From NCBI RefSeq assembly GCF_000730625.1, contig NZ_BBIT01000005.1:558001-622000 (forward strand): a DNA stretch of 64,000 nucleotides. Reading direction: 5' to 3'. The first letter of the stretch is position 1; the number at the start of each line of letters is the position of its first letter. The notes below the pieces were generated by a model, which did no database searches, had not been told where the DNA came from, and worked only from the letters and a program-made list of their open reading frames with translations. This document shows positions 1 through 64,000 of the stretch, piece by piece. A program made the position numbers and the translations under genes. Source of the stretch: Pseudomonas oryzihabitans NBRC 102199. Lineage in GTDB: Bacteria; Pseudomonadota; Gammaproteobacteria; Pseudomonadales; Pseudomonadaceae.

Positions 1-1040
1 TGAGCAGCAACGCCCAGCAATTCGCCAGTGACAACTATTCCGGCATCTGCCCGGAAGCCTGGGCCGCCATGGCCGCGGCCAACGTCGGCCACGAGACCGC
101 CTATGGCAACGACACCTGGACGGCGCGCGCCGCCGATCGCTTTCGCCAGCTGTTCGAGACCGACTGCGAGGTGTTCTTCGCCTTCAACGGCACCGCGGCC
201 AACTCCCTGGCCCTGGCGGCGCTGTGCCAGAGCTACCACAGCGTGATCTGCTCCGACACCGCCCACGTCGAGACCGACGAATGCGGCGCGCCGGAATTCT
301 TTTCCAACGGCTCCAAGCTGCTGCTGGCACCGGCCCACCAGGGCAAGCTGACCCCGGGCGCCATCCAGCAGATCGCCACCAAGCGCGCCGACATCCACTT
401 TCCCAAGCCGCGGGCAGTGACCGTCACCCAGGCCACCGAGGTGGGTACCCTCTATAGCCTCAACGAATTGCAGGCTATCAGCGCCACCTGCCGCGACCTC
501 GGCCTGCACCTGCACATGGACGGCTCGCGCTTTTCCAATGCCGTGGCCGGCCTGGGCTGCACCCCGGCCGAGGTGACCTGGAAGGCCGGCGTCGACGTGC
601 TCTGCTTTGGTGGCACCAAGAGCGGCATGGCGGTGGGGGAGGCGATCCTTTTCTTCAACCGCGAGCTGGCCGAGGACTTCGAATACCGCTGCAAGCAGGC
701 CGGCCAGCTGGCGTCCAAGATGAGATTCCTCTCCGCGCCCTGGCTTGGCGTGCTGGAAAACGACACCTGGCTACGCCACGCCCGCCACGCCAATGCCATG
801 GCCCAGCTGCTCGCCGAGCGGGTACGCGGGGTGCCCGGCGTGGACTTCATGTTCCCGGTGGAAGCCAACTCGGTGTTCCTGCAGCTCTCCGAACCGGCGC
901 TGGAATTCCTGCGCGCCCGCGGCTGGCGCTTCTACACCTTCATCGGCAGCGGCGGGGCGCGTTTCATGTGCTCCTGGGATACCGAAGAGGCGCGGGTACT
1001 GGAGCTGGCGGCGGACATTCGGACGGCGATGGGCGGGTAG
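1..1040 (+). CDS. ltaE: Low-specificity L-threonine aldolase, 5' end cut by one base
   Basis: PLP-dependent enzyme that splits L-threonine/allo-threonine into glycine and acetaldehyde in the cytoplasm. The window begins with TG, the last two bases of what must be an ATG, so only the first base is missing and the protein is about 346 residues, the normal size. The N-terminus reads SSNAQQFASDNYSGICPEAW, typical of pseudomonad LtaE. The motif GGTKSG near residue 207 carries the PLP-binding lysine. It is followed by a REP-like repeat and then a LacI-type regulator on the same strand, with no sign of operon linkage. Confidence 0.92.
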   Translation, partial: SSNAQQFASDNYSGICPEAWAAMAAANVGHETAYGNDTWTARAADRFRQLFETDCEVFFAFNGTAANSLALAALCQSYHSVICSDTAHVETDECGAPEFFSNGSKLLLAPAHQGKLTPGAIQQIATKRADIHFPKPRAVTVTQATEVGTLYSLNELQAISATCRDLGLHLHMDGSRFSNAVAGLGCTPAEVTWKAGVDVLCFGGTKSGMAVGEAILFFNRELAEDFEYRCKQAGQLASKMRFLSAPWLGVLENDTWLRHARHANAMAQLLAERVRGVPGVDFMFPVEANSVFLQLSEPALEFLRARGWRFYTFIGSGGARFMCSWDTEEARVLELAADIRTAMGG

Positions 1041-1080
1041 GGCGCAGCGCGGCCGTGGCCGTGCGATGGCTGCTTAAACT

Positions 1081-1162
1081 GTAGGAGCGGCCGCATCGGC
1101 GGACCGCCATGGCCGCGATCAGACCTGGCGCTGGCTTTATCGCGGCCATGGGCCGCTCCTAC
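1081..1162. repeat. REP-like extragenic palindrome
   Basis: Two nested inverted repeats form one long stem-loop. The outer arms are GTAGGAGCGGC (1081-1091) and GCCGCTCCTAC (1152-1162). The inner arms are CCATGGCCGCGAT (1107-1119) and ATCGCGGCCATGG (1139-1151). The GTAGGAGCGG start matches the REP style of Pseudomonas genomes. It lies between ltaE and the regulator gene and may limit read-through or protect the ltaE transcript. Confidence 0.75.
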
Positions 1163-1202
1163 GGGATTCGATGCTCTCTCATCCATCGCTGTCCATTCCC
1201 AG

Positions 1203-1228
1203 GTGGAAAACGCTGCGCGGTTTTCCAC
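1203..1228. promoter_or_regulatory. Inverted repeat in the leader of the LacI-type regulator
   Basis: GTGGAAAAC (1203-1211) and GTTTTCCAC (1220-1228) form a perfect 9-bp inverted repeat around an 8-base GC-rich spacer, 75 bases before the regulator start codon. It could be an autoregulatory site or a hairpin in the 5' leader. It does not resemble the two operators found downstream of the regulator, so the binding factor is unknown. Confidence 0.4.
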
Positions 1229-1303
1229 GCTCCGGTGTTCTCCGGGGACGCCGCCCGCACCAACCGTTACCATGGCCGATCTCTTCCTCGTCTCCAGCGA
1301 TTC

Positions 1304-2341
1304 ATGGCCAAGAAGTCCAGCAAAGCCCTCTCTACCGCGGTCAATTCCGCTGCCCCCACGCTCATCGACGTGGCCCGGGTCGCCGGGGTGTCGCCGATCA
1401 CCGTCTCGCGGGCGCTGAATCGACCGGAGATCGTCAGCGAGGCGGCGCGGGAGAAGGTGCTGGCGGCGGTGCAGGCCACCGGCTACGTGCCCAATCTGCT
1501 GGCCGGCGGCCTGGCCTCCAATCGCAGTCGCCTGGTGGCGCTGTTCGTGCCGACCATCGTCCACTCCATCTTCGCCGAGACCGTCCAGGCATTGATGGCG
1601 CGCCTGTCCCAGGCCGGCTACCAGACCCTGCTCGGCCTCACCGGCTACAGCGCCGAACAGGAAGAGCAGCTGCTGGCCGCGGTGCTGGGACGCAAGCCCG
1701 ATGGCATCGTGCTGACCGGTACCCTGCACACCGCCGCCAGTCGGCAGCGCCTGGCCCAGGCTGGCATCCCGGTGGTGGAGTCCTGGGACCTCGGTGAAGA
1801 CCCGCTGGACATGCAGGTGGGCTTTTCCCACGAAGCCGTGGGGCGCGCCCAGGCCGAGCATCTGCACGCCCGTGGCTATCGGCGCTTCGCCGTGGTCTCG
1901 GTGGACGACCCCCGCGCCCTGCGGCGCTGTCGCAGCCTGGTCGCGCGGCTGGCCGAACTGGGCGTGGCGGAACCACTGCTGGAGATCCTGCCGGCGCCGG
2001 CGCTGGTGGAGTCCGGACGGGCGGGCCTGCGCCAGCTGCTGGCCCGTGACGAGGCCTTCGATGTGGTGGTGTGCAGCTCGGACACCGTCGCCCAGGGCGT
2101 CATGGCGGAAGCCGCCAGCCGCGGTCTGCGCCTGCCCGAGGACCTGGCGGTGCTGGGCTTCGGCAATCTCTCCAGCGCCGCCCAGATGCACCCGGCGCTG
2201 TCCTCGGTCAGTGTCGAGGGCGATCGCATGGGCACCCTGGCGGCAGAGGCGTTGCTGCGGCGGTTCGACCTGGGCGATGGTGTCCGGGAGGCGGTGCGCA
2301 TCGACACCGGTTTCCATATCATCGACCGCGCCACGACCTGA
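1304..2341 (+). CDS. LacI/GalR-family transcriptional repressor of the sugar-acid operon
   Basis: 345-residue LacI-family protein. The N-terminal helix-turn-helix and hinge lie at about residues 15-65 (TLIDVARVAGVSPITVSRAL, then a GYVPNLLA hinge), followed by a periplasmic-binding-protein-like ligand domain (VALFVPTIVHSIFAETVQ). The frame is open upstream to 1109 through the REP repeat, but I choose the ATG at 1304 because MAKKSSK places the HTH at the usual distance from the N-terminus. The general look is of GntR (gluconate-type) repressors. It sits just upstream of, and on the same strand as, an MFS transporter and galactarate dehydratase, with two matching operators between, so the likely effector is a hexarate or a catabolite (inference). 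Confidence 0.88.
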   Translation: MAKKSSKALSTAVNSAAPTLIDVARVAGVSPITVSRALNRPEIVSEAAREKVLAAVQATGYVPNLLAGGLASNRSRLVALFVPTIVHSIFAETVQALMARLSQAGYQTLLGLTGYSAEQEEQLLAAVLGRKPDGIVLTGTLHTAASRQRLAQAGIPVVESWDLGEDPLDMQVGFSHEAVGRAQAEHLHARGYRRFAVVSVDDPRALRRCRSLVARLAELGVAEPLLEILPAPALVESGRAGLRQLLARDEAFDVVVCSSDTVAQGVMAEAASRGLRLPEDLAVLGFGNLSSAAQMHPALSSVSVEGDRMGTLAAEALLRRFDLGDGVREAVRIDTGFHIIDRATT

Positions 2342-2376
2342 CCATCGGCGCTCAAGTTGTTAGACGTCATACTTGT

Positions 2377-2392
2377 ATGGTTGCGCAATCAT
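2377..2392. promoter_or_regulatory. Operator copy 1 for the LacI-type repressor
   Basis: ATGGTTGCGCAATCAT is a 16-bp palindrome with a single mismatch and a central CpG, the hallmark of LacI-family operators. It shares 15 of 16 bases with a second copy 67 bp downstream. A weak promoter may overlap it (TTGTAT at 2374-2379 and TTAGTC at 2397-2402, 17-base spacer); that pairing is tentative. Confidence 0.7.
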
Positions 2393-2443
2393 GCCTTAGT
2401 CTTGGACAAACGCCAGGGCTGAGTCAGGTTGTCGCACCAGGAT

Positions 2444-2459
2444 ATGATTGCGCAATCAT
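2444..2459. promoter_or_regulatory. Operator copy 2 for the LacI-type repressor
   Basis: ATGATTGCGCAATCAT is a perfect 16-bp palindrome centred on CpG, 48 bases upstream of the MFS start codon. Together with copy 1 (centres 67 bp apart) it makes a two-site operator, compatible with cooperative binding or short looping by the repressor encoded immediately upstream. Confidence 0.75.
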
Positions 2460-2507
2460 CCAACGACTCGCACCTTCGATAAAAACAATCACGCAAGAGG
2501 GATCCCC

Positions 2508-3866
2508 ATGGATGCCACAAGACCCACCCGGGTGCGCTACCTGATCCTGTTGATGCTGTTCGTGGTGACCACCATCAACTACGCCGACCGCGCCACCATC
2601 GCCATCGCCGGCTCCAGCCTGCAGAAGGACCTCGGCATCAGCGCCGTCACCCTCGGCTATATCTTCTCCGCCTTCGGTTGGGCCTATGTGGCCGGGCAGA
2701 TTCCCGGTGGCTGGCTGCTGGATCGCTTCGGTTCGAAGAAGGTCTATGCCGGCAGCATCTTCTTCTGGTCGCTGTTCACCCTGCTGCAGGGGCTGGTCGG
2801 CGGCCTGCCGGTGGCCTGGGCGGTGACCACCCTGTTCATGCTGAGATTCCTTGTCGGCCTGGCCGAGGCACCGTCCTTCCCGGGCAACGCGCGCATCGTC
2901 GCCGCCTGGTTCCCCACCGCCGAACGCGGCACCGCCTCGGCCATCTTCAACTCGGCGCAGTATTTCGCCACCGCGCTGTTCGCGCCGATCATGGGCGGCA
3001 TCGTCTTCCACTTCGGCTGGGAGCACGTCTTCGTCATCATGGGCGCCCTGGGCATCCTCTTCTCCGGGGTCTGGCTGAAGTACATCCACAACCCCAAGGA
3101 GCATCCGCGCATCAACGCCGCGGAGCTGGCGCACATCCGTGACAACGGCGGTCTGGTGGACATGGACAACGGCGCCCGCCAGCAGGGTGGCGGCCCCAAG
3201 TGGCACTACATCACCCAGCTGCTGACCAATCGCATGATGCTCGGCGTCTACCTGGGCCAGTACTGCATCAACGCCATCACCTATTTCTTCCTGACCTGGT
3301 TCCCGGTGTACCTGGTGCAGGAGCGCGGCATGACCATCCTCAAGGCCGGTTTCATCGCCTCGCTGCCGGCAATCTGCGGCTTCATCGGCGGGGTGCTCGG
3401 CGGGGTGATCTCCGACTACCTGCTGCGGCGCGGCCATTCCCTGACCTTCGCCCGCAAGCTGCCCATCGTCTGCGGCCTGCTGCTCTCCACCAGCATGATC
3501 TTCTGCAACTACGTCGATGCCGACTGGATGGTGGTGGGCTTCATGACCCTGGCCTTCTTCGGCAAGGGCATCGGCGCCCTCGGCTGGGCGGTGGTGGCGG
3601 ACACCTCGCCCAAGCAGATCGCCGGGCTCTCCGGCGGCCTGTTCAACACCTTCGGCAACCTGGCCTCCATCACCACCCCCATCGTCATCGGCTATCTCAT
3701 CGCCGCCACCGGCTCCTTCAAGTGGGCGTTGGTCTATGTCGGGGCCAATGCCCTGGTGGCGGTGTTCAGCTACCTGTTCATCGTCGGTCGCATCCAGCGC
3801 GTCGAGCTGCGTACCGCCGATGGCGAGATCCTGGGCGCGACCCAGCCTGACCCGGCCCGGGCCTGA
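2508..3866 (+). CDS. MFS hexuronate/hexarate transporter (GudP/GarP-like)
   Basis: 452-residue inner-membrane transporter of the anion:cation symporter branch of the major facilitator superfamily, about 12 membrane segments. It begins MDATRPTRVRYLILLMLFVV and continues TTINYADRATIAIAGSSLQ, typical of the glucarate/galactarate/galactonate subgroup. The MFS motif GGWLLDRFGSKK follows the second segment. I take the ATG at 2508 because AAGAGG lies at 2495-2500; the open frame extends to 2448 but that would run through the operator. It is 21 bp upstream of galactarate dehydratase, so co-transcription under the LacI-type repressor is likely, and galactarate/glucarate uptake is the natural role. Confidence 0.9.
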   Translation: MDATRPTRVRYLILLMLFVVTTINYADRATIAIAGSSLQKDLGISAVTLGYIFSAFGWAYVAGQIPGGWLLDRFGSKKVYAGSIFFWSLFTLLQGLVGGLPVAWAVTTLFMLRFLVGLAEAPSFPGNARIVAAWFPTAERGTASAIFNSAQYFATALFAPIMGGIVFHFGWEHVFVIMGALGILFSGVWLKYIHNPKEHPRINAAELAHIRDNGGLVDMDNGARQQGGGPKWHYITQLLTNRMMLGVYLGQYCINAITYFFLTWFPVYLVQERGMTILKAGFIASLPAICGFIGGVLGGVISDYLLRRGHSLTFARKLPIVCGLLLSTSMIFCNYVDADWMVVGFMTLAFFGKGIGALGWAVVADTSPKQIAGLSGGLFNTFGNLASITTPIVIGYLIAATGSFKWALVYVGANALVAVFSYLFIVGRIQRVELRTADGEILGATQPDPARA

Positions 3867-3887
3867 GCCCCGGCAGAGGATAAGAAC

Positions 3888-5444
3888 ATGAACCTGATCG
3901 ATCACCGTGATTCGCCGCGCTACATCAAGCTCCACCCCCAGGACAACGTCGGGGTGGTGGTCAACGAACCCGGCGTGGCCGCCGGCACCGCCTTCGCCGA
4001 TGGCCTGACCACGGTCGAGGCCATTCCCCAGAGCCACAAGGTCTCCCTGGTGGCTCTCGCGGCGGGCGCCGCGGTGGTGCGCTATGGCGAGGTCATCGGC
4101 TACGCCCTGCAGGACGTTCCCGCCGGCAGCTGGATCACCGAAGCCCTGCTGCGCATGCCGGAGCCGCCGGCGCTGGACAACCTGCCCAAGGCCACCGCGC
4201 CCGGTCAGGTCGGCGAACCTCTGGAAGGCTACACCTTCGAGGGCTTTCGCAATCCGGACGGCAGCGTCGGCACCCGCAACATCCTGGCGGTGACCACCAC
4301 CGTGCAGTGCGTGGTGGGGGTGCTGGACCATTGCGTGGAGCGGGTACGCAAGGAGATCCTGCCGCGCTACCCCAATGTCGACGACGTGGTGCCGCTGTCC
4401 CACAGCTACGGCTGCGGGGTGGCCATTAACGCCCCGGATGCGGTGATCCCCATCCGTACCTTGCACAACATCAGCCGCAACCCCAACTTCGGCGGCCAGG
4501 CGCTGGTCATCGGCCTGGGTTGCGAGAAGCTGCAGGCCAGCCAGCTGATGCCGGGCGATGACCTCACCGCCGGGCAGAACGAAGAAGACTGGCTGTTCCG
4601 CCTGCAGGACTCGGCCAGTGGCTTCGCCGGCATGGTCGAGCAGATCATGGGGCTGATCGAAGCGCGTCTGGAGGTGCTCGATCAGCGCCGCCGGGAAACG
4701 GTACCAGCGTCCGAACTGGTGGTGGGCATGCAGTGCGGCGGCAGCGACGCCTTCTCCGGCATCACCGCCAATCCGGCCTTGGGCGTGGCCGCCGACCTGC
4801 TGGTGCGGGCCGGCGCCACCGTGATGTTTTCCGAGAACACCGAGGTGCGCGACGGCATCCACCTGCTGACCCCGCGCGCCGCCACCCCGGAGGTGGCCGA
4901 CGCCCTGATCCGCGAGATGGACTGGTACGACCGCTACCTGGAGCGGGGCATGGCCGATCGCAGCGCTAATACCACCCCTGGCAACAAGAAGGGCGGGCTG
5001 AACAACATCGTCGAAAAGGCCATGGGTTCCATCGCCAAGTCGGGTACCAGCCCCATCGCCGGGGTCATAGCGCCCGGCGAACGGATCCGCGGCAAGGGCC
5101 TGTACTTCGCCGCCACCCCGGCCAGCGACTTCATCTGCGGCACCCTGCAACTGGCCGCGGGCATGAACCTGCATATCTTCACCACCGGTCGCGGCACCCC
5201 CTACGGACTGTCCATGGTGCCGGTGATCAAGGTCTCGACCCGCACCCAGTTGGCCGAGCGCTGGCCGGACCTGATCGACATCGATGCCGGTCGGGTGGTG
5301 AGCGGGCGGCTGTCGCTGGAGGAGATGGGCTGGGAGATCTTCCAGTGCTACCTGGACGTGGCCAGCGGCCGCCGCCAGACCTGGGCCGAGCGCCATCGCC
5401 TGCACAACGACCTGGCGCTGTTCAATCCGGCGCCGGTGACCTGA
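3888..5444 (+). CDS. garD: Galactarate dehydratase
   Basis: 518-residue enzyme of the UxaA/GarD family, which dehydrates galactarate to 5-keto-4-deoxy-D-glucarate. The N-terminal SAF-type domain (about residues 10-90, [14 protein letters not shown]) is followed by the large catalytic domain with [24 protein letters not shown] and GLGCEKLQ, whose cysteines and histidines fit metal binding in this family. Length is within a few residues of known GarD. The start at 3888 follows GAGGATAAGAAC. It is the last gene of the operon and ends at a strong terminator. The next enzymes of the pathway are not in the window. Confidence 0.9.
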
Positions 5445-5459
5445 TCCTGCCACGGCAAT

Positions 5460-5494
5460 AAAAAAGGCCGGCCCCGATGGGGTCGGCCTTTTTT
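5460..5494. terminator. Bidirectional intrinsic terminator
   Basis: Six A residues, a GC stem (GGCCGGCCCC / GGGGTCGGCC around GAT) and six T residues form a symmetric rho-independent terminator between the convergent garD and acyltransferase genes. It can stop transcription from both sides. Confidence 0.9.
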
Positions 5495-5528
5495 CATGGA
5501 GCCAGGAAGCTGGCGTGCGGTCGGCGCC

Positions 5529-7442
5529 CTAGCGCTGGGCAGTGGCCGCCGTCAGTTGCAGACTGGGCAGCAGGTAATGGCCGACGATGAACAGCGAGCC
5601 CTTGTCGCTCAGGTGACCATCGTCGATCTGCAGCAGGGTCCGGCCATCCGCAGCCCGTACCCGGCAGGCATCCTCGACGCAGAGTCGTTGCACCAGGGAG
5701 ATGTACTCCAGTCCTGCCGGGAGCCTGGCCTGGCGCATGGCCTGGTCGGTGGCGAGGACGTGGCGATCCAGGGCGGAGTCGGCGATGTGGTCATCGGTGC
5801 TGCCCCAGTGGCGGATGGCGATGACGCTGGGCAGCGACGGACTCCACTGGGGAACGGGGCCGAGCAGCACGATGCGCTTGACGCCATAGCTGTGCAGACG
5901 CTCGGTGATGGCGTTCCAGTCGGTCTTTTCGTGGTCAGCCTTCTGCGCCATGACCACCACCTCCGGACGCAGGCGCTGAATGGCTTCCAGGGCGGTGCGA
6001 TTGGAGTAGTTGCAAGTTACCCGCGTCTCGGTTTGCCGACCCATGTCGTCGGTGAGGCGCGGCTTGCAGCTCGCCGAGGCCACCTGGTAGTAGGGCAGGC
6101 CGGCCGGCAGCAGGCTGCGCAAGCCGAAGGACAGGGCTTGGGCATGGGAATCGCCCCAGACGAAGAGACCACCCTTGCCCTGGCCGTGGGTGCAGCTGGG
6201 GTCGATGGCGTCCTGGTGGCGTTGGGTAAAGGCCGAATAGGCGTCGCACTTGAGCCAGTAGAGGTCGTGGAGATTCTTCTGGCGATCCAGGTATTCCTGC
6301 ACGAATTGCGCGCGGTCCGACTGGCTGATGCTGCGCAGCGGCGTGATGGCACCGTCGGTGGCGTTCACCGCGCCCGCACTGATGAACAGGGTGGCGAGCA
6401 GGCCGGTGCCGGTGGCCAGCGCTGCACCGCTCTGGCCCTTGCGGCGCGAGGCACGGGTCTCCACCAGGGTGTAGGAAGCCCAACCCAGGGCGAAGGAGGC
6501 GGCGATGCCCAGCAGCAGGTGCGGCGTCTTGTCGAGCAGGCCGGCATAGCTCATGAACACCACCACCGGCCAGTGCCAGAGGTAGAGCGAGTAGGAGAGG
6601 GTACCGGTCCACTGGGAGAAACCGTTGCCGGTGACCAGCGAATCCTGGCGGGCGGCCAGGATGATGGCGGCAGTGCCAAGCACCGGGATCAGCGCCAGAT
6701 AGCCCGGCCAGACATCGCCTTCGGCGAGCGTCAGGAAACCCAACGCCAGGGCGAGCAGCCCGGCGCCTTCCAGCAGCCGGCGCGAGCGGGCGGCGAGTTG
6801 CAGCGGGAAGAGATAGGCGACGCCGCCCACCATCAGCTCCCAGGCACGGGTCGGCAGCAGATAGAAGGCCGCTTCCGGCCAGAGCAGGGAGGCGGTGACG
6901 GCGAAGGCGAAGCCGGCCGCGGTGGCGAGCAGGATCAGCACCCGCAGGGTCTTGAGCGACACCAGCTTGGACAGCAGCACCAGGATCAGCGGATAGACCA
7001 GGTAGAACTGCCATTCCACCGACAGCGACCAGGTGTGCAGCAGCCATTTCTCATGGGCCGCGGCGGTGAAGTAGCCGGCTTCCTTCCAGTAGACCAGGTT
7101 GGAAACGAAACCCAGGCTGCTCGCCACGTGCTTGCCCAGTTCGCCATAGGCGTTGGGCAGCAGGAAGAACCAGCCGGCAATCAACAGCACGGCGCAGAGT
7201 ACCGCCAGCGCCGGCACGATGCGGCGGACGCGGGATAGGTAGAAGGCGGACAGGCGGAAGCGCTGCTGTTCGAGGGCGCGAAAGATGATCCCGGTGATCA
7301 GGAAGCCGGAGATGACGAAGAAGACGTCGACCCCGGCGAAACCGCCCGGTAGCCAGTCGGCATTGAAGTGGAAGAGGACGACGGCGATCACGGCGATCGC
7401 GCGCAGCCCATTGATATCTTTCCTGAAGTCCATGAGCGGCAT
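5529..7442 (-). CDS. OafA-type acyltransferase with SGNH domain
   Basis: 637-residue inner-membrane protein. The N-terminal half is an acyltransferase-3 domain of about 10 membrane helices (opens FRKDINGLRAIAVIAVVLFHF, then GGFAGVDVFFVISGFLITG). The C-terminal 240 or so residues form a periplasmic SGNH-like domain (FVWGDSHAQALSFGLRSL near residue 430; DGHLSDKGSLFIVGHYLLP near the end with an Asp/His pair). Such proteins O-acetylate surface polysaccharides. The start may instead be the second Met at 7430. It follows the polymerase-like gene by 39 bp and should be co-transcribed, suggesting it decorates the polymer handled by that protein. Confidence 0.88.
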   Translation of the reverse strand: MPLMDFRKDINGLRAIAVIAVVLFHFNADWLPGGFAGVDVFFVISGFLITGIIFRALEQQRFRLSAFYLSRVRRIVPALAVLCAVLLIAGWFFLLPNAYGELGKHVASSLGFVSNLVYWKEAGYFTAAAHEKWLLHTWSLSVEWQFYLVYPLILVLLSKLVSLKTLRVLILLATAAGFAFAVTASLLWPEAAFYLLPTRAWELMVGGVAYLFPLQLAARSRRLLEGAGLLALALGFLTLAEGDVWPGYLALIPVLGTAAIILAARQDSLVTGNGFSQWTGTLSYSLYLWHWPVVVFMSYAGLLDKTPHLLLGIAASFALGWASYTLVETRASRRKGQSGAALATGTGLLATLFISAGAVNATDGAITPLRSISQSDRAQFVQEYLDRQKNLHDLYWLKCDAYSAFTQRHQDAIDPSCTHGQGKGGLFVWGDSHAQALSFGLRSLLPAGLPYYQVASASCKPRLTDDMGRQTETRVTCNYSNRTALEAIQRLRPEVVVMAQKADHEKTDWNAITERLHSYGVKRIVLLGPVPQWSPSLPSVIAIRHWGSTDDHIADSALDRHVLATDQAMRQARLPAGLEYISLVQRLCVEDACRVRAADGRTLLQIDDGHLSDKGSLFIVGHYLLPSLQLTAATAQR

Positions 7443-7481
7443 CCGGGCAGCAAGGGGAAGGCGAGAGAAGGAGGCGTCGGG

Positions 7482-8780
7482 CTAGGCGTGGGGGGCCAGG
7501 GTTTCCGGTGCCGGGCGGACCAGGTGCAGGCCGGGGTCGGTCTTGGGCTTGAGCAGCAGATAGCCCAGGGTGATGCCGATGAACAGGTTGGCCACGCCGA
7601 TCTCGAAGAGGTCGGTGGTCCAGCCGATCAGGCAGAGACAGAAGGCGATGGCCAGCAGAGTGTGGCTTTCACGGTCGCGATTGAGGTACAGACGGATGAA
7701 CAGCGGCAGCTGCAGGCAGTATAGAGCGATGCCGACCACGCCGAACACGCACCACAGATAGACCACGCTGCTGTCGCAGTTGACCATCAGGTCCAGGCCC
7801 GGCACCGGGAAGGCGGCCATGGTGCTGCCGAACATGCCGAAGCCGGCGCCGGTCAGGGTCCAGCCGGGTTCGCTCATGACCTCGACCACGTTGGGCCAGG
7901 TGTTGACCAGGCGGTCGTAGAAGGAGGCCAGGCCGCTGTCGCTGGTGACCACATGGGGATCGAAGTCGCGGATCAGGCTCAGGATCGGCAGCAGCAGGCC
8001 GCCCACCACGCCGAGCAGCAACAGCAGGTAGGTGGACCACGGGAAGCGCCGACCCAGCATCAGCATCAGGGTGAAGGCGAAGGCCGCAGCCGGGGCCTTG
8101 CTGGTGGTCAGCAGGATGCCGAACAGGCCGGTCAGGGCCATCAGCAGCCAAAGCGTGTAGGAGCGCGCGAAATAGGAGAGATAGAGGCAGTAGACGGCGA
8201 TCAGGGCGGCCAGGACGTTGGACACGCGGGCGAAACCGGCGATGCGGTCGGCCTCGCCGGCCATCCAGTTGGTGTTGCCGGCGATGTCGTTGCCACCCAG
8301 GGTGTAGCTGTAGCCCTTCCAGGGGACGGAGGTGTACTTGTCCAGCAGGATGCCGATGAGCGAGGCGATCAGCAGACCCAGCACCACCCGGCCAAGCAGG
8401 CGTCGCTGCTCCAGCAGCTCGCGGCCGCAGAGCAGGCCGAATAGCAGTGGGCTGTAGACGAACAGCGAGAAGAAGACGTTGTTGATGCTGGCGCCATGCA
8501 GCAACGCCAGGGCCGCATAGGCCGGGATGCTGAGCAGGGCCACCCAGAGGATGCGCGGTAGCTTGGCGGTGGCCAGTTGCAGGGCGAAGAGCGCCAGGCA
8601 GGCGATCTTGGGCAGGTAGATCAACGCCGAGGCACCGGCCATGTCGAGGTAGTAGCGCAGGGCGCCGGAAAAGGTCTCGACGAACAGCAGCGAGATGGCG
8701 GTCCAGACCGCGAGGGTCGAATAGCGCCAGGACAAAGCCTGCTGGAACGCCGATTGCGGGGGGGCGACTACGGCCGACAT
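7482..8780 (-). CDS. Polysaccharide polymerase/ligase-like membrane protein (Wzy/WaaL type)
   Basis: About 432-residue multi-pass inner-membrane protein with roughly 11 hydrophobic segments. A large polar loop around residues 260-320 (IRDFDPHVVTSDSGLASFYD through GWTLTGAGFGMFG) matches the periplasmic loop layout of O-antigen polymerases and ligases; sequence identity in that family is low, so the call rests on topology. The frame is open to 8942, but I choose the ATG at 8780 (MSAVVAPPQSAFQQ) since AGGGA sits 8 bases before it. No glycosyltransferase or flippase is beside it, which is odd for a polymerase; exopolysaccharide locus 2 lacks one. An exact ops element lies about 150 bp upstream. 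Confidence 0.75.
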   Translation of the reverse strand: MSAVVAPPQSAFQQALSWRYSTLAVWTAISLLFVETFSGALRYYLDMAGASALIYLPKIACLALFALQLATAKLPRILWVALLSIPAYAALALLHGASINNVFFSLFVYSPLLFGLLCGRELLEQRRLLGRVVLGLLIASLIGILLDKYTSVPWKGYSYTLGGNDIAGNTNWMAGEADRIAGFARVSNVLAALIAVYCLYLSYFARSYTLWLLMALTGLFGILLTTSKAPAAAFAFTLMLMLGRRFPWSTYLLLLLGVVGGLLLPILSLIRDFDPHVVTSDSGLASFYDRLVNTWPNVVEVMSEPGWTLTGAGFGMFGSTMAAFPVPGLDLMVNCDSSVVYLWCVFGVVGIALYCLQLPLFIRLYLNRDRESHTLLAIAFCLCLIGWTTDLFEIGVANLFIGITLGYLLLKPKTDPGLHLVRPAPETLAPHA

Positions 8781-8928
8781 GATCATCATCCCTGGGTTGA
8801 TGCCGAGGCAGCGGGCCGTGGACGGCCGCTGCGCTGACGTGAAAGGCGCCAAAGCGATAACCAGCGCGAGGGCTCGCCACCTTGGCGTTGTCCCTGGGCT
8901 GGATGAGGTCTGCAAGCGAAAGGCAGGC

Positions 8929-8939
8929 ACGCTACCGCC
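8929..8939 (-). promoter_or_regulatory. Exact ops element (RfaH recruitment site)
   Basis: The minus strand reads GGCGGTAGCGT followed by GCCTG. The first 11 bases equal the ops element of enterobacterial JUMPstart leaders, where RNA polymerase pauses and loads RfaH. It lies in the untranslated leader of the polymerase/acyltransferase operon, about 50 bases after the predicted transcription start and 149 bases before the start codon. The window encodes an RfaH-like protein at 49043-49573. Confidence 0.7.
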
Positions 8940-8993
8940 CATGGCGGTCAGGAACGGCCACGGGCGACAGGTGGAAAAAGGTACGACGCGGGG

Positions 8994-9024
8994 ATGATAG
9001 CGGAGGGCTTCCGGCGCCTGTCAA
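8994..9024 (-). promoter_or_regulatory. Sigma-70-type promoter of the polymerase/acyltransferase operon
   Basis: On the minus strand TTGACA (9024-9019) and TATCAT (8999-8994) are separated by 19 bases. Both hexamers are close to consensus but the spacer is longer than the ideal 17. The predicted start near 8987 gives a leader of about 205 bases containing the ops element. Confidence 0.55.
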
Positions 9025-9034
9025 ACGGCGCCGG
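9011..9034. promoter_or_regulatory. Perfect inverted repeat overlapping the -35 box
   Basis: CCGGCGCC (9011-9018) and GGCGCCGG (9027-9034) are perfect 8-bp arms, and the 8-base loop contains the TTGACA -35 box on the minus strand. It could terminate the upstream DUF4870 gene (53 bases beyond its stop, no T-run) or be a regulator site controlling the polymerase promoter. Confidence 0.45.
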
Positions 9035-9086
9035 GCCGACCGGAAATCCTCAACGCGGATATCAGAAGCAGGCCACAAAAAGCCCG

Positions 9087-9449
9087 CTATTTCACCATCC
9101 GCCAGGTCAGGGGATAGCGGTAATCGCGGCCCTGGTTGGCCTTGATGCCGGCGATCACCGTCAGCACGAAGGCCACGCAGGCCACCAGCAGCATCAGCGG
9201 AAAGCCGATCAGCACCCACACCAGCAGCCAGCAGATCATGTGCAGCAGGGTGACGGTGAGCTGGAAGTTCAGCGCCTCCTTGCCCTGGCTGTCGATGAAG
9301 GGGTCGTCCTCGCGCTTGAACTGCCAGACCACCAGCGGACCTATGACGTTACCGATGAAGGGCACCACGAAGCCCAGGAAGGCGGCGTAGTGGCAGAGCA
9401 TGGCCCAGCGCCGGGCTTCGGCGCTGGGGACGGGGACGAGATCGTGCAT
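9087..9449 (-). CDS. DUF4870-family small membrane protein
   Basis: 120-residue protein with the DUF4870 pattern: an N-terminal RRWAMLCHYAAFLGF segment, a WQFKREDDPFIDSQGKEALNFQLT core, then two membrane helices and a cytoplasmic end. Function of the family is not established. It starts 12 bp after the rph stop codon, so it probably rides on the rph transcript. Confidence 0.85.
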   Translation of the reverse strand: MHDLVPVPSAEARRWAMLCHYAAFLGFVVPFIGNVIGPLVVWQFKREDDPFIDSQGKEALNFQLTVTLLHMICWLLVWVLIGFPLMLLVACVAFVLTVIAGIKANQGRDYRYPLTWRMVK

Positions 9450-9461
9450 GAGCGGGCTTCC

Positions 9462-10184
9462 TTACTCGCCGCGCAGGGCGGCTTGCTGGAGCTCGAACAG
9501 GTCGCGCAGGCCACCCTGGGCCAGTTCGAGCATGGCGTTGAGTTCGGCCGGCTGGAAGGGCGCGCCTTCGGCGGTGCCCTGCACCTCGATGAAGCCACCG
9601 GCGTCGGTCATGATCACGTTGAGATCGGTCTCGGCGGCGGAGTCTTCCAGGTAGTCCAGGTCGAGCACCGGGGTGCCCTGGTAGATGCCCACGGAGATGG
9701 CGGCCACCATCTGCTTGAGCGGATTGCCCTTGAGGTTGCCGCGGCGCTTGAGCGCGCCCAGGGCATCGACCAGGGCCACGCAGGCACCGGTCACCGAGGC
9801 GGTGCGGGTACCGCCGTCGGCCTGGATCACGTCGCAGTCGATATAGATGGTGTTCTCGCCCAGCTTGGACAGGTCGACGGCGGCGCGCAGCGAACGACCG
9901 ATCAGCCGCTGGATCTCCAGGGTCCGACCGCCCTGCTTGCCCTTGGCTGCTTCCCGCTGGTTCCGCTCGCCGGTCGCGCGCGGCAGCATGCCGTACTCGG
10001 CGGTGAGCCAGCCCTGGCCCTTGCCCTTGAGAAAGCGCGGCACCCCGGCCTCGACGCTGGCGGTACAGATCACCTTGGTATCGCCGAATTCCACCAGGAC
10101 CGAACCCTCGGCGTGCTTGGTGTACTGACGGGTGATGCGGATGGGGCGCAGCTGATCGGCGGCGCGGCCACTGGGACGCTTCAT
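9462..10184 (-). CDS. rph: Ribonuclease PH
   Basis: 240-residue phosphorolytic 3'-exoribonuclease that trims tRNA 3' ends. Family motifs are clear: [20 protein letters not shown], then [16 protein letters not shown] (phosphate-binding arginines) and [11 protein letters not shown]. The frame is open to 10250, but [15 protein letters not shown] at 10184 is the conserved start and gives the standard length. Divergent from yicC across 172 bp, as in other pseudomonads. Confidence 0.95.
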
Positions 10185-10220
10185 TGCGGGCTTCCTGTAA
10201 GGCGTAGATATCAGGTCCAT

Positions 10221-10226
10221 AGTATA
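10221..10226 (-). promoter_or_regulatory. -10 element for rph
   Basis: Minus-strand TATACT lies 37 bases upstream of the rph start. The -35 region 17 bases before it (TGTCGC) is a poor match, so only the -10 is supported. Confidence 0.4.
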
Positions 10227-10257
10227 GGGAGCGTCCGGCTCATGCGACACGGATGCA

Positions 10258-10287
10258 TTGGGTCGCTCCGATCAGGTGCGCTAGAAT
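10258..10287 (+). promoter_or_regulatory. Promoter for yicC-gmk
   Basis: TTGGGT (10258-10263) and TAGAAT (10282-10287) with an 18-base spacer point toward yicC, whose start is 70 bases downstream. Confidence 0.45.
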
Positions 10288-10356
10288 CGTGCGTTTTACA
10301 TGCGTGGTCGCTCGGGATCGCCCCAGATCCACGCATCGTCAGACGAGGATCCTGCC

Positions 10357-11848
<1,492 letters not shown>

Positions 11849-11861
11849 TACCTGCCTCGCG

Positions 11862-11884
11862 GCCCGCGCCTTCAGCGCGCGGGC
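11862..11884 (+). terminator. Hairpin after gmk
   Basis: GCCCGCGC (11862-11869) and GCGCGGGC (11877-11884) form a perfect 8-bp GC stem with a 7-base loop, 14 bases after the gmk stop. No T-run follows, so it may terminate weakly or only stabilise the transcript end. Confidence 0.45.
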
Positions 11885-12435
11885 TGTCCGCTCCCCGCGT
11901 CGCCGCCGCAGGACGTCCGGCGCCCTTCCAAAGCCATGAAATATCTCGTTACATTTTTCTGGGCCTTGGCTTGGGCGGCTGGCGCCTGTCGATGTTTTGG
12001 CAGTCGCGCTATTTATCTGGTTTTACACAAAAAATATTGATCATCGGCTGACGGTTATTGGCTCTGCTTTAATGTAAGGCCGCTTTTTATATGCTTATTT
12101 AAAAGCATTAAAACAGCGACTTTCTACCTGCTTTCGCCTGCTCGCCATTCGTTACTATTTGTTTAAAGAAACTTTGGCTAGGCTTTTTCCGGACGACTAG
12201 CGAAGTTGCCCGTGGGCTAAAGGCGGGCATTTAGCTATCAAGGTCGTTGCTGTTAGCGGTTGTCTGATTACCTGAGCACTGTCAGGGAAACAATTATCGG
12301 AACTGACTTCGGTAAAGGGTTTCCTGCTGTCCGCTAGAACTGCCAGATCCGCGTAGTTGAGCATTTCGCGGGAGATTTCGGTATTTCAGTGGGACTTTCA
12401 TTTTTGACATGACTGTCGTAACAGGAGCGTTCGAT
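11885..12435. other. AT-richer noncoding island upstream of the secreted-protein genes
   Basis: About 550 bases without a supportable gene. From about 11940 to 12420 the composition is clearly richer in A/T than the surrounding genes, with runs such as TTACACAAAAAATATTG and TTTATATGCTTATTTAAAAG. It must hold the promoter of the 12436 gene, but no hexamer pair stands out. The composition shift at the point where gmk-rpoZ synteny ends suggests an insertion boundary (inference). Confidence 0.6.
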
Positions 12436-12930
12436 ATGAAATTAAAACCTGTGGCCACGCTGATGTTGGCAACGCTGTTGGGTACTACCGCCCAGGCAGC
12501 AGAGTCTTTGAGTACGGGTCCTTACTTGCGGCTCAAGGTGCTGGGCAATACCGGATTCGTCCTCAATAGATTGAAGGCGGAAGACACCAAGATCGTCACG
12601 GGTGGTGAATACGACTATCTGGTGGTCGGGCCCAATGTGCAGGTCGACGGCAACGTCAAGAAGGAGATCAACGACGCCCTTGATCAAGGCAAACGCGTGA
12701 TCTTCGACAATCAACCCGGTCAGCACCTCGCCAGTGAGAACGCGGCCCTGGCGCTGGGCATGACCGTCGAGGCGGATGCCCTGATGGTGAAGAAGCCAGA
12801 GAAGGACACTGGCCTGCTGATAACCCCCGTCGATCGGCCCACGCGCGCCGATGCCCTGTCCGCGAGCAAGGCCCAGAGCAACAAGCAGGATCAGGCGAGC
12901 AACACCATCGAAAACGTCTTCGGACTTTGA
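12436..12930 (+). CDS. Secreted protein of unknown function (first of a pair)
   Basis: Not recognised. 164 residues with a clear signal peptide (MKLKPVATLMLATLLGTTAQA, then AES). The mature part has an alternating strand/helix pattern (YDYLVVGPNVQVDGNV, KRVIFDNQPGQ, GLLITPVDRP) and a polar, low-complexity C-terminus rich in Ala, Ser, Gln and Asn. No cysteine is present. The start follows AGGAG at 12423-12427; an upstream in-frame codon at 12409 would ruin the signal peptide. It is 12 bp before the second secreted gene. The block KRVIFDN to LLITPVDRP faintly recalls the pro-region of Vibrio cholerae HlyA cytolysin (from memory, unverified), which would suit a chaperone-like partner. Confidence 0.7.
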   Translation: MKLKPVATLMLATLLGTTAQAAESLSTGPYLRLKVLGNTGFVLNRLKAEDTKIVTGGEYDYLVVGPNVQVDGNVKKEINDALDQGKRVIFDNQPGQHLASENAALALGMTVEADALMVKKPEKDTGLLITPVDRPTRADALSASKAQSNKQDQASNTIENVFGL

Positions 12931-12942
12931 GGGACCAAAGTT

Positions 12943-13548
12943 ATGAATACCTTTGCGAAATCCACCCTGGTTGGTGCGCTCGGCTTCCTGCTGTCGACCG
13001 GTCTGGTGCAGGCCGGCGAGTGCTTCACCGACCACACCGAGCCCGCCATCCTGGGTGACGGTTCCCGGGCCTTCGCCACCCAGCAGGCAGGCAAGACCTG
13101 GGAGGACTGGATCTGGCGCGGGCCGATCTTCCGCTGCTCGACCAGAGGAACCATCGACTGCACCTACACCTGGGGCGAGACCAAGACCTCCAGCTACGGC
13201 TGGTCGGTAGGGGTCAAGATCAATCCGGAGAAGCTGCCCTTCATCGGCAAATACCTGAGCATCCTCGGCGTCGATGGCAGCTACAAGCAGGATCGCACGA
13301 TGAGTACCGCCTTCACCTGGGGCGTGAGGATAGAGCCGGGCTACAAGGCGCAACCCATTCAGGTGGTGGAGCGACGCTGGAAAAGCGGCAAGTTCCGCGG
13401 CGCCTGGGTCCGCACCGGCAGTTGTTCGCGCGGCATCGGCAACCCCCCCGGGATGCACTGGTACGACTGGGATTCCAAGCGGGTGATCAGCAGCTGGAGC
13501 GGTAGCGTGGAGGTGAGCAGATACGCCACCTACCACGTCTATCGCTAG
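12943..13548 (+). CDS. Secreted protein of unknown function, possible aerolysin-like beta-strand protein
   Basis: 201 residues with a signal peptide ending near LVQA-GECF. The mature part has four cysteines (GECF, FRCS, IDCT, GSCS), enough for two disulfides. A central Ser/Thr-rich region of amphipathic strands (TKTSSYGWSVGVKI, a GKYLSILGVDGSYKQDRT turn, then STAFTWGVRIEPGYKAQPIQ) is laid out like the insertion region and following strand of aerolysin/ETX-MTX2 pore-formers. That is an impression of pattern, not a detected homology. It follows the 12436 gene by 12 bp with GAGGGA as ribosome site, so the two should be co-expressed. Confidence 0.7.
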   Translation: MNTFAKSTLVGALGFLLSTGLVQAGECFTDHTEPAILGDGSRAFATQQAGKTWEDWIWRGPIFRCSTRGTIDCTYTWGETKTSSYGWSVGVKINPEKLPFIGKYLSILGVDGSYKQDRTMSTAFTWGVRIEPGYKAQPIQVVERRWKSGKFRGAWVRTGSCSRGIGNPPGMHWYDWDSKRVISSWSGSVEVSRYATYHVYR

Positions 13549-13561
13549 GCCTGCGCCCGCG

Positions 13562-13592
13562 CCAAGGCCGGGTCATGGCGACCCGGCCTTGG
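13562..13592 (+). terminator. Strong hairpin after the secreted pair
   Basis: CCAAGGCCGGGTC (13562-13574) and GACCCGGCCTTGG (13580-13592) form a perfect 13-bp stem with a 5-base loop, 14 bases after the second secreted gene. There is no clear T-run, but the stem is the strongest hairpin in this part of the window. Confidence 0.65.
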
Positions 13593-13811
13593 CCGTCGCG
13601 GTGGCTGCTGGTCGAGTACCCAGGCAGTCCGCCGCCAACGCTCGTCAAAACCGCTCTTTGGATGGATGGCGATGGGGGCCTGGCTGATCACACTCAGCTT
13701 GGGCCGTCCGTGCGCGACGCCCTCCTTGCAGTACGGTCGATTCCGCCATCTCGCCGGGGTCGCGGCTAGTCGTCCTGTCCTCGGTAGATTCCACTGGAGC
13801 GGAAGACCGTC

Positions 13812-14864
13812 ATGAAGACCCCTACCTTGCTGGCGGCACTGCTCGCTGGCCTTGCAGCGCCGGCATTCGCCGTCGAGCAGAGCATCACCCTGACTCAGAC
13901 CGGTAATGACAACCAGGCCACCCTGAACCAGAGCGGCGGTCGCGCCAATAGCGTTGCGCAACTGCAAAGCGGCGACGGCAATCGTACGATCCTCGAACAG
14001 CGCCAGGCCTTCGGTGCCCAGGCGCGGATCGCGCAGACGTCCAGCGGCAATGGGCTGCAGATTTTCCAGGAAGGGAGTAATCAGCAGATCGTCGTGACCC
14101 AACTGGAAAACGGCAACCACTACGCCGAGATCACCCAAACCGGCGGTGGCGCGGGCAACGGCCTGGAGCTGGAGCAGCGCGGCAATGCGGCATCGGCCTA
14201 CCTGAGCCAGGCGGGCGATCTCAATGTGTACAGCGTGCGCCAGGCGGGCTTCGGCGGCAACGACCTGCGGGCGACCAGCACCGGCGATGGCAACCGGCTG
14301 ACCGTGGAGCAACGCGGCGGCGGCCTGGGGGAGGTGGTGCAGATCGGCAACGACAACGCGGCGCAGCTGACGCAAAGCGTGTCTTTCGCCGGTGGGCGGG
14401 CCACGCTGCGTCAGCAGGGCAACGGCAATCAGGTGCAGGCCGAGCAGGAAACCAGTCGCTACAGCAGCGCCCTGGCGCTGAGCCAGGGCGGCGACGGTAA
14501 CCAGGCCCAGTTGTCACAACGCGCTGGCTTCAGCGACATCACCTTCACCCAGCAGGGCAACGCCAACGAACTGAGCGCCACCCAGACCGGCTTGGAAGCC
14601 CGAATCGCCGGCATCAGCGCAGGCGATGCCAACCAGGCGACCTTCGTTCAGAGCGGCGTGCGGGTGGAGGCGGAGATCCAGCAGCAAGGCAATGGCAACC
14701 TGGCGTCCATTACCCAGGACACGGTGCCGGACAGCTTCAGCGGCGCCAGTGCCTTCATCGGCCAGACCGGCGACTCCAACTCGGCGATGATCGACCAGGT
14801 CGGTTCCACGGCGCGCATCACGCAGAGCGGCTTCGGTAACCAGGCGACGATCTACCAGCGCTGA
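13812..14864 (+). CDS. Curlin-repeat fibre protein (CsgA/CsgB-like), orphan
   Basis: 350 residues: a signal peptide (MKTPTLLAALLAGLAAPAFA) followed by curlin-type repeats over the whole mature part. About 17 units carry the G-N/D-x-N core (GNDNQATLNQ, GDGNRTILEQ, GNGNQVQAEQ, GFGNQATIYQ) with flanking Gln residues, spaced around 20-24 residues, and the protein ends right after the last unit. E. coli CsgA has five repeats, so this is a long version. Mature residues are almost free of Cys, Trp and Lys, as expected for an extracellular amyloid. The start has GGAGCGGAAG upstream. None of csgE, csgF, csgG or csgD is in the window. Confidence 0.85.
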   Translation: MKTPTLLAALLAGLAAPAFAVEQSITLTQTGNDNQATLNQSGGRANSVAQLQSGDGNRTILEQRQAFGAQARIAQTSSGNGLQIFQEGSNQQIVVTQLENGNHYAEITQTGGGAGNGLELEQRGNAASAYLSQAGDLNVYSVRQAGFGGNDLRATSTGDGNRLTVEQRGGGLGEVVQIGNDNAAQLTQSVSFAGGRATLRQQGNGNQVQAEQETSRYSSALALSQGGDGNQAQLSQRAGFSDITFTQQGNANELSATQTGLEARIAGISAGDANQATFVQSGVRVEAEIQQQGNGNLASITQDTVPDSFSGASAFIGQTGDSNSAMIDQVGSTARITQSGFGNQATIYQR

Positions 14865-14873
14865 AGGGAGACG

Positions 14874-14897
14874 GGCTGACCCCGACCGGGATCAGCC
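14874..14897. terminator. Hairpin between the convergent curlin and aldehyde dehydrogenase genes
   Basis: GGCTGACCCCG (14874-14884) and CGGGATCAGCC (14887-14897) pair with one mismatch around a very short loop, sitting 10 bases from either stop codon. No T-run, so strength is uncertain. Confidence 0.4.
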
Positions 14898-14907
14898 TGC
14901 CGAGGGC

Positions 14908-16401
14908 TTACAGCTTGATCCAGGTCGCCTTGAGCTCGGTGTACTTGTCGAAGGCGTGCAGGGACTTGTCGCGACCGTTGCCGGACTGCTTGAAGCCGCC
15001 GAAGGGCGCAGTCATGTCGCCGCCGTCGTACTGGTTGACCCAGACGCTGCCGGCGCGCAGGGCGCGGGCGGTCTTGTGGGCCTTGGAGATGTCGCGGGTC
15101 CAGACCGCGGCGGCCAGGCCGTATTGGGTGTCGTTGGCGATCTGCACGGCTTCTTCGGCGGTGTCGAAGGTGATCACCGAGAGCACCGGGCCAAAGATCT
15201 CTTCGCGGGCGATCTTCATGGCGTTGCTCACGCCGTCGAAGATGGTCGGCTCGACATAGACGCCGCCGGTCTCTTCCAGGGTGCGCTTGCCACCGGCCAC
15301 CAGGGTGGCGCCTTCGGCATGGCCGGCTTCGATGTAGCGCAGCACGGTGTCCAGCTGGGTGGTGTCCACCAGGGCGCCGACGTTGGTCTCGGGGTCCAGC
15401 GCATGGCCGGGCTTCCAGCCCTTGAGGGCCTCGACCACCAGCGGCAGGAATTCTTCCTTGATGGAGCGCTCCACCAGCAGGCGCGAACCGGCGGTGCAGA
15501 CCTCGCCCTGGTTGAAGGCGATACCGCTGGCGGCGGCCGCGGCGGCGTCCTTGAGGTCGGGGGCATCGGCGAAGACGATGTTGGGGCTCTTGCCGCCGGC
15601 TTCCAGCCAGACGCGCTTCATGTTGGATTCGCCGGAATAGGCCAACAGCTGCTTGGCGACCCGGGTGGAACCTGTGAAGACGATGGTGTCGACGTCCGCA
15701 TGCAGGCCCAGGGCCTTGCCGACGGTATGGCCGTAACCCGGCAGCACGTTGAACACCCCGGCGGGGATACCCGCCTGCTGGGCCAGCTGGGCGACGCGGA
15801 TGGCGGTCAGCGGCGACTTCTCCGAGGGCTTGAGCACCACCGAGTTGCCGGTGGCGAGCGCCGGGCCGAGTTTCCAGCAGGCCATCATCAACGGGAAATT
15901 CCAGGGCACCACGGCGGCGACCACGCCGACCGGCTCGCGGGTGACCAGGCCGAGCTGGTCATGGGGCGTGGGCGCGACCTCGTCGTAGAGCTTGTCGATG
16001 GCCTCGGCGCTCCAGCGGATGGCGTTGGCCGAGGCCGGCACGTCGATGGTGAGGGAGTCGGCGATGGGCTTGCCCATGTCCAGGGTTTCCAGCAGCGCCA
16101 GCTCTTCGGCGTTGGCCAGCAGCAGGTCGGCGAAGCGGATCAGCACGCGCTTGCGCTGGGCCGGCGCCAGGTGCGCCCAGGTACCCTTCTGGAAGGCGGC
16201 GCGGGCGGCAGCCACGGCCAGGTCGGCATCGGCGGCGTCACAGCTGGCGACCTTGGCGAGGAAACGTCCGTCCACCGGACTCAGGCAGTCGAAGGTGGCG
16301 CCGGCGGTGGCGTCGACATAGGCGCCGTCGATGAAGGCGCGACCTTCCAGGGTGAGACCTTGGAAGCGCTGCTCCCACTCGGCGCGGCTGGGCAAGCTCA
16401 T
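14908..16401 (-). CDS. NAD(P)-dependent aldehyde dehydrogenase (KauB/PuuC-like)
   Basis: 497-residue ALDH-superfamily enzyme. The catalytic cysteine is in NQGEVCTAGSRLLVE (about residue 302) and the general-base glutamate in WLEAGGKSPNIVF (about residue 268); the cofactor motif FTGSTRVAK and the C-terminal GGFKQSGNGRDKS are present. Similarity is strongest to the pseudomonad KauB/PuuC group, which oxidises aminoaldehydes from polyamine breakdown such as gamma-glutamyl-gamma-aminobutyraldehyde. It stands alone, without puuA/puuD-type partners, so the exact substrate is inferred from family only. An inverted repeat lies in its promoter region. Confidence 0.88.
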   Translation of the reverse strand: MSLPSRAEWEQRFQGLTLEGRAFIDGAYVDATAGATFDCLSPVDGRFLAKVASCDAADADLAVAAARAAFQKGTWAHLAPAQRKRVLIRFADLLLANAEELALLETLDMGKPIADSLTIDVPASANAIRWSAEAIDKLYDEVAPTPHDQLGLVTREPVGVVAAVVPWNFPLMMACWKLGPALATGNSVVLKPSEKSPLTAIRVAQLAQQAGIPAGVFNVLPGYGHTVGKALGLHADVDTIVFTGSTRVAKQLLAYSGESNMKRVWLEAGGKSPNIVFADAPDLKDAAAAAASGIAFNQGEVCTAGSRLLVERSIKEEFLPLVVEALKGWKPGHALDPETNVGALVDTTQLDTVLRYIEAGHAEGATLVAGGKRTLEETGGVYVEPTIFDGVSNAMKIAREEIFGPVLSVITFDTAEEAVQIANDTQYGLAAAVWTRDISKAHKTARALRAGSVWVNQYDGGDMTAPFGGFKQSGNGRDKSLHAFDKYTELKATWIKL

Positions 16402-16456
16402 GGGTGACTCCTCGCTAATGGCGGTGAGCAGCCACCCTAAACCGGCCCGGAAGGGT

Positions 16457-16473
16457 TATCAATATATTTGACA
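16457..16473. promoter_or_regulatory. AT-rich near-palindrome in the aldehyde dehydrogenase promoter
   Basis: TATCAATATATTTGACA is an inverted repeat (TATCAA / TTGACA around TATAT) 56-72 bases upstream of the start codon. On the minus strand TTGATA may act as a -35 box with TAGGGT 17 bases later. It could be the operator of a repressor encoded elsewhere. Confidence 0.4.
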
Positions 16474-16504
16474 CTCGGCCGCCAAAGGCGCCGAAACGTG
16501 CGTT

Positions 16505-17116
16505 TTATCGAACGCTGCGCTGGCGTTGACGACTCAGGGTCAGGGCCGGGCGGGTCGTGGTCAGGGCGCCACGCCGTTGCCGCGGCTGGAAGCACTGCTG
16601 GGTGAGCGGCGCCTCGACGCTGGCGTCCAGGTCATCCAGCCAGCCCTCCACGGCGTCTTCCAGGGCGGCGACAGTGAGCTGCCCCAGGACCTGGTGGGCG
16701 ATGAGATTGCCCAGGCTGGGCGCCGCTGGCGCGCGGGTGGCGCCCCACCAGGCGGCCAGGCGCTCCTGTAGGCCTTCGAGCAGGCGATGGAGGCGATAGG
16801 CCGCGGCCAGCAGGGCCAGGCTGGCCGAGGGTGCCTGGGCCAGCGCCGCCGGGGCGAAGCCGGCCAGGGCGCGTTCCAGCACCCCGGTCAGGGGCGCCTC
16901 GAAGGCCACCGCTCGCGCCTGCAGCAGCAGGGCTTCGAGGGCATCGGGCACCTTGTCGACATAGGCGCTGGCGAAGCGCTCCAGGGCCGGGCCGCGGGTG
17001 GCGTCGGCGCTGGCGGTACGCGCCGCCTGGTCGGCAAAGGTGCGGCTGGCCTCGCCACTGTCCCGAGCGCGCCCCTGGGTGGTCTGGATCACGAGGCGCA
17101 AGGCGGCGGTATTCAT
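16505..17116 (-). CDS. Unrecognised protein downstream of pelG
   Basis: 203 residues, no family recognised. The sequence is Ala/Leu-rich and predicted mostly helical, with no signal peptide or membrane segment; blocks such as RFASAYVDKVPDALEALLLQ and LLAAAYRLHRLLEGLQERLA look like a helical bundle. The last 40 residues are Arg-rich (QPRQRRGALTTTRPALTLSR). It starts 80 bp after pelG with AGGACC before the ATG, so it may be the last gene of the pel transcript. A real gene is likely because the frame is clean over 600 bases, but high GC also creates spurious frames. Confidence 0.55.
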   Translation of the reverse strand: MNTAALRLVIQTTQGRARDSGEASRTFADQAARTASADATRGPALERFASAYVDKVPDALEALLLQARAVAFEAPLTGVLERALAGFAPAALAQAPSASLALLAAAYRLHRLLEGLQERLAAWWGATRAPAAPSLGNLIAHQVLGQLTVAALEDAVEGWLDDLDASVEAPLTQQCFQPRQRRGALTTTRPALTLSRQRQRSVR

Positions 17117-17196
17117 GGCAGGGTCCTGCAGGGATGAGCTGTGTTGGACGCCTCCAGAGGGAGCGGGTCACACCGTTCGTCCGGTGCCGGCGGCCT

Positions 17197-18567
17197 TCAG
17201 TGCCGGAGCATGAAGGTGTCGTATTCCAGGTCGTCCAGCACCCGGTCCAGGCGGTGCAGACCCAGCAGCACGCAACAGGCCAGGGAGACGGTGAAGCCGT
17301 AGCCGAAGAAGCTCGGACCCAGCTCGATGCTGAGCAGGGTCAGCGCCAGGTTGAGGCCGAGAAACAGGGTGCAGAGCATCAGCACGGTGTCGCGCCGGTC
17401 CAGGTAGAAGAAGACGTTGAGCAGCGCCATGAACACCACCTGGATGCTCACCCCCACCACGTCGATGTAGAACAGCGGCAGGTAGTAGTGCGACATGCCG
17501 AGCCAGGCCAGCAGCTGGGGCGCCAGCAGGAACACCAGCACCAGGGTCAGGCCCTGGACCTTGCAGATCTCCAGCAGGCCCTGGCGGATGGCCAGGATCA
17601 TCTGCTCCTTGAGCTGGCTGATGTGCTGCAGGGTCTCGCCGCCGCGCACGGCGTTGAACACCCGCTCGTACCACTCGGCGAAGTCGGTCTCGATGCGCAC
17701 CAGGAACACCGCCATGCCGGGGATGATGGCCAGGTAGGCGAGAAAGATCGGCAGGTCGTAGAGGATGGAGGCGCGCAGCGGACCGATGACGGCATCGGAG
17801 GTCAGCGGATTGAACCAGAAGACGAATTTGTCGACCCAGATGCCCAGGTTGTAGAACAGCCCGGTGACCAGCAGGCTGATGAAGATCTGCTTGCGGTCGA
17901 GGAAGTCGAAGGCCACCAGACGCTCGGCCGGGTATTCGCGGATGATGTCGTAGAGAAACATGAACAGCAGGGCGGCGTGGCCCAGCAGCAGCGCCATAAG
18001 CAGGCCGTCCATGCCGAGGAAGCGCAGCACGAAGGCGGCGGCGATCATGATGGCGTAGCCCAGTGTCATCACCACCAGGATGCGGTTGTAGGCCTTCATC
18101 CCCGACAGGAAGATGATCACCAGCCAGAGATCGCAGAGGGTGACGAAGTTGGCCAGCACCAGCAGCCGGTAGGCGAAGGGCTGGTCGAACAGGGTGGCCA
18201 GCAGCAGGAAACCCAGGCCGCCGGCGACCAGCGTGACCAGGAGCAGGATGCCCACCAGATTGGGCAGGATGCTGGTCTGTTTCTCCTCGAACAGCCGGTC
18301 CGAGACGAAGCGGGTGAAATACAGCTGCAGGCCGCCGGTGAGGATCAGCGAGCTGGCCATGAGGTAGGTCACCGTGACCAGGAACTGGCGGATCAGCACG
18401 CTGGGGGTGACGATGCCGGTGGCCAGCACGCCGATCAGCATGACGCTGATGATCGACAGCACCCAGGGCCCCGAGCTGATCAGGCCGGCATAGACATAGG
18501 CGCGCAGGGTGGCGGTGTAGGAGTCGCGCGCGAGGATCTTGCGCAGTTCGAAGCCGATGCCGGCCAT
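17197..18567 (-). CDS. pelG: Pel polysaccharide flippase-like membrane protein PelG
   Basis: 456-residue inner-membrane protein of the MOP flippase type with about 12 membrane segments, starting MAGIGFELRKILARDSYTAT as other PelG proteins do. PelG is thought to move Pel across the inner membrane together with PelD, PelE and PelF. Length agrees with P. aeruginosa PelG (456). It starts one base after the pelF stop. Confidence 0.95.
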   Translation of the reverse strand: MAGIGFELRKILARDSYTATLRAYVYAGLISSGPWVLSIISVMLIGVLATGIVTPSVLIRQFLVTVTYLMASSLILTGGLQLYFTRFVSDRLFEEKQTSILPNLVGILLLVTLVAGGLGFLLLATLFDQPFAYRLLVLANFVTLCDLWLVIIFLSGMKAYNRILVVMTLGYAIMIAAAFVLRFLGMDGLLMALLLGHAALLFMFLYDIIREYPAERLVAFDFLDRKQIFISLLVTGLFYNLGIWVDKFVFWFNPLTSDAVIGPLRASILYDLPIFLAYLAIIPGMAVFLVRIETDFAEWYERVFNAVRGGETLQHISQLKEQMILAIRQGLLEICKVQGLTLVLVFLLAPQLLAWLGMSHYYLPLFYIDVVGVSIQVVFMALLNVFFYLDRRDTVLMLCTLFLGLNLALTLLSIELGPSFFGYGFTVSLACCVLLGLHRLDRVLDDLEYDTFMLRH

Positions 18568-18568
18568 G

Positions 18569-20092
18569 TCAGACGACCCTCCCGATGGCGTCCTGGTAGA
18601 GCTCGCGATAGCGTTCCAGCATCAGCGGCTCGGTGTAGTAGCGATTGACCCGGGCGAGGCCGGTGCGCTGCGCGGCCTGCCAGCGGCCGGGATTGCGCAG
18701 CAGGGCGAGGATGGCGCGGGCGGTGGCCTGGGGATCGGCGATGGCGACCACGCTGCCGCCGGTGCCCAGGGCGCGGTCCTCGGGGATGGAACCCTCGATC
18801 AGCTCGCGGCAGGAGCCCACGTCGCTGCTCACCACCGGCACCCCGGCGGCCCAGCCTTCGAGGATCACCAGCGGTTGGGCCTCGCTGATGGAGGTCAGCA
18901 CCATGAGGCCGAGCTTGGGCAGGATGTCGCCGATCTTCTGGAAGCCGAGGAATTTCACCTTGCCCTCCAGGCCCAGGCTGGTGACCAGGCTGTGGCATTC
19001 GGCGGCGTATTCCTCGTCTTCGTCTTCCGGGCCGACCACCCAGGCCTCGGCCTCGGGCATGGCGCTGATCACCCCGCGCATGGCGCGGATGAAGGTCTTG
19101 ACGTCCTTGATCGGCACCACCCGGCCGAGCAGCCCGACCACCGGCGGCACCCCTTCCGGGCGGCGCTCCAGGGCGTCCTGCCACTGGGTGAGGCTGATGC
19201 CGTTGGGGATCACCCGGCAGCGCGCGGGATCGGCGCCGTCCTGGATCTGCCGGCGGCGGTTGCCGTCATAGAGCGAGATGATCGGATCGGCGGCCTTGTA
19301 GGTGAGCAGGCCGATACGCTCGAAGAAGCGGATCCACAGCCGGCGGATGTAGCTGACGTCCACGTCCAGGCCAGTACGCAGGGCTTCATCGGGCCCTTCG
19401 GCGATCCACTTGGCCTGGGCCAGGTCGATCTTGCGTTCCTTGGTGTAGATGCCGTGCTCGCTGAGCAGGAAGTTGCAGCCCCAGCGCCGCTGCAGGATAG
19501 CGCCGAGCATGCCGGCGTAACCGGTGGAGATGGAGTGGATCATCCGCGGACGCGGCAGGCGGCGCGCGGCCTCGGCCAGCATCAGCAAGGGCGCCTGCAT
19601 GGCGCGCAGGGTCCAGAGGTAGTCGACGAAGGAGGGATCGGTGCAATAGCGCTCGTAGCCCTCGGTGATGGCCTCCCAGCTGGCGCGGCTGTACATGAAG
19701 TCGTCCAGGGTCACGCTGCCCTGGGCGAAGGCGTCCACCAGGGCATCGCCCTGGGCGGCGCTGGGTTCGTCGGGGTGGTGCAGGAAGGCGTGCAGGTCGC
19801 GCAGCAGCTGCACCGGCGCCTGGCGTCTTGGACTGATGGGCGCCGCCTTGGGCACCCAGGACCCGGCGAGAAAGTGTTCCTCGATGTGCACCACGTTGGG
19901 CGGGATGGCGTAGTGGCGCTTCTCGTAGTTCTCGCGCTGGCCGCCGATGAAGAACACCGAGAAGGTCAGCTCCGGCAGGCCGAGGATCAACTGGTTGACC
20001 CAGCTCGACACCCCGCCGCGCACATAGGGCCAGGTGCCCTCCAAGAGCAGGCAGACATCGGGGGTGACGGTCGCGGCGGGGGCGTCTTTCAT
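18569..20092 (-). CDS. pelF: Pel polymerising glycosyltransferase PelF
   Basis: 507-residue cytoplasmic family-4 glycosyltransferase that builds the GalNAc/GlcNAc-type Pel chain from UDP-sugars. N-terminal part: DVCLLLEGTWPYVRGGVSSW. C-terminal part: GRVVPIKDVKTFIRA and the E-x7-E motif SEAQPLVILEGWAAGVPVV. Length equals the P. aeruginosa protein. The first 4 bp overlap the end of pelE, indicating translational coupling. Confidence 0.96.
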   Translation of the reverse strand: MKDAPAATVTPDVCLLLEGTWPYVRGGVSSWVNQLILGLPELTFSVFFIGGQRENYEKRHYAIPPNVVHIEEHFLAGSWVPKAAPISPRRQAPVQLLRDLHAFLHHPDEPSAAQGDALVDAFAQGSVTLDDFMYSRASWEAITEGYERYCTDPSFVDYLWTLRAMQAPLLMLAEAARRLPRPRMIHSISTGYAGMLGAILQRRWGCNFLLSEHGIYTKERKIDLAQAKWIAEGPDEALRTGLDVDVSYIRRLWIRFFERIGLLTYKAADPIISLYDGNRRRQIQDGADPARCRVIPNGISLTQWQDALERRPEGVPPVVGLLGRVVPIKDVKTFIRAMRGVISAMPEAEAWVVGPEDEDEEYAAECHSLVTSLGLEGKVKFLGFQKIGDILPKLGLMVLTSISEAQPLVILEGWAAGVPVVSSDVGSCRELIEGSIPEDRALGTGGSVVAIADPQATARAILALLRNPGRWQAAQRTGLARVNRYYTEPLMLERYRELYQDAIGRVV

Positions 20093-21078
20093 AACCAGTA
20101 CTTCACCAGGGCGGCGAACGGCGGCCGCTTCTTCAGATCCGCCGGCAGGCTGTCGAGCAGCGCCGGGATGACCGCGTAATCGCGGCGCAGAAAGGCGATT
20201 TCGGCGCGAAAGGGCGCCAGTTGCGCCAGGGGTACGCCCGCCGCTTCAGCGTCCTGGAAGAATTCCAGGGCGCGCTCGGGCTCGCCCTGCTCCAGGGCGA
20301 TGCGGCCGGCGAGGATGCGCAATTCTTCATTTTCTTCCCCGGCCAGGGCCAATTCGATGTGTTCGCGGGCCTGGCCGAGCACGTGACGCAGGACGCTGCC
20401 CTGGGCCAGACCCAGATAGGCCAGTTCCCAGTAGCCGCGGGCCAGGGTGCCGTGCAGCGCCGGCTGGCGCTCGGCGGGGGTGCTGGCCAGTTCGCCGAGC
20501 TGGGTCTCGATGCGCTGGTTGATCTGGCTTTCCTGCTGGTCGAGCATCGAATAGGCGAGCAGCCGCACGTCGTCGGCCGGATCGCGCAGGGCCAGCTTGA
20601 GGATGGGGATGGCGTCGCGCCCGGGCATGCGGCGAGTGGCGAAGAGCGCGGTCAGGCGCTTGTCGGTGCTGGGCGCGTGGCGCAGGACGTCCTGCAGGCC
20701 GCCGTCGCTGAACAGCATCTCCTCGCGCCGTTCCAGCGGGCGGAACGGCAGATTGGGCACGCTGCGCGCCTCCCAGGCGATCTCGCGGTGTTTGCGCGGC
20801 AGATAGAGTGCCGGAAACACCGCGGCGATCACCCCGGCCGCGCCCAGCAGCGGAATGAAGAAGGCCAGGGCAAAGAGAAACAGCGGACTCCAGGGCAGCG
20901 GGCGCTGGTAGCGCCGGGGCAGCAGCAGCCAGGCGCCCCCTGCCAGCAGGGCGCTGCCGGCGGCATGAGCGGCGGCGAAGGCCAGGGCCGCCGCCGCCAC
21001 CGGCAGGTTGGCAAACAGCAGCGCCCAGCTGCTGGCCTCGAAGGCGAAGGCGCCGCTAAACAGCCACTTGCTGTTCAT
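20089..21078 (-). CDS. pelE: Pel inner-membrane TPR protein PelE
   Basis: 329 residues from the ATG at 21078 (MNSKWLFSGAFAFEASSWAL). Two membrane helices lie at about residues 10-30 and 35-60, followed by a soluble region with HEAT/TPR-like repeats (LARGYWELAYLGLAQGSVL, ELRILAGRIALEQGEPERAL). PelE assembles with PelD and PelG. The frame is open to 21192, but that stretch overlaps pelD and lacks conservation features. Overlaps pelD by 23 bp. Confidence 0.92.
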   Translation of the reverse strand: MNSKWLFSGAFAFEASSWALLFANLPVAAAALAFAAAHAAGSALLAGGAWLLLPRRYQRPLPWSPLFLFALAFFIPLLGAAGVIAAVFPALYLPRKHREIAWEARSVPNLPFRPLERREEMLFSDGGLQDVLRHAPSTDKRLTALFATRRMPGRDAIPILKLALRDPADDVRLLAYSMLDQQESQINQRIETQLGELASTPAERQPALHGTLARGYWELAYLGLAQGSVLRHVLGQAREHIELALAGEENEELRILAGRIALEQGEPERALEFFQDAEAAGVPLAQLAPFRAEIAFLRRDYAVIPALLDSLPADLKKRPPFAALVKYWL

Positions 21079-22429
21079 GCAGGCCACACTCGTTGAACAG
21101 GAAGACGCGCAGCTCCTGGGCGCGGGTCTTGGGCAGCAGCTCGTGCTCATGGCTGCGCACGCCCAGGCTTTCCAGGGTGCTGTCCTGGCCATGGCGCTCG
21201 GCCAGCAGCTGGCGCAGCCGGCGGCGATAGCCTTCCAGGCCGTCGGAGGAGGTCAGCGGCAGCAGGACCAGCAGGCAGGGGTGACCGGCCTGATTGGTCA
21301 GGCGCAGTTGCAGGTCGAGGCCGCGGCGACTGCCTTCCAGCAGCGCCAGGGCCCGCTCGCCACCGTCGGCCTCGGTCATCTCGAAGCAGAACAGGCAGGC
21401 GGGCAGGGCGTGCTGCTGGGCGTCGCGCAGCGAGCGCTTGAGGTGCTGGGAGAATTGCTGGGCGTCATCGTCGGCCAGGGCCAGCGCCTGGGGATCGCTG
21501 CCCAGCAGGTCGGCGATGTGGCCGGCGAGGATGGTCAGCAGGTTGAGGGTGCGTTCGTTGAAGGAAAAGAACGGCATCTGCTCGATGGCCAGTACCGCCA
21601 GCAGCCGCTCCTCGGTGTCCAGCAGAGGCACGCAGGCCTGTAGCGCCGAATGCTGGGTCTCGCCGCGTTCCAGCAGCGCCTGGCGGATGCTCAGGGTCTC
21701 GCCGCGCTCCAGGGTCAGGCGCACCAGCAGGTCGTCGGGATCGATGCCGGGCATCTCGCCCTGGCTGGCGAGGGCGCGACGATCCACCCGGCCGTTGCCG
21801 TCGACCCGGTACAGCCCCGCTACCCGCAGCGAACCGTACTGGGTCAGCAGGCCGACGATGGGTTCGGCCAGGGCCTGCAGGGCATCCTGCTCGCGCGGCA
21901 CCTCGCGCAGCTGGCGACGCAGGTCCAGCAGGGAGCTGCGCAGGCTGAGATCGTTGCCGGCGACGCGCTGCTCCAGGCGATCGTGGGAGATGCGCAGCAG
22001 GTGGTGGGCGCGGGTGAATTCATCCAGGCGCAGCTGGCGATAGTCGTTGGCCAGGTCCAGCCGTTCCAGGCGCCGATCCCAGAGATCGCGGAATTCGCCC
22101 ACCAGCATGGCGCAGAGCAACACGCCGACGATAAAGGACGCCGGGATCTCCTCGTAGGCCGGATAGCCCTGGCGGTGCAGGTAGAGCAGGGCCACAACCA
22201 AGAGGCTGGCACTCACCAGGCCGCGCATGAAGCCATAGCGCACGCCCATGAGGATGGGCGCGAACACCACCCAGGGAAAGGCCAGGCCGACCATCAGGGG
22301 ATCTTCCGGCACCAGCCAGAAGCCCAGCCCCAGGGCGGCCGCCGTGACCAGCAGGGTTTCCAGCCAGGACAGGCGGCCACTGGCGCGGGGCGCCAGGGTG
22401 TAGTCCTTGTGGACGGATTGCAGGGCCAT
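21056..22429 (-). CDS. pelD: c-di-GMP receptor PelD
   Basis: 457 residues from the ATG at 22429 (MALQSVHKDYTL), matching the P. aeruginosa length of about 455. Four membrane helices (SWLETLLVTAAALGLGFWLV, then three more to about residue 120) are followed by a GAF domain and a degenerate GGDEF domain. The GGDEF part has lost the catalytic motif but keeps an RGLD (R-x-x-D) inhibitory-site motif near residue 378 plus downstream arginines (GYRRRLRQLL), the layout that binds c-di-GMP in PelD. The ATG overlaps the pelC stop codon. Pel output should therefore be activated post-translationally by c-di-GMP. Confidence 0.94.
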   Translation of the reverse strand: MALQSVHKDYTLAPRASGRLSWLETLLVTAAALGLGFWLVPEDPLMVGLAFPWVVFAPILMGVRYGFMRGLVSASLLVVALLYLHRQGYPAYEEIPASFIVGVLLCAMLVGEFRDLWDRRLERLDLANDYRQLRLDEFTRAHHLLRISHDRLEQRVAGNDLSLRSSLLDLRRQLREVPREQDALQALAEPIVGLLTQYGSLRVAGLYRVDGNGRVDRRALASQGEMPGIDPDDLLVRLTLERGETLSIRQALLERGETQHSALQACVPLLDTEERLLAVLAIEQMPFFSFNERTLNLLTILAGHIADLLGSDPQALALADDDAQQFSQHLKRSLRDAQQHALPACLFCFEMTEADGGERALALLEGSRRGLDLQLRLTNQAGHPCLLVLLPLTSSDGLEGYRRRLRQLLAERHGQDSTLESLGVRSHEHELLPKTRAQELRVFLFNECGLHEQQVAV

Positions 22430-22944
22430 CAGCGCAGCTGCAGCTCTTGCGCGGTGCCGCGCAGGACCTTTTGCGCGGTGGCGGCCAGGCTCTCGCGCGA
22501 CCAGCCGGAGCGGGCGCCGCTGTTGCTCCAGACCACCCGGCCGCTGGCCGGCTCGACCACCTGCAGGGTCACGCCCACCGCCGGTTCGCCGTCCAGGCCG
22601 TTCTTGTATTGCCACTCGTCGACGCTGCCGGTGAGCACGTATTGCAGATTCTGTTGCCGCGCCCAGTCCAGGGCCGCGCGCTGGCGGGCCTTCTCGTCGT
22701 CGGTGGGATTGCCGCCCTGGCTGTCGTCATAGACCTGCGGACGGATGCCGCGCTCGCCGAGCACGCTGACCAGGATCTGCGCCGCGCGATCGCCGGCCAT
22801 GGGCGCCTGGGCATAGTTGGCCAGGGGCACCAGGCCCCAGCGGGCATCCTTGGGCAGGGCTTCGCCACTGGGTCGGGTAAAGCTCGAGCAGCCGGCCAGG
22901 AGCACGGTGGCGACACTGGCGACGAGCAGACGCGTGATGTTCAT
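22429..22944 (-). CDS. pelC: Pel outer-membrane lipoprotein PelC
   Basis: 171-residue lipoprotein: signal ending VATVLLAGC with the lipidated cysteine at about residue 19. PelC forms a ring at the periplasmic side of the outer membrane that guides Pel to the PelB barrel. Length matches the known 172 residues. It follows pelB by 22 bp and its stop overlaps the pelD start. Confidence 0.94.
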   Translation of the reverse strand: MNITRLLVASVATVLLAGCSSFTRPSGEALPKDARWGLVPLANYAQAPMAGDRAAQILVSVLGERGIRPQVYDDSQGGNPTDDEKARQRAALDWARQQNLQYVLTGSVDEWQYKNGLDGEPAVGVTLQVVEPASGRVVWSNSGARSGWSRESLAATAQKVLRGTAQELQLR

Positions 22945-22966
22945 GAGGTCTCTCCCTTGAAGCGGC

Positions 22967-25900
22967 CTAGCGACCGATTCGATTGCTGTATTGAATGCCC
23001 AGGGTGCTGCCGGCCTGACCGCCGCTGCCCTGGGGCGCGGACTGGTAGCCGGCGGTGAACGCCAGTTCGTCGTCGCCGAGCACTACCATGCCCAGGCCGA
23101 CATTCAAACCGTAGTTGAATTCGCGCTCGGTCCACTGCCAGCCGACCAGGGTGTCCACCAGCCAGCTGTATTGGGGATGGGTGCGGTTGAGCGAACCGGG
23201 AATGCCGCGTCGCCAGCTGCTGCCGACATAGAGCTGGCCATAGCGATCCTGCAACAGCTGGGTGCCGCCCAGGGCTTCCAGGTCGGCCACGGTGACCTCG
23301 CCGTTCTCGCCACTGCCGGCCAGCGGCTGCAGGTAGCGGGTGACGCTGGCGGGCAGGGTGCTGCGCGCACTGTTCTGCTGATAGGTGATGCCACTGCGCA
23401 CCTGCCAGGTGGGACCTTCGAAGAAGATCATGTGGCTCAGCTCCAGGTTGAAGGCGAAGCCGCTGCCCAGGGCATCGCCGTCCCGACTGGAATAGCGATT
23501 GTGCGCCGCTCGCCAGCTCAGCTGGTCGCGTGGCGTGAGGTTGTGGCGCCCGGCCAGGCTGACGCTGTCCCGCCGGCCGAGGGCGCGCAGATAGCCGCTC
23601 TCGTCGGGTTGCCGGTGCCAGTCCAGGGCCGCCTCGATCTCGGTGTTGCCATCGATACGCCAGGTGCGGGCGACGCCCAGGCCCAGGCGATTGCTGTCCG
23701 AACGCTGGCTGGCATCGACGGTGGTTTCCAGACCGCCATCGGCCAGGTTCTTCAGCACCTTGAGCAGCATCTGGTGTTCGTTGCCCAGGGCATCGGACTT
23801 GAGGCCGCTGCTCTCCACGCGATTCTGCTTGAGCTGGACATCGGCATAGATGTCATCGCTGAGTCGCCGGGCGGCGCGCACCTCGGTGCCCTGTTCGATC
23901 AGACCGCCATAGTCGCGGCGTTCCCAGCCGGCCTGGACGCCGTTGGGGGTGCGCTCGGCCTGCTCGGTGGCCTGGCGCAGCAACTGTCGCTGGATGACCT
24001 CCGGCGGCTCGTCGCCGGCGGCCGTCAGGGCCGCGGCCTGGGCGTCGCCGGCATGGCCGAGGCGCTGCAGCATCTCGACGCGCTGCGCCGGATCCAGATC
24101 GCCGGCCGCCAGCAGCTTTTCCAGCTCGCCGCGATTCTGCCGGCGCAGGACTTCCTGCAACTGCTCGTACTGGCGCACCTTCAGACCACGGCTCTTGGCC
24201 CAGGCCAGCCATTCGCCCTTGAGGCCGTCGTCGTTGTTCTGGCTGAGTGCGTCGAGCCACTGATCGAACCAGAGTTGCAGCATGCTCGGCGAGCCATCCT
24301 GCCAGGCACGCGCCTGGGCCAGCGCCGCCTGGGGACCGCGCAGGCTGGAGAGCAGACGCAGGTAGGTGGCATAGCGCTCGGGGGTGGCCGGCACCTCGTC
24401 GTTGGCCAGGTGCGGCGTGACGGCCTTGCGCAGCCGCAGCGCCGCGTCCTGGTGACCGGCGGCGTCCAGGGCGTCGGCGTAGGCGGCCTGCACCAGCCAG
24501 TCCTGGGGATGGGCGTCCAGGTAGCGGCGATACCAGCCAAGCGCCTCTTCCGCCTGGCCCAGCAGCACCAGGCCGCTGCCGAAGGGTAGCCAGAGCACGT
24601 CGCTGTCCCGGGCCCGGCCCTTCCAGTCGCGCAGCAGGGTGGCCAGTTCGGTCTGGCGATTCTGATCGATGAGCAGCCACAGCAGCCGTTCGCGGAAGCG
24701 GTCGTCATCCGGAAAGCGCTGCAGGGCCTGGCGATAGCCCTCTTCGGCCTGGGCGATGCGCCCGCGCTGGAAGTCCAGCCCCGAGCGCGCCAGCCAGACC
24801 GCGGGATTGTCGGCCGAAGCCGGCTCGCGCGCGGCACTGGCCAGCAGCCGCTCCAGCGCCGCGGTGTCCTTGAGTTGCTCGGCCCATTGCAGGGCGTCGG
24901 TCAGGCGCTTCTGGTTCTTGCTCTTTTCCCAGCTCTTTTCCAGCAAGGCCAGGGCCTTGCGCGGCGCCGTGCGCAGATAGATCGCCAGCAGTCGATCCTC
25001 GTCGTTGGCGGTCAGGCCCTTGTCGATCGTGGCCAGGCGTTCGAAGGCCAGCTGGGCTTCGCCGTCGCGCTCCAGCTCCCAGGCCAGCTCCGCCCGCAGC
25101 CGCCAGTAGTCGACGCCCTGCCGCTGCTTGGCCGGCATGCCCTCGAGCACCTTCCAGGCTTCTTCGGGCTTGAACAGCTCCCACAGGGTGCCGGCCCAAG
25201 TCAGATACTCCGCGTTGGTCAGCGGGAATCTCTTGCCGAACGCGGCCCAGCCTGCGGCTTCGGCGTCGCCCTGCTCGGTACGGGCCAGCAGCTGCTGCAG
25301 CCGCTCCCAGGCCAGGCGCTGCTTCGGCTGACGCCGGATGTAGTCCCGCAGCCAGCGCTCCTCGGCGGCGGGATCGCCCAGGGATTCGTAGGCGAAGATC
25401 AGCGCATCCAGTTCGGTCTTGTCCAGCTGCCGTTGCCGCGACGCCTCGGCCAGCAACTCGACCACGGCATCGAAGCGAAACGCCCGCGCGGCCAGCTTCC
25501 AGGCATGATCGCGCCGTTCCGGATCGTCCTGGCGCGCCAGCAGGCGCAACCAGAGGTCGAGGGCTTCGTCCATATGCCCGGTCCACTCGCCCAGCTGGGC
25601 CAGTTCCGCGAGCAGTTTTTCATCGTCCGGACGCAGCGCCAGCAGCTGATGACCCTCTTCCCAGGCACGTTCGGTGTCGCCTCGGCCCAGGGCCAGCCGG
25701 TACGCGGCCTCCAGGGCGGCCGGGTCGTCCGGCTGCCACTCGCGCCAGCGATCGATCAGGCGCTGGGCCAGGTCCAGGCGCCCGCTGCCCTGGGCGGCGG
25801 CCACCCCGGCCTGCAGCCAGGCCAGACCACTGGCATCGGCCTGCAGCCGCGGCAGTTCCTGTTCCAGCAGGGCGGCGGCCTCGGCGCCCTGGCCGGCGGC

Positions 25901-26569
25901 AAGCCAGGCATCGAAGGCCTGGTGCCGGTAGCCCTGGCGTTGCTCGACCGAATCGGCGAGATCGGCCAGGCGCAGATAGAGGCGGGCGGCCTCCTGCTGC
26001 CGCCCGCCGGCCAGACTCCAGCGCGCTGCCTGTTCCAGCCATTGCTGGCGCCGGGGCGGATCGCGGCGCGCCAGTTCGACATAACGCTGCGCCGCCGTGG
26101 CCGGATCGCCCAGTTGCAGGGCGCGCTCGGCGACCCGTTGCAGCTGGGGCGTGCTCAGGGTCGCCACGTCCAGGGCGCTCAGCTGTTGGGCCAGGCGCTC
26201 GCGCTCGGCATCGGCCAGGCCTTGCGGCTGGGCTTCAGCCTGCAGGATGTCCAGCTCCAGGGCATAGAAGGGCGTCGACGCCAGCGGTTTCGGCAGCAGC
26301 TGCAATTGCCGCCGCGCCTCGTCGATGCGCCCGAGGGCGATCAGCTGGTCGATCAGCTTCATGCGCAGCCCGGTGTCGTCCGGGGTCGCCTTGAGCAGCA
26401 CCTGGGCGTAGCTGATGGACACCTGGTCGGCCGGCTCCTCGCCGGGCAGGAAGACCTGCTTGCCATGAAAGGTCAGCACCAGCACCAGTGCGGTGAGGAG
26501 CGCGACCCCCAGCAGCGTCCAACCACTCAGGAGCCGGGTTTTCTTAGCCGCAGACGATCTCACCGTCAC
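22967..26569 (-). CDS. pelB: Pel export porin with TPR scaffold PelB
   Basis: 1200-residue protein. One N-terminal membrane helix (LLSGWTLLGVALLTALVLVL, about residues 13-32), roughly 800 residues of TPR repeats in the periplasm, and a C-terminal outer-membrane beta-barrel of about 320 residues (repeated amphipathic strands, ending GSTLGIQYSNRIGR). The P. aeruginosa protein has 1193 residues. TPRs bind PelA and place it at the exit pore. Overlaps the pelA end by 26 bp. Confidence 0.96.
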   Translation of the reverse strand: MTVRSSAAKKTRLLSGWTLLGVALLTALVLVLTFHGKQVFLPGEEPADQVSISYAQVLLKATPDDTGLRMKLIDQLIALGRIDEARRQLQLLPKPLASTPFYALELDILQAEAQPQGLADAERERLAQQLSALDVATLSTPQLQRVAERALQLGDPATAAQRYVELARRDPPRRQQWLEQAARWSLAGGRQQEAARLYLRLADLADSVEQRQGYRHQAFDAWLAAGQGAEAAALLEQELPRLQADASGLAWLQAGVAAAQGSGRLDLAQRLIDRWREWQPDDPAALEAAYRLALGRGDTERAWEEGHQLLALRPDDEKLLAELAQLGEWTGHMDEALDLWLRLLARQDDPERRDHAWKLAARAFRFDAVVELLAEASRQRQLDKTELDALIFAYESLGDPAAEERWLRDYIRRQPKQRLAWERLQQLLARTEQGDAEAAGWAAFGKRFPLTNAEYLTWAGTLWELFKPEEAWKVLEGMPAKQRQGVDYWRLRAELAWELERDGEAQLAFERLATIDKGLTANDEDRLLAIYLRTAPRKALALLEKSWEKSKNQKRLTDALQWAEQLKDTAALERLLASAAREPASADNPAVWLARSGLDFQRGRIAQAEEGYRQALQRFPDDDRFRERLLWLLIDQNRQTELATLLRDWKGRARDSDVLWLPFGSGLVLLGQAEEALGWYRRYLDAHPQDWLVQAAYADALDAAGHQDAALRLRKAVTPHLANDEVPATPERYATYLRLLSSLRGPQAALAQARAWQDGSPSMLQLWFDQWLDALSQNNDDGLKGEWLAWAKSRGLKVRQYEQLQEVLRRQNRGELEKLLAAGDLDPAQRVEMLQRLGHAGDAQAAALTAAGDEPPEVIQRQLLRQATEQAERTPNGVQAGWERRDYGGLIEQGTEVRAARRLSDDIYADVQLKQNRVESSGLKSDALGNEHQMLLKVLKNLADGGLETTVDASQRSDSNRLGLGVARTWRIDGNTEIEAALDWHRQPDESGYLRALGRRDSVSLAGRHNLTPRDQLSWRAAHNRYSSRDGDALGSGFAFNLELSHMIFFEGPTWQVRSGITYQQNSARSTLPASVTRYLQPLAGSGENGEVTVADLEALGGTQLLQDRYGQLYVGSSWRRGIPGSLNRTHPQYSWLVDTLVGWQWTEREFNYGLNVGLGMVVLGDDELAFTAGYQSAPQGSGGQAGSTLGIQYSNRIGR

Positions 26570-29354
26570 TCACTCGTGTTAGCGGAAGTTTGAACGTCTG
26601 GAGTCCGGCCGCAGCCGGCTGGCTCTTGTAGCGCTCGCGACCGACCCGCACCTCGCAGGCCGAGGACGCGCGCAGGGTCAGCTCCAGCGGGAATTGTCCG
26701 GCGAAGGCGAAGCGGATGCGCGTCGGCGACAGGTAGTCCCACTGCTGCAGCGGAATGTTGGCCTCTTCGAGGGCGGGGGTGGGGTCGCGGCTGTCACGCA
26801 GGACCAGCCGCGCCTGAGCGCCGGCCAGGTGGACATAACGCCCCTGCGGCAGGTCGCGGACCCCAGCGATGCCCCTGGAGCGCTGCAGATCCGGCCAACC
26901 CAGGCGCGGATCCAGGCGCAGGGTACGCAGACCGTCGAGGGCCTTGATCGACCAGCTGCCGTCGTCTTCCCGGGCGAGACTGGCGGTATAGAAGCCGCGC
27001 AGGCGACTCAGGTAGTCGCTCATCCACAGCGAAATGGGATGTTCGGCGGCCATGCCCTGGTAGATCTCTTCCATGACCTTGAGCGACGCCTGCTTGGTGG
27101 CCGAGTAGAAGTGGTAATAGAGATGCAGGCCGCGCAGACGCCGGGGGTGCTCGGTCCGTTCGAAGGTATAGAGCAGATCGCGAAAGCCGTAGTAGGGACC
27201 GCGCCAGAGATTGGTGTAAACGTTCTCGTTGATGATGGGCGCATAGAACTGCAGGCCGCCCGGGGTGGGGCGGATGAAGGGATAGAGTCCGCTCACCGAA
27301 GGCTGCGACCGGGTGATGTGCGAGTTGCCGCCGTTCACGTTGAGCAGGCCATTGTCGTAGGCGAGCTTGAGGGTGGCGGCATCCGGCTGGGCGTCCCCGG
27401 ACCAGAACACCATCTTCACCGGCTTCTGCGGGGTGGTCAGGCGCTCGTTGATATAGCGGGTCGAACCCACGATCTCCCGGGTGAAATCCACCTTGTCGTA
27501 GCCGGGAATCTGCATCATGTAGCCGTACTGGGCTTCGAAGTTCTCGCTCTGCTCGGCCACCGCCGGTTGCCAGAAGAACGGGTGGCTGAAGGTGTGGGTG
27601 GCCACCTCCACCTTGGGATCGGCGAACAGGCGACGGGCGATGGGCTCCAGTTGCGCGGTCAGCTCCGGATAGCGGCCCTTGGGGCCGACCTCGCCTTCGA
27701 TGATCGACGCCGAGGTCAGAAAGGGATGCGGCTGGATGAACTGCTCCAGCACCACCTGGCCGGAAAAGGGCGCACCGGGAATCTCCGCCTTGGAGGCGAA
27801 GGCGTCGCCGTCGATGTGCACGGTGGCGATGCGTCGACCGTTCTCCGTGGTCGGATCGGGTACCGGCAGGGGTGGCAGTTGCAGGGTCTTCGCGGTGAAG
27901 GCGAAGGGATCGATGATCCAGCGACTGGCTTCGGGACCGTCTTCCATGACATAGGGGCCGAAGGCGAAGCCGCCCCAGGAGGCCACGCCCATGGGCACGA
28001 AGGTGCCGCCCGGACCGCTCAGGCTGACCACCGGGGTCGGCCCACCGGGCAGCGTCTGCACGGCGGGCAGGTCACGCGTGCGCAACTTGACCGGTGCTTC
28101 GAAGTTGCCGGCCAGGGCAGGGTCCAGCACCTTGAGGGTCAGGCCGTCGGGCAGCGGCTTGCGACTGACGCCCAGACCCAGGCGCTTGAGCAGGGCCTCG
28201 TTGTCCAGCGGCAGGCCACCGAGAATCAGCAGCGGCGTCTTTTCGTCCAGGCGCTGGCCGATCCAGTCGCTGAATTCCCGGGAATGAGGGGGCGGACCGC
28301 TGGTCATCCACACCACGACCCCGGCGTAGAGAGCACTGGGCCAGGCCGCGGGCAGCGGCTTGGAGGCATCGAAATAGTCCAGGCGATAGCCCTGATACTC
28401 CAGGGCACTGCCCAGGAAACGGTGCACCGCCGACTGGCGCAGGGCGCCTTCGCGGCCGTCGTAGAGCAGCGCCAGCCGCCGTGGCTGCAGGGCCACCGAG
28501 CTGATGCCCAGGGTATTGAGATCGGGCGTGGTGATATAGGGCACATAGCCTTCGTCGCGCAGCCGCCTGGCCAGGCGCCGGGCTTCCTCACGCTGCTCCG
28601 GCGGCAGGTACTCGATGGCGATGACCGGGATACCGGCACTGCGCGCCGCCTCGATCCGCGGCTTCAGCCACTCGCGGTCTTGCTCGCTGACGGGACGATA
28701 GGTCTTCTTGCCGGCATCCCAGCCGGCGTAGAGGGATTCCACCGCCATGGCGGCAGCCACCCCGGGCAATTCCGGTTGCACCTCGAAGCCACGGTTGAAG
28801 AACAGCTTGAGCGCTGGCTGGCGGCGGTGCAGCTCGGCCAGCAGGCTCTTCAGCGCCAGGCGCTGGGTTTCCCGCTGGTCTTCGGCCACCAGCTGGAAAC
28901 TGTCGAGGGTGTCGAGGAACAGCCCCGTGTAACCGGCTTTGGCCAGCTGGGCGGCGCGTTCGAGCAGGTGGGTTCGCCATACCGGCGCTGCCAGGTTCAT
29001 CACCTGGCTGCCCCAGGCCTTGTTGGCCACCGGGCTTGCACCCGCGCTGAGACCGGCCTTCTCCAGCGCCGCCGCATCGCCGGCGAATTCGCCGATGGAC
29101 AGGTAGGCGAAGGGCTGGGCACCGCCGTCGTGCAGCGCGCGGACATCGGCGGCATTGGCATGGCCGGGTTCGAGCACCACCCAGTCGAACTGGGCGAGTT
29201 CGGCCACCGGCGGCTTTTCCGCATACCAGAAGGCCACGCTGGCGGGCGCGGCCAGGGCCGTCCCCATGAGTGACAGGGAGCCCAGCAGCCATACCGTCAG
29301 CCGGCGCCACCAACCGAAGCGGGACCCTGCTCTAATTGCCTTGCCTGACGCCAC
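26544..29354 (-). CDS. pelA: Pel deacetylase/hydrolase PelA
   Basis: 936-residue periplasmic bifunctional enzyme. Signal peptide about residues 17-36 (LTVWLLGSLSLMGTALAAP). The N-terminal glycoside hydrolase domain keeps the catalytic-type glutamate in AMAVESLYAGWD (about residue 205). The deacetylase domain shows a metal site of the expected type: aspartates in VHIDGDAF (about 512) and the paired histidines in THTFSHPFFW (about 586 and 590). Partial deacetylation makes Pel cationic and is needed for export. First gene of the pel operon; no FleQ-type box was recognised upstream. Confidence 0.95.
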   Translation of the reverse strand: MASGKAIRAGSRFGWWRRLTVWLLGSLSLMGTALAAPASVAFWYAEKPPVAELAQFDWVVLEPGHANAADVRALHDGGAQPFAYLSIGEFAGDAAALEKAGLSAGASPVANKAWGSQVMNLAAPVWRTHLLERAAQLAKAGYTGLFLDTLDSFQLVAEDQRETQRLALKSLLAELHRRQPALKLFFNRGFEVQPELPGVAAAMAVESLYAGWDAGKKTYRPVSEQDREWLKPRIEAARSAGIPVIAIEYLPPEQREEARRLARRLRDEGYVPYITTPDLNTLGISSVALQPRRLALLYDGREGALRQSAVHRFLGSALEYQGYRLDYFDASKPLPAAWPSALYAGVVVWMTSGPPPHSREFSDWIGQRLDEKTPLLILGGLPLDNEALLKRLGLGVSRKPLPDGLTLKVLDPALAGNFEAPVKLRTRDLPAVQTLPGGPTPVVSLSGPGGTFVPMGVASWGGFAFGPYVMEDGPEASRWIIDPFAFTAKTLQLPPLPVPDPTTENGRRIATVHIDGDAFASKAEIPGAPFSGQVVLEQFIQPHPFLTSASIIEGEVGPKGRYPELTAQLEPIARRLFADPKVEVATHTFSHPFFWQPAVAEQSENFEAQYGYMMQIPGYDKVDFTREIVGSTRYINERLTTPQKPVKMVFWSGDAQPDAATLKLAYDNGLLNVNGGNSHITRSQPSVSGLYPFIRPTPGGLQFYAPIINENVYTNLWRGPYYGFRDLLYTFERTEHPRRLRGLHLYYHFYSATKQASLKVMEEIYQGMAAEHPISLWMSDYLSRLRGFYTASLAREDDGSWSIKALDGLRTLRLDPRLGWPDLQRSRGIAGVRDLPQGRYVHLAGAQARLVLRDSRDPTPALEEANIPLQQWDYLSPTRIRFAFAGQFPLELTLRASSACEVRVGRERYKSQPAAAGLQTFKLPLTRVSDGEIVCG

Positions 29355-29581
29355 ACCCAGTCCTTAAACGTGCCCAACTTCGGTATCAGGTTAGCTACAT
29401 TACGCAAAAGCGTGACGAAAAACTGCCTGCGCCAAGCCGAGCGGCAGCAATTACCGGGTTAATAGGTATCGAAATAATTAATCGTCTGCTGGAAAGCCTG
29501 TCTAGGCAGCGGGTTTCAGACGTGTGGGCGAGGAGGTGTAGCGCGGGAAGGCAGGAGGGGTGTCGCGGAACATCAGAGGAA

Positions 29582-29618
29582 TTGCCGTCATGCGCGGCGG
29601 TAACCGGCATGACGGCAA
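29582..29618. terminator. Long hairpin at the end of wza
   Basis: TTGCCGTCATGC (29582-29593) and GCATGACGGCAA (29607-29618) are perfect 12-bp arms, 11 bases beyond the wza stop, with a GC-rich loop that can pair further (CGGTAACCG). It separates the exopolysaccharide locus 1 transcript from pelA. No T-run on the minus strand. The remaining 29355-29581 must hold the pel promoter, but I could not identify its boxes. Confidence 0.65.
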
Positions 29619-29628
29619 GCGAGCGCTG

Positions 29629-30741
29629 TTACTTGAAGCTGCTGTTCAGGTTGGCGCTGGTGGAGAGGATGTTGGTCGAGCCCAGCAGCTGGCTGACGAA
29701 GCGGTTCCAGCGGGTGATACCGGCCGGGCCGACGAAGACCACGTCCTGCGGCTGCAGATGGAAGTTCTGCGCCAGCACATAGGCGGTGGGATTCTTGGCC
29801 GCCAGGTGGAAGACCTGGGCGGTGGCACCCGGGGCCTTCAGGTCTTCCGGGCCACGGATGACGTAGACGGCATCGGCGTTGGCGGTTTCCTGCTGGATGC
29901 CGCCGGCCTGGCTCAGGGCTTCCATCAGGTTCAGGTTGGTGATCTTGTAGCTGACCGCTGCCGGAGCGCGGACTTCACCGACCACATAGACCTTGCGGGC
30001 ATCGTTGTAGGGCAGGTGCAGGCTGTCGCCGTCCTTCAGGTAGATGCCGTACAGCTTGGAATCCTTGCGGTTCAGGCTGTCGGTGTCCAGGCGGTATTCC
30101 TTGCCGTCACGCACCAGGGTCACGCCGGTCAGATCAGCGCCACCGCTGTTGGCCACGCCGGCCTGACCCAGGGCTTCCACCAGGGTGATGGGCTTGGTGG
30201 TCAGGGGAATGGCATCGCCCTTGTTCACGGCGCCGGAGATGGTGACCTTCTGGCTGCCGAACTTCAGCACGCTGACGTCGACCTGGGGATTGTCGATGAA
30301 GGTGGCCAGACGACGGGAGATATCGGTACGGATCTCTTCCAGGGTCTTGCCGGCGGCGCGCACGGTGCCGACGTAGGGGTAGAACAGGGTGCCATCCGGA
30401 CGCACCAGGCGACCGTTGGCTTCCAGCTGCTGCTGGGCGCCGGACGGAGCGGTCAGTTCGGGGTGATCCCAGACGGTGATGTAGAGCAGGTCGCTCGCAC
30501 CGACGCGGTAAGCCTGCGGCTTGTAGTCCAGCAGGGGCTTGAGGTCGGGAGCCTTGGACAGGGCCGCGGAATCCTGGCTCATCAGCAGCGAGCTGGTGAT
30601 CGGGATCAGCTGGACCTTGGTGCCCTGGATGCTCGGATCGCTTTTCAGGTCGTCCTGATCCAGGTACTGACCCGGGGAGTAGGCACAACCCTGCAGGACG
30701 ATGCCAGACAGCAAGGCCAGAGCGGTAAATTTGGTTTTCAT
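29629..30741 (-). CDS. wza: Outer-membrane polysaccharide export lipoprotein (Wza type)
   Basis: 370 residues from the ATG at 30741. Lipoprotein signal MKTKFTALALLSGIVLQGC with the cysteine at residue 19. Wza-family domains: the export domain (YRVGASDLLYITVWDHPEL), SLBB-like repeats (VTISGAVNKGDAIPLTTKPI, KVYVVGEVRAPAAVSYKITN) and a C-terminal LQPQDVVFVGPAGITRWNRF amphipathic helix region. It forms the octameric channel of Wzx/Wzy export. It lies at the far end of locus 1, 283 bp from the preceding GH5 gene; that gap holds an imperfect hairpin (30898-30908 with 30924-30935) and no gene, so a separate promoter is possible. Confidence 0.93.
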   Translation of the reverse strand: MKTKFTALALLSGIVLQGCAYSPGQYLDQDDLKSDPSIQGTKVQLIPITSSLLMSQDSAALSKAPDLKPLLDYKPQAYRVGASDLLYITVWDHPELTAPSGAQQQLEANGRLVRPDGTLFYPYVGTVRAAGKTLEEIRTDISRRLATFIDNPQVDVSVLKFGSQKVTISGAVNKGDAIPLTTKPITLVEALGQAGVANSGGADLTGVTLVRDGKEYRLDTDSLNRKDSKLYGIYLKDGDSLHLPYNDARKVYVVGEVRAPAAVSYKITNLNLMEALSQAGGIQQETANADAVYVIRGPEDLKAPGATAQVFHLAAKNPTAYVLAQNFHLQPQDVVFVGPAGITRWNRFVSQLLGSTNILSTSANLNSSFK

Positions 30742-31024
30742 GTCATTCGTCCTTGATTGCTGATTGAGTGTGAGCAAGAGGAATAAATCGGAAGGTAGAA
30801 GCAACGAGCCGGTTATTCATGGTGTTCCTTCGCGAGACATAACGGTCCTCGACAGGGGACTGGATTCCATGCGGCCAGCCTATCCAGCGGCGAGAGAACT
30901 CGGGTCTCAGCTTTTAGTTGTAAGAGCACCTGAGTCTGCTGGTCTAGGACTGGCCCTTGGCCATCGAGTTCAGCGCCACCGGAGCGGAAAAAGGTGACGC
31001 CGTTCGAAATCTGTCATATCTCTG

Positions 31025-32077
31025 CTAACGAGGTCCTATGACTTCGCAGTCATGTTTGTTCAGGTGTTTTTCCAGCAGGGCCGTCTGGGGCTTCTCCGCG
31101 CCATTCTTCGGTTCGATGGCCAGAGGATAGTCGCCCCAGCCCGGACCCGCCGCCCAATAGGCGCTGGGTACGCACTGCTCGCCCAGATAGCTGAGCAGAT
31201 TGTCCATGGCTTCCAGCCATTGCGGGTGTGCAGGTATCCCATATTCGCCAATGAAGCCGCGCAAATTGTGCTTTTTCAGCCACTCGATGAAGGGGCGGGT
31301 TCTTTCCACGCCGATCATGGGATGGACGCCCTTCATGCCCGAGGCGTAGTTGCCGCTGGAATCTTCGTCGAAGTAGATGTGCGCCTCGTAGATCAGGTTG
31401 TCCGCCGGATCCTTGATCAGCAGATCGCCATTCACCTGCGGCCAGCGCTGGGCACTGGACCAGCTGTCGCCGGCGATGAAGATCGGCGTCTTCATGTCCA
31501 CCGTGCGGATGCTGTCCACGGCCGTCTGCGCCGCCCGCGGCCAGAGGCCCTGGGTGTCATGGGGTTCGTTCATGACATCGTAGCCGTACAGCGCCGGATG
31601 CTTCTGGAAGGTCAGCGCCAGGCGCTTCCAGACATCGGCGTAGCTGGCGTAGGACACCTGGGGCGAGCCGATCAGCTGGCCGCGATAGCGCGCGTAGTTG
31701 TGCAGGTCGAGGATCACCCGGATGCCGTACTTGTCGGCGAAGTCCAGGGTGCGCTGCAGCAGGGCGACCTGGGCCTGGTCCAGTTCACCGCCCAGCTGCG
31801 GCTGCACCCGCTCCCAGAGGAAGGGGAAGCGGATGAAGCGGATGCCCTTGGCCGCGTAGCGGCGGAAGTAATCCTCGGTGGGATAGAAGTAGTTGGTGCC
31901 TTCCACGCCGGGCAGCACTTGGCCGGCGAAGCCGGCGGCCGACAGGTTGATGCCGATGAGATCCACCTTGGCTGTCGCCGGCTGTGGCTGAGCCTGGCCA
32001 TAAAGCGCCGCGGACAGTAATACGGTGGCCAGCAGGCCACCACCGATACGACGTTTCACTCGTGACACGGACAGCAC
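31025..32077 (-). CDS. Secreted GH5 glycoside hydrolase (endoglucanase-like)
   Basis: 350 residues with a signal peptide (GGGLLATVLLSAALYGQAQ). The GH5 fold is recognised by GIRFIRFPFLWERVQP, the acid/base glutamate in YDVMNEPHDTQG (about residue 170) and the nucleophile glutamate in LRGFIGEYGIPAHP (about residue 284). Hydrolases of this type in polysaccharide operons trim chains in the periplasm or release polymer. Its place between wzx and wza, in the same direction, fits editing of the locus 1 polymer, suggesting beta-linked glucose or mannose in the backbone (inference). Confidence 0.88.
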   Translation of the reverse strand: MLSVSRVKRRIGGGLLATVLLSAALYGQAQPQPATAKVDLIGINLSAAGFAGQVLPGVEGTNYFYPTEDYFRRYAAKGIRFIRFPFLWERVQPQLGGELDQAQVALLQRTLDFADKYGIRVILDLHNYARYRGQLIGSPQVSYASYADVWKRLALTFQKHPALYGYDVMNEPHDTQGLWPRAAQTAVDSIRTVDMKTPIFIAGDSWSSAQRWPQVNGDLLIKDPADNLIYEAHIYFDEDSSGNYASGMKGVHPMIGVERTRPFIEWLKKHNLRGFIGEYGIPAHPQWLEAMDNLLSYLGEQCVPSAYWAAGPGWGDYPLAIEPKNGAEKPQTALLEKHLNKHDCEVIGPR

Positions 32078-32116
32078 CTCTCGTGTGTTGCGTAAGTTCG
32101 TCTGGACAGGGCTCCC

Positions 32117-33388
32117 TCAGGAGCTCTGCTGGTAGACCGGCGTGGGTTGCAGCGGCGGCGTGCGCCGGGCGAAGTATTCCAGCGCCAGGTAGTCCACGGT
32201 CACCCGGATGGTCCAGGCGATGGCGGCGCCCATGATGGAGAAGTGTTGGATGCACACCACCAGCAGACCCAGGTAGGGCAGCAGCTCGGCGAGATGGATC
32301 ATCGCCGTGGTCCGCGAATGGCCGCGGGCCTGGATCTTGGCGAAGGGAATCTGCGCCAGGGCGTTGAAGATGAAACCCACCGCCAGGATGCGCAGGATCT
32401 GCGCGGCATCGCCGCCGTACTCCGGACCCATCCACACGGTCATGATCCAGGGCGCCAGGATGAGGATCGGCAGCACCATCGCCAGGCTGATCAGCAGCAA
32501 GCCCCAAAAGGCCTTGTTGGCTTGGCGCGCGGCGTCGTCGCCGCTCTTGCTCAGCAGCGGGAACACCACCCGGGCCACGGCATTGGGGATGATCAGCATC
32601 CGCGAGACCGCTTCGGCCGGAGCGGTATAGAAGGACACGCGGCTGGCGCCGACCATGTGCGACAGCACGAAGCGGTCGAAGTAGACCATCAGCGGACTGA
32701 TGATGTTGCTCACCGTCATCCAGCTGCCGAATTTCAGCAGTTCCTTGAACACCTCGACCTTGAAGGTGCGGATGCCTTCCGGGAAGTCCTTGTGCAGCGG
32801 CCAGTAGGCCAGCGCCATGGACACCACCCGCGCCAGCACCAGACCGATCACCGTGGCGGAAAAGCTCGGTTCGATCAGCACCGCGATCAGCGGCGCGATC
32901 GCCAGCAGGCTGTTGGAGAAGGTCCGCAGGATGTTGAATTCACCGAAGCGCTCGTTGCCTTCCAGGTAGGCGAACCAGACCGTCGCCAGCAGGAAGGGCG
33001 GCACGCACAGGCTCAGCCAGCGAAAGCCGGCCACGGCATTGTCGAAATGTTCGGGCGAGACGTGCAGCAGACTCACCACCTTGCCCGCGCCGAACCACAG
33101 CAGCAGCGTCGCCAGCAGACTCAGGCCGATGACGGCGCCGGTGGCCGTGCCCATGACCAGCCGGTTGAGTCCCTTGTCGCCATGGTGCATGGCCACGGCG
33201 CGGATGACCGCCCGCGACAGGCCGGCATCGAACAGGGTGGCATAGCCGACGATGGCGAAGGCCAGGGTGAACAGGCCGAACTGCTCGACCCCGAGCAGGC
33301 GCGACAGCACGCCCATGGTGGGCAGCGCGATGGCACTGGGAATGACGACACCCAGGATGTTCCAGGTGCTGTTTTTGATCATCGACAT
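32117..33388 (-). CDS. wzx: Polysaccharide flippase (Wzx type), locus 1
   Basis: 423-residue member of the MOP flippase superfamily with about 12 membrane segments (MSMIKNSTWNILGVVIPSAI at the start, DAGLSRAVIRAVA after helix 3). It transfers lipid-linked repeat units across the inner membrane. I start at the ATG at 33388, where the alignment-like N-terminus begins; the frame runs on to 33538 without support. AAGGAG lies 14 bases upstream, rather far; the next in-frame ATG (33382) is even further. Positioned between wzy and the GH5 gene. Confidence 0.88.
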   Translation of the reverse strand: MSMIKNSTWNILGVVIPSAIALPTMGVLSRLLGVEQFGLFTLAFAIVGYATLFDAGLSRAVIRAVAMHHGDKGLNRLVMGTATGAVIGLSLLATLLLWFGAGKVVSLLHVSPEHFDNAVAGFRWLSLCVPPFLLATVWFAYLEGNERFGEFNILRTFSNSLLAIAPLIAVLIEPSFSATVIGLVLARVVSMALAYWPLHKDFPEGIRTFKVEVFKELLKFGSWMTVSNIISPLMVYFDRFVLSHMVGASRVSFYTAPAEAVSRMLIIPNAVARVVFPLLSKSGDDAARQANKAFWGLLLISLAMVLPILILAPWIMTVWMGPEYGGDAAQILRILAVGFIFNALAQIPFAKIQARGHSRTTAMIHLAELLPYLGLLVVCIQHFSIMGAAIAWTIRVTVDYLALEYFARRTPPLQPTPVYQQSS

Positions 33389-33443
33389 CGTGGGGGTGAA
33401 AACTCCTTGAGGCCGCCCGACCGACGTCGGGCGGCACGCGGGA

Positions 33444-34721
33444 TCAGACCGGGCGAGCCAGCTGGCTGCTCGGACGCGGGTAGGGACTGCTGACGTAGGT
33501 CTCCTGGACGGATGCGGAGCTGTAATGGTGCAGCGCACGCAGCGCCTGGATCACCAGCAGGTAGCAGATGGTGGCCTGGAGGTACTCGAAGAAACCGGCC
33601 AGCGGCCAGATCACCAGCTGCGCCAGGGTGGCGGTCACCACGAAACCGGTATCGGGGTGCAGCATCTTCGCCCAGCGATAGTAGAGGAACAGCGACACCG
33701 GGATGATGATGAAGGCCAGGAAGCCGAAGCGGAACAGGGTGCCGAACACGCCGACGTCGGAAAGGAAGAAGTACTCACCGAAGTAGGGGATGAAGCCGTT
33801 GTTCCACATCAGCGACAGCGAGCCGCTCGGCAACCAGTGGTTCTGACTGAGGTGGGAGAAGATGTAGCCGATGGTCTGCTCGCGCACCCCGTCGGTGGGG
33901 CCGTCCTGCACCGACTGGGCATAGAAGTCCAGGTTCAACCCCAGCACCTTCATCAGGTCCGGGAAGATGAAGAAGGGCGATAGCAGCAGCGCGGAGACGC
34001 AGATCCAGACGATCGACTTGCTCTTCAGGCAGAACACGGTGAACACCAGCGCCAGCACGATCAGCTGCCGGGTCTGGGTGCCGAACACCAGGGTCAGCAG
34101 GAACACCATGGCCAGCACGATGTGCACGGTCTTGCTGCGCGCCGAGCCATCGATCGGCGAGATGCCCTTGTTCCAGGTCTGGATGCAGTAGAAGTAGGCC
34201 AGGCACAGCGCCGGCGCACCGATGGAGGAACGGTCCGGGCGGTCGAAGGAGGACTGCTTGTCCCGCAGGTCCGGCAGCACGCCGAACTTGAACATCCAGG
34301 CCATGACGGCGGCCAGCAGCGCGGTGATCAGCAGGGCCTTCTCGAATTGCGAGGCGCTCATGTTGCGCCCCAGGAACATCAGGGTGGCGAAGCCGAAGCT
34401 GAACAGGATCCGCCGCTCCTCGATCAGGCCGTAGACCAGCGGCTGGCCGTAGAACAGGAAGGAAAAGATCGCTGGCAGACCGATGAAGACCACCGACGAA
34501 TAGACGGCGTAGGTCATTAGGATCTTGAATTCGCGCTGCTGGGTACCAATGCTGGTCAGCAGGTAGAAAAAGGTGAAGGCCATGCAGATGGCCAGGTACA
34601 ACTCGTTCAGATAGAGGATGCCGACCGGGTTGTGCGGGCTTTCGCCGAACACGTCCAGGTGCAGGATCAGCAACGGAACCAGGAGAACGAAGGAAACGGT
34701 ACTTTTACGGAGAATGCTCAT
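33444..34721 (-). CDS. wzy: Polysaccharide polymerase (Wzy type), locus 1
   Basis: About 425 residues with 10-12 membrane segments and a large external loop at about residues 270-315 (SVQDGPTDGVREQTIGYIFS, HWLPSGSLSLMWNNGFIPYF), the topology of O-antigen/exopolysaccharide polymerases. Sequence alone is too variable for a firm family hit, but it sits between a WecG-like transferase and wzx in a typical order. Start is either 34721 (MSILRKSTVSFV) or 34733. Confidence 0.82.
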   Translation of the reverse strand: MSILRKSTVSFVLLVPLLILHLDVFGESPHNPVGILYLNELYLAICMAFTFFYLLTSIGTQQREFKILMTYAVYSSVVFIGLPAIFSFLFYGQPLVYGLIEERRILFSFGFATLMFLGRNMSASQFEKALLITALLAAVMAWMFKFGVLPDLRDKQSSFDRPDRSSIGAPALCLAYFYCIQTWNKGISPIDGSARSKTVHIVLAMVFLLTLVFGTQTRQLIVLALVFTVFCLKSKSIVWICVSALLLSPFFIFPDLMKVLGLNLDFYAQSVQDGPTDGVREQTIGYIFSHLSQNHWLPSGSLSLMWNNGFIPYFGEYFFLSDVGVFGTLFRFGFLAFIIIPVSLFLYYRWAKMLHPDTGFVVTATLAQLVIWPLAGFFEYLQATICYLLVIQALRALHHYSSASVQETYVSSPYPRPSSQLARPV

Positions 34722-34805
34722 AGACCTACCCATCCAGACGGGACCACCGGACTGCTTGTCCGGTGGTCATCTTCCTTGCGGCTGAGAACGCTGCGGGGCA
34801 GCCCC

Positions 34806-35546
34806 TCAGGTGCGTCGACTGCTGCGTTCCTTGAGATAGATGGGCAGGATGCTCACCGCATCGTGCACGTAACGCTTGGCCAGCCGCTTGGGCTCCGAAC
34901 ACATCCGGTGCAGCCACTCCAGCTTGGCCTTCTGCATCCAGCGCGGCGCCCGCTTGACGGTGCCGACGGCAAACAGGATGGACGCGCCGATGCACAGGCC
35001 GACGCCGGTGCGCTTGCTGCTGTCGATCTGCCGCGCGAGCTTTTCCTGACGCGGCGCCCCGACGGCATAGAGGATGAACTCCGACGGATTCTGCATCACG
35101 AAGTCGACGCATTTCTGCGTTTCCAGCGGATCGTTGATGAAGCCCATCGGCGGGTTGTAGTGCGCCAGCTGCATGTGCGGATACATCCGCCGCAGCTTGC
35201 CCACGTCATTCTCGCTCGAACCAATCAACACCACCGACAGGCGTTCGTCGTTGGCCTTGCGCAGGATGCTCAGCGTCAGATCGCTGCCGGTGATGACCTC
35301 GGGTACGGCCACCCCCAGCGACTTGAGGATGGGCATCAGGATCCGGCTGTCGCAGATGCGCTTGCCGGCGCGCTGGTAGGACTCGCGCATGTCGGGGTTG
35401 CTCTGCAGCTGCACGACATGGTCGATGTTTGGCGTGACGATGTAGCTGTAGGGCCGGTGGATGTCCTGGCTGATCGAGCTCATCAGCTCGTCCTTGGTAC
35501 CGGTGAAGAAGTCGATACCAAAGGCTTGGGTGCGTAGGTTAGACAT
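34806..35546 (-). CDS. WecG/TagA/CpsF-family glycosyltransferase
   Basis: 246-residue GT26 enzyme with the conserved TPNIDHVVQLQ segment, a substrate-site region RICDSRILMPILKSLGVAVP, and the GAPRQEKLARQI motif. The family transfers ManNAc-type or glucuronic residues onto lipid-linked intermediates. The C-terminal basic helix (AKRYVHDAVSILPIYLKER) would anchor it to the membrane. Its start overlaps the preceding GT2 gene by 8 bp. Confidence 0.88.
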   Translation of the reverse strand: MSNLRTQAFGIDFFTGTKDELMSSISQDIHRPYSYIVTPNIDHVVQLQSNPDMRESYQRAGKRICDSRILMPILKSLGVAVPEVITGSDLTLSILRKANDERLSVVLIGSSENDVGKLRRMYPHMQLAHYNPPMGFINDPLETQKCVDFVMQNPSEFILYAVGAPRQEKLARQIDSSKRTGVGLCIGASILFAVGTVKRAPRWMQKAKLEWLHRMCSEPKRLAKRYVHDAVSILPIYLKERSSRRT

Positions 35547-36414
35547 GCATCGTCGCTCCCTTGAAGGCGCCCTTCACGCCGGACCAGGCCAGTTTCGGAT
35601 TCTTGAATTCCTTGAGCACGGTGATGCCGGACAGCAGCACGGCGGAGACCAGTGCGTAGGGCGTGCCATGGAATTTGCGATTGAAGCGGGTCGCGGCGCG
35701 ATTACGGAAGTAGTGATAGAAGGCACTGCGTCCGCCCGAGCTCATCGAGCCGTAATGATAGAGCTGGCTCTCCCGCAGCACCTTGAGGGCGACGCCCTTG
35801 CGCTTGGCCTGGTACTGCCAGTCCACTTCTTCGGAGTACATGAAGTAGGCTTCGTCCATGAACCCGATCTCGGTCAGCAGGCTGGCGCAGAAGGCCATGC
35901 TGCAACCCATGATGTAGTCGGGTTCACGATCGAGCTTGGCGATGTCGCTGACCGCGATGTCCTTGCCCAGCAGCTTGGACTTGCCCAGCAGCGGGTAGAG
36001 GATGCCGCCGCCATAGCATTCCAGGCGACCGGTCTGGGAGCTCAGGATCACCGAGCCGACTATGGTCTTGGGCGCGCGCTGCAGCTCGGCCAGCAACGGG
36101 GCGAAGGCATCGTCCTTGACGTAGGCGTCGTTGTTGACGACCCAGAAATGCTTGACCGCCAGGTTGTCCAGCGCCCAGCGCATGCCGTAGTTGTTGCCAC
36201 CGGCATAGCCGTCGTTGCGCGGACTGGCGAGCACGGTGACCTGGCTCAGGCCGTTGTCGGCCTGCCAGCGTTGCAGGACGTCGATGGAGCCGTCCTGGGA
36301 ATCATTGTCCACCACCACCGCGTGATCGATGGACGGGCAGTGCTTGAGGATGCTCTCCACACAACTGATGGTTTCGTTGGGGGCCTTGTAGTTGAGCACC
36401 ATGACTACGTTCAT
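35539..36414 (-). CDS. Family 2 glycosyltransferase (rhamnosyltransferase-like)
   Basis: 291 residues from the ATG at 36414 (MNVVMVLNYKAPNETISCVE), preceded by AGGAA. GT2 motifs: VVVDNDSQDGSIDVL, the DxD-like VVNNDAYVKDDAF, and a late YSEEVDWQYQAKRKG acidic motif, the type seen in rhamnosyl- and related transferases. The frame is open to 36615 but the extra 67 residues look random. A 200-base gap separates it from wzc. Confidence 0.85.
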   Translation of the reverse strand: MNVVMVLNYKAPNETISCVESILKHCPSIDHAVVVDNDSQDGSIDVLQRWQADNGLSQVTVLASPRNDGYAGGNNYGMRWALDNLAVKHFWVVNNDAYVKDDAFAPLLAELQRAPKTIVGSVILSSQTGRLECYGGGILYPLLGKSKLLGKDIAVSDIAKLDREPDYIMGCSMAFCASLLTEIGFMDEAYFMYSEEVDWQYQAKRKGVALKVLRESQLYHYGSMSSGGRSAFYHYFRNRAATRFNRKFHGTPYALVSAVLLSGITVLKEFKNPKLAWSGVKGAFKGATMHV

Positions 36415-36614
36415 TGGCGTGTTCCTATTCTTCAGAATCATCAATCCGGTACAGCGTCGAGATCCAAGGCTGCCAAGCGTGGCCGGGTTCAGGAGCGAAC
36501 CCTTCGAAATCGCTGTGTGAGGTAGTTTCTTGTTCGATGCGCCTGTACGAATACTGCCGCGATCCCTGAAGGGATTGGCTGGACGGCGCTCGGGCCGTCC
36601 AGCCGGGTCGTGCA

Positions 36615-38831
36615 TCAGCTCTTGGCGTTCTGCTCGTAAGAGTAGTGATAGTTGCCGTAAGAGCCGTAGTTACTGGCCTTGCGCTCCACGGCGTTGAAGA
36701 TCACGCCCTTGAGCGGAATGCCGTTGAGGTCGAAGCGGCGCTTGGTCGCCTCAAGCTCCTTGACACTGTTCACGCCGAAACGTGCGACGATCAGGCTGGT
36801 ACCGGCGTGGCTGCCGATGATGCCGGCCTCGGTCACCGCCAGGATCGGCGGGGTGTCGATGATCACGATGTCGTACAGCTCGCTGAATTTCTTCAGCACG
36901 GTGGTGAATCTCAGGCTCATCAGCAGTTCCGACGGATTCGGCGGGAACTGGCCGCAGGAGACGAAATCCAGGCTGCCGACTTCGGTCTTCTTGATGGCGT
37001 CGTTCAGGGCGATGCGGCCACTCAGCAGATCGGACAGACCGTCCTGCTGCTTGGTGTTCATCAGCTTGTGCAGATAGCCCTTGCGCATGTCGCCGTCGAT
37101 CAGCAGGACGCGCTGACCGGACTCGGCGATCACCGCGGCCAGGTTCGAGGACACGAAGGACTTGCCGACGCCCGGGCTGGGACCGGAGATCATCAGGATG
37201 TTGTTCTTGGCCTCGATCATGGCGAAGTGCAGGCTGGTACGCAGGCTGCGCAGCGCCTCGGTGCTCAGATCGGTCGGATGGGTGAGGGCGGTCAGCGAGG
37301 ACTCGCCCGGCTGCTTGGTGCCCAGTACCTTGGTGGTGTCCGCCTGGTTCTTGCTGTAGGGGATCGAGGCGTAGACCGGCAGGCCGATCTGCTCGATGGC
37401 TTCCGGGGTCTCGACACCGCGACGCAGGGTGTGACGGGTGTAGACGATGGCCAGGCCGACGATGCCGCCCAGGATGATGGCGACGGCGATGATCAGCGGC
37501 TTGTTGGGGGCGGACGGATCGTCAACGTTGGCGTTGGCGTTATCGATGATGCGGACGCTACCCACGGTACCGGCGCGAATGACTTCCAGCTCCTGGGCCT
37601 TGTTCAGCATCAGCGCATAGGTCTGACCGGTCACTTCGATGTCGCGGTTCAGGCGCAGCAGTTCCTGCTGGGTTTCCGGCAGCACTTCGACGCGCTTCTG
37701 CAGCTTGGCGCGCTCGGCCTGGAGTTGGCCCAGCTGGCTCATCAGCGCCTGGTAGGCCGGGTGCTGGCGAGTGAACTTGCGGTCCATCTCGGTGCGCTTG
37801 AGGTTCAGCTCGGAGATCTGGTTATCCAGGGCAACGGTCTGTTCCAGGACACCCTTGGTCTCGCTGTCGATGTCGACCGACTTCTTGTTGGTCTGGTAGT
37901 AGTTCAGCGCGGACTGGGCCTTTTCCAGATCGGATTTCACGACCGGGATCTGGGCGCGCAGGAATTCCAGGCTCTGGGTGGACTCGGCGGCGTTGCGATC
38001 GATGTTCTGCTGAACGTAGATGTCCGCGACTTCCTGGACGATGGCCTGGGCCTTCAGCGGATCCGCGTCTTGCAGACCGACACCGATGATGCCCGACATC
38101 TTGCCGCGTTCACCGGCGACGATGCGGCCCTGGTATTCCTGGATGGTCTTGGAGAAACGCTTCTTCATGATGGTGAATTCGGTGCCGGGGCGAGCCTGCA
38201 GCGTAGTCACCTTGATCTGGTAACCGGCATTGCTCACCGGCTGGCCGAGGCCACCGTGCAGTACCACTTCGTCGTCGGCGTTGAAGACGGTGAAGTTCTG
38301 GTTGTCCTCGACCTTCAGCTTCATCGGCTTGTCGAGGTTGCTGTCCGGCACTTCCAGCTGGTCGATGACCAGTTTCTCGCCGCCCCAGGCGAAGCTGTTC
38401 AGGCCGAGCAGGGGAGAGGCGACGTCGGTTTCATTCTGCGGCTCGAAACGGCGCGCGACGAAGTTGCCGATCAGCGGGAAATAGCGCGGCTTGACCTCGA
38501 TATCCAGCTTGAGGTTCTCGATCGCCTTGCCGATCACCGAGCGCGACTTGAGCAGCTCGATCTCGGTCACCGCCTCAGGCATGGGCGGCGGCATGCCGCT
38601 GGTCTGGTCGGTCAGTCGGGTAACGCCCTTCTTCTCCATTTCGATCTGGATCATGGCGTTGGACGAATACATCGGCGTGGCCAGGATGGCGTAGCCAATA
38701 CCGAGCGCAGCGAAAATGCCGATTACCGACAGCAGTTGCCATTTGTAATCGATCAACATTCCGAAGAGTGCGGAGAAGTTGATATCCGACTCATTTTTAA
38801 CTTCGGGAGTAAAGCGAGGCATCGTGGTCAT
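36615..38831 (-). CDS. wzc: Wzc-type polysaccharide copolymerase and BY-kinase, locus 1
   Basis: 738 residues. N-terminal Wzz domain with a membrane helix near residues 30-50 (WQLLSVIGIFAALGIGYAIL), long coiled-coil periplasmic region (about 250-420), second helix (IAVAIILGGIVGLAIVY near 450), then the tyrosine kinase: Walker A SGPSPGVGKSFVSSNLA, A' LLIDGDMRKG, B IVIIDTPP. The C-terminus is a tyrosine cluster (five Tyr within NYGSYGNYHYSY) that is autophosphorylated. Controls chain length with Wza and Wzb. Starts 15 bp after wzb. Confidence 0.95.
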   Translation of the reverse strand: MTTMPRFTPEVKNESDINFSALFGMLIDYKWQLLSVIGIFAALGIGYAILATPMYSSNAMIQIEMEKKGVTRLTDQTSGMPPPMPEAVTEIELLKSRSVIGKAIENLKLDIEVKPRYFPLIGNFVARRFEPQNETDVASPLLGLNSFAWGGEKLVIDQLEVPDSNLDKPMKLKVEDNQNFTVFNADDEVVLHGGLGQPVSNAGYQIKVTTLQARPGTEFTIMKKRFSKTIQEYQGRIVAGERGKMSGIIGVGLQDADPLKAQAIVQEVADIYVQQNIDRNAAESTQSLEFLRAQIPVVKSDLEKAQSALNYYQTNKKSVDIDSETKGVLEQTVALDNQISELNLKRTEMDRKFTRQHPAYQALMSQLGQLQAERAKLQKRVEVLPETQQELLRLNRDIEVTGQTYALMLNKAQELEVIRAGTVGSVRIIDNANANVDDPSAPNKPLIIAVAIILGGIVGLAIVYTRHTLRRGVETPEAIEQIGLPVYASIPYSKNQADTTKVLGTKQPGESSLTALTHPTDLSTEALRSLRTSLHFAMIEAKNNILMISGPSPGVGKSFVSSNLAAVIAESGQRVLLIDGDMRKGYLHKLMNTKQQDGLSDLLSGRIALNDAIKKTEVGSLDFVSCGQFPPNPSELLMSLRFTTVLKKFSELYDIVIIDTPPILAVTEAGIIGSHAGTSLIVARFGVNSVKELEATKRRFDLNGIPLKGVIFNAVERKASNYGSYGNYHYSYEQNAKS

Positions 38832-38846
38832 GAAATTCCTTCTTCC

Positions 38847-39287
38847 CTATTTGATGTATGGAAGCCAACTGTCTACACAGCGCGTCAAAAGTATTTGGAC
38901 ATTTTGAAACATCTCTTTAGAAAGGCGATAAGGGTCTGGTACTTCTTGATTGCTCAACCATTTCCCGATCAGAAAAACCTTACCCCTGACTTCAGGAGCA
39001 ATACTTTCGACGGAGCGTGAGTGGAACTCTTCCATGGTCAAAATCAAATCCGCCTTGCGCAGCATCTCTGCATCCGCCTGGCGAGCTTTGTGGGTGGTGA
39101 AATCGATGCCGTTCTCCCGTAGCAATACCTCCTGAGCGGTCTTTTCCATGCCGTGGCCCACTAGCGCCCTTATGCCGGCCGAACCGACCTGGACGTCACG
39201 GCCTTCCAGCGCCTTGGCCAGTAGTGCTTCTGCGACCGGGCTGCGACAGATGTTCCCTTCGCATACAACCAATATCGACTTGATCAT
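38847..39287 (-). CDS. wzb: Low-molecular-weight protein tyrosine phosphatase (Wzb type)
   Basis: 146 residues. Signature CEGNICRSP (C-x5-R) at residues 9-17 and the general-acid loop PDPYRLS near residue 118. It dephosphorylates the Wzc tyrosine cluster to allow polymerisation cycles. Only one phosphatase is present in the window for two Wzc kinases. Confidence 0.94.
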   Translation of the reverse strand: MIKSILVVCEGNICRSPVAEALLAKALEGRDVQVGSAGIRALVGHGMEKTAQEVLLRENGIDFTTHKARQADAEMLRKADLILTMEEFHSRSVESIAPEVRGKVFLIGKWLSNQEVPDPYRLSKEMFQNVQILLTRCVDSWLPYIK

Positions 39288-39444
39288 TCTTCAAAAACCT
39301 TCCTGTTGTCCGGACAACAGGTATCGACGGCAGATAGCCCAGCAAAGCCCGTACAGGAGTTGCTCGCTGCCGATGTAATTAGAGTCGGGAGTCCAGGCTC
39401 CAGATCGTCGTGCTGAGTAGTGGGGCCAACGGCCCCGGCCAGAC

Positions 39445-40854
39445 TCAGTATGCGTTCTTATTGATGAAGCCTTTGAACAGCGTGAGGAAGATGATCTTGA
39501 CGTCCCACCAGAAGGACCAGTGGTGGATATAGTCCAGATCGAACTCGACGCGCTTCTGCATCTTGTCCAGAGTGTCGGTCTCGCCGCGCCAGCCATTGAC
39601 CTGAGCCCAACCGGTAATGCCGGGCTTCATCTTGTGGCGGAGCATGTAGCCCTGCACCAGCTTGCGGTATTGCTCGTTGTGAGCGACGGCATGGGGACGG
39701 GGACCCACGATGGACATTTCGCCGCGGAGTACATTAATGAATTGAGGCAATTCATCGAGAGACGTACGTCGTAAAAATGCACCAAACGGGGTGATGCGGG
39801 AGTCATTCTTGGTCGCCTGGGTGACCTTGGCGCCATTTTCCATGACCTTCATGCTGCGGAATTTCCACACTTCGATCGGCTTGCCGTCCATGCCGTAGCG
39901 CTTCTGCTTGAAGAAGATCGGACCGGGCGAGGTGATCTTGATGCCGATGGCGATGGCCAGCATGGGCAGGGAGATCATGGCCAGGATGATCGAAGACAGC
40001 ACGATGTCCTCGATACGCTTGACGATATGGCTGGCGCCATCCATCGGGGTATCGAAGATGCTGATGCTGGGCAGGCCGTCCAGGCTCTCGCTACGGGCAT
40101 GCAGCAGGTGGAACATGAAGATGTCCGGGATGATGTAGACCGACGCGGTGGTATCGCTCAGCTCCTGGACCAGCCAGTTGATCTTGCTCTGATCGGCCAT
40201 GCCCAGGGTGATGTAGACCTTGTCGACCTGGCCGGAGCGAACGTCCTGCATGAGGCGATCCAGACCGCCATTCAGCGCCGGGCTGGGCACGCCTTCTTCA
40301 CCGGTGTCCTGGTTGTCGCTGTAGAAACCGGCGATGCGCAGGCCCATCCAGGGGGCGGTGCTGATGGTGTGCGCCAGGCGCTGGGCGACCATACCGTTGC
40401 CGGCGATGGCGACGTTGCGGGTGTTGATGCCGGCCTTGCGCAGGGAATGCATGATCGAGCGCAGCAGCACGCGATAGCCGCACAGCGTGCCCAGCGTCAG
40501 ACCCAACCAGCCCTGCATCACGCCAGGCGAGAGATAGGACTGATCGAAGAAGAAGTAGTCGACCATGAACACGGTCGCGAAGGTCAGCACCCAGTAGGTG
40601 GCGATCTTGAGCAGTTCGTCGGTGATGCGCTCACCCCGCCAGGAACCATAGACGTGGTTCAGCTCGGTGAGGAAATGGAAGATCAGCAAGGACAGGAAGA
40701 TGACGACCCAATGCTCGGGACGCATGCCGGTTTCCGACGCCCAGGTGCCTGCCACATAGGCGCTCAGCGTGATCACGGCGAGGTCGAGCAGGCGGTGTGC
40801 GAGCGAGATTGCCGAGGAATTCGTATGCAAAATGCCGCGTTCTTTCAAATTCAT
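39445..40854 (-). CDS. wcaJ: Undecaprenyl-phosphate glucose phosphotransferase (WcaJ type)
   Basis: 469 residues from the ATG at 40854 (MNLKERGILHTNSSAISLAH). Four N-terminal membrane helices, a CoA-binding-like middle domain (RNVAIAGNGMVAQRLAHTIS), a further hydrophobic segment, and the C-terminal sugar-1-phosphate transferase catalytic domain (KRYGMDGKPIEVWKFRSMKV, RRTSLDELPQFINVLRGEMS, IVGPRPHA). It starts repeat-unit synthesis by putting glucose-1-phosphate on undecaprenyl phosphate. First gene of locus 1; the only initiating transferase in the window, so it may also serve locus 2. Confidence 0.94.
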   Translation of the reverse strand: MNLKERGILHTNSSAISLAHRLLDLAVITLSAYVAGTWASETGMRPEHWVVIFLSLLIFHFLTELNHVYGSWRGERITDELLKIATYWVLTFATVFMVDYFFFDQSYLSPGVMQGWLGLTLGTLCGYRVLLRSIMHSLRKAGINTRNVAIAGNGMVAQRLAHTISTAPWMGLRIAGFYSDNQDTGEEGVPSPALNGGLDRLMQDVRSGQVDKVYITLGMADQSKINWLVQELSDTTASVYIIPDIFMFHLLHARSESLDGLPSISIFDTPMDGASHIVKRIEDIVLSSIILAMISLPMLAIAIGIKITSPGPIFFKQKRYGMDGKPIEVWKFRSMKVMENGAKVTQATKNDSRITPFGAFLRRTSLDELPQFINVLRGEMSIVGPRPHAVAHNEQYRKLVQGYMLRHKMKPGITGWAQVNGWRGETDTLDKMQKRVEFDLDYIHHWSFWWDVKIIFLTLFKGFINKNAY

Positions 40855-41324
40855 GGTTCCATCCTTGTGCGTATACCGTGCACGAACTTTCAACTGGGCG
40901 AGGCAGCTACCAGCGTATGAAATGTTCACTATGGCGCTCTAGGACCGATGACTGACCACCGATCGCTAAATGCCATGATGGCTGTAGCGACGTTAGGACT
41001 CGGCACTGATAAAGAGGTTCACACGGTAAAAAGGCGGGAAGGCGCTGTCGAGTTGGCCCAGATCAGGGCAAATAGCACGCCAGTCGGGCTACGGCGGAGG
41101 AGGGGAAGTGAAGAAGGGGGGAGTGCGTCACAGCGCGGGCGGACGGCTGGCACACTTCTCTCGCATCAGGGTGCGATGAGTGGCTTGCCCGGGCAGCGGA
41201 AGGCAGGAAAACGTTCCGTCGGACTTTAACGCGGGATGTGGGAATTGTGAGCTGATTCACCAAACAATGAGACAGCCAGACCGGTCAGGTCGGGTGTAGG
41301 CCAGTCCCTGGCCTGAAACACGCC
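40855..41324 (-). promoter_or_regulatory. Leader region of exopolysaccharide locus 1
   Basis: About 470 bases without a supportable gene upstream of wcaJ. It contains an imperfect inverted repeat at 40965-40990 (CGCTA/TAGCG outside, GCCAT/ATGGC inside) and a JUMPstart-like CGCTGGTAGCTGCC on the minus strand at 40915-40902. Promoter hexamers were not convincing. Confidence 0.45.
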
Positions 41325-41537
41325 TCAATGGCGATGATGGGACTGAAAACTCAGGGGGGAATTGACGGGAAGGTTGGAAATCTTGGAGTGCCAGGCTGAA
41401 TTTCTCGAGTTGTCGTGGGAGAACAACAGGAACGACCAGCTGACGAGGAGCGAGGCCACCGCAAGCCAGGGCAGCTGGGCTTGGGCGAAGACGAGGCAAC
41501 CGGCAACGCCGGTCCAAACGGGCAGGTAGTAGCGCAT
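41325..41537 (-). CDS. Small inner-membrane protein
   Basis: 70 residues, starting MRYYLPVWTGVAGCLVFAQ with two membrane helices (about residues 5-20 and 22-42, WLAVASLLVSWSFLLFSH) and a polar tail ending HSKISNLPVNSPLSFQSHHR. AGGAATAAC precedes the ATG at a normal distance, which favours it over the longer overlapping frame at 41257-41571. Not recognised; it lies upstream of locus 1 in the same direction. Confidence 0.5.
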   Translation of the reverse strand: MRYYLPVWTGVAGCLVFAQAQLPWLAVASLLVSWSFLLFSHDNSRNSAWHSKISNLPVNSPLSFQSHHRH

Positions 41538-41675
41538 TTTTGTTATTCCTGCTTTTTTTGCGAGATTGCAACCTAACTATTGTGCAGACTTTGTGAGAAG
41601 TCCATCACCAAAAGGTATTTTTTACACTCCTCAGCTCAGATTCCGACAAACGTGCAGGATAGAGCGGCTGTAGGC

Positions 41676-42884
41676 CTATGCCGGGCAGGGTTTTTCCGCG
41701 CTCAGCAGCAGATTCCGGGGTGTCAGGCTGGCCGGACAGAAGGTCCCCAACGTCACACTGTAACCTTGTTCCTGTAGGAACAGCGCCTGGTCCAGCACCA
41801 GCCAGAGTTCCAGCGGGCGGCGGAACAGGCCGCGCAGCAGTTCGAGATTACGAACTTCTGCCAGCCGCTGGAAGCCTCGACGTTCCCACAGCGGCCAGTC
41901 GATCGCCGCGGGAAGCTTCAGCGCCTTGCGCCGCGCCAGCTCCGCACCGAACGCCGAGAAGGGCTGGCGCAGCCAGTGGCTGGGTAGCGGCGGCGTATTG
42001 AGATAGACGTCGCGCCCACTGAGTTCGCGTTGCAGGAGATCGAATCCCAGGCGTCGCGCCATGGACAGGTCCCTGTCCCGCCGCACCCGCTGCCCGCCGG
42101 TGACGGTTTCGCAGAGCGCCAGGCGCAGGGCTTCGCGGTCCAGGCGCAGCGCCGAGGCCTGCGCCGCGGTGGACAACGGGTCATACACCTCGGTGGAGAT
42201 GCGGTCATAGCAGCAGGGCGCCAGGGCCAGTTGCTGACAGCCGCGCGCTGCCGTCACCCTGAGCAGCCGGGTGTGCAGGTCGCCGCAGGCGTGCAGGGCG
42301 ACGGGCGTGTCGCGACTGCCGAGCTGGTCGCCTGCCAGCGGTTGGAGCACATCGGCCTGATAATGGTGCACCGGGGCCCGGCCCCGGTGGCTGAGCCTTT
42401 CGCCCTCCTCGACCAGGGCCGCGTCGAACTCCAGGCAGACGGCTGGCGCACCCTGATGGGTCAGGTGCCTAGCCAGGTGGCCCTTGCCCGCGCACCAGTC
42501 GACCCAGCGCTGCACCGGTTGCCGGAAGTCCAGTTTGCGACTGAAGGCTTCGATCTGCAGCCACTTGCGCCCCGGCACGTCGACGTCTTGCCTGCCGGAC
42601 AAGGTGCGGCCAGGAGCGTCTGGGTAGGCGTGGACCTGACTGAGCGCCAGCGAGGTCTCTGCCAGGGAGCGGAAGGGCTCAGGTGCGGCCAGCAGCTGAG
42701 GGGTATTATGGGCGGCCTCGGCTTCCTCCAGACTGCGGGCCCGCAGCCAGCGAGCCAGCTCCGCATGGCTCGATTCCCAGGCCAGCTCCCGTTCGACGAA
42801 GGGTCTGGGTCGCCACAGGTGCTGATGGCGGGTCAGAAAGAGATCCAGGGCGGTGAAGCGTTCGAGGAAAGCAGCGGCGAGCAT
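41676..42884 (-). CDS. SAM-dependent methyltransferase (METTL25/RRNAD1-like)
   Basis: 402 residues. The SAM-binding motif is VDWCAGKGHLARHLTHQG (about residues 127-144), followed by a motif-II acidic strand (AVCLEFDAALVEEG) and an ALHACGDLHTRLL segment, as in the METTL25/RRNAD1-like methyltransferase-domain group; the substrate is unknown. It is not an obvious part of either polysaccharide locus. Confidence 0.8.
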   Translation of the reverse strand: MLAAAFLERFTALDLFLTRHQHLWRPRPFVERELAWESSHAELARWLRARSLEEAEAAHNTPQLLAAPEPFRSLAETSLALSQVHAYPDAPGRTLSGRQDVDVPGRKWLQIEAFSRKLDFRQPVQRWVDWCAGKGHLARHLTHQGAPAVCLEFDAALVEEGERLSHRGRAPVHHYQADVLQPLAGDQLGSRDTPVALHACGDLHTRLLRVTAARGCQQLALAPCCYDRISTEVYDPLSTAAQASALRLDREALRLALCETVTGGQRVRRDRDLSMARRLGFDLLQRELSGRDVYLNTPPLPSHWLRQPFSAFGAELARRKALKLPAAIDWPLWERRGFQRLAEVRNLELLRGLFRRPLELWLVLDQALFLQEQGYSVTLGTFCPASLTPRNLLLSAEKPCPA

Positions 42885-43182
42885 GATGGCATTATGCAGT
42901 GACGGGATTGGCAGGAAGGCAAGGCCTGGCCACTATTGTCACTTCGCCCGGGCATGCTTGGGTATCGAAATTTCCCGCGCCTGGCCAGGTGGCTGGCTGC
43001 GCTGCCGATCCGCATTCATTTGACGTTCGACGCGGGGCCTGCGGCTCTCGAAGAGCGAGGCCAGGCGACGACCGTGGGTCAGTTGGATGAATCGATTTAT
43101 CTCAAAGCCGGACATCCGGTCGTGTGACCAGTACTTGTCGCGCTAACATTGTCTGTTCGGTATATCCCAGAAGGAAAATCCT

Positions 43183-44046
43183 ATGAAGCCAACCTCCCCG
43201 CACAAGCTGCGTCTAGCGTTCAGAGCCCTGCTCAAATCGGACAGCTGCTATCACACGGCGTCCGTCTTCGATCCCATGTCGGCGCGTATCGCCAACGACC
43301 TGGGTTTCGAAATGGGCATCCTCGGCGGGTCGGTGGCTTCCCTGCAGGTGTTGGCCGCGCCGGACTTCGCCCTGATCACCCTCAGCGAGTTCGTCGAGCA
43401 GGCCACGCGCATCGGGCGGGTCGCTCGGCTGCCCATCATCGCCGACGCCGATCACGGCTACGGCAATGCGCTGAACGTGATGCGCACCATCACCGAACTC
43501 GAACGCGCCGGGGTGGCTGCCCTGACCATCGAGGACACCGTGCTGCCGGCCGGCTATGGTCGCAAGTCCACGGATCTAGTGAGCGTCGAAGAAGGCATCG
43601 GCAAGATCAAGGGTGCGCTGGAAGCCCGTATCGACGAGGCCCTGAGCATCTTCGCCCGCACCAACGCCACCGAATTGAGCACCGAGGAAGTCATCTCCCG
43701 CACCAAGGCCTACGAGGCCGCGGGTGCGGACGGTATCTGCATGGTCGGCATTCGCGATTTCGCTCATCTGGAAGAGATCACCCAGCACCTGAGCGTGCCG
43801 GTAATGCTGGTGACCTACGGCAATCCCCAGTTGCGCGACAACGCCCGCCTGGCCAAGGCCGGGGTCCGGGTGGTGGTGAACGGGCATGCGGCCTACTTCG
43901 CGGCGATCAAGGCGACCTACGACTGCCTCAGAGAGCAGCGCGACATCACCGCGTCCGACCTGTCCGCGTCCGAACTCTCCACCAAGTACTCGACCCTGCA
44001 GGAGTATCGAGTCTGGGCGCGGGAATTCATGGACGTGAAGGAGTAA
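43183..44046 (+). CDS. Oxaloacetate decarboxylase of the ICL/PEPM superfamily
   Basis: 287-residue cytoplasmic enzyme resembling P. aeruginosa PA4872, an oxaloacetate decarboxylase in the isocitrate lyase/PEP mutase superfamily. Features: [20 protein letters not shown] at the N-terminus, the metal-binding [12 protein letters not shown] (about residue 86), and [12 protein letters not shown] in the gating region. Start at 43183 after AGAAGGA. It is the only plus-strand gene between two long minus-strand loci and converges on the last gene of locus 2 with 3 bases between stop codons. The 298 bases upstream hold no convincing gene. Confidence 0.9.
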
Positions 44047-44049
44047 CCA

Positions 44050-45249
44050 TCAGGCGGTGCTCAGCGAACTCGGTTGCAGAGCCTTGCTGGGAAAGGGTGT
44101 CACGATCTCCAGATCCAGATCGGCGGGCAGATGCAGCGCAGCGACCCGGGCCTCGACAAAGGCGCGCATTTCCTGACGGAAGCGCTTGGTGGCGAAGCGC
44201 TCGGCATTCTGCCGGCACGCCTGCTGGCTGATCGGCGTTTCCAGGGCCTCGAACTGGCGCACGGCGGCGCATAGCGAGGCAGCGGTCTGCTCCGGATAGA
44301 AGACGCCGGTGGGGTGTTGCGCATCGAGGCCGCGCACGGTTTCCAGGACGCCACCCCGGCCATAGGCGATGACGGGGGTACCGCAGGCCTGGGCTTCGAT
44401 GGGGGTGATGCCGAAATCTTCCTCGGCGGCAAAGACGAAGGCCCGCGCTCTGCGCATGTGGTCGAGCATGCAGTCGAAGTCCTGGTAACCGAGCAGGGTG
44501 ACGTTGGGGCCCGCGACTTCCTTGGCCTTCTCGAATTCGGGGCCGGCGCCGATCACCACCAGCTTCTTGTCGGGCATCGAGCTGAAGGCCTCGACGATCA
44601 TGGGCATGCGCTTGTAGGGCACCATGCGCGACGCCGTGAGATAGAAGTCCTCCTTGCCGCCGCTGGGGGTGAAGCGACTGATGTCGACCGGCGGATAGAT
44701 GACCTTGGCTTCGCGGCGATAGGCCTTGCTGATGCGCCGGGCGATGAAGTGGGAGTTGGCGACGAAGGCGTCCACGCCGGCGGCGGTGCGCTGATCCCAG
44801 ATGCGCACGTAGTGCAGGATGACGCGCGCCAGCTTGCCCTTGAGGCCGCGGTCGAGACCGGCTTCCTTGAGGTACTGGTGCTGCAGGTCCCAGGCATAGC
44901 GGATGGGCGAGTGGACATAGCTGATGTGCAGCTGGTCCGGACCGGTCAGGACGCCCTTGGCCACCGCATGGCTGCTGGAGATGATCAGGTCGTAGCCGGA
45001 CAGGTCGAGTTGCTCGATGGCGTGCGGCATCAGTGGCAGATAGGTCTGATAGCGCTTCTTGGCCTGGGGCAGGCGCTGGATGAAGGTGGTGGTCGCCTGC
45101 TTGCCTTGCAGCTGCGCCCGATCCTCGTCCGAGAGGAAGTCGATCACGCTGAACAGGTCTGCCTCCGGCCAGATGTCGAGCAGTTCGGCGAGCACGCGTT
45201 CGGCGCCAGCAAAGGTTACCAACCAATCGTGAACGATGGCGATTTTCAT
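44050..45249 (-). CDS. Family 4 glycosyltransferase (WbaZ/mannosyltransferase-like)
   Basis: 399 residues. N-terminal MKIAIVHDWLVTFAGAERVL; C-terminal GT4 motifs with EEDFGITPIEAQACGTPVIA (E-x7-E) and a GRGGVLETV nucleotide-contact loop. Similar in layout to WbaZ-type mannosyltransferases. Last gene of locus 2. Confidence 0.88.
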   Translation of the reverse strand: MKIAIVHDWLVTFAGAERVLAELLDIWPEADLFSVIDFLSDEDRAQLQGKQATTTFIQRLPQAKKRYQTYLPLMPHAIEQLDLSGYDLIISSSHAVAKGVLTGPDQLHISYVHSPIRYAWDLQHQYLKEAGLDRGLKGKLARVILHYVRIWDQRTAAGVDAFVANSHFIARRISKAYRREAKVIYPPVDISRFTPSGGKEDFYLTASRMVPYKRMPMIVEAFSSMPDKKLVVIGAGPEFEKAKEVAGPNVTLLGYQDFDCMLDHMRRARAFVFAAEEDFGITPIEAQACGTPVIAYGRGGVLETVRGLDAQHPTGVFYPEQTAASLCAAVRQFEALETPISQQACRQNAERFATKRFRQEMRAFVEARVAALHLPADLDLEIVTPFPSKALQPSSLSTA

Positions 45250-45294
45250 GTCGTCTTCCTTAAGCGTGAAATGAAATCAAGTGCTGGTGCTGAA

Positions 45295-45609
45295 TCATGG
45301 AGTGCGGGTCTTTCTGGTCACTGCATATCCCCAGGGCAGCCGGGTAATCTCGATCTCGTCCGAAGCGCTGTCGAGTTCATGCAACTTGATGGTTGGGCTT
45401 GGTGCAAAGACGGCGTCTGTTGCAGGCGTTTCGAAACATTCGGCGTTTTCCGGACGCTCCGCGGTCTCTGCCGCGGTGGCGTCCGAGCTGCTGGGCAGCC
45501 GGTGGCAATCAGCGACCTGAAGGACGCGCCCGGACACACTCGAGTCGTCGAGCGTCAGGGGTACAGAGGAACGGCTCTGGCCTGCCATGGCGTTGCTTGT
45601 CTCTTCCAT
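45295..45609 (-). CDS. Possible small protein in locus 2
   Basis: 104-residue frame in the 397-base gap between two glycosyltransferase genes of locus 2. It is rich in Ser, Thr, Ala and Glu with no membrane segment; the last 30 residues (KLHELDSASDEIEITRLPWG) look more protein-like than the rest. The ribosome site is weak and no family is recognised. Without it the gap would be unusually long for this operon. Confidence 0.35.
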   Translation of the reverse strand: MEETSNAMAGQSRSSVPLTLDDSSVSGRVLQVADCHRLPSSSDATAAETAERPENAECFETPATDAVFAPSPTIKLHELDSASDEIEITRLPWGYAVTRKTRTP

Positions 45610-45646
45610 GAGTTCTTGATCGCTGAATTGTTGTTGTGGGGTCGTT

Positions 45647-46735
45647 TCAGGCGGCTCTGGCCGTGACCTTCGTGGTGGTCGCCAGGGCGCTGTCCAGCAG
45701 GTCGGAGACCTTTCTCGCCGAGGTCTGCCAGTTGAAGCGCTGGATGTTGGCCAGGCCCTTGGCGCGGAGCGCCTCCCTGAGCGGTGCGTCCTGGAGGATG
45801 GTGCGCATCGCCTGGGTGATGCTGGCCGTCTCGTAGGGATCGAAGTAGAGGACGCTGTCCTGCAGCACTTCCGGCATGGAGGCGGTGTTGGCCGAGATCA
45901 CCGGGCAGCCGCAGGCCTGGGCTTCGAGGGGCGGGATGCCGAACCCCTCGTAGAGCGACGGAAAGACGAAGGCGGTGGCCTGGCGATACTGGCGTGCCAG
46001 TTCGGCATCGTCGATGCGGCCGAGCAGCTTGACCCGCGAATCCCGGGCGGCCAGGGTCGCCAGGTCGTTCTGACCGAACACGGCGTGGCTGTCGCCGACG
46101 ATGCGCAACTCGACCTTCAGATCCCGCGGCAGGGCGGCGAAGGCCTCCAGCATCCGCGAGAAATTCTTGTGGTAGCTGGGCGAGGACACCGCCAGCAGAT
46201 AGGGGGTCTCGGCGCGATCGATCCGCGGCTCCAGGGTGAAGGCATCGGCGACGGCGTTGGGCACCACCGTGATCGAGTCGCTCGGATAGCGATAGAAGCG
46301 CGAGATCTCGTCCCGGGAGAATTCACTCACGGTGATCAGGGCGTTCGAGCGCTTGAGCAGCATGGGGATCAGGCAGCGGTACGAGGTGCGGAATTTCCAC
46401 GAATAGCTCTCGGGAAAGCGCACGTAGTTGATGTCGTGATGGGTGGCGATCTGGTTGGTGTAAAGCAGCGGCGCCGTGCTGCACAGCGACAGCAGCAGGG
46501 GGCTGCCCTGGCTCTTCAGCCAGTTCGGCAGATCCCATTGCTCCCAGCGCTGCCCCTGGCGGGTGCCGATGACTTCGATGCCCAGCCGTTTGGCCACCTC
46601 GGGCCTGACGGCGCCGGGCGGCGCGACGAAGCGCAGGTCGGATCTCAGCTTCGCCAGCTCCAGCGAGATGCATTCCGCGAAGCGCTGAACGCCGCGAAGA
46701 TCCTGGGTGATGAAGCGGGAATTGACGATGATCAT
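45647..46735 (-). CDS. Family 4 glycosyltransferase
   Basis: 362 residues, starting MIIVNSRFITQDLRGVQRFA. GT4 C-terminal half with YLLAVSSPSYHKNFSRMLEA and YEGFGIPPLEAQACGCPVIS (E-x7-E), then TASMPEVLQDSVLYFDPYE. Cytoplasmic; adds one sugar of the locus 2 repeat unit. Starts 31 bp after the preceding GT4 gene. Confidence 0.9.
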   Translation of the reverse strand: MIIVNSRFITQDLRGVQRFAECISLELAKLRSDLRFVAPPGAVRPEVAKRLGIEVIGTRQGQRWEQWDLPNWLKSQGSPLLLSLCSTAPLLYTNQIATHHDINYVRFPESYSWKFRTSYRCLIPMLLKRSNALITVSEFSRDEISRFYRYPSDSITVVPNAVADAFTLEPRIDRAETPYLLAVSSPSYHKNFSRMLEAFAALPRDLKVELRIVGDSHAVFGQNDLATLAARDSRVKLLGRIDDAELARQYRQATAFVFPSLYEGFGIPPLEAQACGCPVISANTASMPEVLQDSVLYFDPYETASITQAMRTILQDAPLREALRAKGLANIQRFNWQTSARKVSDLLDSALATTTKVTARAA

Positions 46736-46766
46736 GATTCTGCCCGTTGCCGTGACCTGGGGTGGA

Positions 46767-48014
46767 TCAGTTGGAAAGCTGTGTGTGAGGTACGAGAAGC
46801 GGCTTGGTGGAGCCGTGTTGCGCCTTGCCCAGGACGTCCTCGAAGAGCGCCTGGTACTGGTCGAGCATGGTGTCCATGCTCAGCAGATCGGCCACCGCGG
46901 TGCGGCTCAGCAGACTCAGGCGCTGGCGCAGCTCGGTATCGTCATGCAGGCACTGCAGGGCGCGGCCCAGGGAGTCGCGGTCGTCGGGGTTGCAGAGCAG
47001 CCCGTTGACGCCGTCGCGGACGATCTCCGGCAGGCCGCCCATGCGGCTGGCGATGACCGGCTTCTGGAAGGCACAGGCCTCGACGGCGACCATGCCGAAG
47101 GGCTCGGCCCACAGCGACGGCGCGACGAAGACATCGATGTTTCGGTAGAAGGCTTCGGGCTTCTGATAACCGACGAAGCTGACCTTTTGCGGATCGGCCA
47201 TGGCCTTGAGCTGGGCTTCGTAGTCCAGCTGGCCCTTGCCGGCGATGGTCAGGGTCGCGTTGAGCGACAGCCGCTGGAACTGCTCGATCAGCCAGCCCAC
47301 ACCCTTGTTTTCCGACAGGGTGCCCATGTAGCCGAAGCGGACGACGCCGTCCGGACTGGGGGTCGCGGTCTCGGCATTGCTGCCGGCGATCAGGCTGGCG
47401 TTGTAGATGACCTGACGCGGAACGCCGCTGAAGTAGCCCTTGTTCACGATGGTATCCAGCAGGTACCGGCTGACGCCGACGACGGCATCCACCTTGGCGG
47501 ACTGCTCGGCATGGGGCCGGCGCAGGGCCGCGCAGCTGCCACAGAGTTTCTGGCAGCTCTGGCCCTTCTTGAACAGGGTGTTCTTCGGGCACAGCAGGTA
47601 CATGTCGTGCAGCACCTGCACGATGGGCACGCCGCTGGCGCGGATCTCGTCCCAGGCCGCGACCGACCAGCCGGACAGGTTGTGGCATACCACCAGGTCC
47701 GGCTTTTCCTGTTGCAGCACCTGGCGCAGGGGCGCCCGCATCGCGCTGTTGTACTGGTCGCGAAAGTGCCAGCCGAAGCGCGCCAGCGGACCGGGGCGCT
47801 GCTGGGTCAGGGGCCAGTAGAAATTCTTCAGCCCGGCGCGATAGACGCGAACGTCGTTCACCGTCTCCTGCCGCACACCCTGCTCGGGACCGGTCACCAG
47901 CACGGCCACGTCGTGACCGCGCTGCTGGAAGCCTTCCACGCTGCGTTGCAGGATGAGCTCCGCACCACCGCCCACATGGGGCGGATAGAAGCTGTTGAGA
48001 AAGAGCAGTTTCAT
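46767..48014 (-). CDS. Family 4 glycosyltransferase with a cysteine cluster
   Basis: 415 residues, starting MKLLFLNSFYPPHVGGGAEL. GT4 motifs: FGYMGTLSENKGVGWLIEQF and EPFGMVAVEACAFQKPVIAS. Between the two domains it has a run of cysteines (LLCPKNTLFKKGQSCQKLCG, then SCAAL), a pattern present in a subset of GT4 enzymes and possibly metal binding. Overlaps the GT2 gene by 4 bp, indicating translational coupling. Confidence 0.9.
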   Translation of the reverse strand: MKLLFLNSFYPPHVGGGAELILQRSVEGFQQRGHDVAVLVTGPEQGVRQETVNDVRVYRAGLKNFYWPLTQQRPGPLARFGWHFRDQYNSAMRAPLRQVLQQEKPDLVVCHNLSGWSVAAWDEIRASGVPIVQVLHDMYLLCPKNTLFKKGQSCQKLCGSCAALRRPHAEQSAKVDAVVGVSRYLLDTIVNKGYFSGVPRQVIYNASLIAGSNAETATPSPDGVVRFGYMGTLSENKGVGWLIEQFQRLSLNATLTIAGKGQLDYEAQLKAMADPQKVSFVGYQKPEAFYRNIDVFVAPSLWAEPFGMVAVEACAFQKPVIASRMGGLPEIVRDGVNGLLCNPDDRDSLGRALQCLHDDTELRQRLSLLSRTAVADLLSMDTMLDQYQALFEDVLGKAQHGSTKPLLVPHTQLSN

Positions 48015-49009
48015 AGCGGATAGCTGCGGTTTATCCCCAGCGCGCCGGTTTCGCCGTCTTGGACCGCCTGCCGGATCAGCGCCAGGCGCTGACGGCTCTT
48101 GTCGTCACGGGCGAACAGCTTGAGCAGGGTGTGGAAGACATAGCGGTTGAGGCTGTACATCGGCCGGGAGCTGGCCCAGACGTTCTTGTCGAACCAGGCC
48201 TGGTTGCGCGCGGCGTAGTAGGCGCGGAAGTCCGAGCCGGCCTGCAGATAGTTCTGGTAGACGTTGCTGGTGCCTTCCTTGATGTTCCAGGAATGCTCCA
48301 GTTCTTCGAGTTCCGCCTCGGTGACCATGAACAGCTTTCCGCCGGCCTGGGTGATGCGGTAGGTGTACTCGGTGTCGTCGGAATAGAGCACCAGCTCGCG
48401 CAGGGGCAGGCCGATGCGCTCATAGAGGCTGCGGTGGGCAAGCATGCCGCCATAGGGGGCGAAGGGCAGCTCGACCAGGGCTTCCGGCTGGCCACCGCGC
48501 GGACGGCCCCAGGGCAGGCGGCGCCAGATCTTGTAGGGGATGCGGGCCACGTGGAAGCCGAAGTAGCTCGAACGTGGCTGGGTGATCATCTTGGTCGGGA
48601 TGCACTGGGCGATGTCGGCCTGCTGGGTCGGCCGGTAGCCGAGCACGGCGACCTTGTCGTGGCCATGGGCGGCGCCGAGTTCGCCGAGGCGCCGGTGCAG
48701 GACGTCGAGGGCATCGCCCAGGGGGGCGTTATCGTCGTCCATCATCCAGATATGGGTGGTGTCGGTGGCCAGGGCCGCTTCCAGGGCCACGGCGTAACCG
48801 TTGGCGGAACCGGTGTTCTCGCTCAGGGCGATCACCTTGACCTGACCGGGCCAGCGGGCTTCGAGGCTATCCAGCGACACCGTCGCCGCATTGCTCACCA
48901 CGATGACCTGGTGAATGGTGCGCTCGGCCAGGGCGCGGGTGACGAGCTGCTCCAGGTAGCAGAGGCGATTGCCGTAGGTGACGGTAACGACCGTGGTTTT
49001 GCATTGCAT
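48011..49009 (-). CDS. Family 2 glycosyltransferase (galactofuranosyl-type)
   Basis: 332 residues from the ATG at 49009 (MQCKTTVVTVTYGNRLCYLE), preceded by GGAGAG at 8 bases. The nucleotide-binding motif is the extended acidic HIWMMDDDNAPLGDAL, as in GlfT2/rhamnosyl-type GT2 enzymes, and a second acidic region (YSDDTEYTYRITQAGG) follows. Member of the locus 2 repeat-unit set. Confidence 0.86.
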   Translation of the reverse strand: MQCKTTVVTVTYGNRLCYLEQLVTRALAERTIHQVIVVSNAATVSLDSLEARWPGQVKVIALSENTGSANGYAVALEAALATDTTHIWMMDDDNAPLGDALDVLHRRLGELGAAHGHDKVAVLGYRPTQQADIAQCIPTKMITQPRSSYFGFHVARIPYKIWRRLPWGRPRGGQPEALVELPFAPYGGMLAHRSLYERIGLPLRELVLYSDDTEYTYRITQAGGKLFMVTEAELEELEHSWNIKEGTSNVYQNYLQAGSDFRAYYAARNQAWFDKNVWASSRPMYSLNRYVFHTLLKLFARDDKSRQRLALIRQAVQDGETGALGINRSYPL

Positions 49010-49042
49010 GAAGAGACTCTCCAAAGGGCCTTGGGTACTGGG

Positions 49043-49573
49043 TCAGGCGCGCAGCCGTTGGCTGACGGGGGCCGCTGCCGACAATTGATCGAGAGCGACG
49101 CTGACCCGCTGTTCGCGTTGCAGGATGCGCAGCAGGATGATGGCCCGCTCGTTGCCATCGGCACTCAGGAACACGGCGTCCATTTCCAGCTCCTGGCTGT
49201 ATTGCACCCGCACGGCCGCGCCGGGCTGGTGGGCGGGTGCAGGCTCCGCCAGGGCGGCGAGCCGCTGGCGGATATCGTCGATGATGGCTTCGCTCACCGC
49301 CGTCGGCTGGGTGCCGAAGCTGACGATGCGATTGACGCCGCGCGTCGAGCGGATGGGGTACCAGTTGTCGTTCACGTCATTGAGCTGGATGAACAGGTAC
49401 CCCGGGAACAGCGATTCGCTGCCGGCCGCGCGACTTCTGCCGGACGCCTTGCGCTCGCGCTGGGGCCGGAAGCAGACATAGCCCTGTCTGCTCAGGTTTT
49501 CTTCGGCGCGGGCCTCCTGATTGGGCTTGGTCTGCACCAGGTACCAGTGACCGGCGGGATGGGCGAGCGTCAT
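49043..49573 (-). CDS. RfaH-like transcription antiterminator
   Basis: 176 residues. NusG-type N-terminal domain (HWYLVQTKPNQEARAEENLS, then RQGYVCFRPQRER) with the RfaH-like SLFPGYLFIQLND and WYPIRSTRGVNRIVSFGTQP, followed by a KOW-like C-terminal domain (MDAVFLSADGNERAIILLRI). The layout is closer to RfaH than to NusG. RfaH paralogues load at ops sites and suppress termination in long surface-polysaccharide operons. The gene is inside the operon it probably controls, giving positive feedback. Matching ops-like sequences are at 8929-8939 and 57418-57494. Confidence 0.9.
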   Translation of the reverse strand: MTLAHPAGHWYLVQTKPNQEARAEENLSRQGYVCFRPQRERKASGRSRAAGSESLFPGYLFIQLNDVNDNWYPIRSTRGVNRIVSFGTQPTAVSEAIIDDIRQRLAALAEPAPAHQPGAAVRVQYSQELEMDAVFLSADGNERAIILLRILQREQRVSVALDQLSAAAPVSQRLRA

Positions 49574-49620
49574 GGGCGAGTTCCTTCTCTTGGGGCTATC
49601 GGTCGCGACGGAGCGGCGTA

Positions 49621-51834
49621 TCAGGTACGGGGGCCGTATTCGTAGTAGCCGTAGACGCCATCGTCTTCCATGGACGTCGAGGCCTTGCGCTGCACGCCGT
49701 TGAGGATGGCGCCCTTGATGGTGATGCCGTTCTGGGCGAAGCGGCGACGGGAGTTCTCCACCGCCTTGAGGGTGCTCTGGCCGAAACGGGTGACCAGCAG
49801 GGTGGTGCCGGCGAGGCGACCCACCAGGGCGGCATCGGTCACCGCCAGGATCGGCGGGGTATCGATGATCACCAGGTCGTAGAGGCTGCCCACTTCGTCC
49901 AGCAGACGGGAGAAGTTGGCGTGCATCAGCAGCTCCGAGGGATTCGGCGCGGCCTGACCACAGCTGATGATGTCCAGCTGGGCGATACCGCTCGGCACGA
50001 TGGCTTCACGCAGCTTGCTGCGACCGGTCAGCAGCTCGGACAGGCCGGCTTGCGGCTGCAGGCCGAACACGCGGTGCAGATAGCCCTTGCGCATGTCGGC
50101 GTCGATCAGCAGCACGCGCTGACCCGACTGGGCGACCACCGCGGCGAGGTTGCTGGAGACGAAGGATTTGCCGACGCCCGGGGTCGGGCTGGAAATCATG
50201 ATCACCCGGTTCTTGGCTTCCAGCATGGCGAAGTGCAGGCTGGATCTCAGGCTGCGCAGGGATTCCACCGCCAGGTTGGCCGGCTGCACCACGCTCAGCA
50301 GATTGGGTTCGCCGGTACGGGTCTTCTTTTTCAGGCGACGATTCAGGCGCTCCTGGTCCTTGGTGAAGGGCAGGGTGGAATAGACCGGCAGGCCGATCTG
50401 CTCGACGGTGTCCGGATTCTCGATGCCCTTCTGGAAGGCCTGGCGGACGAAGACCACCACCACCGAGGTCACCAGACCCAGCAGCAGCGACAGGATCAGC
50501 GCGATCTTGCGGTTGGTGGCCGGCTCGTCGAGGTTGACGTCGGCGTTGTCGACCAGGCGCACGTTGCCGATGGTGCCGGCACGGATGATGTCCTGTTCCT
50601 GGGCCTGGTTGAGCAGCAGCTGATAGGTCTGGTTGGTGACCTTCATGTCGCGGTTCAGGCGCAGCAGCTCCTGCTGGGTGCTCGGCAGGGCCTCCACCTT
50701 GCGCTGCAGGCTGCGTTTTTCCACTTCCAGCTGGGCGAGCTGGTTCAGCAGGGTCTTGTAGCTGGGGTGATCGCGGGTATAGAGGCGATCGTATTCGGCC
50801 TGCTTGAGCTTGAGCTGGGAAATGGAGGTATCGAGGGTGACGATCTTGTCCAGGACCGCCTTGGTTTCCAGGCTGATGTCCACGGAGCGGCTGTTGGTCT
50901 GGTAGTTGTTCAGGGCCGCTTCGGCGCTTTCCAGGTCCTTGCGCACCGCCGGCAGCTGGCCACGGAGGAAGTCCAGGCGCTGGGCGGCTTCGGCCGAGCT
51001 GCGCTCGACGTTCTGCAGCACGTACAGGCGGCTGATCTCGGACAGGACGCTCTTGGCCAGATCGGGATTCTCGTCGGCCAGGGACAGGTAGATGATCCCC
51101 GACTCCTTGCCCGCTTCGCTGGTCTTGATGCGGTTCTGATAGAGCTGCGCGGTGGTGATGACGCGGTTGCGGGTCACCTTGAATTCGGTACCGGGACGCG
51201 CGGTCAGGGTCTTGATCTGCATGCGGTAGCCGTTACCGCTGGCCATCTGGCCGACCTGGCCGTCGAGCAGGGGCTGCTTGTCCTTGTCCAGCAGGCGGTA
51301 GCGACCATTGCTGCCGGCCACCACGGTCAGGGTTTCACCGTACATGTCGTCCGGCACGTCGAACTGGAAGACGTCGATCTGTTCGCCGCCCCAGGCGAAG
51401 CCGCGCAGTTGCGGCCAGCTGTCCGCCAGCTGACCCGGCTTTTCGGCTTCGTAGTGGCGCCACAGGTAGTGGCCGATCAGCGGGAAGAAGCGCGGCTTGG
51501 CCTCGATGTCCAGGCGCAGATTCTCCACGGTCTTGGTCAGCACCGCGCGCGACTTCAGCAGCTCGATCTCGGCTACCGCCGGCGAGGCGGAATTGGGTCG
51601 CACCACGGTCTCGGCGACCGCCGTGAGCGCATTCTTCTTGGGTTCGATCTGGATCATCGCCCCGGCGACGTATTGCGGAGTCGACAGCACGGCATAGGTG
51701 ATGCCCACGGCCAGAAAACCGGCGGTGATGCCCGCGATCAGCTTCTTGTGATCAAGAAGCGTGAGGGCCATCGTCTTGAGGTCCAGATGTTGTTCTTCGT
51801 GTTGTTCGAACGAAGAGCGCTGCATGACGGTCAT
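49621..51834 (-). CDS. Wzc-type polysaccharide copolymerase and BY-kinase, locus 2
   Basis: 737 residues, a second Wzc with the same domain order as the locus 1 copy: Wzz domain, coiled-coil, second helix, kinase with Walker A SSPTPGVGKSFVSSNLA, A' LLIDADMRKG, B LVIIDTPP and a Tyr cluster at the end (four Tyr in VYGYYEY). The two copies share long identical stretches, especially in the kinase and the N-terminal VLTKTVENLRLDIEAKPRFF region, so they look like paralogues. No wza or wzb is beside this copy. Starts after AAGGAAGG. Confidence 0.95.
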   Translation of the reverse strand: MTVMQRSSFEQHEEQHLDLKTMALTLLDHKKLIAGITAGFLAVGITYAVLSTPQYVAGAMIQIEPKKNALTAVAETVVRPNSASPAVAEIELLKSRAVLTKTVENLRLDIEAKPRFFPLIGHYLWRHYEAEKPGQLADSWPQLRGFAWGGEQIDVFQFDVPDDMYGETLTVVAGSNGRYRLLDKDKQPLLDGQVGQMASGNGYRMQIKTLTARPGTEFKVTRNRVITTAQLYQNRIKTSEAGKESGIIYLSLADENPDLAKSVLSEISRLYVLQNVERSSAEAAQRLDFLRGQLPAVRKDLESAEAALNNYQTNSRSVDISLETKAVLDKIVTLDTSISQLKLKQAEYDRLYTRDHPSYKTLLNQLAQLEVEKRSLQRKVEALPSTQQELLRLNRDMKVTNQTYQLLLNQAQEQDIIRAGTIGNVRLVDNADVNLDEPATNRKIALILSLLLGLVTSVVVVFVRQAFQKGIENPDTVEQIGLPVYSTLPFTKDQERLNRRLKKKTRTGEPNLLSVVQPANLAVESLRSLRSSLHFAMLEAKNRVIMISSPTPGVGKSFVSSNLAAVVAQSGQRVLLIDADMRKGYLHRVFGLQPQAGLSELLTGRSKLREAIVPSGIAQLDIISCGQAAPNPSELLMHANFSRLLDEVGSLYDLVIIDTPPILAVTDAALVGRLAGTTLLVTRFGQSTLKAVENSRRRFAQNGITIKGAILNGVQRKASTSMEDDGVYGYYEYGPRT

Positions 51835-51891
51835 TGGGGTCCCTTCCTTTTAGCTGGATACAGCGCAGCCGGAAAACTGCTCTGCGTAAGT

Positions 51892-52827
51892 TCAGTAGGT
51901 GACGCGCTTGGGGGCGAAGCGTCGGCCGATGTTGAGGGTGATGTTGCTTACCGCCCGCAGGAGCGCCTTGACCTTCTGCGTCGGCGGAATCGAGGACAGC
52001 GAAAGACTCAGGACCTGGCGCAGGAAGAACACGTGCAGGTCGCGCTCGCCCAGCCGGTAGTAGTAGTTGGCCAGGCAGTACTGGGTGTGGAGATCCATCT
52101 GCAGGCGCTTCTGGCTGGCGCGCATGGAAAAGATCCCGCCCTCGTGCACGCGGTAGGCGGCGGGGCGGATCTCGTCCATGAACTTGCCCTTGCCGTGGGC
52201 ACCCAGCAGCGACCACCAGACGATGTCCATGAGCGCGGCGGTTTCCAGCTCCGGCGGCAGTTCGCGCAGGACGTTGCGGAAGCAGGCGGTCAGGGTCGAC
52301 AGCGGCAGGGCCTTCTTCAGGTCGGTTTCGCTGCGATCGTAGTGATCCTGGCCATTGAACCGCTGCGGATTGACGATCCCCGTGCTGTTGAAGGCATAGG
52401 AGGCGTGGAAGGTCAGGGCGTAGTCCCGGTTGTTCTCCAGGAAGTCCACCTGCAGCTGCAGCTTGCGCGGATCGTTCCAGTAGTCGTCGCCTTCGCAATA
52501 GGCGATGTAGTCGCCGCGGGCGTGCTGGAACACCGGCATGCCATAGGGCTTGCCCTGGCTGTACTGGTTTTCCTTTTGCAGGATCAGGCGGATCAGCCGG
52601 GGGTAGCGGCGCTCGTAGTCCTGGAGGATTTCCCGGGTGCCATCGGTCGAGGCGTCGTCGTTGACGATGATCTCGAAGGGGAAATCGGTCTGCTGGCGCA
52701 GGAAGCCGTCGATGGCCTGGCCGATGTAGTCACGATGGTTGAAGGTCAGGCAGACGATGCTGGCGACCGGCCGACTGCAATTCGTCGGCCAGTGCTTCAT
52801 GATCTCTGCTTCGGTCCGAGCGTCCAT
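51892..52827 (-). CDS. Family 2 glycosyltransferase
   Basis: 311 residues. GT-A core at the N-terminus: ASIVCLTFNHRDYIGQAIDG, VNDDASTDGTREIL and the acidic AYCEGDDYWNDPRKLQ motif. Typical of the family adding hexoses in capsule loci. The start could also be the internal Met at 52800. Confidence 0.88.
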   Translation of the reverse strand: MDARTEAEIMKHWPTNCSRPVASIVCLTFNHRDYIGQAIDGFLRQQTDFPFEIIVNDDASTDGTREILQDYERRYPRLIRLILQKENQYSQGKPYGMPVFQHARGDYIAYCEGDDYWNDPRKLQLQVDFLENNRDYALTFHASYAFNSTGIVNPQRFNGQDHYDRSETDLKKALPLSTLTACFRNVLRELPPELETAALMDIVWWSLLGAHGKGKFMDEIRPAAYRVHEGGIFSMRASQKRLQMDLHTQYCLANYYYRLGERDLHVFFLRQVLSLSLSSIPPTQKVKALLRAVSNITLNIGRRFAPKRVTY

Positions 52828-52828
52828 G

Positions 52829-54364
52829 TCAGATACCTGCTTTGTAGAGTTGGGAAAACAGGCGCGAGCGGGTCTGTTTCGGAGAACAGAGCACGTAGCT
52901 CAGCGCCATCAGCACCAGGGTCAGGCCACCGCCCAGGGCGAGGGTGGCCAGGATGGAGAACCGCTCCTGCGGTTGAATCTCTTGGTACAGCAGCTTGCTC
53001 AGGCCCACGCCGATGGCGGTCACCACCACGGCCACCAGCAGATCCTGGTTCCAGTAGCGCTGCAGATTCGGCGCGAAGCGGCCGTGGACGATCATCGGCC
53101 AGATCACGAAGGGGATCAGGCGCATGAAGAACCAGGCCAGCGCCGCGCCATAGGCGCCGTAGTGCAGGACTACCAGGATCACGATGGGCACCGAGATGGC
53201 CGCCGATACCAGGCTGTACCAGACGTGCAGGCGCAACTTGCCGTAGGCGTACTGCAGGTAGAACTGGAACTGGCTGAGGGCGAGCAGCGCCGAGCCCAGG
53301 GCGTACCAGAACAGGATCGGCTCGCTCCAGTGGGCGGAGACCTTGTCGCCGGTCCAGGCGAAGACCAGCGCCTCGCCATGGAAGGCCACCATGGCCGCCA
53401 GCGGCAGCAGGATGGCGAAGGCGAAGCGTGCCGCGTTGCGATAGAGCCGCTCCAGTTCGAGCGGCTTGTCTTGGGACACCAGCACCGTCATGCGTGGCAA
53501 CAGCGCCTGCACCAGCGGATTGGTCAGGGTCACGATGCCGGTGGAGATCAGCGCCACCAGGCTGAAGTAGCCGTACTCGGCCAGGGGCAGCGCCTTGGAC
53601 AGCACCAGCTTGTCGAGCTGGGTCAGGGCGATCCACAGGATCGAGGTAAAGGACATGCTCAGGGCGAAGGGCACGATGGGCTTGACCCGCTGCCAGTCGA
53701 AGCCGCTCCACCAGGTGGGGTTGGGCAGCAGGCGATAGGCCTTGAGCGCATAGACCAGCATCTCGAACACGGCGACGAAGGCCTGGAACACGAAGAAGTC
53801 CAGCGGCTCCTGGGAAATCCACATCACCAGGACCAGGCCGCCGAAGTAGCGCACCGTGGCGATCAGCACGTTGACCATGTTCAGCCAGCCGTGCAGCTCG
53901 ACCCCCTGGACGCCGCTCTTGTACAGCGTCGACAGCAGGCGGAAGGCGATCATCAGCCCCATCAGGCCGATGCAGTGGGCCACGGTCTCGGTGGGCAGGC
54001 CCTGGACGTTGAGCCAATGCCCCGCCATCCACTCCGAATTCAGCTCGATGGCGACGAAGGCCAGGGTCGCCAGGGGGATGAAGATGAATTCCAGCGAGCG
54101 CAGCAGCTGGCCGCGGGTACGCCCCGCGCCGGTCTGACCGCGGCCGTGGGCGACGTCGCGGACCAGCGAGGCGGAAATGCCGACGTCGAGGAGTTGCAGC
54201 CAGGTCTGCAGCACGGCGAAGAAGCCGATCAGACCATAGGTTTCGGCACCCAGATGACCGAGATACATCGGCTGGATCAAGATGCCGATCAGCAGCGCAT
54301 AGGCTTGGCCGGCATAGTTGATCAGGGTGTTGCGCAACACCGACACTTTCGCGGGACTGGTCAT
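52829..54364 (-). CDS. Polysaccharide flippase (Wzx type), locus 2
   Basis: 511-residue MOP flippase with about 12-14 membrane segments (VSVLRNTLINYAGQAYALLI at the N-terminus, LLDVGISASLVRDVAHGRGQ after helix 3). Locus 2 thus has its own flippase while lacking a polymerase. It begins 19 bp after the aminotransferase stop. Confidence 0.9.
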   Translation of the reverse strand: MTSPAKVSVLRNTLINYAGQAYALLIGILIQPMYLGHLGAETYGLIGFFAVLQTWLQLLDVGISASLVRDVAHGRGQTGAGRTRGQLLRSLEFIFIPLATLAFVAIELNSEWMAGHWLNVQGLPTETVAHCIGLMGLMIAFRLLSTLYKSGVQGVELHGWLNMVNVLIATVRYFGGLVLVMWISQEPLDFFVFQAFVAVFEMLVYALKAYRLLPNPTWWSGFDWQRVKPIVPFALSMSFTSILWIALTQLDKLVLSKALPLAEYGYFSLVALISTGIVTLTNPLVQALLPRMTVLVSQDKPLELERLYRNAARFAFAILLPLAAMVAFHGEALVFAWTGDKVSAHWSEPILFWYALGSALLALSQFQFYLQYAYGKLRLHVWYSLVSAAISVPIVILVVLHYGAYGAALAWFFMRLIPFVIWPMIVHGRFAPNLQRYWNQDLLVAVVVTAIGVGLSKLLYQEIQPQERFSILATLALGGGLTLVLMALSYVLCSPKQTRSRLFSQLYKAGI

Positions 54365-54383
54365 GGGAGATAGCGGGCCAGGG

Positions 54384-55556
54384 TCAGGTTAGAACAGGAG
54401 AGGAGTCGCCGGGAAAATCCCAGCTCGGCAGCAGCTGTGCCGGGGTGATGAGTGCCCGCAGGGATTCCATGCTGGTCTTTTTCTGCTGCGCCAGGAGCAG
54501 GGTGTCGATCAGCAGGTCCTGGGTCGCCTGCGGCAGGTCCGGATAGAGCGGCACGCAGAGGATGCGGTGACTCAGCTTGCGCGAGACCGGCTTGATCGCC
54601 TGGGGCTGCAGGTAATCCAGGGTTTCCAGCGACGGATAGAAGTAGCGGCGCGGATTGATGCCGACGGCGTTCAGCGCCTTCTTGGTATCCAGCAGACTCG
54701 GCTCGTCGCGCAGGGCCACCGGGAAGTAGCTGTAGTTCAGCTGGGTCCCGTAGGTGGGGCGCTGCAGGTCGAAGGCGCCCTGCAGGCTTCTTTCATAGTG
54801 CTGACCGATGACGGCGCGGCGGGCCAGGATGTCTTCCAGCTCGTCGAGGATGCACAGCCCCATGGCCGCGGAGACCTCGTTGAGCTTGGCGTTGATGCCG
54901 ACGCCCTCGATGCGCTCGGCATCGACGATGCCGAAGTTGATCATGCGGCGAACGCGCTCGGCGAGTTCGTCGTCCTCGGTGATGATCGCGCCGCCTTCGA
55001 TGGTGTGGAACAGCTTGGTGGCGTGGAAGCTGACGGTGGTGATGTCGCCCCACTGCAGTACCGACCGGCCTTCGAACAGGGTGCCGAAGGCATGGGCGCC
55101 GTCGTAGACGACCTTCAGGCCGTGGCGCTGGGCGACCTGCTGCAGGCCGCGGACGTCGCAGGGATTGCCGAACACGTGGGTGGCGACGATGGCCGAGGTG
55201 TCAGGCTCGATGGCGGCTTCGACGTTGGCCGGATCCAGGTTCCAGGTTTCCGGGTGGATGTCGGCGAACACCGGCCGGATCCCTTCCCAGTGCAGGGTGC
55301 TGGTGGTGGCGACAAAGCTGAACGGCGTGGTGATGGCACTGCCGGTCAGGCCCAGGGCGCGATAGGCAACCTGCAGGGCCAGGGTACCGTTGTTGACCAG
55401 GATGATGTTTCTGACGCCCAGGTAGTCGCGCAGGCGCTCTTCGAGCTGAGCGTGCAGAGGGCCTTGGTTGGTGATCCAGTTGTTGGCGTAGATCTTGTCG
55501 ATATACGCCTTGAAGCGTTCCTTATCGCCAAGGTAGGGCTTGGTCACATTGATCAT
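54384..55556 (-). CDS. DegT/DnrJ/EryC1 sugar aminotransferase (VioA-like)
   Basis: 390 residues from the ATG at 55556 (MINVTKPYLGDKERFKAYID). PLP enzyme with NNGTLALQVAYRALGL, VYDGAHAFGTLFEGRSVL and the Schiff-base lysine in SFHATKLFHTIEGGAIITED. The sequence closely follows the VioA group, which transaminates dTDP-4-keto-6-deoxyglucose to dTDP-4-amino-4,6-dideoxyglucose. The product would be an amino-deoxy sugar of the locus 2 polymer. The rmlA/rmlB genes needed to make the keto-sugar are not in the window and would be supplied from elsewhere. Confidence 0.88.
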   Translation of the reverse strand: MINVTKPYLGDKERFKAYIDKIYANNWITNQGPLHAQLEERLRDYLGVRNIILVNNGTLALQVAYRALGLTGSAITTPFSFVATTSTLHWEGIRPVFADIHPETWNLDPANVEAAIEPDTSAIVATHVFGNPCDVRGLQQVAQRHGLKVVYDGAHAFGTLFEGRSVLQWGDITTVSFHATKLFHTIEGGAIITEDDELAERVRRMINFGIVDAERIEGVGINAKLNEVSAAMGLCILDELEDILARRAVIGQHYERSLQGAFDLQRPTYGTQLNYSYFPVALRDEPSLLDTKKALNAVGINPRRYFYPSLETLDYLQPQAIKPVSRKLSHRILCVPLYPDLPQATQDLLIDTLLLAQQKKTSMESLRALITPAQLLPSWDFPGDSSPVLT

Positions 55557-55600
55557 GATCCGGTACCTGCTTATCGAGTCCTTGATACGTGTCGGTTCGG

Positions 55601-56980
55601 TCAAGCGTGCTCGGCGACCGGGCTGGCCGGTTGCCGGAAGGAGGCGCCGGGCTTGTCCAGGCGTTCCAGAACCGACTCCAGGGCCTCGCGACTGGCATCG
55701 TTGTGGAACTGCCAGACCCCGTAGATGCGTCCGGAAAAGGACGCTTCGCTTCCCAGGCGGGGATCCACCGCCAATCCCGAGCCCAGGCCGAACAGGTGCA
55801 GGCCCTTGAGGCGCTGGCCGTGCTGGTCCAGCGGACTGCCGGCGGCGTCGGAGTCCAGGCCGCCGCGCAGGGTGCGCAGGGTCAGCGGCCGGCCGTCCTG
55901 GCAGCGCAGCTCGGGCACTATGGGTTGGTAACCCATGCCCTGGACCAGCAGGGCGGCGCTGTCGAACAGCGTCTGGGCGCTGGCGAGCTGGTCGGCGCTG
56001 CCATCCAGCTGCAGCGTCCTGACCTTGACCGGGGTGCCGCCGATGCCCTGACCGGCAAGGACCTGGCGACCGATCTCGTGGGCGCGGTAGCGCAGTCCGC
56101 CGGAACGGTTGACCCGCTTGGAAATGGGGCAGATGTCCTGGATCGGGTCGAAGTCGTAGCCGGCGGCCAGGGCTTCGGCGGCGGTCTCGTAGAACAGCCG
56201 GATCGGCGAGCGATGGACCAGGGTCAGCTCGCGCAGACCATCGTGGTGCAGGGCGCTGGCCAGGTTGTCCAGGGCGGAAAAGGCACTGTGGGAGCCGCCG
56301 ACCACGCAGATCGGACCGCCATCCTTGAGGCGCGCCCGATAGCGCTGGCGCAGGGCCTCGGGTTGCAGGCGCAGCAGATTGTCGGAGCTGTCGATCGAGG
56401 CGCTCTGGGGCAGCTGCAGGCCCATGGCCTGGATGCTTTCCTCGAAGCTGTGGCGGGTCTGCTGGCCACCCAGGTTGAGGACCAGGCTGGAGGTGCGCAC
56501 GCGGCGGATGGCACCGGCCTGCTCCAGCCAGACGACATAGCTCGAGCCTTCGCAGGTCACTTCGGTGATGCGGGTCTGGCGCCAGGTGGGGATGCCGTAT
56601 TGGCGTTCGAGCCAGGGCAGGACCAGGCCGGCGGCCTGCTGGAAGAGCTGGCCGACGATGGGCAGCGCCGGCGCTTCCTGGGAATTCAGCTTGAGGTGGC
56701 GAAAGGTCGGCGAGGCCTGCAGCGGGGCCAGGATGGGCGCCAGCAGGGGATCGCGCAGGCAGTCCAGAAAGACGTCGCTGACCGAGTTGGCGATGATCTG
56801 ATAGTCACCCAGCTTGCCGGCGCCGAGTTCGGTCCCGGCATCGACGATGATGGTGCCGGCCTGGGCCAGTTGCTCCAGGGCGCCACGCTTGATGGCATTG
56901 AACAGGAATCCCAGGCCCGCCGGACCGGCGCCGCCAATTAGACATCCTAATGTCGATTCCGATAGATCATTCCTTGCCAT
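55601..56980 (-). CDS. FAD/NAD(P)-dependent oxidoreductase at the head of locus 2
   Basis: 459 residues. N-terminal FAD-binding motif GGAGPAGLGFLFNAI (about residues 16-30), second nucleotide motif CVVGGSHSAFSALDNL (about residue 225), and a C-terminal GLGSGLAVDPRLGSEASFSG segment. The arrangement resembles flavin monooxygenases of the ornithine/lysine hydroxylase type, but the substrate is unknown. Such an enzyme is rare at the head of a capsule operon. Its stop is 44 bases before the start of a sugar aminotransferase, so oxidation of the amino sugar or its substituent is a reasonable guess. Confidence 0.75.
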   Translation of the reverse strand: MARNDLSESTLGCLIGGAGPAGLGFLFNAIKRGALEQLAQAGTIIVDAGTELGAGKLGDYQIIANSVSDVFLDCLRDPLLAPILAPLQASPTFRHLKLNSQEAPALPIVGQLFQQAAGLVLPWLERQYGIPTWRQTRITEVTCEGSSYVVWLEQAGAIRRVRTSSLVLNLGGQQTRHSFEESIQAMGLQLPQSASIDSSDNLLRLQPEALRQRYRARLKDGGPICVVGGSHSAFSALDNLASALHHDGLRELTLVHRSPIRLFYETAAEALAAGYDFDPIQDICPISKRVNRSGGLRYRAHEIGRQVLAGQGIGGTPVKVRTLQLDGSADQLASAQTLFDSAALLVQGMGYQPIVPELRCQDGRPLTLRTLRGGLDSDAAGSPLDQHGQRLKGLHLFGLGSGLAVDPRLGSEASFSGRIYGVWQFHNDASREALESVLERLDKPGASFRQPASPVAEHA

Positions 56981-57417
56981 CGGGGCATCCTCTCTGTGCG
57001 CAATCAGGGCGCAATTAACGTGGTAGAAACTGGCTTTCGCAGTGCCCGGCAGTCAGCAAGAAATTCAAGAGATCGTTTTAATCTTTATTGATTGAGTGAC
57101 CGTCTGATGAACGTCGGTCAGTACCGGTGCCAGCCATTGCCGGTAATTAATTCGAAAGTATCGGCGCCGGGTGTACAGCAACTTGCTCACGGCCATCTGC
57201 CGAAGACTTTGCGATCTTTACCCGCTGATTCCGGCCACACCGCGTGCCGCCTTAAGGGTGCTGAAGTTCGTTTGGCTGGGCAGCCACTCGCCCGCCTGTT
57301 GCAGGCAAGACTGAAGTGGCATGAGCGAAAAGAGTTAAGTCCAGTTCAGGTGACATCCATGTAGTCCTGCAGGTGCTCGCTGGCACGGTGATCGTCCCCT
57401 GCTGTCCAGTGCCTGGG

Positions 57418-57439
57418 CATGGCTACCGCACAGGTTTGC
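57418..57439 (-). promoter_or_regulatory. ops-like direct repeat, copy proximal to the operon
   Basis: The minus strand carries CCTGTGCGGTAGCCATG inside a 22-base unit that recurs 55 bases upstream with one mismatch. The core GCGGTAGC equals the central part of the RfaH ops element (GGCGGTAGCGT). It lies 438 bases before the first gene of locus 2. Confidence 0.55.
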
Positions 57440-57472
57440 CGTGTCTTGGGTGGTAACCGGTCCGGTCGGGAC

Positions 57473-57494
57473 ATGGCTACCGCACGGGTTTGCA
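57473..57494 (-). promoter_or_regulatory. ops-like direct repeat, distal copy
   Basis: Second copy of the 22-base unit, with CCCGTGCGGTAGCCATG on the minus strand. Conservation of the whole unit, not only the 8-base core, argues for a selected signal. Confidence 0.55.
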
Positions 57495-57669
57495 CCTGGA
57501 CGGGATGAGCAGAGGGTTATTTACCGATATCAAGACCTGACAACGCAGAAAACAGGAACTTGAAAAGCCATCGGCGAGACGCAGAGGAGGGGGAGGTAAT
57601 GCTGTCTTCCCTGACCTGTACGGCAGCAGGTTCAGCGCGCAATCCCAGCGCTACTTCGAACCTGGGGCA

Positions 57670-57698
57670 ATGATTGTCAAAAGGGTTTGGACTGTCAA
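57670..57698 (-). promoter_or_regulatory. Candidate promoter of locus 2
   Basis: Minus-strand TTGACA (57698-57693) and AATCAT (57675-57670) are spaced by 17 bases. It would start transcription near 57663, placing both ops-like repeats inside the transcribed leader. A second TTGACA (57680-57675) has no good -10. Confidence 0.45.
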
Positions 57699-57970
57699 CG
57701 CGAGGTCCGAACGGCAAATCCGGCCAGCGAGACGGCTATCAATGCCGTTGATCCGGGTGAATCGGCGGCCAAATGAGGTGTGCTTGGCAAAAAAACGGCC
57801 GAGGCCGAAGCTTTTGGTGAAGGGAGTCGCAAAGCCTCTGCTAGGCAAGGCAATAAATGTGACGAATATTTTGGCGATTAGTTAACAGAACCCAGGGGTC
57901 TAGTAGACGGCTGGCGAGCGGAAATAAATCAGCTTTTCGCTATTTAGTATTGCTAATGTTTTCCGCTGGC

Positions 57971-58663
57971 TTACCAGCCTGCCAGGACGGCGGGAAGCTC
58001 GCTCAAGCTGCGGACCTCCGCATCCGGTTGGCCAGGCCCCTGCCAGGGATGCTGCAGGGGATTGAACCAGACGGCGCGAATGCCCGCGCGCTGGGCGCCC
58101 TGGACGTCATCCACGGGGTTATCGCCCACGTGCACGGTGGCTTCGGCGGGAATGCCGGTGAGGCGCAGCGCTTCGCGAAAGGGCGTGGGATCGGGTTTGC
58201 CGACGCCCAGCTGCTCGGCATTCAGGGCGAAGCGGAAATAGTCGGCCAGGCCGATGGTCTGGACGTCCGCATTGCCATTGGTCAGCACCCCCAGGGTGTA
58301 GCGATCGGCCAGTTGCTCCAGGGTGGGATGGACGTCGTCGAACAGGGTGACCTGCTGGCGGGCGGCCAGATAGACCGCGAAGCCGGCTTCGGCCAGCTGC
58401 GCCGCCTCGGGTTCGCCGTAGCCGGCATCGAGCAGCGCCTGATGGATCACCCGGCGGCGCAGCTCGCTGACGCGGTGCTTGAGACCGGCGTCCTCTTGCA
58501 GCAGGCGATCGCGAATCGCCCAGAGGTGCTCGACCGGCACGCTGCCCAGCCGCGGCGCGGAGGCGGCGAACCAGTCACGCAGCAGGGCTTCGGCGGAGTG
58601 GATGACCGGGGCGATTTCCCAGAGGGTGTCGTCGAGGTCGAAGGTCACGAGGCGAATCGTCAT
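57971..58663 (-). CDS. HAD-superfamily hydrolase (PA5281-like)
   Basis: 230-residue haloacid-dehalogenase hydrolase. Motif [11 protein letters not shown] (nucleophile Asp at residue 9), motif II VLTNGN (about 129), motif [13 protein letters not shown] and [17 protein letters not shown]. Likely a small-molecule phosphatase; substrate unknown. Its start overlaps the xerC end by 4 bp. Confidence 0.9.
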
Positions 58664-59553
58664 CGGCTGGCCTTGCGCTTGGCGCGGGGGTGCGCCTTGT
58701 CATAGACCTCGGCGAGCTGGCCGAAGTCCAGGTGGGTGTAGATCTGGGTGGTGGCGATGTCGGCGTGGCCGAGCAGCTCCTGGACCGCGCGCAGATCGCC
58801 GGAGGCACTGAGCATGTGGCTGGCGAAGCTGTGCCTGAGCATGTGCGGATGCAGGTGCTGGCCCAGCTCGCGCACGCCGGCCTCGCGCACCCGCAGCTGC
58901 ACCGCGCGGGGCGTCAGGCGCAGACCGCGCTGGCCGATGAACAGGGCGTCGTCACGCGGTGCGGCCTGGAGCCGGACCTTGAGCCAGGTCTCCAGGGCGT
59001 CGCGGGCCTTGCTGCCGATGGGCAGCACCCGCTCCTTGTTGCCCTTGCCGCGTACCTGGACCAGGCCCTGGGCCAGGTCCACATCCGCCAGGTCCAGCCC
59101 CACCAGCTCGGACAGCCGCAGCCCGGAGCTGTAGAACAGCTCCAGCAGGGCCTGGTCGCGCAGGGCGAAGAAGTCGTCCTCCACGGCGCCGTCGAGCAGC
59201 TGCATGGAGCGGTCGACATCGAGCACCTTGGGCAGGGCCTTCTGCGCCTTGGGCGGCGAGAGGCCGTGGGCCGGGTCCTGGCTGCAGTGGCCTTCGCGGA
59301 TCAGATAGAGATAGAAGCCGCGGCAGGCCGACAGCAGCCTCGCCAGGCTGCGACTGGAGGCGCCGGCCCGGTGCAGCTGGGCGATCAGGGCGCGCAGGCG
59401 CCGACTGTCCAGGCCGCCCCAGTCGCTCAGGCCTTCGGCTTCGGCGAAGCTCAGCAGCTTGCGCAGGTCGCGCCGGTAGCCGTCGAGGGTGTGGGGCGAA
59501 ACCTGGCGTTCCAGGCGCAGATGATCGAGATAGGCATCGAGCTGGACCTGCAT
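58660..59553 (-). CDS. xerC: Tyrosine recombinase XerC
   Basis: 297 residues. SAM-like N-terminal core-binding domain ([20 protein letters not shown]) and the catalytic domain with the Arg ([13 protein letters not shown]), [12 protein letters not shown] (His-x-x-Arg), [16 protein letters not shown] (His and nucleophile Tyr). With XerD it resolves chromosome dimers at dif. Its place after the DUF484 gene is the standard Pseudomonas arrangement. Confidence 0.96.
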
Positions 59554-59568
59554 GCTCCGCTCCCGGGC

Positions 59569-60255
59569 TCAGCGCACCGTACGCAAGGGGACGGGAAAGC
59601 GCGGCAGGACCCGCGCCAGGACTTCCGCCACATGGCTGAGGAACAGGGTGCCCAGGCTGCTGCGATAGTGCTGGGGATCGGGGCTGCCGATCGCCAGGAC
59701 GCCATGCAGGCCCTGGTGGGAGAGGGCGGCGACGGCGGCGGAGCCGACCTCTTCCTTGGCCGAGTCACCGAACAGGAAGGCCAGTTCGTGGGCGCGCAGG
59801 ACGCCGCTGGTGGTCTTCTCGCCGCCCAGCAGGCCACCGATCACCTTTTGCGCCTCGGCGGGGGTGACACTGCGGCCGACCGGCAGGGGATGCTCGTGGA
59901 ACAGGATGAGGCCGACGTAGGGCACCTTGAATTCATGGCGGAGGCTGTCTTCGACGGTGCCTATCACCTCTTCGAGGCTGTTGGCGTCGAGCAGGCCGAT
60001 GATCAGCCGGCGGGTCTTGTCGAACAGCCGGTCGTTGTCCCGCGCCACGTCCATCAGGTGGGTCAGGCGATGGCGCATCTCGCCGTTGCGATCGCGCAAG
60101 AGACCGAGTTGCCGCTCGACCAGGGAGATGGCGGTACCCCGCTGATGGGGCACGCGCATCTCCGCCAGCAGCTCTTCGCGATCGGCGAAGAAGTGCGGAT
60201 GGTCCAGTAGCCAGTCGGCGACCTGGTCCGCGGTCAGTTCGGGGGTGTCGCTCAT
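59569..60255 (-). CDS. DUF484 (GAF-like) protein
   Basis: 228 residues from the ATG at 60255 ([20 protein letters not shown]), which overlaps the dapF stop by 4 bp. Conserved DUF484 pattern: [20 protein letters not shown], then [20 protein letters not shown], followed by a GAF-like domain. Long-standing neighbour of xerC in gammaproteobacteria; function undefined. Confidence 0.92.
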
Positions 60256-61082
60256 ACTCTTACCTGGCCTTCGTAGACACGGGTGGCCGGACCGGTCATG
60301 AGCACCGATTGACCGACGCCGTCCCACTCGATGTTGAGCAGGCCGCCCGGCAATTCGATGCTCACCGGCGATTTCAGCCAGCCCTGGCGGATACCGGCTA
60401 CCGCGGCGGCGCAGGCACCGGTGCCGCAGGCGCGGGTTTCGCCGACACCGCGTTCCCAGACCCGCAGGCGGGCGCGCTGGGCGTCGATGACCTGCAGGAA
60501 GCCGATATTGGCCTTTTGCGGAAAGCGCGGATGGCATTCCAGCTTGGGCCCGAGGGTCAGTACCGGCGCCTGGTCGACGTCGGCGACGCGCAGCACGCCA
60601 TGGGGATTGCCCATGGAGACCACCGCCAGCTCGACCGTCTCGCCCTCGACCTGGACGGCATGACTCAGGGTCTCCGTCTCGGCGATGAAGGGGATCTCGG
60701 CCGCCTGCAGGCGTGGTGCGCCCATGTCGACGCGGACCTGACCGTCGCCCTTGAGCAGCAGCTCGATGATGCCGCCCTTGGTCTCGACGCGGATCTGCTT
60801 CTTGACCGTCAGGCGCTTGTCGAAGACGAAGCGGGCGAAGCAGCGGGCACCGTTGCCGCACTGTTCGACCTCGGAGCCATCGGCGTTGAAGATACGATAG
60901 CGAAAGTCCACGTCCGGGGTGCTGGGGGTCTCGACGATCAGCAGCTGATCGAAGCCGATGCCGGTCTTGCGGTCACCCCACAGACGGACGTGCTTGGGCT
61001 GGATGTGCGCGTGCTGGCTGATCAGGTCGAGGACCATGAAATCGTTGCCCAGACCGTGCATCTTGGTGAAGCGCAGTTGCAT
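60252..61082 (-). CDS. dapF: Diaminopimelate epimerase
   Basis: 276 residues from the ATG at 61082 ([20 protein letters not shown]). Two catalytic cysteines: [13 protein letters not shown] (about residue 73) and [13 protein letters not shown] (about residue 217). Converts LL- to meso-diaminopimelate for lysine and peptidoglycan. Starts 10 bp after lysA. Confidence 0.97.
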
Positions 61083-61092
61083 GGAACTCCCC

Positions 61093-62340
61093 TCAGGCCG
61101 GCAGCCGGCTCTCGCCCGCGAAGAGTTCTTCCAGCGTCTCGCGCCGACGGACCAGGTGCGCCTGGTCGCCATCCACCATCACCTCGGCCGCACGGCCACG
61201 GGTGTTGTAGTTGGAACTCATGGTGAAGCCATAGGCCCCGGCGGAGCGGATGGCCAGCAGATCGCCTTCGGCCAGCACCAGCTCGCGGTCCTTGGCGAGG
61301 AAGTCGCCGGTCTCGCAGATGGGGCCGACCAGGTCGTAGCGGCGGGCATCGCCCTGGCGCGCGGTCACCGGCTCCACCGCCATCCAGGCCTGGTACAGCG
61401 CCGGACGGATCAGGTCGTTCATCGCCGCATCGACGATGGCGAAGTCCTTGTGGGCGGTGTGCTTGAGGTATTCCACGCGGGTCAGCAGGACACCGGCGTT
61501 GGCCACGATGAAGCGGCCGGGTTCGAACACCAGGGTCAGGTTGCGCCCGGCGATGCGCTCGCGGATGGCCTGGATGTAGTCGCCGGCCAGCGGCGGCTGC
61601 TCGTCGCGATAGCGCACGCCCAGGCCGCCACCGAGGTCCAGGTGGCGCAGGACGATACCGCGCTCGGCGAGGCGGTCGATCAGCGCCAGCAGGCGGTCGA
61701 GGGCGTCGAGGAAGGGCGGCAGGGTGGTGAGCTGGGAGCCGATGTGGCAATCCACCCCGAGGATGTCCAGGTTGGGCAGTTCCGCGGCGCGGGCGTAGAC
61801 CGCCTCGGCGTCGGCGATGTCGATGCCGAACTTGTTTTCCTTGAGGCCGGTGGAGATGTAGGGGTGGGTCCCGGCGTCGACGTCGGGATTGACCCGCAGC
61901 GAGATCGGCGCGACCACACCCAGCTCCGCGGCCACCTGCTGCAGCCGTTCCAGCTCGTCGGTGGATTCGACGTTGAAGCAGTGCACGCCCACTTCCAGGG
62001 CGCGGCGCATGTCGTCGCGGGTCTTGCCGACCCCGGAGAACACCACCCGGTGCGGATCGCCACCGGCGGCCAGGACACGCTCCAGCTCGCCGCGGGAAAC
62101 GATGTCGAAGCCGGCGCCGAGGCGGGCCAGGACGTTGAGCACGCCGAGGTTGGAGTTGGCCTTGACGGCAAAGCAGACCAGGTGCGGCAGACCGGCCAGC
62201 GCATCGGTATAGGCGCGGTACTGGCCCTCGATGTGCGCTCGCGAGTAGACGTAGGCGGGGGTACCGAATTCCTGCGCCACGGCGCTCAGGGCTACCCCTT
62301 CCGCATGCAGTTCACCTGCACGGACAGCGAAGACTTCCAT
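61093..62340 (-). CDS. lysA: Diaminopimelate decarboxylase
   Basis: 415-residue PLP enzyme, final step of lysine synthesis. Fold-type III decarboxylase motifs: [15 protein letters not shown] (PLP lysine about residue 60), [23 protein letters not shown] and [14 protein letters not shown] with the catalytic Cys. Starts 9 bp after the lptM stop codon region and is co-transcribed with dapF. Confidence 0.97.
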
Positions 62341-62349
62341 GGTGGCTCC

Positions 62350-62475
62350 TTAGAACACGTCGTGGCGGTGTTCTTTGGCGGCTTTCTGGTCGTCGGGCAG
62401 GTACAGCGGGCCTTTCTGACCGCAGCCGGCCAGCAGGCAGGCGCAGGCGATGAAGAGAAGAGACAGGCGCTTCAT
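62350..62475 (-). CDS. lptM: LptM (LppL/YifL) lipoprotein
   Basis: 41-residue lipoprotein: [20 protein letters not shown] with lipobox LAGC (Cys at residue 18), then KGPLYLPDD and a short polar tail ending HRHDVF. This gene precedes lysA in many gammaproteobacteria. LptM assists maturation of the LptD lipopolysaccharide translocon. Too short for standard gene finding but the lipobox, tail and position are decisive. Confidence 0.93.
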
Positions 62476-62510
62476 GACGCTAAACCTTTATTCAGGCGAA
62501 TATTGCCCGG

Positions 62511-62539
62511 AGTATAACGGGGTTGAACGACTCTTTGAC
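62511..62539 (-). promoter_or_regulatory. Promoter of the lptM-lysA-dapF operon
   Basis: Minus-strand TATACT (62516-62511) is a good -10 box; a weak -35 (GTCAAA, 62539-62534) lies 17 bases upstream. The -10 ends 36 bases before the lptM start. Confidence 0.5.
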
Positions 62540-62644
62540 ACGCCCGGATGGCTGAAGCGCAGCTGCCGGCCGCCGTCGCGACTGGACGTCATCTGGGCGG
62601 CCCGCTACCGTGCGGCGATTCTTTCCCTTCTTTCGAGGATCGTC

Positions 62645-62974
62645 ATGAGCCGGCTCAGCGAAGCGCAATTCCATCACCTCGTCGACCAGACCCAGCGTCA
62701 GGTCGAGGACGCCTATGACGACAGCGGTCTGGACCTCGATCTGGAAAATGCCGGTGGCGTGCTGACGATCAAGTTCGACAACGGCAGCCAGGTCATTCTC
62801 AGCCGCCAGCCCCCGCTGGTGCAGCTCTGGGTGGCGGCGCGCTCGGGTGGCTATCACTTCGACTGGGATGGCCAGAACTGGATCTGCGACACCTCGTCCG
62901 AAACCCTCGGCGCGCTGCTGGTGCGGGTGACCCTGGAGCAGACCGGCGAGAGCGTGGCCCTGCCGGGGCTGTAA
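62645..62974 (+). CDS. cyaY: Frataxin-like iron donor CyaY
   Basis: 109 residues from the ATG at 62645 (MSRLSEAQFHHLVDQTQRQV). The acidic ridge EDAYDDSGLDLDLEN and the strand segments GGVLTIKFDNGSQVILSRQP match CyaY. It binds iron and tunes Fe-S cluster assembly. Divergent from lptM as in other pseudomonads. The open frame extends to 62450 but MSRLSE is the conserved start. Confidence 0.95.
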   Translation: MSRLSEAQFHHLVDQTQRQVEDAYDDSGLDLDLENAGGVLTIKFDNGSQVILSRQPPLVQLWVAARSGGYHFDWDGQNWICDTSSETLGALLVRVTLEQTGESVALPGL

Positions 62975-63031
62975 CGACCTGCGGTCGGTGCGGCTTGACC
63001 GCTGCCGAGACCCCTGTGCTAGCGTGACCTG

Positions 63032-63060
63032 ACGGCGCCTTTCGAGCGCCGTTTTCTTTT
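63032..63060 (+). terminator. Intrinsic terminator after cyaY
   Basis: ACGGCGC (63032-63038) and GCGCCGT (63046-63052) form a 7-bp stem with a 7-base loop, followed by TTTCTTTT. Located 57 bases after the cyaY stop. Confidence 0.85.
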
Positions 63061-63166
63061 GCCGCCTCAGGCGGCTTCCCGCTGGGCGCCCGCCGCCCGT
63101 CATCCCCGGTGGTCCGGCCGCCTCCCGCGGCGGGGATCGCACCGTCTCGTCCTCCAGGAGTCCGCC

Positions 63167-63550
63167 ATGCGCCACGCATCGCCCATTACCGTTTCCGCCG
63201 TCGACCTGCCCCGTCTCGAACGCCTGCTCGATGCCCTGCCCGAATTCGGCCCCGTGGCCGAGGCCCTGGACGAGGAACTGGCCCAGGCCCGGGTGGTGGC
63301 GCCCGACGAGATCGGCGCGGTGGTGACCATGAATTCGCGCGTACGCTGCCGCGAGACCGATACCGGCAAGGAGTACCAGGTGGTGCTGGTCTATCCGGAG
63401 GACGCCGGTGGCGAGGGACGGGTCTCGGTGCTGGCGCCGGCCGGCAGCGCGCTGCTCGGAGCCACGCCCGGCGAGCACCTGAGCTGGCCGGTGCCGGGTG
63501 GCAAGGAGCAGCAGGTGGAGCTGCTGGCGCTGGAGCCGGCCGAGGCCTAG
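63167..63550 (+). CDS. rnk: Nucleoside diphosphate kinase regulator
   Basis: 127 residues from the ATG at 63167 after CCAGGAG. Rnk family: a coiled-coil N-terminal part and the GreA/GreB-like C-terminal domain (LVYPEDAGGEGRVSVLAPAG, SALLGATPGEHLSWPVPGG). It associates with RNA polymerase and influences ndk expression and alginate in P. aeruginosa. Overlaps the next gene's 3' end by 4 bp in the opposite strand. Confidence 0.93.
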   Translation: MRHASPITVSAVDLPRLERLLDALPEFGPVAEALDEELAQARVVAPDEIGAVVTMNSRVRCRETDTGKEYQVVLVYPEDAGGEGRVSVLAPAGSALLGATPGEHLSWPVPGGKEQQVELLALEPAEA

Positions 63551-63825
63551 TCGTCCGCGACCTCGGGCAGGTCCGGCAGGGCTCGCAACAGGCGCTCGTA
63601 GTGGGCGCCGTCGAAGGGGCGGTCGGCGTCGAGCATGGCGGCGATCTCGCAGGACAGCGCCTGGGCCATCAGCAGCACCGCTTCCTCGCGGTCATAGCCG
63701 ACCAGGGTCAGCTGGTTGAGTACCGCCTGCACATAGCTCGGCTCGCCGGCGGCAAGCTGATTCTCCACCGCTTCGATTAGATGCGAGGAGACAAAGGATT
63801 CTTCGTCATCGGCGTGGTCAATCAT
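63547..63825 (-). CDS. Unrecognised acidic protein beside rnk
   Basis: 92 residues from the ATG at 63825 (MIDHADDEESFVSSHLIEAV); the frame continues to 63888 without support. Acidic and helical, with no signal or membrane segment. Not recognised. It ends overlapping rnk tail-to-tail. Confidence 0.65.
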   Translation of the reverse strand: MIDHADDEESFVSSHLIEAVENQLAAGEPSYVQAVLNQLTLVGYDREEAVLLMAQALSCEIAAMLDADRPFDGAHYERLLRALPDLPEVADD

Positions 63826-63880
63826 GTCTGGATACCTTTTGTTACAGTGCGACCCCTGATGCCGGCCTGGAGTCTTCTCG

Positions 63881-64000
63881 ATGATCACCTGCTATCGCCT
63901 GTCCGCCGACGAGCTGGTCGCCCAGCCCCTGTCGCCGGGAGACCCGCTGCCCGCGGATCTGCTCTGGGTCGATCTGCTCGACCCCAGCGAGGCAGAGGAA
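63881..64000 (+). CDS. CorA-family divalent-cation transporter, 3' end cut
   Basis: First 40 residues only (MITCYRLSADELVAQPLSPG, then PLPADLLWVDLLDPSEAEE). The WVDLLDPSEAEE block is characteristic of the N-terminal cytoplasmic domain of CorA/ZntB transporters. Ribosome site GGAG at 63868-63871. The membrane helices and GMN motif lie beyond the window. Confidence 0.8.
   Translation, partial: MITCYRLSADELVAQPLSPGDPLPADLLWVDLLDPSEAEE

Follow-up and report, generated by a model that had tools for sequence, protein, structure and literature searches.

A conserved candidate ops element probably links an isolated wzy gene to a distant rfaH-bearing cluster in Pseudomonas oryzihabitans

In the 64,000-nucleotide stretch of Pseudomonas oryzihabitans NBRC 102199 DNA analysed here (the window), the leader of an isolated polysaccharide polymerase gene, wzy, contains a 12-mer that matches the ops element at every base. 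Comparative sequence evidence makes it very likely that this 12-mer is a working ops element and that RfaH, acting from an exopolysaccharide operon, exerts its effect on wzy through it; the element probably connects this lone gene with the rfaH-bearing exopolysaccharide cluster found 40 kb from it. The pairing of an ops signal with an RfaH regulator is of a known kind, with the leaders of the LPS core, haemolysin and F tra genes of E. coli as examples. The present case adds a specific, conserved sequence as the candidate signal by which Pseudomonas-type RfaH is recruited, and this allows targets to be predicted genome by genome. It also offers a natural experiment in which a polymerase gene lies outside the RfaH operon and carries an ops of its own. 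The coordinates of the features are collected in Table 1.

Table 1. Features of the wzy unit and of the rfaH-bearing cluster, in window coordinates.
Feature	Position	Strand	Basis or remark
AT3-SGNH acyltransferase	5529-7442	minus	Pfam Acyl_transf_3 and SGNH; second gene of the wzy unit
wzy, Wzy_C-type polysaccharide polymerase/ligase, 432 aa	7482-8780	minus	Pfam Wzy_C; 11/13 genus genomes
Conserved CAGGGATGAT and start context, Shine-Dalgarno-like AGGGA	8781-8794	minus	10-column invariant run
Conserved CGCCAAGGTGGCG, stem CGCCA/TGGCG, variable loop base	8875-8887	minus	island in leader alignment
ops element GGCGGTAGCGTG (candidate)	8928-8939	minus	all 12 ops bases exact
Predicted RNA hairpin: anti-ops 5' arm (8963-8973), apical stem-loop, ops as 3' arm	8928-8973	minus	folding
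-10-like TATCAT, wzy promoter	8994-8999	minus	19-base spacer from TTGACA
-35-like TTGACA, wzy promoter	9019-9024	minus	pattern match in 10/10 aligned genus leaders
Exopolysaccharide cluster	44050-56980	minus	Pfam
rfaH	49043-49573	minus	47 bases after wzc, same direction; TIGR01955 above cut-off
3' ops-like copy TGCGGTAGCCATG, exopolysaccharide leader	57418-57430	minus	sequence
5' ops-like copy TGCGGTAGCCATG, exopolysaccharide leader	57472-57484	minus	sequence
-10-like AATCAT, exopolysaccharide operon	57670-57675	minus	spacer 17 from TTGACA
-35-like TTGACA, exopolysaccharide operon	57693-57698	minus	read from sequence

The ops element in the wzy leader

As an initial annotation of the window had reported, the 11-mer GGCGGTAGCGT occurs exactly in the minus-strand leader, at 8929-8939, and inspection of the flanking base shows that the twelfth ops position, a G, is present too (GGCGGTAGCGT(G), 8928-8939), with G4, G5, T6 and the TG at positions 11/12 all in place. 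The element lies on the sense strand of the early untranslated leader. The promoter that the annotation had placed about 50 bases before it is found as a TTGACA-19-TATCAT pattern separated from ops by 54 bases, and the pattern recurs in all 10 aligned genus leaders; a consensus promoter scan, which permits spacers of 16-18 only, lists none at the wzy leader. The annotated distance of 149 bases to a polymerase-like gene is also correct, counted from the last base of the 11-mer to the ATG at 8780, and the product of that gene matches Pfam Wzy_C below the gathering score (25.7 bits against 31.7; E 1.1e-05). Upstream of the leader lie DUF4870 and rph genes in the same direction.

The ops element is beyond chance by conservation and not by count. 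The annotation's argument that an exact match is improbable by chance is weak by itself: because the 5.03-Mb genome holds three exact 11-mers and three copies of the backwards pattern, we dropped the genome-wide count as evidence, and the two remaining genomic copies overlap mechanically called ORFs. Both observations are what a functionless chance 11-mer in the leader would lead one to expect, and the genome search that the annotation had suggested thus finds no excess over the backwards control, leaving conservation to support the element. Within the window, five sites match ops with at most one mismatch (1.74 expected; 5 of 100 shuffles reach five), and a plasmid collection searched with the leader gave no match.

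Leader-like DNA is present in 10 of the 13 genus genomes, the window's own counted, and the ops 12-mer is intact in nine of these orthologous leaders, the tenth (G007) having one mismatch, at base 1. The stretch that separates the -10 hexamer from the start codon spans 224 alignment columns, 73 of them invariant, and the longest invariant run is exactly GCGGTAGCGTG; runs of at least 11 columns appear in 7 of 20,000 column shuffles. Further invariant runs correspond to ACGCCAAG, within CGCCAAGNTGGCG, and to CAGGGATGAT ahead of the start. Wzy and RfaH genes co-occur in the same 11 of the 13 genomes, the same two lacking both, and the same element is found at RfaH loci family-wide (see below). 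Set against the equal genomic counts, the persistence of ops as a conserved island in a leader that has otherwise diverged over 10 genomes, the joint occurrence of Wzy with RfaH and the family-wide recurrence of the element leave a chance origin strongly disfavoured once the leader alignment is considered, and highly improbable overall.

That the motif is kept as coding sequence is the least credible of the alternatives. In the window, the wzy frame is open from an ATG at 8942 into the gene, and GGCGGTAGC would form the protein's first residues. Across the 10 leaders, however, the distance from ops to the start varies between 131 and 160 bases and takes all three values modulo 3, the reading frame to the start not being kept; stops fall in the wzy frame in 4 of 10 genomes; and the 8942 ATG exists in G000 and G003 only, with GTG in G010 and G012. 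Since the distance spans all residues modulo 3 and four of the ten genomes have stops, we regard the leader as non-coding and reject a coding origin of the motif.

Folding of the leader RNA raises a different alternative, namely that the motif owes its conservation chiefly to a place in an RNA hairpin or attenuator, whose 3' arm it would form, and not to being a DNA signal for RfaH. In the own folds of all 10 wzy leaders the ops RNA forms a 3' arm that pairs with an upstream arm, and two terminator-like patterns overlap ops. When ops is fixed and the upstream 48 bases are shuffled, the wzy leaders give a median z of -3.0, with 7 of 10 below -1.5, as against a median of -0.1 for coding copies of the 14-mer GGCGGTAGCGTGCC (1 of 32 below -1.5) and medians from -0.8 to 1.0 for other ops sites. 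We consider the ops/anti-ops hairpin of the wzy leader a probable structure; a role in limiting backtracking or resetting the pause is a guess. Against pairing as the reason for conservation, the 5' arm drifts while the ops arm is invariant even at positions 6, 7 and 9, which are unpaired in some genomes; this pattern argues that sequence, not pairing, is held. Formal covariation is not significant (a single pair has changes in both arms; the covariation score is equalled or exceeded in 83 of 500 shuffles), and could hardly be so with one arm fixed, and a count of paired arm positions (104/116) is biased by the choice of arms through folding and carries no weight as evidence. Moreover, most other ops sites lack a comparable fold: the fraction below z -1.5 is 0/7 for each of the two exopolysaccharide copies of the oryzihabitans group, 7/53 and 6/53 for the tandem copies of other loci, 1/11 for single sites and 8/28 for distal sites. 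A hairpin upstream of ops is thus unsupported as a general feature, although the distal fraction means that it may not be unique to wzy. Taken together, these results make it improbable that the motif is kept chiefly for the hairpin, and we retain the reading of ops as a recruitment signal.

Two other islands of the leader are of separate note. The first, nearer to ops, reads CGCCAAGNTGGCG and is kept in all 10 wzy leaders with the loop base alone varying; CGCCAAGGTGGCG has a single exact copy in the window. The second, CAGGGATGAT, overlies the wzy ribosome site and resembles a CsrA/RsmA site; a second layer of control on wzy is possible.

A displaced polymerase gene and the rfaH-bearing cluster

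The wzy unit is short. A convergent dehydratase gene lies directly 3' of wzy in 8 of 10 genus leaders, making wzy a single-gene unit in those genomes, and the acyltransferase is joined to wzy in only 2 of 11 wzy loci, those of the window strain and of G003. A long operon, described as the most obvious shared feature of RfaH targets in the available text of one source (PMC7593976), is therefore not what we find downstream of this ops: wzy stands alone in 8 of 10 cases and with the acyltransferase in 2 of 10.

The initial annotation had called the polymerase an orphan, but displacement describes it better. Comparison of window Wzy with rfaH clusters by tblastn gave a homologue of 44-48% identity, situated between homologues of the GT4 genes 46767 and 45647, within the cluster at 28 of the 74 loci that fall outside the oryzihabitans group (one genome counted twice). 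The homologue is in the cluster at 0 of 16 oryzihabitans-group loci (nine genomes, seven present twice), where the two GT4 genes adjoin; the remaining 46 of the 74 loci gave no in-cluster match to this Wzy, which divergence may explain. Because the homologue resides in the rfaH operon in 28 of 74 loci outside the group and in none of 16 inside, the oryzihabitans-group wzy looks, from sequence, like a displaced polymerase gene with its own canonical ops, some 40 kb off.

The cluster itself comprises a gene without a Pfam match followed by genes for a DegT aminotransferase, a flippase, a GT2 glycosyltransferase, Wzc, RfaH, a second GT2 protein and three GT4 proteins. Pfam detected no Wzy within it, nor did tblastn with window Wzy on the same cluster in nine relatives. 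A second exopolysaccharide cluster, at 29632-40929 (minus strand), encodes an initiating sugar transferase, a second Wzc, WecG-type and GT2 glycosyltransferases, a flippase, a GH5 cellulase and a Poly_export (Wza-type) protein; its leader contains no GCGGTAGC.

Examination of the leader of the rfaH-bearing operon revealed a feature that the initial annotation had missed, a tandem pair of ops-like copies about 7.9 kb upstream of rfaH. Both copies read TGCGGTAGCCATG, with the TG at positions 12/13 rather than 11/12, and for this reason we term them ops-like. In the 13 genus genomes the 13-mer TGCGGTAGCCATG has 20 sites, 19 of them in the exopolysaccharide leader, against 7 for the backwards control. 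Two GTGCGGTAGC cores, 51-96 bases apart, are present in this leader in all 11 RfaH-positive genus genomes, including the distant G004.

The RfaH-like protein that the annotation had placed 40 kb from wzy is confirmed by the curated equivalog model TIGR01955, which it passes with 154.6 bits against a cut-off of 144.5. Its best solved-structure matches are RfaH chains, headed by PDB chain 8pen_P (E 8.2e-19), and it is 97% identical to its counterpart in Pseudomonas oryzihabitans YY7, the nearest named genome among those fetched. In E. coli RfaH, K10, R23 and R73 contact ops and R16 is functional, as reported in the available text of PMC5995543; the equivalents K16, R22, R29 and R78 are kept in the window protein, and an alignment of 41 Pseudomonas-type RfaH sequences has the lysine in 40 and each of the three arginines in all 41. 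The same text describes H20 as touching T6 and its change to alanine as strongly defective (PMC5995543). The equivalent in window RfaH is N26, the column containing H in 23 and N in 18 of the 41 sequences, and because N is a common natural form we do not hold N26 to exclude membership of the RfaH family. Both residues of the E48:R138 salt bridge, which ties the RfaH domains together according to the part of PMC6370827 available, are present as E53 (E in 38 of 41) and R143 (41 of 41).

RfaH and ops-like sites across the family

From the 441 relatives found, the 80 best named RfaH loci were compared. Upstream of rfaH, 60 of them carry two [TG]GCGGTAGC copies on the same strand, separated by 51-147 bases; in another 11 a single GGCGGTAGCGTG follows the beginning of the rfaH match by 0.67-1.16 kb. 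Neither layout occurs in the other nine, which consist of four short contigs without a site, four loci with one upstream site and one locus (L173) whose sole [TG]GCGGTAGC site is 7.6 kb downstream of rfaH. The tandem pair is absent from all 80 loci when the pattern is reversed (0/80) or the minus strand is read (0/80). In the same loci GCGGTAGCGTG falls 51 times on the rfaH strand, twice on the opposite strand and never backwards. Counts of the bare 8-mer GCGGTAGC differ little between the strands (145 with rfaH, 116 opposite; 108 backwards), so that it is uninformative on its own. A motif-free search returned GCGGTAGC as the 8-mer most often repeated at 40-160 bases (60/80); the highest count among unrelated 8-mers is 23/80.

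The 5' copy has its TG at 12/13 in 52 of the 60 pairs. By combination, 26 pairs unite 12/13 with 11/12, both copies have 12/13 in 20 pairs and 11/12 in 7, and the last 7 pairs are otherwise composed; in the available text of PMC5995543, a TG at 11/12 is common to validated E. coli targets. The loose pattern GCGGTAGC-N(73-103)-GCGGTAGC proved unspecific, occurring in 166 of 298 family genomes with a backwards control that is commoner in most rows (in G000, 0 against 21 backwards), so only position relative to rfaH carries weight. Folding of the tandem copies in three groups (32 of the 60 pairs) yielded no common RNA fold.

Across 298 family genomes the 14-mer GGCGGTAGCGTGCC is present in 96 of 171 RfaH-positive genomes (RfaH match with E at most 1e-25) and in 24 of 127 RfaH-negative ones (p = 6e-11, a statistic that ignores kinship), and its backwards form in 22 of 171 and 11 of 127 (p = 0.27, likewise). 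Together with conservation in the genus and the co-occurrence of Wzy with RfaH in 11 of 13 genomes, this association supports, on comparative grounds, the annotation's proposal that ops recruits the RfaH-like protein to the polymerase operon. Comparison of 150 listed GGCGGTAGCGTGCC places with 63 listed rfaH places finds 28 that share the strand of an rfaH gene and lie from 12 kb before to 2 kb after it; one of them also accounts for the sole opposite-strand pairing, relative to a second rfaH gene. Six genomes of one genus, g9 (G020, G035, G058, G068, G089 and G096), have two 14-mer sites each on the rfaH strand, one about 0.7 kb past the rfaH start in five of them and 7.6 kb past it in G058, and the other 24-30 kb before it in all six.

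Sites far from rfaH in RfaH-positive genomes lie outside called coding ORFs in 28 of 40 cases, as against 2 of 20 sites in RfaH-negative genomes; the ORF calls are mechanical, and both sets were hand-picked, non-randomly, from listed places and differ in genus and G+C (median 57% versus 61%). Because of this difference in G+C we recounted without the base-composition rule, which gave 19/40 versus 0/20 at 120 aa, 23 versus 1 at 150 aa, 24 versus 2 at 200 aa and 31 versus 7 at 250 aa. The genomes and loci are related, so none of these counts are independent. The annotation had suggested testing for enrichment upstream of surface-polysaccharide operons, and a near-equivalent was run family-wide: after setting aside five of the 28 distal non-coding sites that have no downstream ORF by the rules applied, 20 of the 23 downstream genes were scanned (L189, L203 and L204 omitted), and 11 of these are polysaccharide genes (Wzc, Wza, flippase, nucleotide-sugar enzymes), 3 encode BBP2_2 porins and 6 are other or unknown.

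These distributions bear on a further alternative, in which another NusG-type factor is recruited, or pausing alone operates, with no role for this RfaH. In E. coli, ops acts as a consensus pause site according to the available text of PMC5995543; the genome contains a second NusG-family match, a weaker one, and the 14-mer is also found in the 24 RfaH-negative genomes. Against this, the 14-mer tracks RfaH over the 298 genomes, and 18 of the 20 RfaH-negative sites examined fall in called coding ORFs. We judge this alternative very improbable, and continue with RfaH as the partner of ops.

Proposed mechanism and relation to known systems

In E. coli, RNA polymerase pauses at ops and RfaH binds, stays on the enzyme, excludes NusG and helps translation, as set out in the available portions of PMC5995543 and PMC7819879. 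By analogy, polymerase starting at the TTGACA/TATCAT promoter would pause about 60 bases on, at ops, where RfaH from the gene 40 kb away would read the exposed non-template strand; the factor would then remain on polymerase, displace NusG and carry transcription and translation of wzy past early termination. Pausing, RfaH binding, antitermination and translation coupling at wzy are what we infer from this likeness; map position suggests that the cluster is co-transcribed, that RfaH regulates its own operon and that synthesis of a single polysaccharide is jointly controlled. RfaH would probably promote its own operon through the tandem pair and also act in trans on the displaced polymerase gene as a member of the same pathway. 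The position of rfaH, about 7.9 kb behind the double ops of the operon on which it would act, makes positive feedback likely; wzy would come on together with the exopolysaccharide operon or later.

Several observations speak against this mechanism. A conserved Shine-Dalgarno-like AGGGA precedes wzy, while RfaH-controlled genes are described as lacking a Shine-Dalgarno sequence in the part of PMC7819879 available; the wzy unit is short; N26 replaces H20; and the 11-mer is not enriched genome-wide. Long-operon processivity cannot be the reason for RfaH at a single-gene unit of 1.3 kb, and both the job of RfaH on such a unit and the reason for two ops copies become testable questions.

The likeness to the E. 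coli system consists of an identical 12-mer on the sense strand of the early leader of a surface-polysaccharide gene (compared with the available text of PMC5995543 and PMC7819879), and of a regulator that passes the curated model with the K10, R16, R23 and R73 equivalents in place. Unlike in E. coli, rfaH here lies inside its presumed target operon, whose leader carries a pair of ops-like copies in which the TG is often at 12/13 and not 11/12; the wzy target consists of one gene in 8 of 10 genomes and has a Shine-Dalgarno-like AGGGA, and the regulator has N in place of H20. A regulator within its own target operon recalls the NusG paralogs UpxY and TaA, as covered in the available text of PMC7593976; the presumed trans target 40 kb off and an E. 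coli-type ops as the signal distinguish the present case. JUMPstart (Rfam RF01707) likewise places ops and a stem-loop close upstream in polysaccharide-gene leaders, the conserved stem-loop being named in the available part of PMC2864571, whereas in the wzy leader the prediction makes ops itself one side of the stem, its 3' arm. Searched up to E 5, neither the wzy nor the exopolysaccharide leader matches RF01707, and we reject a JUMPstart identity; the same search of Rfam returned nothing for the wzy leader and two weak, unrelated families for the exopolysaccharide leader. In P. stutzeri 273, an RfaH-domain protein has been proposed as direct activator of the EPS273 locus, which again links an RfaH-type protein to exopolysaccharide; the available text of that report (PMC5532660) names no ops, in contrast to the signals located here.

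Among the open-access literature matches listed, judged by titles and the starts of abstracts, we found no ops in Pseudomonas and no tandem ops, nor a shifted TG, an in-operon rfaH with a single-gene target in trans or an ops/anti-ops hairpin; the one mention of 'tandem ops' refers to a laboratory template with ops followed by a his pause (available text of PMC2871177). More speculatively, RfaH of the Pseudomonadaceae might be a pathway-internal messenger with a new signal layout, in which RNA polymerase would travel about 8 kb past a double ops, where the pause-type TG of one copy is often displaced by a single base, before any RfaH could be made, followed by self-feedback and by licensing in trans of a lone polymerase gene whose hairpin-ops leader resets the pause, the tandem ops forming a two-step, cooperative or bistable gate. 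We regard this reading as tentative and rather unlikely as a whole; were it true, the polysaccharide polymerase would appear only after the assembly enzymes.

Elsewhere in the window, a Curlin-repeat protein (Pfam Curlin_rpt; 13812-14864, plus strand) is preceded by two small ORFs without a Pfam match, and pel-type genes occupy 17.2-29.4 kb on the minus strand, with PelG at 17200-18567, a DUF3492/GT4 gene at 18572-20092, a PelB barrel at 22970-26569 and a GH114 gene at 26547-29354.
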